The position numbers and the translations under genes were made by a program. Of a stretch of DNA of 38,616 nucleotides, positions 1-38,616 are shown in pieces. The stretch spans positions 1 to 38,616 of the forward strand of contig JAJYRE010000011.1 of NCBI GenBank assembly GCA_021794235.1, read 5' to 3'. A model generated the notes under the pieces. The model had not been told where the DNA came from. It did not search any database and saw only the letters and a program-made list of their open reading frames with translations. The first letter of the stretch is position 1. Each line of letters starts with the position of its first letter. The DNA comes from Nanobdellota archaeon. GTDB lineage: Archaea; Nanobdellota; Nanobdellia; Parvarchaeales; Parvarchaeaceae.

Positions 1-807
1 GGCAGATCAAATTCCGTAAAAGAGCTTGAGATGATATTCTCGAGTCGCTCAGCTTCCGATTTGAGCGGGGTGGCTCTTAATTTAGGCAAAGGGGAGTTCC
101 TGTTGCTGTCACAGGACGTTTCCCCCTACGCCATGTTTAAAGCCGATAGAATTAACATCGCCAAAGTTTACGGCGAAGATATCATAGAGGTAAATAAGTT
201 TATTCACGCCGACTTACTGGATTACAAGAAGATTACCGAGACCGACGACGGCATCGACTTGCTCAATGCAGTAGCTAAAGCCCAGGGCTCAGAGCTGTCG
301 GACATCTACAAAAGCCTTACAGACAGGTATACATACGCAATTTTGGATTCCCAATATTCTGCGTTGGTCAAAAACGGTTCAATCGGTGAGCTTAGAGTAA
401 GAGTAGACAACAATAGAGCCGCTAGATTTCCATACTTGAAAAAAGGCGCCTCTCCCTCCTCAAAAACAGATTTTGAGAGGAGTGTCCTAAAAAACTTGGT
501 CAAGTCCACCCTTTCTAACTTCGGATTGCAGTACGAAGAAGACGATGCGGGCATATTAGTCCACGGGCTCGATAAGATTTATGTAGCCGTGTCACCTAAC
601 TCAACAGACTTGAAACGGCTTTTGGAGACCCGCTTCTCCAGAGTTATAGCCGTATTTGGCGACTACACAAATAAAGAAAATGTAATCGCGGGGCTTATAG
701 GGGCTGCTGGTAAAATGGCGGTTGTTAATTTAAATATCTTGAAAGTGTTTTCGTTTCTGGAATTCAAGAACGAATGGGCAGCCAGACTGAAGAGCCTTCA
801 CAAGTAG
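1..807 (+). CDS. Unrecognised protein, probably 5'-truncated by the window edge
   Basis: I do not recognise this family. The reading frame is open from base 1 with no stop, so the gene may start upstream; the first ATG inside the window is at 31 and would give 258 residues. No convincing Shine-Dalgarno sequence precedes that ATG. The product is soluble with mixed alpha/beta character, no membrane segment, no cysteine and no obvious catalytic motif. The C-terminal part (from about residue 190 of the 258-residue form) alternates hydrophobic strands and helices, ending in a basic tail. An AT-rich gap of 49 bases separates it from the next gene, so the two are probably transcribed separately. Function unknown. 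Confidence 0.65.
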   Translation, partial: GRSNSVKELEMIFSSRSASDLSGVALNLGKGEFLLLSQDVSPYAMFKADRINIAKVYGEDIIEVNKFIHADLLDYKKITETDDGIDLLNAVAKAQGSELSDIYKSLTDRYTYAILDSQYSALVKNGSIGELRVRVDNNRAARFPYLKKGASPSSKTDFERSVLKNLVKSTLSNFGLQYEEDDAGILVHGLDKIYVAVSPNSTDLKRLLETRFSRVIAVFGDYTNKENVIAGLIGAAGKMAVVNLNILKVFSFLEFKNEWAARLKSLHK

Positions 808-856
808 CCTATTTAAATATTAAAATCTTTATTAATAATTACTGTCATATATCAAT

Positions 857-1345
857 ATGGTAAAGCTTCATAAACATCTTTTTTCAACAGCTGTGAAGCT
901 CTCCGTGTTCTCGGCTTTCCTAGATCTGGGGCTTACCCTTTCGATACTCTTTAAAGGCAGCTTTCTGCCAGCTGTGCTTTCCAATTTTTTCGAAGAAGCG
1001 ATAACCGGGCTGACTGTGGCAATCATAGCGCTTTTTGTTCTAAGCTTCTTTCTCAAGAGTCACGAGAGGATAGTCAATATATATGTGAACAAGCAACAGT
1101 CGAGGGTGATGGATGTGCCCAAAGTCGCAGTCACTCTGTCCGGAAAAGGCCTCGAAAAACCAGTGGTAAAAGCAGTCATAAAAGGCCAAAAGTTTTCGGT
1201 AGCAAACCCTGATGATATGTACATACAGAGATTTGTAAATTCTAAAAAACAGTCATTTATGAAAGTGAACGGTCTCTGGTATAAGTACGTAAACAATTCA
1301 AAAGGTCCAGAAATGGAAAGAGTCAGAATACCCGAATACGAGTAA
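857..1345 (+). CDS. Small membrane protein with two N-terminal transmembrane segments, unknown function
   Basis: The 162-residue product has two hydrophobic stretches at about residues 11-32 and 48-66, followed by a basic, soluble C-terminal domain of about 95 residues. That domain probably faces the cytoplasm, since the segment right after TM2 is rich in Lys, Arg and His. No cysteines or catalytic motifs are visible. The upstream gap is very AT-rich (TTTAAATATTAAAATC-like), consistent with an archaeal TATA promoter. I do not recognise the family. The neighbouring deaminase has its own promoter, so a functional link is not implied. Confidence 0.75.
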   Translation: MVKLHKHLFSTAVKLSVFSAFLDLGLTLSILFKGSFLPAVLSNFFEEAITGLTVAIIALFVLSFFLKSHERIVNIYVNKQQSRVMDVPKVAVTLSGKGLEKPVVKAVIKGQKFSVANPDDMYIQRFVNSKKQSFMKVNGLWYKYVNNSKGPEMERVRIPEYE

Positions 1346-1355
1346 GCTGCGATGT

Positions 1356-1364
1356 ATTTAATTA
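1356..1364 (+). promoter_or_regulatory. TATA-like box for the dCMP deaminase gene
   Basis: An AT-only stretch (ATTTAATTA) lies about 24-28 bases before the ATG at 1384. This is archaeal TATA-box spacing and implies a leaderless or nearly leaderless transcript. No Shine-Dalgarno sequence is present. Confidence 0.45.
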
Positions 1365-1383
1365 AGCCTTTCTAGATATACGT

Positions 1384-1863
1384 ATGGCCAGACCGACCTG
1401 GGATGAATATTTTGTCGACATAACAAAGAAGGTATCAGAGAGATCCACCTGCGACAGGGGGCACGCCGCGTGCGTAATAGTCAAAGAGAACAGACTTCTC
1501 ACTACAGGATACGCTGGTTCTCCGAAAGGCATGCCACATTGTGATGACGTAGGGCACCTACTTAGAAAACAGTATGATGAGGCGTCCGGCCAGGTAACTA
1601 CACACTGTTTGAGGACTATACACGCCGAACAGAACGCCATAACACAGGCGGCTAAATTCGGGATATCTCTGACCGATTCAACTGCATATATAACAATGAC
1701 GCCGTGTTTCGCGTGTGCAAAGATGCTGGTTCAAATAGGTGTAAAGAGGGTCGTTGCCATAAAGAATTACCACGATAGCAAAGACACGCTAGATTTGTTT
1801 AAACAATCGGGTGTCGTACTAGATACTCTAGAAGAAACCACAGAACACTACAATAACCAGTAA
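1384..1863 (+). CDS. dCMP deaminase / cytidine-deoxycytidylate deaminase family protein
   Basis: The 159-residue protein carries the complete zinc-dependent deaminase signature: H80-A-E82 in TIHAEQNAI (zinc ligand and proton shuttle) and the P-C108-x-x-C111 pair in TPCFACAKM. The TGYAGSPKGMPHCDD segment near residues 41-55 is typical of the dCMP deaminase (ComEB-like) branch, which makes dUMP for dTMP synthesis. The length matches that family. Substrate choice between dCMP and related cytidine compounds cannot be settled by eye. Its stop codon lies one base from the stop of the convergent gene at 1865, so the two transcripts probably overlap at their 3' ends. Confidence 0.92.
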   Translation: MARPTWDEYFVDITKKVSERSTCDRGHAACVIVKENRLLTTGYAGSPKGMPHCDDVGHLLRKQYDEASGQVTTHCLRTIHAEQNAITQAAKFGISLTDSTAYITMTPCFACAKMLVQIGVKRVVAIKNYHDSKDTLDLFKQSGVVLDTLEETTEHYNNQ

Positions 1864-1864
1864 C

Positions 1865-2692
1865 CTACCCGAGGACATTCAATAACTGGTCCAGAAGCGC
1901 CACTGGAATAGTCATTTTTAGCCTGTTAAAGCTGCAGCTTACGCTGTTTAGCGCCCTATTGAATGACTGGTTTACAGAGGCTACCTCATTCGGCTGCCCG
2001 GCAAACCCAAATACAAAGCAGACATTGCCATTAGACTCGGAGATGGCAAGCTCCGCGAAGGATTCTCTGACGTTTAGTACAGTTTGATTCGTGAAGGAGA
2101 CAAAGACGCCTGGATAACCCCCCACAGTCCTGTTAAGGACTGTCGCATTTGGTACCTTTTCCTTTATACTATATACGAGCGAGAAATTGGTCTTTAGGAC
2201 GGTTATTGCTCCGGACGCTACAAAACTTAGAAACGGAGGCGCTGAGAAGTTGCTAGGATTCGCCAGATATTGTGATAACAGGCCGGGTCCATTCGAAATG
2301 AATCTAACAACTTCTGATGATGGCACGATAAGCCCCACCTCACTCTTATTCCCAAATCTCGAGCTTATCGTTGCATTCTGGGTGTTCTTGGAGAAAAGAC
2401 CGGAGAAAACAGTCAGATTGACAGGAACCCAATTGGCAGGATACTTGAAGCTAACCCCCGCTGAGGAGAAGGTACTGTTCTGAGAAGGGCTGTTGGCACT
2501 GGAAGAAATTGCGCTGAACAGCAGACCCATCTCATTAGGGTATGCTATAAACAACACCAGAAGGATGAGTGCGGCAACCATGAAAACCATTCCGAACCCC
2601 AGTAGAAGCCTGCGGCCAAACCCGGATTTAGGCCTTCGTATCGGCGGATTAAGCTGGATCTGTCCTGGTGATTGGCCCGAATCTTGATTCAT
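1865..2692 (-). CDS. Membrane-anchored extracytoplasmic protein with a PsbP/DUF1795-like domain
   Basis: The 275-residue product has a proline-rich basic N-terminus, one transmembrane helix at about residues 29-50, and a long exterior domain with many N-x-S/T sequons. At about residues 76-87 a GVSFKYPANW motif recalls the start of PsbP/DUF1795-like domains, which are common in anchored archaeal and bacterial lipoprotein-like proteins. The basic segment before the helix predicts N-in/C-out topology. In transcript sense an SD-like GGTGAA lies shortly before the ATG. It is tail-to-tail with the deaminase gene and divergent from the gene at 2811. The fold assignment is by motif resemblance only; no enzymatic role can be inferred. 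Confidence 0.7.
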   Translation of the reverse strand: MNQDSGQSPGQIQLNPPIRRPKSGFGRRLLLGFGMVFMVAALILLVLFIAYPNEMGLLFSAISSSANSPSQNSTFSSAGVSFKYPANWVPVNLTVFSGLFSKNTQNATISSRFGNKSEVGLIVPSSEVVRFISNGPGLLSQYLANPSNFSAPPFLSFVASGAITVLKTNFSLVYSIKEKVPNATVLNRTVGGYPGVFVSFTNQTVLNVRESFAELAISESNGNVCFVFGFAGQPNEVASVNQSFNRALNSVSCSFNRLKMTIPVALLDQLLNVLG

Positions 2693-2714
2693 AATGGTTA
2701 TTCACCTATAAACT

Positions 2715-2726
2715 ATATAAAACTCA
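2715..2726 (-). promoter_or_regulatory. TATA-like box for the PsbP-like gene
   Basis: The minus-strand reading TTTTATATAGTT lies about 25-34 bases before the ATG at 2692, giving a short leader that contains a GGTGAA ribosome-binding element. It sits in the divergent intergenic region 2693-2810. Confidence 0.45.
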
Positions 2727-2810
2727 TGTGGCGCATCTATCCTTATCCGATATCGGACTAAAGCTTAAATTACTAGGCCTACAGTAATCTATGCATTTGG
2801 CGGAGGTTTT

Positions 2811-3191
2811 ATGGAGAGACTTGAAAATATTGTAAATAACAGGGATATCAGCGGAACAGAAAAGATGTACAGAGCAAATTTCAAAGCCTTGTACAGCGTG
2901 CCAGCTAATGATTTTGAGTACGACACTAGAAACCTGGAGTCCTCTTACTATTTTAAGGCGTCAGATCAAAAGGCAGCCGTTAGAATCGCTGAGAATCTTC
3001 TCGAAAGATTTAATGATAATCCTTACACCTGGAACTTTTCGGAGATAACGGTACCTTCAAATACGAAAGAGCTTACACTGTTAGAACTCATAGAAGTTGC
3101 TAGCGAGAACCTGCTGAAAGCTCCGGTATCAAACACCGACATCAAAATCAGGCAGAATAAGAGCGTTCAGAAGTACCTGCAGGATTTCTGA
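2811..3191 (+). CDS. Small soluble protein of unknown function
   Basis: This 126-residue protein is not one I recognise. Its start is well supported: a strong Shine-Dalgarno GGAGG lies 5 bases before the ATG, and a TTAAAT TATA-like element about 45 bases upstream predicts a leader of about 20 bases, so this is one of the few genes here with a clear leadered start. The protein is hydrophilic, with helical segments around residues 50-65 and 85-100, and has no cysteine or membrane segment. It is followed closely by a tRNA-Gly gene on the opposite strand. Confidence 0.75.
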   Translation: MERLENIVNNRDISGTEKMYRANFKALYSVPANDFEYDTRNLESSYYFKASDQKAAVRIAENLLERFNDNPYTWNFSEITVPSNTKELTLLELIEVASENLLKAPVSNTDIKIRQNKSVQKYLQDF

Positions 3192-3204
3192 TTGAACCAA
3201 AGAA

Positions 3205-3275
3205 TGCGGCCACCGGGATTTGAACCCGGGTCAAAAGCTTGGAAGGCTTTTGTCCTACCACTAGACTATAGCCGC
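3205..3275 (-). tRNA. tRNA-Gly (anticodon UCC)
   Basis: The minus strand folds into a full cloverleaf: acceptor GCGGCTA pairs with TGGCCGC (one G-T pair), discriminator A at 3205, D-arm GTCT/GGAC, anticodon stem AAAGC/GCTTT around the loop CTTCCAA (anticodon TCC), and T-arm CCGGG-TTCAAAT-CCCGG. No CCA is encoded, as is usual in archaea, and no intron is present. It lies between the genes ending at 3191 (+) and 3321 (-). Confidence 0.96.
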
Positions 3276-3320
3276 ATTTACTATGTTAATCCATCAGGAT
3301 TCTTAAAAGTGATACATCCA

Positions 3321-3797
3321 CTATAAAACGTGCCTAGCCGCCGTTCTTTGCAGATAGGTTACCGGACACTTATCAGGGCCGTTTATGTTATTCTTGCTGG
3401 TATGGAAACACTCCTCTTTCATCATCATCCGGTATGTTCTTAGTTCGAATCCTGTGAGGGCTGTTGTCCGCAAATTCACCCTCTTTTCGTCCTTCCTGAG
3501 TTCATAGACATCCCCGAGACGCTTGGTAAAGTAAGACCTATCCATTATATCCAGCGGCCCTTTGTATGAGACGGATATCACGTACAAGTCCGTGTTAAGA
3601 AGATTCCAGACCTCCTCCAACTTTTTCCCACGCCCCTTCCTTTTTATCGATTTTAAGTACTTACCCATCTCATCGTCAAAAACGGCGACTCCTACATAAT
3701 CGAGGCCAAGAAGCGAATCCGGCCTGCCGAAGTAACTTATATCCCAGCACTCCATTCCCTTGGTTTTCACCCTTTCAAATAGGTCCTCTAATTTCAT
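3321..3797 (-). CDS. Unrecognised 158-residue soluble protein
   Basis: I do not recognise this protein. It begins MKLEDLFERVK and is a basic, mixed alpha/beta protein without membrane segments. Three cysteines (one near residue 17, two in the last 30 residues: EECFH and DKCPV) are spaced irregularly and do not form a recognisable zinc finger. The central segment (about residues 30-85) alternates strands and helices. The start ATG at 3797 faces the divergent peroxiredoxin gene, with AT-rich sequence between them that probably holds both promoters. Function unknown. Confidence 0.7.
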   Translation of the reverse strand: MKLEDLFERVKTKGMECWDISYFGRPDSLLGLDYVGVAVFDDEMGKYLKSIKRKGRGKKLEEVWNLLNTDLYVISVSYKGPLDIMDRSYFTKRLGDVYELRKDEKRVNLRTTALTGFELRTYRMMMKEECFHTSKNNINGPDKCPVTYLQRTAARHVL

Positions 3798-3845
3798 CTA
3801 ACTTATTGATACATCACTATTAATTGTTTTCCACCCCTACGCTCA

Positions 3846-3887
3846 GGTTTATTAAGAATTGCCGTAAATAGTTATTGTAATCGGAGG
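3846..3887 (+). promoter_or_regulatory. Promoter and Shine-Dalgarno region of the peroxiredoxin gene
   Basis: A GTTTATTAAG TATA-like element around 3847-3856 is followed by GGAGGT at 3883-3888, which lies 4 bases before the ATG at 3893. This gene therefore appears leadered with a strong ribosome-binding site, unlike many neighbours. Confidence 0.5.
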
Positions 3888-3892
3888 TATCT

Positions 3893-4411
3893 ATGATAAA
3901 TGAAACAGCACCGGATTTTATTGCCAAGGCATATTACAACGGAAATTTTAAGGATTTAAGGCTTGCAGACTACAGGGGGAAATGGGTCGTCCTATTCTTC
4001 TATCCGGCAGACTTCACCTTTGTCTGTCCTACAGAACTGGAGGGTTTCGCAGATGACTATCAGAAGTTCAAAGACAAGAACGCAGAGATACTGTCTGTCA
4101 GCGTAGACAGCGAGTATGTTCACAAGGCGTGGGCCGAAAGCGATCAGAGAATCTCAAAAGTGAAGTACCCGCTCATAGCGGACAGAAAGAAGGAGATAAG
4201 CAGAGCTTACGGGGTCCTCAATGAGGCGAGTGGGAATTCTCACAGGGGGTTGTTTATAATAGATCCTGACGGGATTATAAAGTACTTTGTAGTCACCGAC
4301 GATAGTGTAGGAAGGAGCACGGATGAGACCTTCAGGGTCCTGACAGCCCTGCAGACAGGGGGCTTGTGTCCGGTGAATTGGCATGAAGGCAAGGAAACCC
4401 TAAAAGTTTAG
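3893..4411 (+). CDS. Typical 2-Cys peroxiredoxin (AhpC/Prx1 type)
   Basis: This thiol peroxidase reduces hydrogen and organic peroxides. The peroxidatic cysteine is C45 in the motif FTFVCPTELE, and the resolving cysteine is C159 in GGLCPVNWHEG, so it is a typical 2-Cys enzyme of the AhpC/Prx1 class with a dimer-linking disulfide. The 172-residue length and the FFYPADFTFVCPTE core match the family well; the tail after the resolving cysteine is short. No AhpF or dedicated reductase lies beside it. It starts from a GGAGGT ribosome-binding site and is followed by a hairpin that may terminate transcription, so it is probably monocistronic. Confidence 0.96.
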   Translation: MINETAPDFIAKAYYNGNFKDLRLADYRGKWVVLFFYPADFTFVCPTELEGFADDYQKFKDKNAEILSVSVDSEYVHKAWAESDQRISKVKYPLIADRKKEISRAYGVLNEASGNSHRGLFIIDPDGIIKYFVVTDDSVGRSTDETFRVLTALQTGGLCPVNWHEGKETLKV

Positions 4412-4420
4412 TCGGAATAG

Positions 4421-4437
4421 ACGCCATCCTATGGCGT
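4421..4437 (+). terminator. Hairpin downstream of the peroxiredoxin gene
   Basis: A perfect 7-bp inverted repeat (ACGCCAT-CCT-ATGGCGT) lies 9 bases after the stop codon, with a GTTTTTG tract 8 bases further on. It could act as a terminator or protect the 3' end. Archaeal termination often needs only T-tracts, so the role is uncertain. Confidence 0.4.
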
Positions 4438-4517
4438 ATTAAGGTTTTTGCGGCATGTCGCCTATACCCCTGAAATGAGAAGCAACAGTCACAGACCAGG
4501 AATGCAAATCAGTAAAG

Positions 4518-4528
4518 GTTTATATATA
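4518..4528 (+). promoter_or_regulatory. TATA box for the Lrp-rpoN operon
   Basis: GTTTATATATA ends about 20 bases, and begins about 31 bases, before the ATG at 4549. This places the transcription start at or just before the start codon (leaderless). The sequence is close to the archaeal TATA consensus. Confidence 0.6.
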
Positions 4529-4548
4529 TTGATTTTGCAATAAATTGC

Positions 4549-4776
4549 ATGGTAAAAGCTATAGTACTAGTTGATATCAACCCAAACATCACAGAGAAAA
4601 CCTTTAAAAAGATAAAAGGCATGAAGGAAGTGATAGAAGCGTTTCAGGTGTACGGCGAGTACGACGCAGTTTTCGTAATTAAAACCGAGCACACAACAGG
4701 AATACAGAAATTCGTAAAGGAGATACGAAAACTGTCCGGCATAACCAGGACAGTCACAGTTATTGAAATGATATGA
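4549..4776 (+). CDS. Stand-alone Lrp/AsnC-type ligand-binding (RAM) domain protein
   Basis: The 75-residue protein matches only the effector-binding RAM (alpha/beta sandwich) domain of Lrp/AsnC regulators, with no helix-turn-helix. Visible landmarks are the first strand KAIVLVDI, the GEYDAVFVIKT strand-turn region near residues 36-46 and the final strand TVTVIEMI. Such single-domain proteins can oligomerise with full-length Lrp proteins or act as amino-acid-sensing modules; DNA binding is not expected by itself. Its end overlaps the rpoN start by 4 bases (ATGA), so the two are translationally coupled. The transcript appears leaderless. Confidence 0.88.
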   Translation: MVKAIVLVDINPNITEKTFKKIKGMKEVIEAFQVYGEYDAVFVIKTEHTTGIQKFVKEIRKLSGITRTVTVIEMI

Positions 4777-4964
4777 TACCAATGAGATGTTACAGTTGCG
4801 GTAAACCGCTATCCCACCTCTGGGAGAAGTACAAAGAGGAGACAAAGGAGAAACCCGCAAAGGAAGTTCTCGACGGGCTCGGGCTGGACAGATACTGCTG
4901 CAGAGCGATATTCTTAGGAACCATAGACGAAGACAACATAATAAACTTCTCCAACCTGGATTAA
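4773..4964 (+). CDS. rpoN: DNA-directed RNA polymerase subunit N (Rpb10 homologue)
   Basis: This 63-residue protein is the small zinc-binding subunit that helps assemble the RpoD/RpoL platform of archaeal RNA polymerase. Both conserved elements are present: the N-terminal RCYSCGKPL (CxxC) and the RYCCR pair near residues 41-45, together forming the Rpb10 zinc site. The GLGLDRYCCR segment is diagnostic. The length fits the family (about 55-70 residues). The start ATG overlaps the stop of the RAM-domain gene. In many archaea rpoN lies with uL13, uS9 or rpoK; those are absent here, so its setting is unusual. Confidence 0.96.
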   Translation: MIPMRCYSCGKPLSHLWEKYKEETKEKPAKEVLDGLGLDRYCCRAIFLGTIDEDNIINFSNLD

Positions 4965-5032
4965 GCAGCCTGCCGGTTAGCTAGTCGTTAAAACTTTAAA
5001 TCTATAGTGGCTGTAATCGTTATATCCTTTGA

Positions 5033-5106
5033 GGGGTGGTGATCTAGCTTGGTATGATGCCAGACTTGGGCTCTGGCTGTCCTGGGTTCAAATCCCAGCC
5101 GCCCCA
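5033..5106 (+). tRNA. tRNA-Pro (anticodon UGG)
   Basis: Cloverleaf: acceptor GGGGTGG pairs with CCGCCCC (one T-G pair), discriminator A at 5106, anticodon stem CCAGA/TCTGG around the loop CTTGGGC (anticodon TGG, followed by G37 as expected for tRNA-Pro), and T-arm CTGGG-TTCAAAT-CCCAG. CCA is not encoded and no intron is seen. A T-rich tract around 5130-5142 downstream may terminate transcription. The 183 bases between this tRNA and the next gene hold no other gene that I can support. Confidence 0.96.
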
Positions 5107-5256
5107 TCTTTGTCTGCTATCTTTTCTTCTAGTTCCTTTTTTGCCATTATCCCGAGATGTAAATCGTTCAAATACCCATCGATCAGGGGTAGTAGCCTTG
5201 AATTTTAACAGTCTGCCACAAAGTGTACATAAATACTACTATAGAATAGAAAAGTA

Positions 5257-5265
5257 TTTATATAT
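5257..5265 (+). promoter_or_regulatory. TATA box for the gene at 5289
   Basis: TTTATATAT begins 32 bases before the ATG at 5289, the spacing of a leaderless archaeal promoter. No Shine-Dalgarno sequence is present between the box and the start codon. Confidence 0.55.
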
Positions 5266-5288
5266 GAAGTTTCCTTTAATCAAATATC

Positions 5289-5864
5289 ATGGTAGATAAA
5301 ACAGGCCGAATGTCATTAAAAGAGATATTGTTCGGTTCTGATGGTAAGGTTGCCGTTAAAGGACTTACAGAATTAGCAGCTGTACCAGCATTGCTCTATT
5401 CCACAGCCCTCTTATCTGAAGATGCGGGTAAATCAGCCCAGAAAGCTAGCGTACTAAAAGCAGAATACCTGCAAAAGTATAACACCTTTAAGTATGACTG
5501 GGATCACCATATCCATACACCCCTAACAAGTGAATTCTCGAAATACTTGACAGCGAGAGGAATAACTAGTAATGCGTCTCACGCCACCTATTACGAATGG
5601 ATATCGCACAATCCTAACATAACTCTAAATTTTTCTAGGAGTGGCATTTTTAATGAATGGGCCCCTATGCACCAGTCATCGTGGACGCCACAATTAAGCG
5701 CCATGTCCACACAGATTAGTTCGTATGTTTCCACAGAAATAGCGTACGCTATCTTCGCGGCGACCACGGCTATAATGGGTGGAGCACTGTTGTACAAAGG
5801 CGTTAAAAACCTATATGGGCACTACAAAGCGAAGCACTCCGATAAGAAACTCGATCAAACATAA
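5289..5864 (+). CDS. Membrane protein of unknown function with an exterior loop
   Basis: The 191-residue product has a moderately hydrophobic segment at about residues 23-43 and a clear transmembrane helix at about 147-170, followed by a Lys-rich cytoplasmic tail. The intervening segment of about 100 residues is rich in His, Tyr, Trp and Asn, with several N-x-S/T sequons, and is probably exterior. The first hydrophobic segment could be a true helix or a signal-like anchor. I do not recognise the family. The gene stands alone between tRNA-Pro and the convergent isocitrate dehydrogenase gene, with its own TATA box. Confidence 0.7.
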   Translation: MVDKTGRMSLKEILFGSDGKVAVKGLTELAAVPALLYSTALLSEDAGKSAQKASVLKAEYLQKYNTFKYDWDHHIHTPLTSEFSKYLTARGITSNASHATYYEWISHNPNITLNFSRSGIFNEWAPMHQSSWTPQLSAMSTQISSYVSTEIAYAIFAATTAIMGGALLYKGVKNLYGHYKAKHSDKKLDQT

Positions 5865-5893
5865 GCAGGCTATAACCGTTCAAATCTTTGTAC

Positions 5894-5902
5894 TATTTTT
5901 TT
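5894..5902 (+). terminator. T-tract after the gene at 5289
   Basis: A run of seven T (5896-5902) lies about 30 bases after the stop codon. T-tracts are the main signal for intrinsic termination in archaea. The rest of the 5865-6041 gap shows nothing else that I can support. Confidence 0.35.
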
Positions 5903-6041
5903 GCTATTCTACACACTAAAATCTATTCTGCTTCGCCCATAAGTTTTGTTACTTGATGGAATCAGACCTTAACACACTAGTTTGTAAAAATTCCGATGAA
6001 AAATACCATTTCTCGTCAATAGCACTACCCCACATGTTTAT

Positions 6042-7070
6042 CTAAGCTATCCTTCCTGCAACGGCTTTTCCCACTTCAGAACACTTTGCGGTTCCACCCA
6101 GGTCGTACGTAAGTGTTTTTCCTTCCTCTAATACCGAAGCAACGGCTTTGGAAACGGATTCAGCAGCGTCCTTAAAGCCCAGCCAGTCGAGCATCATGCC
6201 CACAGAAAGTATGGTCCCTATCGGGTTAACCTTGTCCATACCGGTGTATTTTGGCACCGAACCGTGTATAGGCTCGAACATCGCGTAATCATCACCCACA
6301 TTCGCAGACGGGCCGGTTCCTATACCTCCGACTATCATAGCAGCTTCGTCAGAGATTATGTCACCGAAAAGATTTTCTGTAACTATGACATCGTAGAATT
6401 CCGGCTGCTTTATCAACCACTGAGTTATCGCATCAGCGTGCGCATCGTCGGCTTTAACATCAGGGTATTCCTTCGCAACATTATAGAAGACTTCTTTGAA
6501 AAGCCCGTCTGAAACCTTAAGGACATTTCCTTTGTGCACGAGTGTGACGTGCTTCTTTCTTTTTCTTGCAAGTTCAAACGCGTATCTGCTTATCCTATCG
6601 CATGCTTTGCGCGTTATAACCCGCACCCCTATAGCCGCGTCTTCACCTATAGCAAAGTCATAACCTGCGTACATCCCTTCCGTGTTCTCTCTTACTATGA
6701 CAAGGTCAACGTTATCTTTTATGCTGGGTACATTCGGCAGGGTCTTGCACGGCCTTACGTCGGCATAGAGGTTCAGAGTCTGTCTTATCTTTACGTTTGC
6801 GCTCCTGAGTGATGTAGCACCTTCCGGTGTGGTGGTAGGGCCTTTCAAAAGACATGTCGTATCCTTTAGGGTTTCTAGCGTACTGTCAGGAAGATTCGTA
6901 CCGTATTTTTCAACACAACCAAGGCCCGCTTCCGTGTTTACGTATTCTATATCCAGCTTGTGCTTCTGCTTTACCGCGTCCAGAACAGTAATTGCCGCGT
7001 CTACAACGTCCGGACCAACCCCGTCACCTTTTATAATAGCTAATCTTACTTTCTTGCCTTTATTATCCAT
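6042..7070 (-). CDS. icd: Isocitrate dehydrogenase, compact form with NADP-type residues
   Basis: The 342-residue enzyme belongs to the isocitrate/isopropylmalate dehydrogenase family. Residues matching the E. coli Icd isocitrate site are all visible: S90, N92, R96, R106, R127 and catalytic Y134 (in VRENTEGMYAGYD), with the catalytic Lys in LVHKGN and the metal-binding Asp residues in GDIISDE. The S-x-N pair distinguishes it from isopropylmalate dehydrogenases. In the cofactor pocket VPKYTGMDKVNP keeps the Lys-Tyr pair of NADP enzymes, although the Arg normally supplied by a later loop (E. coli R395) is missing because that loop is shortened. It would make 2-oxoglutarate and NADPH. It is much shorter than E. 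coli Icd (416). It is divergent from the gene at 7150. Confidence 0.9.
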   Translation of the reverse strand: MDNKGKKVRLAIIKGDGVGPDVVDAAITVLDAVKQKHKLDIEYVNTEAGLGCVEKYGTNLPDSTLETLKDTTCLLKGPTTTPEGATSLRSANVKIRQTLNLYADVRPCKTLPNVPSIKDNVDLVIVRENTEGMYAGYDFAIGEDAAIGVRVITRKACDRISRYAFELARKRKKHVTLVHKGNVLKVSDGLFKEVFYNVAKEYPDVKADDAHADAITQWLIKQPEFYDVIVTENLFGDIISDEAAMIVGGIGTGPSANVGDDYAMFEPIHGSVPKYTGMDKVNPIGTILSVGMMLDWLGFKDAAESVSKAVASVLEEGKTLTYDLGGTAKCSEVGKAVAGRIA

Positions 7071-7149
7071 AGAGATGAATCGCTCCGGGGGCTTATATTT
7101 TTTTCTTTTAATCAGTTAATAAGGCGGACACGCCATATAATAATGATAG

Positions 7150-7725
7150 ATGGACTACAGCAAGAGGAATCTGAAAAGCGAGCTGCTTAGGGCGCGACAC
7201 TACATAAAATACGCTGTTGTCAGAAGCGCCGGCGGATATTACAATACGATTCATAATCTCTCTTCAGACCTACTGAACACTGAGAACCGTCTGGACTCCC
7301 TGAGGGCATACGACGAGAACGATTTTAAAAATGTAGAGTTACTGCTTTCAGAGATAAGACAGTACCCATCGAGAATGGGCGCCGCGGTAACAAGCTTCGA
7401 AGACCTGTCTACCCATATAAAAAATCTTTACGGGCTCTCCCAAGATGCGGAAATAGATCCGTTTGAAAATGAGGAATCGGACAACATCCTCGGAAATCCG
7501 CACCCGTCAGCTGAAATTTCACGATATCTGCAGTCGCAGTTGGAGGAATTAATCAGCAAAACCGTAAATACTATTTATGGCTCGGTATCCGGAGCGGCAT
7601 CGGCCCGTATTTTTGACAAAACCCTTTCATCAGCCTTTGATAAATTCTATATACGCTTGAGGAATTCCAACAATCTCGGCGATATTGAGGATTCCGAGCT
7701 TGGCTTTCTTCTGGATCTCAAATGA
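7150..7725 (+). CDS. Unrecognised helical protein, 191 residues
   Basis: I do not recognise this protein. It is hydrophilic and largely helical by residue pattern, with no cysteine and no membrane segment. An acidic linker at about residues 99-112 (DAEIDPFENEESD) separates an N-terminal helical region from a C-terminal one. The start ATG at 7150 lies in a short divergent region shared with icd; another ATG at 7143 is in a different frame. The next gene begins 57 bases downstream. A role in a complex is possible, but nothing in the sequence shows it. Confidence 0.7.
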   Translation: MDYSKRNLKSELLRARHYIKYAVVRSAGGYYNTIHNLSSDLLNTENRLDSLRAYDENDFKNVELLLSEIRQYPSRMGAAVTSFEDLSTHIKNLYGLSQDAEIDPFENEESDNILGNPHPSAEISRYLQSQLEELISKTVNTIYGSVSGAASARIFDKTLSSAFDKFYIRLRNSNNLGDIEDSELGFLLDLK

Positions 7726-7782
7726 GAAAAAACCTAGTTTTATAAGCTATTAGAAATAAATTATCAGATTAAAATCCGTTTT

Positions 7783-8523
7783 ATGGATAACCTCCCACTC
7801 ATATCCGTAGTATTACCTACCTACAATGAAGAGCATTATGTAGGGAGTCTGCTTTCCTCTATAAAGCAGCAGACCTACAAGAATTATGAGATTGTCGCTG
7901 TGGATTCATTCTCCAGCGATAAAACCAAGAAGATATTAAAGGCATACGGCTCGAAGGTCGTAAGCGTCCCAAAAACGAACATATCCGCGGCAAGAAACGC
8001 AGGTATAAGAAACGCGAAAGGCGACATTATAGCGTTTATAGACGCCGACTACATCCTGACTAAGAATATATTCGAAGAGGTAGTAAAAAGGTTTTCAGAG
8101 GACGGTAAGAGCAAACTCGTGTGCCTGGAGCCGAGAAATAAAGTTAGCCTAAAAGACCTGAAAAGGAAAGACAGGATAAAGTTCAGGACTTTAAACTTCA
8201 TTATCGGGGTATACAAAAGGGCCAGTTTTTTTACACCCATACCCGCGGCATACGGGTGCGATTTCTGCAGGAAGGATGCGGTAACAAAGGCCGGTTTCTT
8301 CAACGAGAATATAGACGTCGGCGAGGATAAGGAATTTTTCTCAAGACTGAGGAGGCACGGTTCGTTTGGGATGATAAACCCCACTGTCAGGATGTCATAC
8401 AGGAGGCATTCCAAAGACGGTACTATCAAAACGGGCTTAATCTACTTTTTTGGCAGCTTCTCCGCTTTATCCGCGAAGAAGTTCAGGTTCAAGTTTAAAG
8501 CTATACGTAGAAACAGGAAGTAA
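7783..8523 (+). CDS. Family 2 glycosyltransferase (GT-A fold)
   Basis: The 246-residue protein starts with the GT2 nucleotide-sugar-binding fold: ISVVLPTYNEEHYVGSLL at residues 7-24, IVAVDSFSSDKT near 37-48, and the metal-binding D87-A-D89 in AFIDADYIL. The acceptor-side ED-type motif is visible as VGEDKEFFSRLRR near residues 185-197, giving the catalytic acidic residue. No transmembrane segment is evident, so it is probably a soluble or peripheral transferase. It ends exactly one base before the convergent GH1 gene and lies beside GT4 and flippase-like genes, suggesting a role in surface glycan or glycolipid assembly. Sugar donor and acceptor cannot be read from the sequence. Confidence 0.92.
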   Translation: MDNLPLISVVLPTYNEEHYVGSLLSSIKQQTYKNYEIVAVDSFSSDKTKKILKAYGSKVVSVPKTNISAARNAGIRNAKGDIIAFIDADYILTKNIFEEVVKRFSEDGKSKLVCLEPRNKVSLKDLKRKDRIKFRTLNFIIGVYKRASFFTPIPAAYGCDFCRKDAVTKAGFFNENIDVGEDKEFFSRLRRHGSFGMINPTVRMSYRRHSKDGTIKTGLIYFFGSFSALSAKKFRFKFKAIRRNRK

Positions 8524-9642
8524 TCAGTTACCGTACTTTTCTGCAATATCCTTCAAAACAAACGCACTGTCTTTTATTATACGCCTACCTGTCTTGGGGT
8601 CGAATCCCAGTATCCCGTAATTCCTTTCATACCCGAAATTCCATTCAAAGTTGTCTATGAAAGACCAGTGCAGGTATCCTATCACAGGTATCTTTTTCCG
8701 TCTGGCATTGAGAACCGACTGGAAATTCTCCCTGATGAACTTCCCGCGGAACTTTTCATCTACAGTGTCTATCCCGTTCTCTGTTATCATTATAGGCTTT
8801 TTGAAGATGCGGTATTCGCGTTCTATTATCCTTTCCAGGTTCTGCGGGCTTACATACCAGTTCTTTTTTCTGCTGGGAATGATCCGGGACGTGAGGAATT
8901 TCAGCGTGTCTATGGTCTTGTAGTAATTTATCCCCATAAAATCGAATCTAGTCCTGTAGAAAGGCTTCTGGTTGAATATGTAATCCAGCAACGATGTGGC
9001 GGGATAAAAAACCGCGTCGCTTTTGAAATAGAATACGTTGTTTGTGAAGGAGACCGAGTAGTCGTAAGCCTTGAGCACGTCGTATACCTCGTTATGCAGT
9101 GCGAGTACATTGTTGAGAATGTGGTTGAACGCCCACAGCGATTTCCTAAACGGGGGATATCTGCCGGAAACAAAAGCCTTTGACGCGTATATTACCGGCT
9201 CGTTTATTGTCAGCACGTAATTGGCATCCAGTACGCCGTACTTCAGCAGAGCGTCTACGTAGTCTATAAACTGGGAAAAGTTTTCCCTTTTCTCGAATCC
9301 CCCCCTCTTGTAGAACCACATCGGAAGCGTGTAGTGCCACAGTGTCGGTATCGGTTCTATCCCGTTCTTTCTGAGTTCCCTGAAGACCTTCTTGTAGTGT
9401 TCTATAGCGGATAGGTCCACTTTGTTTGGGGACGGCATCACCCTCGCGAATTCTATTGAGAAACGGTAGGCGTTTAATTTCAAACGCTTCATTATTTTTA
9501 TGTCTTCGATGTATCTGTTGTAACTGTCAGCGCCTACTCCGGATCGATGCGGGATTTTTCCCGATTTTTCAAAATGCCACCAATCACTGTTCTTATTGTT
9601 ACCTTCTACCTGATGCGCAGATGTAGCCGTTCCTATTAGCAT
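8524..9642 (-). CDS. Glycoside hydrolase family 1 (beta-glycosidase), short form
   Basis: GH1 retaining beta-glycosidases use two glutamates, both present: acid/base E148 in LTINEPV and nucleophile E288 in MITENGID. Other family landmarks are GTATSAHQVEGN at the N-terminus, NAYRFSIEFARVMP near residues 57-70, and HWSFIDNFEWNFGYERNYG near the C-terminus, which lines the sugar-binding subsite. At 372 residues it is clearly shorter than the usual 430-490, with reduced loops between the barrel strands. No signal peptide is visible, so it acts inside the cell. It lies in a minus-strand operon downstream of a GT4 transferase and a flippase-like protein with a 1-base gap, hinting at glycan trimming or recycling, or transglycosylation, rather than foraging. 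Confidence 0.94.
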   Translation of the reverse strand: MLIGTATSAHQVEGNNKNSDWWHFEKSGKIPHRSGVGADSYNRYIEDIKIMKRLKLNAYRFSIEFARVMPSPNKVDLSAIEHYKKVFRELRKNGIEPIPTLWHYTLPMWFYKRGGFEKRENFSQFIDYVDALLKYGVLDANYVLTINEPVIYASKAFVSGRYPPFRKSLWAFNHILNNVLALHNEVYDVLKAYDYSVSFTNNVFYFKSDAVFYPATSLLDYIFNQKPFYRTRFDFMGINYYKTIDTLKFLTSRIIPSRKKNWYVSPQNLERIIEREYRIFKKPIMITENGIDTVDEKFRGKFIRENFQSVLNARRKKIPVIGYLHWSFIDNFEWNFGYERNYGILGFDPKTGRRIIKDSAFVLKDIAEKYGN

Positions 9643-9643
9643 A

Positions 9644-10753
9644 TCACTTTAGGAGTTTCCTGTAAACCTCATCCATCTTTTTTGCAACGTATCTCGGTTC
9701 GGTTTTCTTCGTGTCCAAGTAAGCTTTGTTCACATCCGCTTTCTCCCATCCCCTTTTTTCCAGTATTTCGGTCAGATGCCTCTCGTTTTTGAACTGTATC
9801 GTGTTTGATTTTACGGCGTCAGGGAGCTGTCCCTTGGCGTATGTGATAACAGGAACCTTGCAGCGCTTCGCTTCCATGATAGGCATACCGAATCCCTCCC
9901 AGTATGAAGGGAAAACAAAAACGTCGAATGAATTGAACACCCTTGGCAGCTCCTTGTTCGGGACGTGGCCGAAGTATTTTATCCTGCTGTCGTTTCCTAT
10001 ATTGAAAGGCAGCTTTCCACCGTACAACCTCAGTTCTAGTTTCGGATTTTTTGTATTCTGAAACGCCTTTATGAGAGTCTCTGCGTTCTTGTTATAAAGA
10101 TAGCTGCTTATGTGCCCTATGACTATCTTGTTTTTATCCTTATTCTTCTTCATCCTCTTGAATTCGGGGGCTATTATCGGATAGACCACCGAACACTTGC
10201 TAGGACTTACCTTCAAGTACCTTATAACTTCTTCCCTTGTCTTCTCACTCACGCAAACTATGTGGTCGGAGTTACGCATCGCCCTTTTTATCCCTGTCTG
10301 TGATACAAAAGTAATTATGCTGTTTAGGAAAGCGTTTGTCAATCCTATCATAGGGTTCTTGTTTTTTGTGTATCTGAAAAATCCTACCTTCTTGACCCTG
10401 CGTATAGAATCGAGATCGTGTATAGTTGCGACCACCCGGGTATTCTTCGGTTTAATAAGCAGTGAAGAATCTATTGCCATCGTAGCCGGCTCCAGATAAT
10501 GAAGTATGTCCGGCCTTTGGCTCTTTTTTCTCTTATTGTTTGTGGTTGGATACTCATCATAGTCTCTAAGGAGTTTTTTGTTCACCGACGTAAACAATTT
10601 TTCTGCTACAATCGTTCTGGTGGATACTACAAGGTCTTTGTCGAATTGCTTCAGCGCCTTTAGAAGCCTCACCCCGTACTCTATCAGCCCCATACCGCTG
10701 CTCTCCTTAAATGTTACCGTAATAAGTTTTACGTGCAGTTTCTTTTTGCTCAT
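9644..10753 (-). CDS. Family 4 glycosyltransferase (GT-B fold)
   Basis: This 369-residue protein has the group 1/GT4 layout: a variable N-terminal acceptor domain with HVKLITVTFKESSGMG at the start and a conserved C-terminal donor domain. The E-x7-E-like signature is visible as EGFGMPIMEAKRCKVPVITY near residues 297-316, the site that binds the nucleotide-sugar. A hinge region (KNKIVIGHISSYLYNKNAETLIKAF) begins the donor domain. No membrane segment is present. Its start overlaps the stop of the flippase-like gene by 4 bases (ATGA), so both are translated together, and the GH1 gene follows after 1 base. Probably adds a sugar to a lipid-linked or membrane glycan precursor. Confidence 0.92.
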   Translation of the reverse strand: MSKKKLHVKLITVTFKESSGMGLIEYGVRLLKALKQFDKDLVVSTRTIVAEKLFTSVNKKLLRDYDEYPTTNNKRKKSQRPDILHYLEPATMAIDSSLLIKPKNTRVVATIHDLDSIRRVKKVGFFRYTKNKNPMIGLTNAFLNSIITFVSQTGIKRAMRNSDHIVCVSEKTREEVIRYLKVSPSKCSVVYPIIAPEFKRMKKNKDKNKIVIGHISSYLYNKNAETLIKAFQNTKNPKLELRLYGGKLPFNIGNDSRIKYFGHVPNKELPRVFNSFDVFVFPSYWEGFGMPIMEAKRCKVPVITYAKGQLPDAVKSNTIQFKNERHLTEILEKRGWEKADVNKAYLDTKKTEPRYVAKKMDEVYRKLLK

Positions 10754-11706
10754 AGCGCTTTTATTTTCCTGTTTACGGCTCTTAGCACCCCCATTGATAC
10801 ATATCCTGCAAATATGACTAAAACAGTATTAAGCAGCCTGAATATTAAAATCGTAGATATAGTTACAACTCCCGGAAGCCCGAAGGCAAGAAGGAGAGCA
10901 GCCATCGACACATCCATAACCCCCACGCCGGCGGGGGCCATGGAGAAGTTTCCCAGCACCACCGAAACCGTGAATATGAATATCGCAGCCACTAAAGACA
11001 AATTCTGGCTGAATGCCATGGCTACAAGCATAAGCAGCGTGGATTCCAATATCAGCGACGGTATGAACAGGGCAGTTCCCAGGAGTATCTCCCTCTGGGA
11101 CATCAGATTCCTCTCCCTTCTCATACCTTTCAGGTATCTCTGTGCGTGTTTTATAAAATCCCAGTTCTTGAAAAACTTCACGTTCTTCAGAAAATCGTCC
11201 AGCTTTCTATACGGCCAGTCGAGACCCAGGAATGACAGCACAACGTATGTTCCTACAAATAGTGCGAGTATGTAAACAACGAACTGGGATATTATTATGG
11301 CGGTTATAAGCGCTAACAGCATCGCCCCCAGCGAAGCCGTAGAGCTTAGGGAGGTTATTATACCAAGCGAGAAGAACCGTGCATTTTTCCTGAATTTATC
11401 CAGCTCCCTGAGCGGCAGAAGCTGGCCGACTCCGACTGGCATAAATCCGAGCCCGAAGAACCCGTACATCATCAGTATGCTCTTTAGTATAGGGACCTTG
11501 ACTTTTACTTTCTTGATTATTCTCAGCCAAGGAAGGAACTTTGATATGGTAAACAGCACCCATGCCCCAAGCGCGAATAGGAAGTACTTTATCTGTATGT
11601 GTGTGAATGCCTTTACAGTCCCGGCTATGTTGTATGTAACGATAAAAACGGCCAGAGCCACTATCGCTACGACTATGACTGTAGCATCAAAAATCCTTAC
11701 TTTCAT
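10750..11706 (-). CDS. Polytopic membrane protein of the UPF0104 / lysylphosphatidylglycerol-synthase TM (flippase-like) family
   Basis: The 318-residue protein has about eight hydrophobic helices and the family landmarks: an N-terminal pair of helices, a GLGFMPVGVGQLLPLRELDK segment near residues 84-103, and a second half with GNFSMAPAGVGVMDVSMAAL near 252-271. The PxGVG motifs are typical of the UPF0104/LPG_synthase_TM family (COG0392), which includes the membrane part of haloarchaeal AglD-type proteins. Proposed roles include flipping polyprenyl- or lipid-linked sugars. Its ends overlap both neighbours by 4 bases (ATGA), forming a tightly coupled unit with the 110-residue protein upstream and GT4 downstream. 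The flippase role is inferred from family and context. Confidence 0.88.
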   Translation of the reverse strand: MKVRIFDATVIVVAIVALAVFIVTYNIAGTVKAFTHIQIKYFLFALGAWVLFTISKFLPWLRIIKKVKVKVPILKSILMMYGFFGLGFMPVGVGQLLPLRELDKFRKNARFFSLGIITSLSSTASLGAMLLALITAIIISQFVVYILALFVGTYVVLSFLGLDWPYRKLDDFLKNVKFFKNWDFIKHAQRYLKGMRRERNLMSQREILLGTALFIPSLILESTLLMLVAMAFSQNLSLVAAIFIFTVSVVLGNFSMAPAGVGVMDVSMAALLLAFGLPGVVTISTILIFRLLNTVLVIFAGYVSMGVLRAVNRKIKAL

Positions 11707-12035
11707 AACTTTATTTCTTCTTTTGCTGATATAATCTCAGAATCCGCCATAAATATTGTAAGCATTATGCTGTCCTGCTTAAGGACTCTGGCGAGTTCTC
11801 CAAGCTCTGCTCTGAATTCCGGATCCTTCGGGAGGCTGAGGTTATCCTCGTATCTTTCTATTGTAAATCCGGCACCTTTATTGCCTTTCCAGACCCCTTC
11901 CGTCTCGTATACGGTATAGCCGGTTTTGAAGTACTTGTCAGCCCACCCATATATCTTTTTCTTCCATTCACCTTTGTTTTCGGTTTCAGGCAGCTCCAAG
12001 TGTACTTTTATCACAATGATGTTCATAATATTCAT
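11703..12035 (-). CDS. Small soluble protein, function unknown
   Basis: This 110-residue protein is the first gene of the coupled flippase-GT4-GH1 unit; its stop overlaps the start of the flippase-like gene (ATGA). It has an alternating strand/helix pattern with a GYTVYETEGVWKGNKG region near residues 38-53 and a QDSIMLTIFMADSE strand near the end. This loosely recalls ferredoxin-like small domains such as DUF3574, but I would not assign it. The start could be ATG at 12035 or three codons in at 12026. No cysteine or membrane segment. A regulatory or substrate-binding role in the glycan locus is speculation. Confidence 0.7.
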   Translation of the reverse strand: MNIMNIIVIKVHLELPETENKGEWKKKIYGWADKYFKTGYTVYETEGVWKGNKGAGFTIERYEDNLSLPKDPEFRAELGELARVLKQDSIMLTIFMADSEIISAKEEIKL

Positions 12036-12091
12036 ACGGGCACCCGCTTAATATAAATGACTTCCCAAACGCCCGAAACAGCGGCTTTCCG

Positions 12092-13204
12092 CTAAATAAC
12101 CATCAAAGGAATCTGCATTTCATCGCTAGAGAGCCCACCGTGGTTTGAGCTCGGTTCCTCTGATATTTTTTCCCTTATATCAAGCTTGTACCTGAACGTG
12201 TAACCCTTGTCATCCATAGGGACCCCAATATAATCCGGCATAATGTCCTTTATCTTCGGATTTATCTTTCCGATATATTCCTCCATATTCGTCTGATTGA
12301 GAGTCTTCATGTTGTATCTCTCAAGATATCTGCTTATGTCCTGTCTGGCTCTGAATAGCAGGGACCTGCTGTCGCCGTATGGCGGCAATTCGAGCCTCTT
12401 CAGCAGCTCTATGTCGGTGCTAAGATCCACTATGTCCGAAAGCATTTTGTGTCCATGGTCCGCCGTTATGATCGTGCTTATATCCCCACCACCCGTAGCT
12501 TCTGTCACCCCGTTGAGTATGTATTCAGCGGCGTCTAAAACAACTCCGTGTTCCGGTCCGTATATGTGTTCAAGGGTGTCGATGTAAGGCACGTAGAAAT
12601 AGACGAAGTCGAATTTTTTATCCTTCATGGCATCCCTATAAAGCTTCAGGCCGTCCCAAATTTCCTCGTAGCCGGCTATCTCAGTCGCACCGGAAAATAT
12701 GAAAGAACTGAACGCTGAGTCCTTTGTGTAAACGGGGTTTATCACTATGCTCCTCAGTTTTCTGGCCGACATCCTGTCGAATATCGTTTTCACCCTGAAC
12801 ATCTGTTTCAGTTCGCCCATCTTGTATAGCAGATTGCTCGTATGAAGCGCAGAAGCGTACGTGTATTCCAACGGCTTTATTATAGCGCCGGCCCTCTTTA
12901 CGAATGCTCTGTACCCTATGACACCGTGGTTGCCGGGCTCCATTCCCGTAGTAAGCGAGGTGAGTGCGGTTGCCGTTGTGGAGGGGAAGACTGTGTTTAC
13001 TTTGGTGGCTTTGGATATCCTGTATCCATCCAGGTTGGAATAGACATTCCAGCCCAAACCGTCTATTAGGACCAACGAAAGCCGGTCGCGCTGTTTTATC
13101 GATACATCAAACTCATAGTCGGTTTTTATGTCAAAGTAATCCAGGACTGCGTTGGCTATCGCGGGCGCGTTTCTGCTGTAGTCTGGTTTCTCCATCTCTC
13201 CCAC
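12092..13204 (-). CDS. Alkaline-phosphatase-superfamily type I phosphodiesterase / nucleotide pyrophosphatase
   Basis: The 370-residue protein keeps the two-metal site of the superfamily: D48 in LVLIDGLGW, the nucleophile region FPSTTATALTSL (Thr76 or Thr77), DTLEHIYGPEHG with Asp and His ligands, TADHGHK with the Asp-His pair, and a final His in SNHGGLSSDEM. It is of the COG1524 type, which hydrolyses phosphodiester or pyrophosphate bonds. No signal peptide or anchor is visible, so it is probably cytoplasmic. The ORF can start at GTG 13204 or at ATG 13195 (3 codons shorter); a TATA-like box near 13228-13234 would put the transcript start close to either. It lies just upstream of the glycan genes and could act on nucleotide-sugars or polyprenyl phosphates (inference). 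Confidence 0.88.
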   Translation of the reverse strand: MGEMEKPDYSRNAPAIANAVLDYFDIKTDYEFDVSIKQRDRLSLVLIDGLGWNVYSNLDGYRISKATKVNTVFPSTTATALTSLTTGMEPGNHGVIGYRAFVKRAGAIIKPLEYTYASALHTSNLLYKMGELKQMFRVKTIFDRMSARKLRSIVINPVYTKDSAFSSFIFSGATEIAGYEEIWDGLKLYRDAMKDKKFDFVYFYVPYIDTLEHIYGPEHGVVLDAAEYILNGVTEATGGGDISTIITADHGHKMLSDIVDLSTDIELLKRLELPPYGDSRSLLFRARQDISRYLERYNMKTLNQTNMEEYIGKINPKIKDIMPDYIGVPMDDKGYTFRYKLDIREKISEEPSSNHGGLSSDEMQIPLMVI

Positions 13205-13226
13205 ATAATAATATCAAAGCTTGTGA

Positions 13227-13235
13227 GATATAAAC
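13227..13235 (-). promoter_or_regulatory. TATA-like box for the phosphodiesterase gene
   Basis: On the minus strand GTTTATATC lies about 24-32 bases before GTG 13204 and 33-41 before ATG 13195. This supports a leaderless or very short leader and leaves the exact start codon open. Confidence 0.4.
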
Positions 13236-13246
13236 CCTAAAAGACC

Positions 13247-13259
13247 GGCGTAAAACGCC
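13247..13259 (-). terminator. Small hairpin after the unknown three-gene operon
   Basis: A 5-bp inverted repeat (GGCGT-3 bases-ACGCC) lies 7 bases beyond the stop at 13267, followed in minus-strand sense by a GGTCTTTTAGG stretch. It is a weak terminator candidate at the end of the 15757-13267 operon. Confidence 0.3.
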
Positions 13260-13266
13260 TTTCCCT

Positions 13267-14061
13267 TCAGATTACGGATTTTCCTAGCTTTTCGGACAAC
13301 CCAAGCACGACTTCAACCGCGTACAGTTCTCTTGGCGTTTTATTGCTGTTCTTAGAGGTTGCCACCATATCAGCAAGAGTGTAAGGTACCTGCAACTTGT
13401 CACCCTCATCGGATACTAACAGACTGAAGGCTCCTGCCTGATTATCGCCCTTGTATTCCATGAAGGTTCCGCTCGCATATGCTATACCGAGAACCACGTC
13501 GCCCGGCTTAGGTCTGGGAAATCTGAATTCATCCGCTATCTTGTCCGTCATACTGACAGGGACCTTGCCACTTACACCGTAACCGATGTTCCTTATCAGA
13601 TTCATCCTTCTCTCGTCCGAAGAGTTGTACTTTACGTCCTTGTATCGGTCGAGGAATCTCCCGTTCTGGTAAACCTTGCTTACCTTACCGTCCTCTATGC
13701 CTATAAGGTACTGTGGGTTTACAATACCCAGGAACTCCCTGTTTTTATGAAGGTCTCTTACATCCTCGTTAGAGTTGATGTAACCCACACCAGGGATCAT
13801 AGGGGCCGTGCCATTCTCTGTTTTCGCCGATATTGGGACAATCGCGTAAGATCCGTGGACGAAGTAATAATCCCTTTTTCCTTCGGTCTCTTTGCCCACT
13901 ATCGTCACGGCAGATCCGGGTTCCAGGTCAAGCACATTTTCCAACCCGCCCTTACTGGTCCACATCTGGCCGCTCTGCACCTTATCGTTGAACTGTATCG
14001 CGGTATTGGTCGAACCCCTCGTTATCAATTCTTCGATCTTGTGGCTTCTTTTTCCGAACAT
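13267..14061 (-). CDS. Unrecognised soluble protein, third gene of a three-gene operon
   Basis: I do not recognise this 264-residue protein. It is strand-rich, without cysteines, membrane segments or a signal peptide. Segments that look like beta-hairpins are PGSAVTIVGKE (near residue 48), DYYFVHGSYAIVPISA and GIVNPQYLIGIEDGK. The PGSAVTI and YINSNEDV segments weakly resemble PGTAVTM and YLT-type segments in the proteins at 18671 and 19600, so it may share a domain with them. The gene starts 1 base after the stop of the gene at 14063. The C-terminal 70 residues (PRPKPGDVVLGIAYASGTF onward) may be a separate small domain. Function unknown. Confidence 0.75.
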   Translation of the reverse strand: MFGKRSHKIEELITRGSTNTAIQFNDKVQSGQMWTSKGGLENVLDLEPGSAVTIVGKETEGKRDYYFVHGSYAIVPISAKTENGTAPMIPGVGYINSNEDVRDLHKNREFLGIVNPQYLIGIEDGKVSKVYQNGRFLDRYKDVKYNSSDERRMNLIRNIGYGVSGKVPVSMTDKIADEFRFPRPKPGDVVLGIAYASGTFMEYKGDNQAGAFSLLVSDEGDKLQVPYTLADMVATSKNSNKTPRELYAVEVVLGLSEKLGKSVI

Positions 14062-14062
14062 A

Positions 14063-14893
14063 TCAGTTGTTTACCTCATCTGAAAGTATCTGCTTGTAGC
14101 CTTTCATCTCGGATATCGATATCAAGTCTACGGCTCTCTTGAAAGTCACCGGTTTTGTCGTCGCAACGGTAATCATAGGGCCGAGTGCGAGTCCTTTAAC
14201 GATTTCCCCGGGTGCCGCAAGAACTTTCCAAAGCGCTCCTTTGTTTTTGTCTATTCTACCGGATCTCACATTTAAGTTGTCGTATTCTCCGTTGCCCGTG
14301 AATCTGTATGGCGAGTACGAATGTATCGCTATGTCATCCGCGTATATCTTCGAGTTAAACCAGTAACGCTTTATGTTGCCAAGGTGCATCCTTCTTTCCT
14401 TTGCCTCTCCGAACAGGTTAAGTGCCAGTTCGTGCATGTCGTTGTGGTAAGCCTTCTTATTATCTACAAGCCTATAACCGTATTTTGCTTTCATCAAGAC
14501 AAGCGGCTGGTCATTGTGATAAACAATCTTTCCGTTTCTGTCTCTGTAGTGTACTATGTCATAATCCAATAATCTAAACGGACCCATGCCGGTCGGCATC
14601 TCGAGCCCTTCTTCTGCCATCTCCTCAAGCCTCTTTATCTGGGAAAGCCTATTCTGTTCACCGGCAAGCTTCATCGCCGGCATTTCGGCAGCGCTCTGCA
14701 TCCTTGCTATGATGCGGTTGCTAAGCAAATCCCCGAGTCCGCCATTATCCTCCTGCGAACTAAGTGAGGTTATAAAGTTGTTCAACTGGAGCTTGTTTTC
14801 ACCCTCCCATCCATCATAGTTGAAACTGTACCCTCCGGTGTTCTCATCTTTCGTGTAATGCTGCTCTATTGGGAAAACTCCGTAGCTTTTCAT
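14063..14893 (-). CDS. Unrecognised soluble protein, second gene of the operon
   Basis: I do not recognise this 276-residue protein. Its start is well supported by GAGGTGA 6 bases before the ATG, lying inside and just after the end of the preceding gene, so translation is probably coupled. The N-terminal 95 residues look helical and hydrophilic (RLSQIKRLEEMAEEGLEM). The middle has a Tyr/His-rich, strand-like region (HYRDRNGKIVYHND) resembling a basic binding surface. The last 70 residues contain a hydrophobic patch (GEIVKGLALGPMITVATT) that is too short and polar for a confident membrane helix. No catalytic motif or cysteine is seen. Confidence 0.75.
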   Translation of the reverse strand: MKSYGVFPIEQHYTKDENTGGYSFNYDGWEGENKLQLNNFITSLSSQEDNGGLGDLLSNRIIARMQSAAEMPAMKLAGEQNRLSQIKRLEEMAEEGLEMPTGMGPFRLLDYDIVHYRDRNGKIVYHNDQPLVLMKAKYGYRLVDNKKAYHNDMHELALNLFGEAKERRMHLGNIKRYWFNSKIYADDIAIHSYSPYRFTGNGEYDNLNVRSGRIDKNKGALWKVLAAPGEIVKGLALGPMITVATTKPVTFKRAVDLISISEMKGYKQILSDEVNN

Positions 14894-14899
14894 ATCATC

Positions 14900-15757
14900 T
14901 CACCTCTTTTGGTAATACGGGGACAGCATCGCAACCAATCCGGGTGCCGCTTCCATCCCACCTATTACGTTTTTTGTGTGGTCATTGTCGACCCCATCCA
15001 TACTTTTATCGTAATGTTCCTTCATCTTTTCCAAAATCGCTTCCTGCAACTGCGTTTTATAATTGTTATCCAGGGTATTTACAACGGAAACGTAAGCCTT
15101 TGCCCCTGCGTCCAGTATGTCGTTCAGAGCTTTTTTTTGCTCATCGCCCATTGTGGAATCCAGGGGGGTGACCTCTCTGATTCTATTGTAATACGTATCG
15201 ACTTTTGAAAGGTCGCTGTCCTCCTTCTGGACCCCGATATCCCTTATCAATTTTGCCAAACCAGAGGAGGCTGTGTAAGAACCACTGCTCGCTAATTTTC
15301 CCGACGCATCGGCCATATTCGGATTTATCATGATGCTAGCTGCGGCCGATTTATAGTTTTTATCGCTGGCGTGCGGCTTTAGCGAAGTCCACTCGAATGC
15401 AAGAGCGGCGTCCGCGTACACCGTTAAAGTTTCGAGGGTCTCTTTGCTGCACTTGCCATTATCGATCTGGTCCTTTATAACGGTGTTTGTCAAGCCAAGG
15501 TCCAACCTGGTTTTCAAATCAGAATTTTTGCCTATTAAGCTCATCAGTGGCTCGTAAACCCCCTTAGCTGCAGTGCTGTAATCCTTTATGGAGTCCGGAC
15601 TGATTTTGTATTTGTGCACTTTGTCAGCCAGCATGTATATATTCTTATACAGTGCGTACGACTCAGCGTCCGAAGCAACTAATTTATCCAGGGTAACTTT
15701 ATCCTGCGTCGTTTCCTTAACATCTTCAGTAGGCTGTTCACCAGTTCCACTTTTCAT
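14900..15757 (-). CDS. Unrecognised helical protein, first gene of the operon
   Basis: This 285-residue protein is acidic and Lys/Asp/Ala-rich, with a helical periodicity throughout and only one cysteine (in NGKCSKE). The first 20 residues are polar and probably disordered. No membrane segment, signal peptide or known motif is visible. It begins a minus-strand operon of three unknown genes with gaps of 6 and 1 bases, starting from a leaderless-type promoter (TATA box at 15779-15786). I do not recognise the family; a structural or scaffold role would fit the composition but is not shown by the sequence. Confidence 0.75.
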   Translation of the reverse strand: MKSGTGEQPTEDVKETTQDKVTLDKLVASDAESYALYKNIYMLADKVHKYKISPDSIKDYSTAAKGVYEPLMSLIGKNSDLKTRLDLGLTNTVIKDQIDNGKCSKETLETLTVYADAALAFEWTSLKPHASDKNYKSAAASIMINPNMADASGKLASSGSYTASSGLAKLIRDIGVQKEDSDLSKVDTYYNRIREVTPLDSTMGDEQKKALNDILDAGAKAYVSVVNTLDNNYKTQLQEAILEKMKEHYDKSMDGVDNDHTKNVIGGMEAAPGLVAMLSPYYQKR

Positions 15758-15778
15758 GTATATCTTATGATATTAAGG

Positions 15779-15786
15779 TATATAAA
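15779..15786 (-). promoter_or_regulatory. TATA box of the three-gene unknown operon
   Basis: TTTATATA on the minus strand starts 29 bases before the ATG at 15757, ideal spacing for a leaderless archaeal transcript. The flanking bases are also AT-rich. Confidence 0.6.
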
Positions 15787-15799
15787 TATTTTACTATTC

Positions 15800-16375
15800 T
15801 TATGTAATACTATTTTTATCACCTATAATCTCCTTTACATGCTTTAAATCCTGAATGAACGCACTTCTTTTGCTGGGAAACCGCATCGGGAAAGAAGGAT
15901 GAAAAGTGACAAAAACATCGAAGTCTGCGCCATCAAGACTCGTCCTCAGCACTTTTCCCCTTATATCGTTAAGCTGTTTGTATGCCATGTTCAGGGAATT
16001 CGCAGCGGATGTACCGAGAGCAAGAACCAGCTTCGGTTTTATCACCTTAAGCTGTCTGATAAGATAGGGTCTGCACGCCTCTATCTCCACCATAGTCGGC
16101 TTTCTGTTTTCAGGAGGCCTGCATTTCACGGAATTCGTTATAAAAACGTCCTCTCTTCTTATTCCTACCCTCTCAAGATACCCGGTTAGGAACTTGCCGG
16201 ACATTCCTATGAAAGGTCTTCCAGCCCTGTCTTCGAATTTACCGGGAGCTTCCCCTATTATCATCAGTTCTGCTTTTTTGTTCCCTTCTCCGGGCACTGC
16301 GAAAGTCCTCTTCAGATGCAGGTCGCACAACCGGCATGCCATAATTTCTCCGGCTGCCTTGTCCAAGTCATCCAT
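15800..16375 (-). CDS. Family 4 uracil-DNA glycosylase with iron-sulfur cluster (UDGa)
   Basis: This base-excision repair enzyme removes uracil from DNA. Catalytic motif A is GEAPGKFED (residues 41-49) and motif B is HPSFPMR near residue 160. Four cysteines that bind the 4Fe-4S cluster are present: C14, C17, C85 and C101, with the expected CxxC near the start and about 15 residues between the last two. The 191-residue length fits the family. Its start overlaps the stop of the AlaX-like gene by 8 bases, so the two are co-translated. No membrane segment is present. Family assignment is secure. Confidence 0.95.
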   Translation of the reverse strand: MDDLDKAAGEIMACRLCDLHLKRTFAVPGEGNKKAELMIIGEAPGKFEDRAGRPFIGMSGKFLTGYLERVGIRREDVFITNSVKCRPPENRKPTMVEIEACRPYLIRQLKVIKPKLVLALGTSAANSLNMAYKQLNDIRGKVLRTSLDGADFDVFVTFHPSFPMRFPSKRSAFIQDLKHVKEIIGDKNSIT

Positions 16376-17264
16376 TTACTATTTCCTCGAGTCTTTTCGT
16401 CACATCGGGCGTGTTTCTGCCGTTTATAGACTCTTCCTGGATCTTTCCCTTAAAACCAACTTTTTCCAGCTCCCCGCCAAGTCCGATAACATCATAACTG
16501 CTTTCCTGTCCCTTGGCTATGAAGACCTGCGACTCGGATATGACGAAGAGGGTCCTAGAAGGATTTCTCTTGAGAAAGTCTTCCATTACACCGTAGAAAT
16601 CTGCCATCCTTACACTGCCTACATCAACAATCTTTTTACCGGAGTCAAGAATCAGGCTGAAAAGTTCTCTCTGGCACTTCCTCGAATCGTCCAGGGAATC
16701 CCTCAGGGATTCGTAATGCTTGGATATCTGCCGCGGTTTAAAATTATACTTCATGCCGAGTGAAACCAGGGAATCCTCCAGGTCCATCAGCTCCTTTAGC
16801 GCTTCATTCCCGACCTCGAATGTTATTTTTGTCTCCCCTTTCAGGTAAGAGACGTCGGTTATGATAAACACGGTAGCTTCCCCGGTGTTAGCCGCGTGGG
16901 CCTGCTTGCACGCGGAAAAATCAAAATCGCCTATCCTGACGACCCTTATCTCGTTTCCACTCTTTTCTATATCAGGCAGCCTGTCCTCGTTGAACCTGAG
17001 TTTTGGGAAAGCACCTCTTGCCGCATCAAGGCCGGGAAAAACAGATTCGCTGACATCAAGACCCTCCGTTATTCTCCCGTTCGTCCCCCTCTCCGCTTCC
17101 AGCAGCTTGTCTATCGGGATAATCTCCTTGATGAATACTTCGCCTACGTTGTCCTCTCTCGCCGTGTCCGCTTTTCTTACGTGTATATCCAGCCCCAGCT
17201 CCTGAAGCGATCTCGCGAAGACGTGTTCGGTAGTATGAAGGATAGCCCACTTTTTTTTATCCAT
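16368..17264 (-). CDS. AlaX-like alanyl-tRNA editing domain protein with C-terminal DHHA1-like region
   Basis: The 298-residue protein lacks the AlaRS catalytic domain but has the zinc site of the editing (tRNA_SAD) domain: H10-x3-H14 in LHTTEHVF and C119-x3-H123 in SACKQAHAANTGE, the latter equivalent to the CxxxH motif of AlaRS. The downstream region (about residues 210-298) resembles the DHHA1 C-terminal domain of AlaRS, with a predicted coiled segment at about 155-190. It would hydrolyse misacylated Ser- or Gly-tRNA-Ala in trans. It lies head-to-head with aspS and overlaps the uracil-DNA glycosylase gene. The long N-terminal insert between the two zinc motifs is unlike small AlaX proteins, so substrate specificity is open. 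Confidence 0.82.
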   Translation of the reverse strand: MDKKKWAILHTTEHVFARSLQELGLDIHVRKADTAREDNVGEVFIKEIIPIDKLLEAERGTNGRITEGLDVSESVFPGLDAARGAFPKLRFNEDRLPDIEKSGNEIRVVRIGDFDFSACKQAHAANTGEATVFIITDVSYLKGETKITFEVGNEALKELMDLEDSLVSLGMKYNFKPRQISKHYESLRDSLDDSRKCQRELFSLILDSGKKIVDVGSVRMADFYGVMEDFLKRNPSRTLFVISESQVFIAKGQESSYDVIGLGGELEKVGFKGKIQEESINGRNTPDVTKRLEEIVNG

Positions 17265-17360
17265 ATAATCATCCGGTTTATAATATTACTTTGTCACGGT
17301 TCATATACATTGAACCTCCATCCCAAAAAAGCTTAATAAATCCAGTGTATTTATAGGGGT

Positions 17361-18644
17361 ATGATAAAACCGAAAGACGGAAAAATCACGCTGTACGGGT
17401 GGGTCGAGAATATCCGTAACCTAGGGAAACTGATATTTCTGAACGTCAGGGACATACACGGCAACTATCAAGTCACACTTTCCAAGGAGAGGAACGAAGA
17501 GCTTTTCGGTAAGGCCTCAGAACTAAAGGCGGAGTCGGCACTATGCGTTGTGGGCGAGAAAAAGGAGAACCAGAAGGCCATAAACGGTTTTGAGATAATA
17601 CCGGATTCTATAGAAATAATAACAGTATCAGAACAGCCGATACCCCTGAATCTCAGCGAGAAGGTGGAATCCTCACTGGACAAGGAGCTGGATTTCAGAT
17701 TCCTGAGTCTGAGAAAACCTAAAGTGGCCGCGGTCTTCAGAGTGCAGAGCACCGTCAGCAACGCAATAGTAAAGTTTTTCTCCGAGAACGGCTTTTACCA
17801 GATGCACTCCTCAAAGATAATATCACAGGCGACAGAGGGTGGAGCAAACGTCTTCAGTGTCGTTTACTTTGATAAAACGGCATACCTGGCGCAGTCTCCG
17901 CAGTTCTACAAGCAGATGATGATGGCAGCCGGTTTTGAAAAAGTATTCGAGATAGGGCCCGTCTTCAGGGCCGAACCGCACCACACGAGCAGGCACCTGA
18001 CAGAATACACAAGCGTCGACTTGGAAATGAGTTTCATAGATTCCTACGAGGAAGTAATGTCGGTAATGGAAGACCTGATGATATCAATCCACAAAGAACT
18101 GGCCGAGAAGAACCAGCGCGATGCAGAGCTGTTCGGAAAGAAGATAGAGCTGCCGGCTAAACCGTTCCCGAGGATAACCATCAGGGAAGCCGGAGAGATA
18201 CTGAAAAACTACGGCAAATCCCTGAAGGAAGACGGGGATATAGACCCGGAGGGCGAGAGAATCCTAGGGGAGTACGTAAAGGAAAAATACAACCACGAGT
18301 TCTTCTTCCTGACGGAGTTCCCCTGGTCGATAGCACAGTTCTATCACATGAGAAAGGCGGACGATCCCGGCGTGACATGCAGGGCGGACCTGATATTCAA
18401 AGGACTGGAGATAACAACACTGGCCCAGAGAGAGCACAGATACGAAGTACTTACAAAGCAGCTCGTAGAAAAGGGTCTGGATCCCGAGAAGTTCAAGTTC
18501 TACACCGATTTCTTCAGGTACGGCGTGCCGCAGCACGGCGGTTCCGGCACAGGCTTGGAGAGGATAGTCAAGCAGGTTTTAGGTTTGGAGAACGTGGCAG
18601 AAGCAACCCTTCTCCCAAGGACGCCAGACAGGCTGGTACCTTAA
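17361..18644 (+). CDS. aspS: Aspartyl-tRNA synthetase, archaeal type, possibly non-discriminating
   Basis: This class II synthetase charges tRNA-Asp. The N-terminal anticodon-binding OB fold covers about residues 1-100. The catalytic core shows motif 2 in [20 protein letters not shown] (about 209-228) and motif 3 in [17 protein letters not shown], with the class-defining Arg. The 427-residue length is typical of archaeal enzymes without the bacterial GAD insert. In the OB fold the positions that, by my memory of Thermococcus AspRS, hold the discriminating Trp and Lys appear to be other residues (Glu16 and Ile), so it may also charge tRNA-Asn for amidation. Start ATG 17361 lies about 25-29 bases after a TTAATAAA element, again leaderless. 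The AlaX-like gene is divergent. Confidence 0.95.
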
Positions 18645-18662
18645 AAAACCGAAGGATGTTTT

Positions 18663-18681
18663 TGTACGTTTTAAGCGTACA
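18663..18681. terminator. Hairpin between convergent aspS and the gene at 18671
   Basis: A perfect 6-bp inverted repeat (TGTACG-7 bases-CGTACA) lies in the 26-base gap between convergent stops and includes the stop of the minus gene. A GTTTTT tract precedes it on the plus strand. Possible bidirectional terminator. Confidence 0.35.
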
Positions 18682-19558
18682 TGTCAGAATTTTCGTTGCT
18701 GTTAATCTTCATGGTAACGGCAGTCCCAGGTTTCCCGTTCATGAGTATCGATTCGAAGCTCTTTAGAGAGTTATCCCCCGCCCTCTCTCGGGTTACGGAT
18801 AATCTCATATCTACGGGTTCTCCTTTCCATGTAAGTGTCGCAACTTCCCCGTGTTTCTTGTCCAGTACAAACATCGGGCCGTACATAGTCCTTGCGTATT
18901 GATCCACCGGTTTGTTGTTAAGGCTCATGACATACTTGTAAAGCCCCGGCGATGCCTTGTTTAGAAGTTCGGGTGTAGTGAGATAAAAGAATTCCTCCAG
19001 CCCCATCTCGTTTGAATCACCGGTCAGTACAGTCACCGATGCGGCTTCCATCTTGCCCAGTTTATCAAGCCTATCACTGGCTATCCTGTTGTATCGTCCG
19101 CTCAGCTTTCGTCCGCTGCCGAGCGCCTCGTTGAGCGCGTTACTATATATAGGATATTTACCGCTGAAATGATTGAGCTTTTTGAGCTCGTATATTCTGG
19201 TTAAGCCCTCCCCTCCGGGATTTCCATCCTCCGAGTTTCTGAAACCGAATACCAGTAGTTTGTCCTCTTCCTTATCGAGTACAAGGAGCCTCGCGTTCAT
19301 TTCCGACACAAGGGCGTTGAGTACGTTCGTGTTTTTGCTGTTGAGAAGGTTCAGATAATCCTCATCCTTTGATTTCAGCTTTTCAGATGTGGTCAGGTAA
19401 GTATTTTCGAAAGCGCCGTAATTTTCATTCAGCTGTATGGCGGTGTCCTTTATATCGGCTATTATCCTGTTTACTTCCGACAACGTGTGCGACTCCACCC
19501 ATGCTGCGGCCTCGCCGCTGTTCAGCAATTTTTCCAGCCTTCCGTATTTGTCTGCCAT
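18671..19558 (-). CDS. Unrecognised protein sharing a C-terminal domain with the next gene
   Basis: I do not recognise this 295-residue protein. I place the start at ATG 19558 (MADKYGRLEK); a TTG at 19576 would add 6 residues but lies in the promoter region, since a TTATTAATA box around 19581-19589 puts the transcript start near 19560. The N-terminal 90 residues are helical; the rest is mixed. The stretch FYLTTPELL, then GL, then NNKP, then GPMFVLDKK aligns with CYLTSLEDL, GL, SKNP and RPIYILDPK of the protein at 19600, and both end in DMY plus a small residue. The two are probably paralogues in part. No cysteine or membrane segment is present. Confidence 0.72.
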   Translation of the reverse strand: MADKYGRLEKLLNSGEAAAWVESHTLSEVNRIIADIKDTAIQLNENYGAFENTYLTTSEKLKSKDEDYLNLLNSKNTNVLNALVSEMNARLLVLDKEEDKLLVFGFRNSEDGNPGGEGLTRIYELKKLNHFSGKYPIYSNALNEALGSGRKLSGRYNRIASDRLDKLGKMEAASVTVLTGDSNEMGLEEFFYLTTPELLNKASPGLYKYVMSLNNKPVDQYARTMYGPMFVLDKKHGEVATLTWKGEPVDMRLSVTRERAGDNSLKSFESILMNGKPGTAVTMKINSNENSDMYA

Positions 19559-19580
19559 TTTAATATTATGAGCCAAGCGC

Positions 19581-19590
19581 CTATTAATAA
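19581..19590 (-). promoter_or_regulatory. TATA-like box for the gene at 19558
   Basis: On the minus strand TTATTAATAG lies about 23-32 bases upstream of ATG 19558, supporting that start over the TTG at 19576 and implying leaderless transcription. Confidence 0.45.
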
Positions 19591-19599
19591 GTTAGTCCA

Positions 19600-20433
19600 T
19601 CACGAGTACATGTCTCTGTAATCCGTCTTATCATCCTTTTCGTGTATCATCGCGTACAGTATTGGCTGCCCGCTTCTGAAGCCAGTCTTCCTGCTAAGGG
19701 AATAGGTCTTCCTGTTGTCATCGCCGATGGTCTCTTCGAGCGTTATTGCGGCATCGTCCTTCGGATCCAATATGTAAATCGGCCTACCTATGGCTCTTGA
19801 AAGTATGGCTGCGTACGCCGGGTTTTTGCTTCTCCTCTCTATCTTCCCCATCAGTCCTTTTTCCCCGCTCTCAAGGTCCTCCAGACTCGTCAGGTAGCAG
19901 CTGCGCTTGTCGTCATCGACTTCCATGGCGGAGCTCTTTATCCTGTAAGCGTCCATATAGGCGCTGCTGTAAGTGTGGTTGATGGTGCCGTACCTTCTTC
20001 CTTTTTTCTCCGGCATGTTTTCGAACAACTTGGCTTTCTGCATGGTGATGGGAGACCACTCGTCCGATTTCAGTATGCGTATGAATTTGTACCTGTTGGT
20101 CAGGCCGTCATCTATGTGCGCAGATTTGTACAGGCACTTGTTCTCGGTGTCGGCTATCTCGAATTCAGCCCCCATTATCTCCCTGAACGCCCTTATCGAA
20201 TCACTGTTTAGCGAGAACAGAAACTTTGTCAGGTCCTCAAACCTCTCCAGTTTTTTGGAATTGGCCAGGTACACCGGAGGAAAAATGTGATCAATGTCGT
20301 CTATGAGCACTGAATTATCCTTTACAAGCGCCGCGGCCTTGTGCAGATAGCTGAGAAATTTGGCCCTCTCCGGAGAGTTTTTATCCAGTATGTTTTCAAG
20401 CTCGGACGATCCTTCAAAATATCTTCTTCCCAT
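19600..20433 (-). CDS. Unrecognised protein, partial paralogue of the gene at 18671
   Basis: I do not recognise this 277-residue protein. The first 100 residues form helices (ERAKFLSYLHKAAALVKD), the middle has strands, and the C-terminal 110 residues align by eye with the end of the protein at 18671 (CYLTSLEDL, GRPIYILDPKDDAAITL, final DMYS). It has two cysteines, not in a metal motif, and no membrane segment. It starts at ATG 20433 downstream of a CAATAAATAGG TATA-like box near 20455-20464, so each paralogue probably has its own leaderless promoter although they are only about 41 bases apart. Function unknown. Confidence 0.74.
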   Translation of the reverse strand: MGRRYFEGSSELENILDKNSPERAKFLSYLHKAAALVKDNSVLIDDIDHIFPPVYLANSKKLERFEDLTKFLFSLNSDSIRAFREIMGAEFEIADTENKCLYKSAHIDDGLTNRYKFIRILKSDEWSPITMQKAKLFENMPEKKGRRYGTINHTYSSAYMDAYRIKSSAMEVDDDKRSCYLTSLEDLESGEKGLMGKIERRSKNPAYAAILSRAIGRPIYILDPKDDAAITLEETIGDDNRKTYSLSRKTGFRSGQPILYAMIHEKDDKTDYRDMYS

Positions 20434-20476
20434 CAGATATCTGAGAAGGCAACACCTATTTATTGCTTTTCAATGG

Positions 20477-21157
20477 TCACTGCTGCTTTTTGAGGCCGTC
20501 TATCAGGTCCCTAAGCTCCTTTATGCTGTCGCTTATCGTAGGAACAAGCCTGTCTATGACTTTTTCAAAAGCCTTCAGTTCGACGTTAACGTCCGATATA
20601 GTCTTGTTATACTCCTCGGTCTTGCCGAGCATTATGTTCTGGACGCTGTCTATCCTCTGGTTAAGCTTGTCAATCTTCTCGGATATGTCCGTTACAGAAT
20701 TGGAATTGCTTCTTATCGCGGTCTTCATCGTGTTTATATCCCCCGCCGAAGAACGCCATTTCTCCTCTATTATCTGCTCGAGAACCTGCTGTATAGTCTC
20801 AAGAGTCTCATCGTTCATGGGCTTCTGCTGTGCCTGTTCCGCGCTTTTCTGCGCCGGCTGCGGGTATATTGAAGCTCCGCTGGAAATAGTACTAGTCTGC
20901 GGCATTCCGGATGGCTTTATGGTAGGGATATCCGCAATCCTTGCCATCTGCTGCGGCGCCTGCTGATTAGCCTCCTGTGGCTGCTGGGGCTCCTTCTCAA
21001 TTCCCTTCAGGAGGGCCTCCTTTATCGCTGTGCTGTCGTAACCCTGCTGTCTAAGCGTATCTATTATGTCCTGCTCGCTCATTCCGTTTGCAATCATGCT
21101 ACTGACATCCGGTACTTCCATATTTTCTTTTTTCCTGAACGTATCCAAAAGACTCAT
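20477..21157 (-). CDS. Coiled-coil protein with N-terminal helical hairpin and Gln/Pro-rich linker
   Basis: The 226-residue product has three parts: an N-terminal helix-turn-helix-like hairpin at about residues 15-52 (MSEQDIIDTLRQQGYDSTAIKEAL), a low-complexity Gln/Pro/Ala/Ser linker at about 55-115, and a C-terminal heptad coiled coil at about 118-226. It is encoded 3 bases after the stop of the coiled-coil gene at 21161. The hairpin repeats the pattern x-G-[MY]-[SD]-x-x-[DA]-I, as in UBA-like or similar small motifs. Such layouts occur near archaeal type IV pilus genes, but I cannot assign a function. No membrane segment is present. Confidence 0.8.
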   Translation of the reverse strand: MSLLDTFRKKENMEVPDVSSMIANGMSEQDIIDTLRQQGYDSTAIKEALLKGIEKEPQQPQEANQQAPQQMARIADIPTIKPSGMPQTSTISSGASIYPQPAQKSAEQAQQKPMNDETLETIQQVLEQIIEEKWRSSAGDINTMKTAIRSNSNSVTDISEKIDKLNQRIDSVQNIMLGKTEEYNKTISDVNVELKAFEKVIDRLVPTISDSIKELRDLIDGLKKQQ

Positions 21158-21160
21158 ATT

Positions 21161-21532
21161 TCAACCCCACTTTTTACTGTTAACGTAATTCTCTACAATT
21201 TTAATAACGTCATCTTTGCTTAAAAACCTTGACGGGTCTATGAACGAAAGGTATTTCTCCACGACCTTCATGTCCTGTATTCTTGCGAAGTTCTCCGATT
21301 CCTTCTCTATCCTGCCTATCGCGTCCTCCAGCTCCAGGACCTTTGTCTTAAGACCCGAAAGGCTGGCGCTGAAACCCTGCATAAGACCCTTCATCTCGTT
21401 GTATTTGTCTATGTTGTTCTGGTCTATCATCCTGACGGTATCCTTTAACTGGGATATCCTCTGTTCAAATATCTTAAGCGATTCCCTCAACTCCACTATA
21501 TTATGGGTAATATCGCCGGTCTGCTGCTCCAT
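21161..21532 (-). CDS. Coiled-coil protein, first gene of a two-gene unit
   Basis: The 123-residue product is almost entirely coiled coil from about residue 8 to 90 (regular leucine/isoleucine heptads), followed by a short globular end (MKVVEKYLSFIDPSRFLSKDDVIKIVENYVN). The start has GAGGT 9 bases before the ATG, so the transcript is leadered. It is the promoter-proximal partner of the 226-residue coiled-coil protein; two coiled-coil proteins made from one mRNA suggest hetero-oligomers (inference). The C-terminal segment resembles the short domains at the ends of FlaC/D-type archaellum proteins only in general shape. Function unknown. Confidence 0.8.
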   Translation of the reverse strand: MEQQTGDITHNIVELRESLKIFEQRISQLKDTVRMIDQNNIDKYNEMKGLMQGFSASLSGLKTKVLELEDAIGRIEKESENFARIQDMKVVEKYLSFIDPSRFLSKDDVIKIVENYVNSKKWG

Positions 21533-21593
21533 TACTATTATACCTCACTTGTCCTTTTATTACTTTCTTAAAAGGGCGTATAATCCCAAAAAA

Positions 21594-21603
21594 GTATATA
21601 TAA
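21594..21603 (+). promoter_or_regulatory. TATA box for the eS26-like gene
   Basis: GTATATATAA lies about 22-31 bases before the ATG at 21625, predicting a leaderless transcript. It overlaps the left arm of an inverted repeat. Confidence 0.55.
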
Positions 21604-21620
21604 CGGTTGTTCGTTATATA
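21597..21620 (+). promoter_or_regulatory. Inverted repeat over the promoter of the eS26-like gene (candidate operator)
   Basis: TATATAACG and CGTTATATA form a perfect 9-bp inverted repeat separated by 6 bases. The left arm covers the TATA box and the right arm ends 4 bases before the ATG, near the expected transcription start. This is a plausible binding site for a dimeric regulator. Confidence 0.5.
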
Positions 21621-21624
21621 ACAG

Positions 21625-21969
21625 ATGGGAAAGAACGTACGCCGTGGAAGGACCAGTAACGTAAGATGCACTTCCTGCGGTCAACTTACAAGAAGAGACA
21701 GAGCGGTTTACCTATTCAGAAACGGCATAAAGGCTTATTACTGCCCCGACTGCGCCAAGAAAGTGCACGGCGCAAAACTATTCAAGGGCGCTCCTAAGTT
21801 CATAAAGAGAAGGGAACCAATAAGGGTCAAAAGGAAATTCACAAGATTCGCTACAGACGAGGGTTCATCGCTTCCCGAAATGCCTCCAACAGAACAGGAG
21901 GAGACCACCGGTGAAGAGCCTATAAGCGAAGAGCCACAGAACGAAGACAACGATCAAAATCAATCCTGA
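21625..21969 (+). CDS. Zinc-ribbon protein resembling small-subunit ribosomal protein eS26
   Basis: The 114-residue protein has a basic N-terminus, a two-CxxC zinc ribbon (RCTSCGQ near residues 14-20 and YYCPDCAKKVHG near 38-49), then a basic segment and a highly acidic, Glu/Gln/Asn-rich tail (from about residue 85). The order of the VRC-x2-C, RDRAV and YYC-x2-C motifs matches eS26 (VRCxxC, KDKAI, YCxxCA), but the linker between the two cysteine pairs is shorter, so I call it eS26-like rather than certain. Two bases separate its stop from the downstream anchored-protein gene. Its promoter carries an inverted repeat. Confidence 0.7.
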   Translation: MGKNVRRGRTSNVRCTSCGQLTRRDRAVYLFRNGIKAYYCPDCAKKVHGAKLFKGAPKFIKRREPIRVKRKFTRFATDEGSSLPEMPPTEQEETTGEEPISEEPQNEDNDQNQS

Positions 21970-21971
21970 TT

Positions 21972-22781
21972 ATGAAAATAAGGATACGGTCCTCTTACTT
22001 GCTTGCGGGCATAGTAATATTAGTGGCACTTATCGCAATCTATGTCGCGCTCCACTTCATCAGCTTTGCGCCGAAGCAGCTGTCGATACCGCTTTCCGTA
22101 AAGTACTCCCTGGAATACTTCAACGGGGCTGTAGCCAACAAGACTCTTCTGGTTCCGGCGCAGTACTATAAGGCTGCAGAATCGATGGCTATAAACAACA
22201 ATGTGATGGCTAGGAATCAGACCCTTTACAATTCAATCCTCTCCGGCAATACATCGCTTCCCGCCAATGAGTATATACTCCTTGACTTCAGTACCCTATC
22301 CAATCTGTCCGCGCAATACAATGTGTATGAATTCCCGTCTTCCTATACGGTGGCTAACATATCTTCGACGCTCAGAGACTGTCTGACGTACAGCAACAAG
22401 ACATCACTGCTGGGAGTGTGCGGTGTATATCTGGGGAATCTCAGCAATATCAAGCTTGGCCTCGCCACGGTCGCGGTGTTTCCGGGGGCTAAAAACATCT
22501 CCTACATAAATTCGACCGTTATGTACAACAGCACCGGCGGAACCTACTCGTACATCCCTTCGTACATAAACTCCAGCAGCTCCAATTTCAGGAAGGGGAT
22601 AGCCTTCATATACGAGAACAGTCTGGGCTACGGTAACACAACAAACTTCTATATTCCGGGCGGGATAATGTCAATGTTCTACGGGAAGGAGATGTTCCTG
22701 CCACCAAAAATGCTGAACAATGTATTTGCAACATTCGGCGGCGCAAGGATAATATCAGGTTCTACGGTTCATCAATCTTGA
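21972..22781 (+). CDS. Membrane-anchored exterior protein, possibly related to the AglB/STT3 C-terminal domain
   Basis: The 269-residue product has a basic start, one transmembrane helix at about residues 9-31 and an exterior domain with many N-x-S/T sequons, so it is probably an N-glycosylated surface protein. Two segments recall the soluble domain of archaeal oligosaccharyltransferases: NEYILLDFSTLSNLSAQYN (about 98-116), like the strand-Asp-helix segment, and SMFYGKEMFLPP near residues 237-248, like the end motif SLYYRLHFLDG. The catalytic multi-helix part is absent. This is a resemblance by eye, not an assignment. It is translated just after the eS26-like gene and its 3' end overlaps the ATP synthase subunit I gene tail-to-tail by 20 bases. 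Confidence 0.65.
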   Translation: MKIRIRSSYLLAGIVILVALIAIYVALHFISFAPKQLSIPLSVKYSLEYFNGAVANKTLLVPAQYYKAAESMAINNNVMARNQTLYNSILSGNTSLPANEYILLDFSTLSNLSAQYNVYEFPSSYTVANISSTLRDCLTYSNKTSLLGVCGVYLGNLSNIKLGLATVAVFPGAKNISYINSTVMYNSTGGTYSYIPSYINSSSSNFRKGIAFIYENSLGYGNTTNFYIPGGIMSMFYGKEMFLPPKMLNNVFATFGGARIISGSTVHQS

Positions 22782-24699
22782 ACTTGTAGTTTGTCCTCTT
22801 CCTGCTGACTCCGAACGGCTTGAAAATCTTTCCGTTGCCCGAGAAGAACTTTGAGAAAAATTCCACGTAGATAAGCCTTGCCCCCTGTATTCCGCCTTCG
22901 AATATCGCTATCACTATGTTGAAGAGCTGGCCGAAAATCAGGATGATCCCGCCCACCAGGCCGAGGAGGAATGATATTTTTGTGTTGGCTATGAATATCT
23001 TGTCTATAACTTCCGCGAGTATGACGGAAGCCAGAAGGATGCCTACAAGCCTCATGTAAGAAAGTATGTGGCTCACAACGGATGGTATCTCCATCAGGGC
23101 CTCGCTTCCTTCGCTCTTCAGTATAAGCGCCACTCCCACCGGAAGCAGAATCATGCCCGCGATCGAATTTATGTCTCTTATACTGGCTTTCTCGAGTATG
23201 TTCAGCCCGAATATTACAATGCCTATCGCTGCGATGAACCAGCCCGCTCTTCCTATCGCCCCTTTCCTGTCGTTTATAGACAGCTTGTTTATTATCCCCA
23301 GGACGTAACCGAACTCCACCATCACAACGCCTATCCATCCCGCCACCAGCAGAAGCGTAGACAGCTGCGTCTGGACATTGAACGGCGTAGGATAAGGCAT
23401 CTTGAATCCGAAGAAATTATTGAACAGGAAACCGAAGGCTATTCCCACAATGGCGCCGATCATCACCGCCTTTGAAAGGATAAGCAGGCCCCTGTTGCTT
23501 AGAATCGTGTGGATGAACCTAGCCAGACTTCTCGGAATCCTGCTTTTCTTGGGGGGGTTTGTGATCCTCCTCGATATCCAGTAGAACATGAAGAACATGA
23601 AAAGCCCGTAACCGACGTCGCCCACCATGAAACCGAAGAAGATAGGGAATATGGCACCGAAGAATATAGTGGGGTCTATCTCGTTGCTCTTCGGCAACGA
23701 ATAGAATCTGACGAAAGACTCGAACAGCTTGAACTTTGCGGGATTCTGCAGTTTCGTAGGGGCTATCTCATTGGTCTTCAGGACTTCGACTACGAATTCG
23801 TCGTGCGTCGCTTTTGAGAACAGCTTCTTTATCCTATCGACATTCCTGTCCTCCACCCAGCCTTCAACGACTATGACGGAATCAGTGGAGCCGAATCTTG
23901 CGGCAACCTCGAGCTTCTCCGTTTCTATCTCCAGCTGCTCCTTTATCGCGCTGACTGCGTTGTAGTACTTGTTCGATATCGCCCCGAGCTCCTTGTTTAT
24001 CTTTGCATCGCTCTCGGTTATCCTCTTCAGTTCATTCTGCGCCCTCTGGTACAAGTCGGATGCCCTGCCCCGCATGGGAGGTATGAATTCTATGCTTATT
24101 CCGCTGTTCTTGCACACCGTTGCGAACTCCTCCCTCTGCTCCTTCTTTACGCTGGCTACGACGGTTTCTCCGATATTGAATACGGTGTACTTCTTCGAGG
24201 CCTTCAGGCTTTCGAATACGTTGTTCTTGGTCTTCCTGTCAGAGTCGGTCTTTGAAAGTATGAATGAAGAGACCCTATCGCTCGATAGAATCGATACGTC
24301 TTCGCCGAACTGTGTAAGCTTCTTTAAAACCCCTATCCTGTCCACCACTTCCTTTTTGGCAGTGTTGTTTGCATTGAGCCCCCCGACGAGTTCGGAGACG
24401 CTGTCCCATATCTTCAGCTTTCTTGCGCTGGCTATGAGTGCTAGCGTGCTCTTGAAGGATACTTTTCTTCCGGGCGTCCTCGGCACCAGGTGCGATTCCA
24501 GAGTCCTGAAATGCTGGAGGAGTTCGTTGAGTTCCTTGTAGTGCTCCCCGCTTTCCAGGCTGCCTATGACCTCCCTGTCCATCTGACTGAGGGGTTCCAC
24601 GTGCATCGCAGCCGTATCGTTCAGGATATCCATCAGGACGTCGTAGTTCTTTTTTGTTACAAACATCCTGACTTTTATTATCTTAGCGGGCCTGAACAT
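22762..24699 (-). CDS. atpI: A/V-type ATP synthase subunit I (subunit a homologue)
   Basis: This 645-residue stator subunit has a cytoplasmic N-terminal half (about residues 1-330, with the long coiled arms that contact peripheral stalks) and a membrane half with about seven or eight helices. The essential arginine that faces the c-ring glutamate is R550 in ILSYMRLVGILLAS. Together with the K ring it forms the ion path. It is the last gene of the operon, 3 bases after subunit H. The 3' end overlaps the convergent gene at 21972 by 20 bases, so no separate terminator is visible. The length is typical. Confidence 0.96.
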   Translation of the reverse strand: MFRPAKIIKVRMFVTKKNYDVLMDILNDTAAMHVEPLSQMDREVIGSLESGEHYKELNELLQHFRTLESHLVPRTPGRKVSFKSTLALIASARKLKIWDSVSELVGGLNANNTAKKEVVDRIGVLKKLTQFGEDVSILSSDRVSSFILSKTDSDRKTKNNVFESLKASKKYTVFNIGETVVASVKKEQREEFATVCKNSGISIEFIPPMRGRASDLYQRAQNELKRITESDAKINKELGAISNKYYNAVSAIKEQLEIETEKLEVAARFGSTDSVIVVEGWVEDRNVDRIKKLFSKATHDEFVVEVLKTNEIAPTKLQNPAKFKLFESFVRFYSLPKSNEIDPTIFFGAIFPIFFGFMVGDVGYGLFMFFMFYWISRRITNPPKKSRIPRSLARFIHTILSNRGLLILSKAVMIGAIVGIAFGFLFNNFFGFKMPYPTPFNVQTQLSTLLLVAGWIGVVMVEFGYVLGIINKLSINDRKGAIGRAGWFIAAIGIVIFGLNILEKASIRDINSIAGMILLPVGVALILKSEGSEALMEIPSVVSHILSYMRLVGILLASVILAEVIDKIFIANTKISFLLGLVGGIILIFGQLFNIVIAIFEGGIQGARLIYVEFFSKFFSGNGKIFKPFGVSRKRTNYKFKIDEP

Positions 24700-24702
24700 C
24701 CT

Positions 24703-25017
24703 TCAAATCCTCTCTCGGAATACTTCATCCAATACTCTTAGCATCTTGTCCTTCTCGATGTCCCCGAGCCTGTTTATCTTAGCTGTGTTCTCCGTGAAAA
24801 TCTTCTTCCTCTCCTTGTCCGCCTTCCCCTTCGCCTGAAGAATCGCCTCTTCGTATCTGTGTTCGGATTCTTTTTGGGCGTTGAGAATGTCCTCTTCGGC
24901 TTTCCTCTTCGCCTCTTCGACGAGCTTTGCAGCCTTCGCCTCGGCTTCATCTACGTTCTTCTTCGCCTCGGTCTCGAGTTCCTTTATCCTCTTCAGCGTT
25001 TCGATTTCACTTTCCAT
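24703..25017 (-). CDS. atpH: A-type ATP synthase peripheral-stalk subunit H
   Basis: The 104-residue protein is a single charged Ala/Glu/Lys-rich coiled coil (AEAKAAKLVEEAKRKAEED) with a short C-terminal helical end, as expected for AhaH/subunit H (eukaryotic G homologue), which pairs with subunit E to form a peripheral stalk. In many archaea this gene is the first of the operon; here it follows D and the 33-residue microprotein. Its start lies 1 base after the microprotein's stop, and the GTGAG sequence that serves as its ribosome-binding site overlaps the end of the microprotein, so the two are probably coupled. Confidence 0.9.
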   Translation of the reverse strand: MESEIETLKRIKELETEAKKNVDEAEAKAAKLVEEAKRKAEEDILNAQKESEHRYEEAILQAKGKADKERKKIFTENTAKINRLGDIEKDKMLRVLDEVFRERI

Positions 25018-25018
25018 A

Positions 25019-25120
25019 TCATCTCACTATGACTACAACGGCTATCAGCGCTATGCTCGCCACCACATTGATCATAAGTACGGCTTTCTTTATCACATCA
25101 AACCGTCTGTAGTTATCCAT
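25019..25120 (-). CDS. 33-residue single-pass membrane microprotein inside the ATP synthase operon
   Basis: Too short for ordinary gene calling, this ORF reads ATG at 25120 to TGA at 25019. The product has a polar basic start ([13 protein letters not shown]) and a hydrophobic helix at about residues 14-32 (a stretch beginning VLMINVVASIALIA), ending in a single Arg. A GGCGAGG Shine-Dalgarno-like sequence lies about 10 bases before the ATG, inside the end of atpD. The ORF overlaps the atpD stop by 8 bases and ends 1 base before atpH, exactly filling the gap. I know of no named archaeal subunit like it. It could be an assembly or stabilising factor for the Vo sector, by analogy with small V-ATPase subunits (inference). 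Confidence 0.72.
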   Translation of the reverse strand: MDNYRRFDVIKKAVLMINVVASIALIAVVVIVR

Positions 25121-25751
25121 TTTGGCTTATCCTCGCCTTTATGTACTTCAGCGATACCGTTCTGTCCCTCTCAAAGTCATCCAGCTTCTGCTTTATGTAT
25201 CTGACCTTGTTGTTGAGCGACGGTATTATATTGTAGTCTATCGCGTTTATCCTCATGTTCAGCTTCTGTATCTCCTTCAGAAGTTTTCTCAGCGTCGTCT
25301 CCTTCTGCGATATGTCTATTATTATCCTGAACAGCTCAAGGTACGCAAGCTTGACGTCTCCTATAGCTATCGGAAGGCTCAGTACGCTTCCCACGACCTT
25401 GGTCCGGGTCTCCTCCTCCCAGTCGACCTGTGATATTATTATACCCATGACATTGCTGGCGCTGAGTCCAAGGTTTATCCTGCTCTGCTCCTCGGCTATC
25501 ATCTCAAGCTTGAGCCTGCCTTCTATCATCTCGGCTATCTTCGTGCTCTCTATCGCCCGTTCGAGCGTGGTCTTCACCTCAGCCTTCGACAGCTTTATCT
25601 GTCTCACTATATCGAAGAAAGTGAAGACGAGCTTCTTCCTTTTCATCTTAAGCAGTTCAAGGCCCTTCTTCGCCAGCTTTATCCTGGCTTTTGTCCTGAT
25701 GAGCTCAAGCCTCGTCGTCTTTATGTTGGCAGTCTTATTTCCACTTGCCAT
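25113..25751 (-). CDS. atpD: A-type ATP synthase central-stalk subunit D
   Basis: The 212-residue subunit forms the rotor shaft with F (gamma-like). Two long helices at the ends are visible: [20 protein letters not shown] at residues 12-31, and a C-terminal [27 protein letters not shown] region. I use ATG 25751 (MASGNKT); a TTG at 25760 would add three residues and is less likely. The start overlaps the atpB stop by 17 bases. Its 3' end overlaps the 33-residue microprotein. Length and composition match the family. Confidence 0.95.
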
Positions 25752-27111
25752 ATTTCTCAATTTCAGCCCCTTTAAGTCTCTTCATCTCGCTCTTGTCGAG
25801 CATGCTCAGGAGCTCCCATCCCAGGTCAAGAGTCTCCGTTATAGTCCTGTCCTGATCGTATCCCTGATTGACGAATTTCTTCTCGAACACGTCAAAGAAT
25901 TTTACGAACTTCTTGTCGCTCTCGGAGAGTGCGCCTTCACCCACGACTTCCGCAAGGCTCTTCAGGTCCTTTCCCCTCGCGTACGCGGCAAAAAGCTGGT
26001 TCGCAACGTTCCTGTGGTCTTCCCTCGTCTTGCCGTCTCCGATACCCTGGTTCATAAGCCTCGACAGCGAAGTAAGAACGTCGATGTTCGGAGAGACTCC
26101 CTTCTTTTCCAAGTCTCTGCTCATAACTATCTGTCCTTCCGTAATGTAACCCGTAAGGTCCGGTATCGGGTGGGTTATATCGTCGCCGGGCATCGTAAGC
26201 AGAGGAATCATCGTTACAGAACCCTCCTTCTCCTTTATCTTTCCGGCCCTCTCGAATATGCTGGCCAGGTCCGTGTACATGTAACCAGGGTATCCTCTTC
26301 TTCCGGGGACTTCCTCTCTCGCAGCGGATATCTCCTTCAGGCCTTCGCAGTAGTTGGTCATGTCCGTTAGTATGACAAGAACCTGCATGCCCTTGTCGTG
26401 CGCCAGATACTCGGCAGCTGTGAGCGCTATCCTTGGCAGTATTATCCTCTCCATCGACGGACTCGATGAAAGGTTAAGGAATGCAACTGTCCTGACCAGG
26501 GCGCCCGAGTTCTCGAATTCGCTCTTGAAGAAATTAGCAGCCTCACTCGTTATACCTATGCCTCCGAAGACTATGGCGAACTTCTCGTTTTCCCCAAGAA
26601 TCTTCGCCTGTCTGACTATCTGGACAGCAAGCTGGTTGTGCTTCATTCCCGATGCGGAGAATATTGGGAGCTTCTGTCCTCTGACCAGGGTGTTCATCGC
26701 GTCTATCGATGATATGCCTGTCTGTATGAATTCCGACGGCTCTTCCCTCGCGTACGGGTTGATAGGCGCACCATTTATGTCCCTTCTCTCGCCGTTGAAT
26801 ACGGCAGGTCCGCCGTCCATGGGCTCGCCAAGTCCGTTGAATACCCTTCCGAGTATGTCCTCGCTCACCGTGAACTTCGCAGTCTCTCCCGTGAGCCTGA
26901 CTTTTGTAGTACCTATGTTCATTCCTGTCGTTTCACCGAACGACTGGATTACCGTAAACTTTTCACCCGCGTCCAGGACCTGTCCGGAGACCACTCTCCC
27001 GTCCTCCAATTCGACCTCTACAAGTTCGTTGTATGCGGGATTCTTTACGTTCTCCAGGAACAACAGTATGTTTGTAATCTTCTTTATGTCCTTATAGTAT
27101 ACGTCATTCAT
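25735..27111 (-). CDS. atpB: A-type ATP synthase regulatory subunit B
   Basis: The 458-residue subunit is the non-catalytic partner of A in the A3B3 head. It has the RecA-like core but no P-loop, with the corresponding region reading [18 protein letters not shown] near residues 140-157. Conserved segments include [17 protein letters not shown] and [21 protein letters not shown] (the latter cut here for length). It follows atpA after 1 base and overlaps atpD by 17 bases. Length is as expected (about 460). Confidence 0.97.
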
Positions 27112-27112
27112 A

Positions 27113-28864
27113 TCACTCTGCCTCCTTTTTGGCGTTTATTTCCCCGAGAGCCCCATCGAATTCCTTTACGTAATCGTCCAGCCTGTCATCTGTGACCAGC
27201 TTCATTTTGGCGATCATCTCCTTCGCCTTTATCCCCTGGAACCTGGATACGGGAATCTGGTTTTCAACGGCCTTCCTTTCGGCCTCCATAAGCCGTTTTA
27301 TCGAATTTAGTATATTGTACTGTTTTGTAATCGACGTGAACGCGTCTATATCATCGAAAGCGTTCTGCTGAAGGAAGTCCTCACGTATCACCTTAGCTAT
27401 GTCGAGAGTAAGCTTATCGCTTTCCGCCAGGGCATCGTATCCTACAAGCTGTACGACCTCGTTCACTTCCGCTTCACGGGCGAGAACTCCCATAAGCTCC
27501 ATCTTCAGCGGACTCCAGCCCTTGTTGACGTTGGTCTCGTACCAGTCCTTCAGGTCTTCTTCGTAAAGGGAATAGCTGTTGAGCCAGTTTATCGAAGGGA
27601 AGTGTCTTGCGTTTGCCAGCGATGCGTCCAATGCCCAGAATACACGCGTCACCCTAAGCGTGGACTGCGCAACAGGTTCGGATATGTCTCCTCCCGGCGG
27701 CGAAACCGCTCCGATAAGAGTCAGAGATCCTGTCTTTCCGCTGAGGGTCTTCACCCTTCCGGCCCTCTCGTAGAACTCCGCTATCTTCGAGCTAAGATAC
27801 GCGGGGTATCCCTCTTCACCCGGCATTTCCTCCAGGCGTCCTGACAGCTCCCTCAGGGCCTCCGCCCACCTGGACGTACTGTCCGCCATAAGCGCGACAT
27901 TGTAACCCATGTCCCTGTAGTACTCGGCTATAGCCGCTCCCGTGTAGATGCTGGCTTCCCTGGCTGCTACCGGCATGTTCGATGTATTCGCTATAAGTAT
28001 CGTCCTGTTCATCAAAGGTTTACCGCTCTTCGGGTCCTTAAGCTTCGGAAGAGAGCTGAGCATTTCTGTCATCTCGTTTCCCCTCTCACCGCATCCTACG
28101 TAAACTATTATATCCGCGTCAGACCACTTCGCAAGCGCGTTCTGCGTGACCGTCTTTCCGCTTCCGAAAGGTCCAGGTATCGCCGCCGTTCCACCCTTTG
28201 CAACGGGGAAGAACGTGTCGAGGACCCTCTGCCCCGTTATAAGCGGTATATTCGGAGGAAACTTCTCCACAACCGGCCTCGATTTTCTGACCGGCCACTC
28301 CTGCATCATTTTAATCTCGCTCTTTCCCTTTTCGGTCTTTATAACTGCTATGGTATCGTTTATGGTAAACTCCCCCTCCTCTATGGATTCTATCGTACCG
28401 CTTATCCCGACGGGGACCAGGACCTTGTGTTTCACCAGTGATGTCTCATCGACGTCTCCTATTATAGAGCCCTGTCCGACCTCATCGCCAGCCTTGGCTT
28501 TCGGATTGAATTTCCATCTCTTCCCGGTATCAAGAGGGTCAACGTTCACACCCTTCTGTATGAAATCACCGCTCTCTTCCATTATCTTCTCCAGGGGCCT
28601 CTGTACACCGTCGAAGATAGAACCGAGCAGACCCGGCGCAAGCTTTACGGAAAGGGGTGCGTATGTGTTAACGGCTTTCTCCCCAACCCTCAAGTCCGTG
28701 GTGTCTTCGTAGACCTGTATTACCACCTTGTCTTCATGAAGTCTGACTATCTCGCCTATAAGTCCGGCGTCTCCCACCCTCACAATGTCATTCATCTTCG
28801 GTTTATCCACGTCTATGGCTTCTACAACAGCACCAGAAATCCTAGTAATCATCCCTTGTTCCAT
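27113..28864 (-). CDS. atpA: A-type ATP synthase catalytic subunit A
   Basis: This is the ATP-hydrolysing or -synthesising subunit. The P-loop is GPFGSGKT at residues 231-238, an archaeal/vacuolar variant of Walker A. The non-homologous region typical of A subunits (about residues 110-200) is present, as are GERGNEMTE (with the catalytic Glu), [12 protein letters not shown] and [11 protein letters not shown]. At 583 residues it has the usual length and no intein. It overlaps the subunit F gene by 16 bases and is followed after 1 base by atpB. Confidence 0.98.
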
Positions 28865-29172
28865 ATATCAACTCCCAATACCCTTTTTGAAAATTCCTCC
28901 AAAGACTCCTCAGTCCTTTCACCTTTCATGCTAGGCATAAATAAAACTATTGGCCTGAGCGAGTTCTCAGCATCGTATATCGTCTTGTTGTCAAGGCTGT
29001 CCCTGACATCCTCGGAGACTATTATCAGATCGTGCGCCTTCTGGTAGAGAAGGTCCTTCAGCTTGTCCGCGGCTTTTTCTCCCGTCTCCATAAAGACGTT
29101 TCGCACGCCCAGAAGCTTGAATCCCAGGACGGCTTCCCTCTCCCCTATAACAGCAACGTCGTTCGATTTCAT
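28849..29172 (-). CDS. atpF: A-type ATP synthase subunit F
   Basis: The true start is ATG 29172 (MKSNDVAVIGE), giving 107 residues, which matches the family. The reading frame remains open further upstream (to about 29448), but that part is antiparallel noise over the subunit C coding sequence. Subunit F is a Rossmann-like rotor protein that binds subunit D: VAVIGEREAVLGFKLLGV is the first strand and helix, and HDLIIVSEDV the next. It overlaps the atpC stop by 4 bases (ATGA) and the atpA start by 16 bases. Confidence 0.94.
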   Translation of the reverse strand: MKSNDVAVIGEREAVLGFKLLGVRNVFMETGEKAADKLKDLLYQKAHDLIIVSEDVRDSLDNKTIYDAENSLRPIVLFMPSMKGERTEESLEEFSKRVLGVDIWNKG

Positions 29173-30224
29173 AGTTCTATTTGTTTTGTCATCCTTATAA
29201 GTTCTGCTTTTTCCTGCGGCAGATTGTGGTATTCCTTGAACCAAATCCCTAGGAGTTCGTTCCTTTCGACCTCCGACCGTATTATGAAATAGAAAACGTA
29301 CTCCAGCGACATCGCGCTCCTCTTGAATACCGGCAGGTAAGTACCGTACAGGTCCGTAAGCATCGCCGTACCCAAAAAACTCATCAGCTTGCTGTCCTCG
29401 AACATTTTCAGTGCACCGTCTATCTTGAACGGTATCTTGCTCTTCCACTCGGAGACGGGTGATGAAACGATGGAATTGATGACATCATGCCCGACGTAAC
29501 CGCCCTTCGCAATCTGGACTTCCCCTTCTATCTGGTTTTGCTTAAACCTGGCCGCGGCCATTATGTTGCGTATGTCTATCAGCTTCCTGAAGAACTCATA
29601 AAGGGGCCCCTCATCGCCGTTGTAGAACCTGAACTTGTCCATCAGGTTTTCATAGTAGGCTATCTCCACGTTCAGCAGCGCCTTGTCCACATCGGCCATA
29701 GTCGATATCGAGTTTATGGCTTCCATAAGCTTTGTGCCGTACCAGTACTTGGCGGCCAGTTCTATCACTTCCTCCGTGCTGCTCTTCTCTATCATGTTAG
29801 CATATTCCTCTTTGGATATGAAACCGCTGTATGTCCCCACGGGCATGTTCCTGTCGACCACCAGGAAGGCCTCCGTGCCGCTGACGCTGAAGTTCCTCAT
29901 CTTCGAATAGAGTATGAGCCTTATGTTCTCTATGTCCCATTTTCCCATATAGGCCTCGAGTATCGGACGGGCTCCGGTGGGGACAAGCTTCACCGCGTTC
30001 CTGACATTTTTCATCATATGCGAGTTTACTATGACTTCTATGGCCTCAGGCAGGCCGTACATGTTATAGAATGCGTCTATCTCCTCCCTGTATGGAGTGT
30101 TGCTGAGCGTAGGTATAAATTCCGATTTTCCCCTTCTCTCAATCTCGTCCAACATTTTTTTGTCGAGAAGGTCGATAGTGAGCGCCTTCAGTCTGCCGTA
30201 AGCACCGGTGTATACCGAATCCAT
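29169..30224 (-). CDS. atpC: A-type ATP synthase subunit C (rotor adaptor, d-like)
   Basis: The 351-residue subunit is a mostly helical funnel that couples the central stalk to the K ring. Landmarks are the YTGAYGRLKAL start, the repeated ENI/ENL helical pattern (WDIENIRLILYSKMRN near residues 114-129; AYYENLMDKFRFYN near 189-202) and a final domain with LEYVFYFIIRSEVERNELLGIWF near the end. The family repeats of about 100 residues are visible. Its start lies 2 bases after the atpE stop, and its end overlaps atpF by 4 bases. Confidence 0.95.
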   Translation of the reverse strand: MDSVYTGAYGRLKALTIDLLDKKMLDEIERRGKSEFIPTLSNTPYREEIDAFYNMYGLPEAIEVIVNSHMMKNVRNAVKLVPTGARPILEAYMGKWDIENIRLILYSKMRNFSVSGTEAFLVVDRNMPVGTYSGFISKEEYANMIEKSSTEEVIELAAKYWYGTKLMEAINSISTMADVDKALLNVEIAYYENLMDKFRFYNGDEGPLYEFFRKLIDIRNIMAAARFKQNQIEGEVQIAKGGYVGHDVINSIVSSPVSEWKSKIPFKIDGALKMFEDSKLMSFLGTAMLTDLYGTYLPVFKRSAMSLEYVFYFIIRSEVERNELLGIWFKEYHNLPQEKAELIRMTKQIEL

Positions 30225-30226
30225 GG

Positions 30227-30796
30227 TTACTCCGCTATGTAGCCGGAGATCCTGGATATTATCTCCTCTCTCTTCCGCCTCATGACATCCTCCAGTGAGA
30301 GGTCAATGCCTGTCATCCCGTCCGGTGAGACGGCTTTTGCTCCACCGATAAATTTTGCCTTCGAAGCGATTATCCTGAGATTAGGGAACTTCTCCTTCGC
30401 CATCTTAAGGTCCCTCGGATTCACCGATATCTCAGAGTCCTCCCCGAGGCTTTTCGTTATCCTGTTTATTATCTCGAAAAGGAAGCTGTTGTACGCCTCG
30501 GTCTTAACGAAGTCCTGGAGGGCATCGTGTATCTTCCTGACGTTTGATTCCAGTTTGTTCGAGTAGGCGAGATTGTACCTTCTCTCCGCTTCGACCCTCG
30601 CAGAATTTATCTCGGAATCAATTAGCTCGGAAACTTCGTCCCTGATCTTCTGGTCGGACGCAGCGTTTATCTCCTCAGCCTTCCTGGCGGACTCAGTGAG
30701 TATCTCGTAGTACTTTCTCTTCGCCTCTGTAGAAATCTTTACTATCTTTGATTTTTCTTCTCGTTTAATGTGTTCCTCTATCTCCTCTAACCCCAT
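30227..30796 (-). CDS. atpE: A-type ATP synthase peripheral-stalk subunit E
   Basis: The 189-residue protein has a long N-terminal charged helix (about residues 1-100, EEIEEHIKREEKSKIVKIST onward) and a small C-terminal globular domain that contacts the A3B3 head (FIGGAKAVSPDGMTGIDLSLED near the end). It forms the peripheral stalk with subunit H. It lies 12 bases after atpK and 2 bases before atpC. Length is typical. Confident assignment by composition, length and context. Confidence 0.93.
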   Translation of the reverse strand: MGLEEIEEHIKREEKSKIVKISTEAKRKYYEILTESARKAEEINAASDQKIRDEVSELIDSEINSARVEAERRYNLAYSNKLESNVRKIHDALQDFVKTEAYNSFLFEIINRITKSLGEDSEISVNPRDLKMAKEKFPNLRIIASKAKFIGGAKAVSPDGMTGIDLSLEDVMRRKREEIISRISGYIAE

Positions 30797-30808
30797 AATC
30801 CAGAAAAT

Positions 30809-31078
30809 TTAAAGTATCTGAAGCAAAAGTATAAGCCCCAATACGAATCCTATAATCCACAGCGTTTCCGGAATAACGAAGAAGAAAAGAACCTGTCCGA
30901 ACTTTTCGGGTTTCTCTGCGATTATTCCCATACCCGCGGCACCTATACCCTGCTGTGCAAGGCCTGTACCTATAAGACCGCCGGCTATTGCGATTGCGGC
31001 GGCTACGGCGTATAAAGCGGTAGAAAGTGCGGTGCCGGTAGCAGTCACTGCTGTCGTTGTTAAGTTTTCAAGCACCAT
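30809..31078 (-). CDS. atpK: A-type ATP synthase subunit K (c-ring proteolipid, single hairpin)
   Basis: The 89-residue proteolipid has a short N-terminal extension and two membrane helices (about residues 20-50 and 62-89) with the Gly/Ala-rich TM1 pattern (IAGGLIGTGLAQQGIGAAG). The ion-carrying carboxylate is E71 in VIPETLWIIG. Q42 and Q43 in TM1 and T72 next to the glutamate are residues of the kind that coordinate sodium in some c-subunits, so a sodium ring is possible but not shown. It is the first gene of the operon here, which is not the usual archaeal position. A TATA box lies 23-32 bases upstream. Confidence 0.95.
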   Translation of the reverse strand: MVLENLTTTAVTATGTALSTALYAVAAAIAIAGGLIGTGLAQQGIGAAGMGIIAEKPEKFGQVLFFFVIPETLWIIGFVLGLILLLQIL

Positions 31079-31100
31079 ATTCTTTTTTAAAATTTTTTAA

Positions 31101-31110
31101 GTATATAAAC
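31101..31110 (-). promoter_or_regulatory. TATA box of the ATP synthase operon
   Basis: GTTTATATAC on the minus strand lies 23-32 bases before the atpK ATG at 31078, followed by an A/T-only tract. It is a strong archaeal promoter candidate for all ten coding units down to 22762. Confidence 0.6.
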
Positions 31111-31216
31111 ATATGTGTGCCTTTCGGCGGCATCCTTATTTTCTGTCCTCTGGACGGTTGGGGAAAAGGCGCATCGGAATATCGCTCCCCCTCCGCCGAA
31201 TAAGCTTTTAAGCGGG

Positions 31217-31236
31217 GTAATATCTATAGTAATATC
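31217..31236 (+). repeat. Direct repeat GTAATATC upstream of the Lrp-type regulator
   Basis: GTAATATC occurs at 31217-31224 and again at 31229-31236, a 12-base period, ending 15 bases before the ATG at 31252. It may be an autoregulatory binding site, since Lrp proteins often bind repeated half-sites near their own promoter. No alternative explanation was found, but the repeat is short. Confidence 0.35.
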
Positions 31237-31251
31237 GTAGGATGGGTTGCT

Positions 31252-31683
31252 ATGGATATGAACAGCAATGATTTTGAGTTCCTAAATCTCCTGAAAAAAG
31301 GTGAGAGCATCAAAGTAATAGGCCAAAAGCTCGGCATACCCAAATCAACTGCATACTACCAGTTCAACAAACTGAAGAAATCCGGATATATACAGGGCCT
31401 GAAGGTAAATATAGACTACGAAAAGAACGGCGACGGCAAGACCGCCCTGATAATGGTCGAGATGAACGAGCCGACGGATGGGAACTTATCATCCACGATA
31501 AAGAAGATATCCGAGAACAGGATCGTCAGCAGCGCGTTCGTGCTGAAGGGGGAATGGAATCTTATGTTTACAGTAAATGGAACCGATGAGAATATCGACA
31601 GGCTGGTAAAATCCGATATCTCGGACGATAAAGTCATCAAGAGAACACAGACTTTATTTATAACAAAACACATAGAATTCTAA
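31252..31683 (+). CDS. Lrp/AsnC-family-like winged-helix transcription regulator
   Basis: The 143-residue protein has an N-terminal helix-turn-helix (FLNLLKKGESIKVIGQKLGI, then PKSTAYYQFNKLKKSGYIQG as recognition helix and wing, about residues 10-50) and a C-terminal alpha/beta ligand-binding domain (about 63-143) with strands TALIMVEMNE and WNLMFTVNG. It is a one-component regulator of the Lrp type. It is divergent from the ATP synthase operon, with a direct repeat between the two, so it could regulate either. The stop codon overlaps the next start by one base (TAATG), coupling it to the membrane protein downstream. Confidence 0.85.
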   Translation: MDMNSNDFEFLNLLKKGESIKVIGQKLGIPKSTAYYQFNKLKKSGYIQGLKVNIDYEKNGDGKTALIMVEMNEPTDGNLSSTIKKISENRIVSSAFVLKGEWNLMFTVNGTDENIDRLVKSDISDDKVIKRTQTLFITKHIEF

Positions 31684-32027
31684 TGGGTCTTGCGGACAAA
31701 TACGTAGAGCAGCTGAAAAGCCAGGGCATAAACGTAGCCATAGACTCCACAAAGCAGAAAAAACCGCACACGAAGCCCTTTATAGCCGCAATAGGGGCAG
31801 CCGTCGCCGCAGTCCTCTACCCATTGATATTCGTGAACTACAACAGCTGCAGCATATCAGCCGGGAACCTGGCATCGGCAAACACGTCTATACTAAAGGG
31901 ATCGTTCTCCCAGCAGTGTGCAATAAACGCCACCATGTACTCCGTCGCGGCCGCGTTCATCATAGCAATCCTGGTGCTGGTCCTCCTCAAAGTGCTCATG
32001 CACAGCGACTATCTCAGGATAAAATAG
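31683..32027 (+). CDS. Two-helix membrane protein coupled to the Lrp-type regulator
   Basis: The 114-residue product has a basic cytoplasmic start, membrane helices at about residues 33-51 and 85-105, and an exterior loop of about 33 residues with two cysteines (C56 and C79), which could form a disulfide, and sequons at N67 and N82. The tail is short and basic. Because its start codon overlaps the regulator's stop (TAATG), the two proteins are made together, suggesting that the membrane protein acts in the same pathway, perhaps as a sensor or effector partner (inference). The family is not recognised. Confidence 0.78.
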   Translation: MGLADKYVEQLKSQGINVAIDSTKQKKPHTKPFIAAIGAAVAAVLYPLIFVNYNSCSISAGNLASANTSILKGSFSQQCAINATMYSVAAAFIIAILVLVLLKVLMHSDYLRIK

Positions 32028-32086
32028 ATATCCGCATCAAAGGACCCATTAGTATTAAATCCTGAACGGACACCAGAAATCCCGGT

Positions 32087-32620
32087 TTATTGTAATTTTA
32101 GAAGGCCTACTATTATGAGTATCGTTCCGACGATGTCAAGCACCGGTATTATCAGGAAGATTGCACCTATGGATATCATGCTTGAATTGTACTTCTTTCC
32201 AACTCTCCATAATCCGAGTATAACGCCTGCGATGAATCCTATCAGTGCGAGTATCGCGCCTACAATCATCATCGCGGTACCTGCTATCAAACCGCCCGTT
32301 GACACCGATGGCGCCAGTAACGACGCGGCTATGTTCGAAAAACCGGCACTGAGTACGGCAGATCCGAACATTACGAATAGTCCGGCAATCATAAGCACCA
32401 GTCCTATCAGACTGAGCAGCGTGAATTCGAAAGGCATCTTGAAATTCTTGTCGTTGCCCGAAAGCAGTTTGAACGACAGCATAAGGAATATCAATGCGAC
32501 TATGCTCAAAATCGAGCCGATTATCGAAATGAACGGTACAAACGACAGAACAATCCCAACGAGAAGAAGAACGGCGAATATCTTTAGATTAGACACGGCT
32601 TTCTGCTCGCTGCTATCCAT
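32087..32620 (-). CDS. DUF996-like polytopic membrane protein
   Basis: I start at ATG 32620 (MDSSEQKAVSNLKIF), giving 177 residues; the frame continues upstream but would run into tRNA-Val, so the longer version is wrong. The protein has about five hydrophobic helices of Ile/Val/Leu/Gly type, similar in pattern to the archaeal DUF996 family (repeated short hydrophobic helices with GI/GL turns, and a final helix IVGTILIIVGLLKLQ). Function of that family is unknown. A TTTATAAAC element on the minus strand at about 32640-32648 may be its promoter. Confidence 0.8.
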   Translation of the reverse strand: MDSSEQKAVSNLKIFAVLLLVGIVLSFVPFISIIGSILSIVALIFLMLSFKLLSGNDKNFKMPFEFTLLSLIGLVLMIAGLFVMFGSAVLSAGFSNIAASLLAPSVSTGGLIAGTAMMIVGAILALIGFIAGVILGLWRVGKKYNSSMISIGAIFLIIPVLDIVGTILIIVGLLKLQ

Positions 32621-32675
32621 ACAACTCCTATAATTTCCGTGTTTATAAACCTTGCTTTTTAACCCAAAAAAGAAA

Positions 32676-32748
32676 TGGGCCCAGGGAGGTTCGAACTCCC
32701 GGCCTTCTCCGTGTGAGGGAGACGTCATAACCACTAGACCATGAGCCC
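32676..32748 (-). tRNA. tRNA-Val (anticodon CAC)
   Basis: Cloverleaf on the minus strand: acceptor GGGCTCA with TGGGCCC (one T-G pair), discriminator A at 32676, anticodon stem TCTCC/GGAGA around the loop CTCACAC (anticodon CAC) and T-arm GGGAG-TTCGAAC-CTCCC. No CCA is encoded and no intron is seen. Confidence 0.96.
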
Positions 32749-32798
32749 ACGCCGATCAGATATAATATCCCGGCCTAGATATTTATAATAAACTCCGT

Positions 32799-33833
32799 TT
32801 AGAACGCGGATCCGCCGCCGCTCGTCAGCTGGCTTACGAAAAGCGTTCCTACACCCAGCCTTACGGCGAAGAATATGACGAGCCCTATCCCTACAAATAC
32901 CGGCAGGCTCTTCAGTCCGTTCTTCGCCTTACCGGTCGTGAGTATCCCGTTAAGGAACGCACTGGAAGCCGTCGTTATAATCACGTTTATTACCGACACC
33001 GTAAGAACGAGGGTTATGGACACGTGCGGCAGCGAGAAGGATGAGAACAGGCCTATCGCAGTAGACGGCACCGAAGTGCTGGGTCCGGATACCCCTCCTA
33101 TGCTGTCCAGTATCCCTATAAGGAACGACGACACCCCGTAAAGCAGCGGTGCCGCGACAGTCGATGCGATGAATATAAAAAGCGAATAGCTTCTGACCTG
33201 CGCCCTCATGTCGTTTCTTATGCTCTCGTTCTGGAGGAGGTTCGTAGCCAGGTTCTCAAGTATCGTGTGCAACTCCGCACCCGACCTAAGGCCTTCCGCG
33301 ATTATCCTTATGCTGTCCTTGAAGAACATGGAGTTTGTGCGGTTAGACATCTCTATCAGGGCCTGTGCGAAGTCCTTGTTGCCCTGCGTCTCTATGGCCG
33401 CGTGGTTAAGCAGTACATTGAGTTTTCCGAATTCCGGTTTCATGGACGCCAGGAAGGAGTTTTCCGGGATCATACCCGCCCTGAGATTCGCCGCCATAAG
33501 CAGAAGCATGTCCGGCAGGGACTTCTCTATCTGGTTTGAGACGGAATCTGACAGCATTCCAAGCAGAGACCTTGCTATGAAGTAGGCTCCGAGGAAAAGA
33601 CCCGGCACTGCGGCTATGGCGTAAAGCACATTGTGAAGAAAGACGAATACCAGGATTCCTCCGAGTATTCCTATGACCCCGAACACCACCAGCATCTTCC
33701 CTATCGTCCTATCAAGATTTTCGGTCGGTATCTGCGAATAAACTATGCCCTCCTCTACAGGATACCTGAGGGTCTCCGGGAAAAGCAGAGCCAGTTTCTC
33801 CAGTGACAGTGGACTATTCTCACTTCGTCTCAT
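32799..33833 (-). CDS. T2SSF/TadC-like membrane platform protein (second copy)
   Basis: The 344-residue protein belongs to the type II secretion F / TadC / FlaJ family, the membrane platform on which pilus or archaellum subunits are assembled. It has two N-terminal membrane helices at about residues 45-65 and 68-90, a cytoplasmic T2SSF helical domain at about 95-215 (SLPDMLLLMAANLRAGMIPE, then FKDSIRIIAEGLRSGAEL with the family GxxG/A turn), and three or more C-terminal helices. Its start overlaps the stop of the other F-type protein by 4 bases (ATGA). Two F-type proteins in tandem resemble the TadB/TadC pair. Confidence 0.9.
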   Translation of the reverse strand: MRRSENSPLSLEKLALLFPETLRYPVEEGIVYSQIPTENLDRTIGKMLVVFGVIGILGGILVFVFLHNVLYAIAAVPGLFLGAYFIARSLLGMLSDSVSNQIEKSLPDMLLLMAANLRAGMIPENSFLASMKPEFGKLNVLLNHAAIETQGNKDFAQALIEMSNRTNSMFFKDSIRIIAEGLRSGAELHTILENLATNLLQNESIRNDMRAQVRSYSLFIFIASTVAAPLLYGVSSFLIGILDSIGGVSGPSTSVPSTAIGLFSSFSLPHVSITLVLTVSVINVIITTASSAFLNGILTTGKAKNGLKSLPVFVGIGLVIFFAVRLGVGTLFVSQLTSGGGSAF

Positions 33834-34726
33834 ACGCCTATCGCCGGCCTCCTGCCGCCGACCATCCCCATGAAGAATATCTGGAATATCGCAAGGAACG
33901 GCGGTATCATGTATATCAGGTCCTGTATGTTCATATGTGCGAGCGAACCGAGTATGACGAAAACTGACATTCCGAGGCTTGGCATTACCACGGAGACAAG
34001 CATGTACGCCATCGACATCGGCGTCAGCTCTCCCGCGTATGCACGCATGTCCGACTGCTGCTTCTTTATCAGCATGTCATTGATGAGCGCAAGGGTCTCA
34101 TGGATGTCGCTACCCGATTTTATCGTGTTCACTATTATGTCTATCGCCCTCTTCAGAGACTGCGACGGCACCCTTCTCGACAGGTTCCCCAGCGCGGTCT
34201 CCTGCGAGATTCCTGTCTGTATCTCCTCTACGGTTATCTTGAACTCGTCCGAGACAACGTCGAAGTCGCCGTTTGCTATATCAAGGAGCGCGTTGAATAT
34301 CGGCTCGCCCGAACCTACCTTAATCATAATCTCCCTTATCGCGAATATCGTCTTCTCGTCTATCTTCTTTTTCCTCTTCTGCGCCTGAAGCTTGGGATAG
34401 TTGGCAAAGTAGATCATGTAGACCAGCGGAACTACTATAATCATAAGGGACAGTATCAGTCCAAGGTTCATGGTAAGCAGCTGCTTCTTCCATGCGATGA
34501 GCGCCATCAGTCCGGAGACTCCCACCAGAAGCCCGGTAAGAAGCCCCACTACGAGTATGCCCGCTGCAAGATAGTCCCTGTAGTTTATGTTAATCCCCGC
34601 CTCTATGAGATCGTTCTCTATTGTGGGCGCCAGGCCCTTAAGCTTGTCTGCGTATCTTTTGAGCGGCTTCGATACGGATAGGGCCTTGTCCTCGCTTATC
34701 ATTATCGTAGGTACTTTCTTTGCCAT
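33830..34726 (-). CDS. T2SSF/TadC-like membrane platform protein (first copy)
   Basis: The 298-residue protein is a second T2SSF-domain platform. Two membrane helices lie at about residues 53-75 and 88-108, then the cytoplasmic domain (TIFAIREIMIKVGSGEPIFN and RAIDIIVNTIKSGSDIHET), then two C-terminal helices near 218-243 and 255-280. The domain signature [K/R]SG-x-D/E near residue 185 is shared with the protein at 32799. It lies 4 bases after the ATPase gene and overlaps the next by 4 bases, so the three genes form one unit that would energise assembly of type IV pilus-like filaments. Confidence 0.9.
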   Translation of the reverse strand: MAKKVPTIMISEDKALSVSKPLKRYADKLKGLAPTIENDLIEAGININYRDYLAAGILVVGLLTGLLVGVSGLMALIAWKKQLLTMNLGLILSLMIIVVPLVYMIYFANYPKLQAQKRKKKIDEKTIFAIREIMIKVGSGEPIFNALLDIANGDFDVVSDEFKITVEEIQTGISQETALGNLSRRVPSQSLKRAIDIIVNTIKSGSDIHETLALINDMLIKKQQSDMRAYAGELTPMSMAYMLVSVVMPSLGMSVFVILGSLAHMNIQDLIYMIPPFLAIFQIFFMGMVGGRRPAIGV

Positions 34727-34730
34727 AGGC

Positions 34731-36251
34731 CTACAGGTTCTCTAGCAGCTCAGGATTGCCGTTCCTCTCGATTATTTCCATCAGTTTGTCCTTGTCCGTA
34801 TAATATATACTGGCGGTAAGGCCTATCTTGTTGACGTTGTTTATTTCGTTCTTAACCATCCAGTCAAGGACCTTTTTCTTCTCCACAAGGTCCTGCTCTA
34901 TCTCTTCGGTCGTAAGACCGGAATACAGCTGGAGTTTGTTTGCTACCTTCTGCGAAACGTTCATCGTCCTCTCTATCTTGTCCGTCCTCGCCTTCCATTC
35001 GAATATGTTGTTCGTCACAGGCTCAGATTTACCCGCGGTCATCCTCTCTACGATCTCGGCTACTTCGAGTATCCTTCTCAGACCCGTCCTTCTCTGCCTG
35101 AAAGACGCTATTATCAGGTCCAGTGTCGCGACCTCTATATCGGGAAGATTTATCGGCTCGGAAAGAAGCCTCTTCACTACCTGCTGTGCGGTCTCTGCGT
35201 GCATAGTAGCGTAAACCGAGTGACCCGTCATAAGCGCCTCGAAAAGCGTCTGCGCGTCCTCCTTCTTTCTGATCTCACCAACTACCAGACGGTCGGGCCT
35301 CATTCTAAGGGAGTTTATCAGAAGGTCAAGCATGGTTATCTCACCCTTCCCCTCCGAGTTCGGCTGTCTCGTAAGCATCGGCACCCAGTGCATGAAGTTA
35401 GGGAGGACAAGCTCGTTAGTATCCTCTATCGTTATCACCCTCTGGTTCGGCGGGATGAAAGGGAGGAATACGTTAAGGATACTCGTCTTACCGGCCGCCG
35501 TACCTCCCGTTACTATGAACGAGAGTTCGTACTGTATGGCCTGCCATACGAACGCGACAAGCTCGGGTGAAACCGTACCTATCTTCAGAAACTGCGTTAT
35601 CGTCCACGGCTCTGCCTTGAACTTTCTGATGTCTAGCGTGTTTCCGTGGGTGGATATCGGGTAGAGAGTCGCGTTCACACGGTCCCCGTTCATAAGCTGT
35701 GCGTCAAGCAGTGGATTGAGATTGGTTATCTGCCTGCCCACTTTTCTTGCTATCTGCTGCGAGAACGCCTCTATCTTCGCCTCGCTCTCAATCTTTATGT
35801 TGGATTCCAGCCACCCGTACTTTATGTGGTAGACCATGACGTGGGACTTGGAGTCGTTGACCACTATCTCTTCAAGATTCGGGTCGTTGTCCAGTATCTC
35901 TATGACGCCAAGGCCGAACATTTCGTGCAGCAGGGTCGCGGAAAGGTCTATGTAGACGGAATCCTGAAGGCCTGGCATCAATCTTTTCAGTTTATTGGAA
36001 ACCAAATCCAGGAATTCGACCTTAAGCTTCTGGGAAGTCTCCTGGGAAAGCTGCTGTATCTTCGTGGGATCCTCTTTTATCAGCTGCGTACGTATCTCGT
36101 TCAGTATCGCTTTTGTAGCCGGGTCCAGCATAGGTACGTCTATATTGTAAAGAAGGGTGAACTTGTCCTTAGCTTTTAGTATCTTAACGTGGGCTACTAT
36201 ACCGTCGGTTATTACGTTATAATTGTCGACCAGCTCATCATCGGGCGCCAT
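34731..36251 (-). CDS. Secretion ATPase of type IV pilus / archaellum type (GspE/VirB11/FlaI-like)
   Basis: The 506-residue ATPase powers filament assembly. The N-terminal domain (about residues 1-240) is followed by the RecA-like core: Walker A GGTAAGKTS (249-257), the Asp box TIEDTNELVLP, Walker B RPDRLVVGEIRKKED, and the His box TMHAETAQQV. The C-terminal domain is about 100 residues. The Arg-rich region SFRQRRTGLRRILEVAEI is typical of archaeal FlaI/PilB-type ATPases. It is the first gene of the unit with two TadC-like platforms. No pilin, prepilin peptidase or FlaC/D/E/F/G/H genes lie nearby, so the substrate filament is encoded elsewhere. It is divergent from the gene at 36351. Confidence 0.96.
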   Translation of the reverse strand: MAPDDELVDNYNVITDGIVAHVKILKAKDKFTLLYNIDVPMLDPATKAILNEIRTQLIKEDPTKIQQLSQETSQKLKVEFLDLVSNKLKRLMPGLQDSVYIDLSATLLHEMFGLGVIEILDNDPNLEEIVVNDSKSHVMVYHIKYGWLESNIKIESEAKIEAFSQQIARKVGRQITNLNPLLDAQLMNGDRVNATLYPISTHGNTLDIRKFKAEPWTITQFLKIGTVSPELVAFVWQAIQYELSFIVTGGTAAGKTSILNVFLPFIPPNQRVITIEDTNELVLPNFMHWVPMLTRQPNSEGKGEITMLDLLINSLRMRPDRLVVGEIRKKEDAQTLFEALMTGHSVYATMHAETAQQVVKRLLSEPINLPDIEVATLDLIIASFRQRRTGLRRILEVAEIVERMTAGKSEPVTNNIFEWKARTDKIERTMNVSQKVANKLQLYSGLTTEEIEQDLVEKKKVLDWMVKNEINNVNKIGLTASIYYTDKDKLMEIIERNGNPELLENL

Positions 36252-36316
36252 ATGATTACTTTACAGATTTAACGTTATATACTTTAATCCAAGTATTCGT
36301 TGCGAAGGCCGATTGC

Positions 36317-36326
36317 TCTATAAATA
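36317..36326 (+). promoter_or_regulatory. TATA box for the gene at 36351
   Basis: TCTATAAATA begins 34 bases before ATG 36351, so transcription would start at or just before that ATG. This supports ATG 36351 and argues against the TTG at 36345. Confidence 0.55.
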
Positions 36327-36350
36327 CAGGGTGCATACAAAACATTGTAT

Positions 36351-36587
36351 ATGGCTGACAGGAGAATGCTGGTTTCGCTTTTTAAGGCGCTGTGGATATA
36401 CTTCCTTATAATGTGGGGCTACATCGCCGTGACTATATGGGTGTATCCTTCGACACAGTACTTGAGCCTGTCCGAATACGTCCCCATACCCCAGAACCTT
36501 CTCGCAGTGGTTTCGTTCGCCGCTTCATTCGCATTCTATTTCCTCTTTACGTACTTCTCAAGGACCGAAAAGCGCGGATCCAGATAA
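36351..36587 (+). CDS. Two-helix small membrane protein of unknown function
   Basis: The start is ATG 36351 (MADRRMLVS); a TTG at 36345 would add two residues and is unlikely given the TATA position. The 78-residue product has membrane helices at about residues 9-29 and 47-68 joined by a short exterior loop (STQYLSLSEYVPIPQN), with a basic C-terminus (SRTEKRGSR), giving an N-in/C-in hairpin. No motif is recognised. It is divergent from the secretion ATPase gene and could belong to the same membrane system, but nothing in the sequence shows it. Confidence 0.72.
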   Translation: MADRRMLVSLFKALWIYFLIMWGYIAVTIWVYPSTQYLSLSEYVPIPQNLLAVVSFAASFAFYFLFTYFSRTEKRGSR

Positions 36588-36613
36588 CCTCCTCGCACAG
36601 TGTTTAGAGTAAA

Positions 36614-36620
36614 CTATAAA
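36614..36620 (+). promoter_or_regulatory. TATA-like box for the gene at 36644
   Basis: CTATAAA starts 30 bases before the ATG at 36644 with no Shine-Dalgarno sequence between, so the mRNA is probably leaderless. Confidence 0.5.
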
Positions 36621-36643
36621 ATGCGTGCAATCGCAATCTAATA

Positions 36644-37162
36644 ATGACCGAAAATCTTGAGCAGATTTTAGGCGAGGATCCAGGACAAGAGCCGAAAAAG
36701 CAGGGTTTTTGGTCAAAGGCCAAGAACTACTACAGAGAGAAGATAGGTTTGTTAAGACCGTACATAGCATCCCTCGGCGCGCTTTCTATAGGCGTCGCAA
36801 ACTGGAGCAAAGATTTCGGCTACGATACCAGAGTCGGTCTCCCGTTCTTTTACACGAATCTCTCCATAGGAGGACACCAGTGGTACGATCTGGCGCTTCT
36901 GCAGGAGAGCGCTACTATGATCTCCCTTGCGGCGACCGCGAAGGACAGAGCGAAAGCCACGGCCTATGCGCTTGCCTATGAGGCTGGCAGCGCGATAAAC
37001 ACAGTAGCCTACTACATGGCGTTCTCGAACCCAGTCGCGAACGAATACTACGGCAGACTGTGGAACGCCGTATTCTACGTCTATCAGCTGCCGGTGTTCT
37101 TCCTAATGCTTAGAAAGTACTTCGGAAAGAACAAGGAAAAACCAGAGGCGGCAAAGGACTGA
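36644..37162 (+). CDS. Multi-pass membrane protein of unknown function
   Basis: The 172-residue product has a charged N-terminus (about 38 residues), then moderately hydrophobic helices at about residues 40-55, 83-100, 108-127 and 138-155, rich in Ala, Tyr and Gly. The C-terminus is Lys/Glu-rich. Aromatic residues cluster between the helices (YDTRVGLPFFYTN; GGHQWYDLALL). The pattern suggests a three- or four-helix integral membrane protein without obvious ion- or substrate-binding motif. The family is not recognised. The downstream metal operon has its own promoter. Confidence 0.72.
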   Translation: MTENLEQILGEDPGQEPKKQGFWSKAKNYYREKIGLLRPYIASLGALSIGVANWSKDFGYDTRVGLPFFYTNLSIGGHQWYDLALLQESATMISLAATAKDRAKATAYALAYEAGSAINTVAYYMAFSNPVANEYYGRLWNAVFYVYQLPVFFLMLRKYFGKNKEKPEAAKD

Positions 37163-37202
37163 CAGGTTTTTGACGTTTATCCTTAAATTCGCGGCGTGTT
37201 TA

Positions 37203-37214
37203 ATCTAATTAGAT
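37203..37214 (+). promoter_or_regulatory. 12-bp perfect palindrome before the metal operon (candidate operator)
   Basis: ATCTAATTAGAT is a perfect palindrome ending 4 bases before the ATG at 37219, and would sit near the transcription start. Its position suits a dimeric repressor; the regulator is not in the window. Confidence 0.45.
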
Positions 37215-37218
37215 AACC

Positions 37219-37356
37219 ATGGAAGACCCAGTGTGCGGCATGAAGGTCGACGAGAACTCAGAGTTCAGCAGCGACTACGACGGAAGAGTCTACTATTTTT
37301 GCTCCGCCGACTGCAAAAAGAAGTTCGACCTCAACCCCGTCAAATACACGAGATGA
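37219..37356 (+). CDS. 45-residue YHS-domain (metal-binding) protein
   Basis: The small protein is a single YHS domain: DPVCGMKVDE at residues 3-12 and YYFCSADCKKKFD at residues 25-37, the pattern found in metal-binding YHS domains next to copper or heavy-metal transporters. It is too short for most gene callers. Its stop overlaps the next start by 4 bases (ATGA), and it is very similar to the YHS domain at the start of the CopA-like ATPase two genes on, so it probably arose by duplication or separation of that domain. A role as a metal chaperone or sensor feeding the ATPase is inferred. Confidence 0.85.
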   Translation: MEDPVCGMKVDENSEFSSDYDGRVYYFCSADCKKKFDLNPVKYTR

Positions 37357-37523
37357 CAAAGAATCAGGAAACCGGATTTAAGTGTCCTGTCTGCGGGCTC
37401 CACTATAAGGACAAAAAGCACGCAGAGATGTGCGAAGCATGGTGCTCCGTGCATGAGAGCTGCAATATCTGGATAGCTTCAAACTCGATAGAAGCGCAGT
37501 CCAACAGAAAGAGGGGGAGATAA
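37353..37523 (+). CDS. 56-residue cysteine-rich (zinc-ribbon-like) protein
   Basis: The product starts MTKNQETGFKCPVCGLHY, with CPVCG at residues 11-15 and further Cys and His at CEAWCSVHESC (about residues 27-37), giving a compact metal-binding fold. Similar short proteins with CxxCGLxY and CExxC motifs recur beside metal ATPases in archaea and bacteria, as far as I recall. Translation is coupled to both neighbours: the ATG overlaps the YHS stop, and its stop overlaps the ATPase start by one base (TAATG). The role (metal binding or chaperone) is inferred. Confidence 0.83.
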   Translation: MTKNQETGFKCPVCGLHYKDKKHAEMCEAWCSVHESCNIWIASNSIEAQSNRKRGR

Positions 37524-38616
37524 TGCCTACAGATCCGGTTTGCGGGATGTACGTCCCTGATACTTCCGAGATAACGGCGACACAGGACGCGAGAGTCTAT
37601 TACTTCTGCTCCACCACGTGCAGGGTAAAATTCCAAAAGCCGGAGGAGGAAAAGAAGAGGGAGAAAGTCGCACTCACGATCGCATGGGGATTTACGATAC
37701 CGATACTGCTTATCAATTACCTGCTAACTTACGGCTACAAGGATTACCTAATGCTTGCTCTGGCGATACCCGTGCAGTTTTATTCCGGGCTTCTTTTCTA
37801 TAGGGGAGCTTATCAGTCGCTGAAGATGCGCTCGGGAAACATGGACCTGCTGATAAGCATAGGTACGCTGACTGCGTTCTTCTTTTCACTCTACATAACG
37901 CTGTTTCCAGCATCGATACCGGGCTCATCCGCCTACTTCGACGCCTCCGCATCGATAATAGCGATAATCCTGACGGGCAATTACATACAAAGCCTGACAG
38001 AGGTGAGAGCGAACGCGGCTGCAAACAAACTGATAGAGAGAATACCGCAGCGGGTTCACAGAGTAGACGACAAAGGGAACGTAGAAGACGTAAAGACCGA
38101 TACGTTGAAGGAAGGCGATGTCATCCTGATAAAACCAGGGGAGGTTCTTCCGGTTGACGGGACAGTATCCGACGGGACTACCGAGATTGATGAATCTATG
38201 CTGACAGGGGAGGCGGAGCCGGTCATGAAGCTGAACGGATCAAGGGTAACGTCAGGTACGATAAATCTCAACGGTGCGATAAGAGTCAGAGTTGACAGGA
38301 CGGGAAAGGATACGACCATAAGCAAGATGTATATACTGATAAAACAGGCCGCATCCGGCAGGCTAAAGATACAAAAGCTCGCGGACAGATTCTCGGCGTA
38401 TTTCGTGCCCGTAGTGATAGCGGCCGCTGTGGTGTCAGCGGTTGTATGGTTCCTCTATCTCAGTTCCATAGGCAGCGGAATGGTATATGAGATAACTATA
38501 CTGTCACTGGTGTCCGTCGTCATAATCGCGTGTCCGTGTGCGATAGGCCTGGCGACACCGATAACCCTTCTGATATCGTCCAACGTCTCGTCCAGCAGAT
38601 CCATACTGCAGATCGG
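37523..38616 (+). CDS. copA: Heavy-metal (copper-type) P1B ATPase with N-terminal YHS domain, cut by the right edge
   Basis: The gene begins at ATG 37523 after a GGGGGAGAT ribosome-binding sequence and continues beyond the window, so only about 364 residues are seen. Order: YHS domain (DPVCGMYVPD and YYFCSTTCRVKF, residues 4-37), a basic linker, paired membrane helices, a GNMDLLISIGTLTAFFFSL helix, an actuator domain with the phosphatase loop ESMLTGEAEP, and the ion-selecting CPC motif C337-P338-C339 in ACPCAIGLATP. The phosphorylation DKTG and ATP-binding domain lie outside the window. The CPC motif predicts Cu(I)/Ag(I) export; other soft metals are possible. It is the third member of a coupled three-gene metal operon. 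Confidence 0.93.
   Translation, partial: MPTDPVCGMYVPDTSEITATQDARVYYFCSTTCRVKFQKPEEEKKREKVALTIAWGFTIPILLINYLLTYGYKDYLMLALAIPVQFYSGLLFYRGAYQSLKMRSGNMDLLISIGTLTAFFFSLYITLFPASIPGSSAYFDASASIIAIILTGNYIQSLTEVRANAAANKLIERIPQRVHRVDDKGNVEDVKTDTLKEGDVILIKPGEVLPVDGTVSDGTTEIDESMLTGEAEPVMKLNGSRVTSGTINLNGAIRVRVDRTGKDTTISKMYILIKQAASGRLKIQKLADRFSAYFVPVVIAAAVVSAVVWFLYLSSIGSGMVYEITILSLVSVVIIACPCAIGLATPITLLISSNVSSSRSILQI

Follow-up and report, generated by a model that had tools for sequence, protein, structure and literature searches.

A small single-pass membrane protein encoded between atpD and atpH in archaeal A-type ATP synthase operons is a candidate accessory subunit

Results

A 33-codon reading frame lies between atpD and atpH

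The window analyzed here is a stretch of 38,616 nucleotides, one 38.6-kb contig of the 0.71-Mb genome (G000) of a Nanobdellota archaeon. Its minus strand carries an A-type ATP synthase operon with the gene order K-E-C-F-A-B-D-X-H-I, where X denotes a small reading frame between atpD and atpH. The features are as follows.

30809-31078, minus strand: atpK, membrane rotor (c) subunit (Pfam ATP-synt_C, 48 bits)
30227-30796, minus strand: atpE, a weak match (Pfam vATP-synt_E, E=0.008, below cut-off; assigned with operon position)
29169-30224, minus strand: atpC (Pfam vATP-synt_AC39)
28849-29448, minus strand: ORF holding atpF (Pfam ATP-synt_F)
27113-28864, minus strand: atpA (Pfam)
25735-27111, minus strand: atpB (Pfam)
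25113-25751, minus strand: atpD, central stalk subunit D (Pfam PF01813, ATP-synt_D, 139 bits)
25131-25137, minus strand: GGCGAGG, a weak Shine-Dalgarno-like stretch within atpD, 10 bases before the X ATG
25019-25120, minus strand, stop included: X, 33-residue single-pass membrane microprotein (leave-out profile and predicted helix, see below)
24703-25017, minus strand: atpH-like coiled-coil peripheral stalk subunit, AhaH (TIGR02926, E=2.6e-8, below its cut-off)
22762-24699, minus strand: atpI, membrane stator subunit I/a (NF004432, 579 bits, under that model's curated cut-off; Pfam V_ATPase_I, 90 bits, above cut-off)

The F domain occupies residues 98-186 of its ORF, so atpF probably starts well inside it. 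The atpD ORF was listed up to 25760 from a TTG, and the ATG at 25751 is the likely start.

The X frame runs through 33 codons from an ATG at 25120 to a TGA ending at 25019. The original prediction gave these coordinates without a strand; the plus-strand reading of 25019-25120 is not the X gene, and the intact ATG-TGA frame that it described was confirmed on the minus strand. X starts 8 bases inside atpD (overlap ATGGATAA; atpD ends at 25113), its stop is separated by 1 base from the atpH-like start at 25017, and all three genes lie on the same strand. The GGCGAGG sequence predicted about 10 bases ahead of the ATG is present, at 25137-25131, but is weak evidence of a ribosome-binding site, because only GAGG fits a Shine-Dalgarno sequence well and the site is atpD coding sequence. 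The X protein has a hydrophobic stretch of 20 residues with one buried Asn, and AlphaFold, which for a protein as short as X shows helix only, returned a single helix over residues 3-32 (mean pLDDT 91.7). X is thus a short hydrophobic helix, in contrast to the long soluble coiled coil of AtpH/AhaH, which is encoded by the separate next gene.

X homologues occupy the same slot in Micrarchaeota and Thermoplasmata

An atpD-alignment scan of named genomes yielded 80 loci, including 37 from Micrarchaeota and 24 from Thermoplasmata. A small single-pass homologue of X (35-78 codons in these loci; family length range, 33-78 residues) filled the slot in all 61 of these Micrarchaeota and Thermoplasmata loci, and H was the next gene in every one. 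X directly follows D in 60 of the 61; in the exception (L052, about 6586-8171), D and X are set apart by a 414-codon ORF that appears to be an insertion element, and X is intact and still before H. A profile built without the Parvarchaeota copies (G000 and G003 left out) recovered the window X from among 1097 six-frame ORFs with 32.5 bits and E=3.1e-9, compared to E of about 3-4 for the next-best ORF of the window, and gave 27.1 bits (E=1.5e-7) for the G003 copy. Together with the predicted helix, this match upholds the description of X as a single-pass membrane microprotein.

Similar results were obtained in whole-genome searches that were blind to position (X profile A3). Matches were found in 27 of 293 Thermoplasmatota genomes (E<=0.01), 25 of them in exactly the D-X-H arrangement, and in 49 of 295 Micrarchaeota genomes, where 27 of the 28 loci that were read are D-X-H; the 28th (L239) is X-H, with D not within the stretch. 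X-bearing species in culture are known from Ferroplasma, Cuniculiplasma and Thermoplasma. The post-D slot is not universally filled: in 20 Micrarchaeota that do not belong to the X set, nothing comparable to X follows D, and many other archaea with A-type ATPases, sampled X-less Micrarchaeota included, have no small membrane ORF there. Searches of Pfam, NCBIfam and the PDB gave no match for X or for the G-type proteins described below, and no PDB chain, including the small subunits of solved V/A-ATPases, matched the X profile even at E=10. X was put forward as a candidate for something undescribed, and it is indeed in none of the protein-family libraries searched.

X proteins share a conserved helical face and are under protein-level selection

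Members of the family share the motif F-x-x-(I/V)-(R/K)-x6-N. Among 87 distinct X sequences, the F is present in 85, I, V or L at +3 in all 87, R or K at +4 in 66, and N at +11 in 75; the window protein has F7, I10, K11 and N18 at these positions, with hydrophobic residues after. By arithmetic, the four positions fall at helical angles of 0, 300, 40 and 20 degrees, on one face of the helix, which may form an interface. Over 31 independent pairs chosen by atpD identity, uncorrected pS was 0.513 and pN was 0.187 (pN/pS about 0.36), which implies that the X protein, and not merely its reading frame, is conserved. X evolves much faster than D.

This protein-level selection and the conserved residue pattern largely refute the notion that the X ORF is a translational bridge coupling D to H with an irrelevant product, a reading that we consider very improbable even though the 8-base overlap with D recurs in many species and the ORF ends beside H, since X also stayed intact after an insertion separated it from D (L052) and D and H abut directly in Parvarchaeota that have no X.

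X is present in few Parvarchaeota and was probably lost there

Relatives of the window genome were found by name among Parvarchaeota and Nanoarchaeota MAGs, and the genus and family sample gave 27 atpD loci, 24 with a D-H junction and 3 with a divergent D and no adjoining H. X is absent from 22 of the 24 Parvarchaeota D-H junctions and present only in the window and in G003, whose copy (MDKVKKFALIRRITLTVNITASFVLIILLFLRQYG) has the same 8-base overlap ATGGATAA with atpD. The nearest sister, G008, whose D is 87% identical, lacks X. The D-H spacer is just 40-66 bases in G008, G006 and G016, and in the other X-less Parvarchaeota D abuts or overlaps H. No moved copies of X were detected in the 12-kb operon loci of X-less Parvarchaeota, or genome-wide at E<=0.01 in the genomes searched. 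The ATP synthase of these X-less organisms is presumably active.

The spacers of G008, G006 and G016 resemble a putative relic of X (that of G008 contains a 12-codon frame, MEKQFTVNTTGT), and we do not claim them as one. Three loci of the same genus (L022, L023 and L024, from G010, G005 and G018) have a divergent atpD (65-81 bits) with neither H nor X adjoining, perhaps belonging to a second kind of A/V-type ATPase.

Plain tblastn with the 33-residue query returned only G003 (E=0.03) and one chance-level match, and is too weak a search for a query of this length. In a profile search of 371 genomes of the phylum, just G000, G003 and G867 stood out; the last, from another Nanoarchaeia family (L249, about 869-1608), has an X-like ORF (MNPSQKRFMRIMRGLQIAKVVIVTAALAYIVYWAYTR) immediately downstream of atpD, and H was not matched beyond it.

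Viewed within the genus, absence from 22 of 24 junctions suggested an accidental ORF, which is ruled out by the Micrarchaeota and Thermoplasmata homologues. Absence in relatives had been named as the outcome that would count against X: this is what the genus shows, the nearest sister included, whereas two other phyla keep X, so that a test limited to the genus misleads.

In an atpD tree, the window groups with G008, G006, G016 and G003 (clade support 99/97). A quick tree of A, B and D (77 rows) placed the Parvarchaeota in one group (SH-aLRT 100), joined to the X-bearing Micrarchaeota; only the Parvarchaeota grouping is relied on, because A or B is missing from some contigs and a few long branches come together. 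Presence and absence of X on this tree require 3 changes, and because every outgroup locus has X, these are most simply explained as three losses within Parvarchaeota. X would then probably be ancestral to the D-X-H operon type and have disappeared at least three times among Parvarchaeota. It has been proposed that ATP synthase genes passed between acidophilic Micrarchaeota and the Thermoplasmata that host them (PMC10656485), which could explain the D-X-H arrangement that they share.

A second small membrane protein, probably AhaG, follows D in other Thermoplasmatota

The original prediction stated that no such subunit had been named in archaeal A-type operons. This is contradicted by ahaG, a small gene adjoining atpD in Methanosarcina mazei and Methanothermobacter (PMC4350412, PMC3087415). 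Methanosarcina AhaG has a mass of 6.3 kDa and yields a single very hydrophobic tryptic peptide, and whether it belongs to the enzyme is disputed (PMC4350412); the Methanothermobacter operon reads ahaGDBAFCEKIH (PMC3087415). Thermoplasmatales of acid mine drainage are said to have no AhaG orthologue (PMC3750248). AhaG, known here by description and not by sequence, resembles X as a small gene beside atpD, and X lies directly downstream of atpD, the place given for AhaG (PMC3087415, PMC4350412). Compared to the approximately 6 kDa of AhaG, the window X has just 33 residues and longer X members have 55-63. The arrangements differ in that H and I are at the opposite end of the Methanothermobacter operon.

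Of 70 Thermoplasmatota loci taken from a D search, mostly without X, 50 carry a small ORF with a single helix immediately downstream of D. Most of these ORFs belong to one type, marked by a (D/N)TPEKKA motif and here called G-type, which is probably AhaG. Carriers are found among L149-L218 (for example L153, L168, L187 and L217) and include many non-Thermoplasmatales Thermoplasmatota. Like X, the G-type protein (for example MKIEDDELLGEFFDTPEKKARWLRRVTLLYIIWIIFVILGIAAALLYWLI) is encoded immediately after D, with its start overlapping the D stop, and in 40-55 residues consists of a basic stretch followed by a single hydrophobic helix; unlike X, with its F-x-x-I-R, it carries (D/N)TPEKKA-(K/R)W. 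X and G-type are mutually exclusive across genomes. A whole-genome G-type search matched 20 of 20 G-type genomes once each and gave no convincing match in 25 X genomes, where the only two hits were marginal and on contigs other than that of the operon.

Two other kinds of ORF follow atpD at other loci. L147 (G433) has a 51-residue single-helix ORF (MQLFLRILDAVRKKLKQTKVRFWLVVIAINIVVFILFVIFAVLLVRVIRGQ) that starts 2 bases after atpD and matches X at chance level only. In L206, L208, L212 and L214, the place of the small membrane ORF is taken by an ORF of about 500-560 residues, whose N-terminal part comprises about 65 soluble residues and a single hydrophobic segment (MSRVRRSAYRQPVTPKGLEAIEKGTL...).

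Comparisons of X with G-type point in both directions. hhalign found no significant match, and HMM scores were no better than those of shuffled sequences for most members. By contrast, a global profile-profile comparison scored 9.8 against 1.8 +/- 2.05 for hydropathy-preserving column permutations (n=150, start-Met column removed), none of which scored as high (0/150), and the proteins of L098 and L249 look intermediate; that of L249 is a possible bridge between X and AhaG-like types. We regard homology between X and AhaG/G-type as suggestive only. With the shared slot, size range and single helix and the mutually exclusive distribution also in its favor, the idea that X is a divergent AhaG orthologue, with X and the Thermoplasmatota G-type as branches of one ancestral post-D membrane subunit, is plausible, if somewhat doubtful given the two negative comparisons. 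It concerns descent and not function, and is compatible with the role for X proposed below.

Discussion

We infer, with moderate confidence, that X functions as a conserved accessory membrane (Ao) subunit of the A-type ATP synthase of acidophilic Thermoplasmata, Micrarchaeota and a few Parvarchaeota. By the positive-inside rule, its basic N terminus would be cytoplasmic and its C terminus outside (N-in/C-out). The four conserved residues on one helical face may pack against a single fixed neighbor in the membrane sector. Subunit I or the K ring, beside the feet of the E/H stalk, is the likeliest candidate, and there X might stabilize or tune the contact between stator and rotor and would have no catalytic part. 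X would not be essential for a working enzyme, because whole lineages keep the operon without it. In other archaea the corresponding slot is held by AhaG and AhaG-like small proteins, and X may fill it as their divergent homologue. The D-X-H context of the position-blind matches, the filling of the slot in 61 of 61 loci and the evidence of selection are counted for the accessory-subunit interpretation, as are the leave-out profile matches, the conserved residues, the single helix, the A, B and D tree, the mutual exclusion with G-type and the retention of X, intact and before H, in L052 despite the insertion. Its absence from G008 and from 22 of 24 Parvarchaeota junctions, its fast evolution and the many other archaea with no small membrane ORF after D are counted against it.

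Under the main rival reading, X would act in assembly of the membrane sector, assisting in the insertion or construction of the K ring or in its attachment to I, and would then leave the enzyme; operon position alone fits a subunit and an assembly factor alike. X is small, membrane-bound and encoded in the operon, and it is dispensable in several lineages and fast-evolving, as befits assembly factors, which are often lost. However, a one-helix protein whose conserved residues form a stripe is just as compatible with a permanent contact, and the gene lies among the stalk genes D and H and not beside K. Bacterial AtpI and eukaryotic Vma21, which are thought to help assembly and then leave the finished enzyme, each have two transmembrane helices, whereas X has a single predicted helix. 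We regard assembly as an unlikely role for X. It is similarly unlikely that X is an unrecognized stoichiometric Ao subunit of an origin unrelated to AhaG, one that marks out a separate kind of A-type ATP synthase common to acidophilic Thermoplasmata and their Micrarchaeota and Parvarchaeota companions.

Still less probable is that X acts as a small regulator to slow or block the hydrolysis of ATP, as AtpTheta of cyanobacteria does on F-type enzymes. Such a role would agree with a small accessory protein of patchy distribution in symbionts with reduced metabolism, and with the large inward proton gradient of acidophiles, but the X gene is embedded between two subunit genes of a structural operon and not separately regulated, and the conserved part of the protein is membrane-bound.

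Small membrane proteins accompany other rotary ATPases. The V-type Na+-ATPase operon of the bacterium Enterococcus hirae has a small gene, ntpH, right after the D subunit gene, which we liken to X by gene place only. In eukaryotic V-ATPases, the small Vo subunits e/Vma9 and f are, like X, tiny membrane proteins on a conserved rotary core, and the X profile matched no PDB chain.

A small membrane gene beside atpD was thus already known as AhaG; what is new is a distinct, uncatalogued family that has a motif of its own and a D-X-H arrangement in two phyla. Lists and structures of archaeal ATP synthase subunits come from few species and from annotation that tends to leave out genes of very small size. 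Should X be a subunit, the description of a core energy enzyme in several archaeal lineages has so far been incomplete, and the question of AhaG membership gains a large comparative data set. Many archaea have a small membrane protein in the slot after atpD, which Parvarchaeota have repeatedly lost, and the statement that Thermoplasmatales have no AhaG orthologue (PMC3750248) is qualified by relatives that have a small membrane gene in that place. If homology to AhaG is shown, X would be a far-flung AhaG member and not a distinct family.

Other features of the window

Downstream of the ATP synthase operon (18671-21532, minus strand) is a row of ORFs of 301, 277 and 226 residues with no Pfam match and one of 123 residues with weak syntaxin-like, coiled-coil matches only. 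A tRNA gene (32676-32748, minus strand) overlaps the listed 5' end of a DUF973 ORF (32087-32734, minus strand), which must therefore begin further in. Near the operon, at 32799-36251 on the minus strand, a type II/IV secretion ATPase and two T2SSF membrane proteins form an archaeal pilus or archaellum-like cluster.
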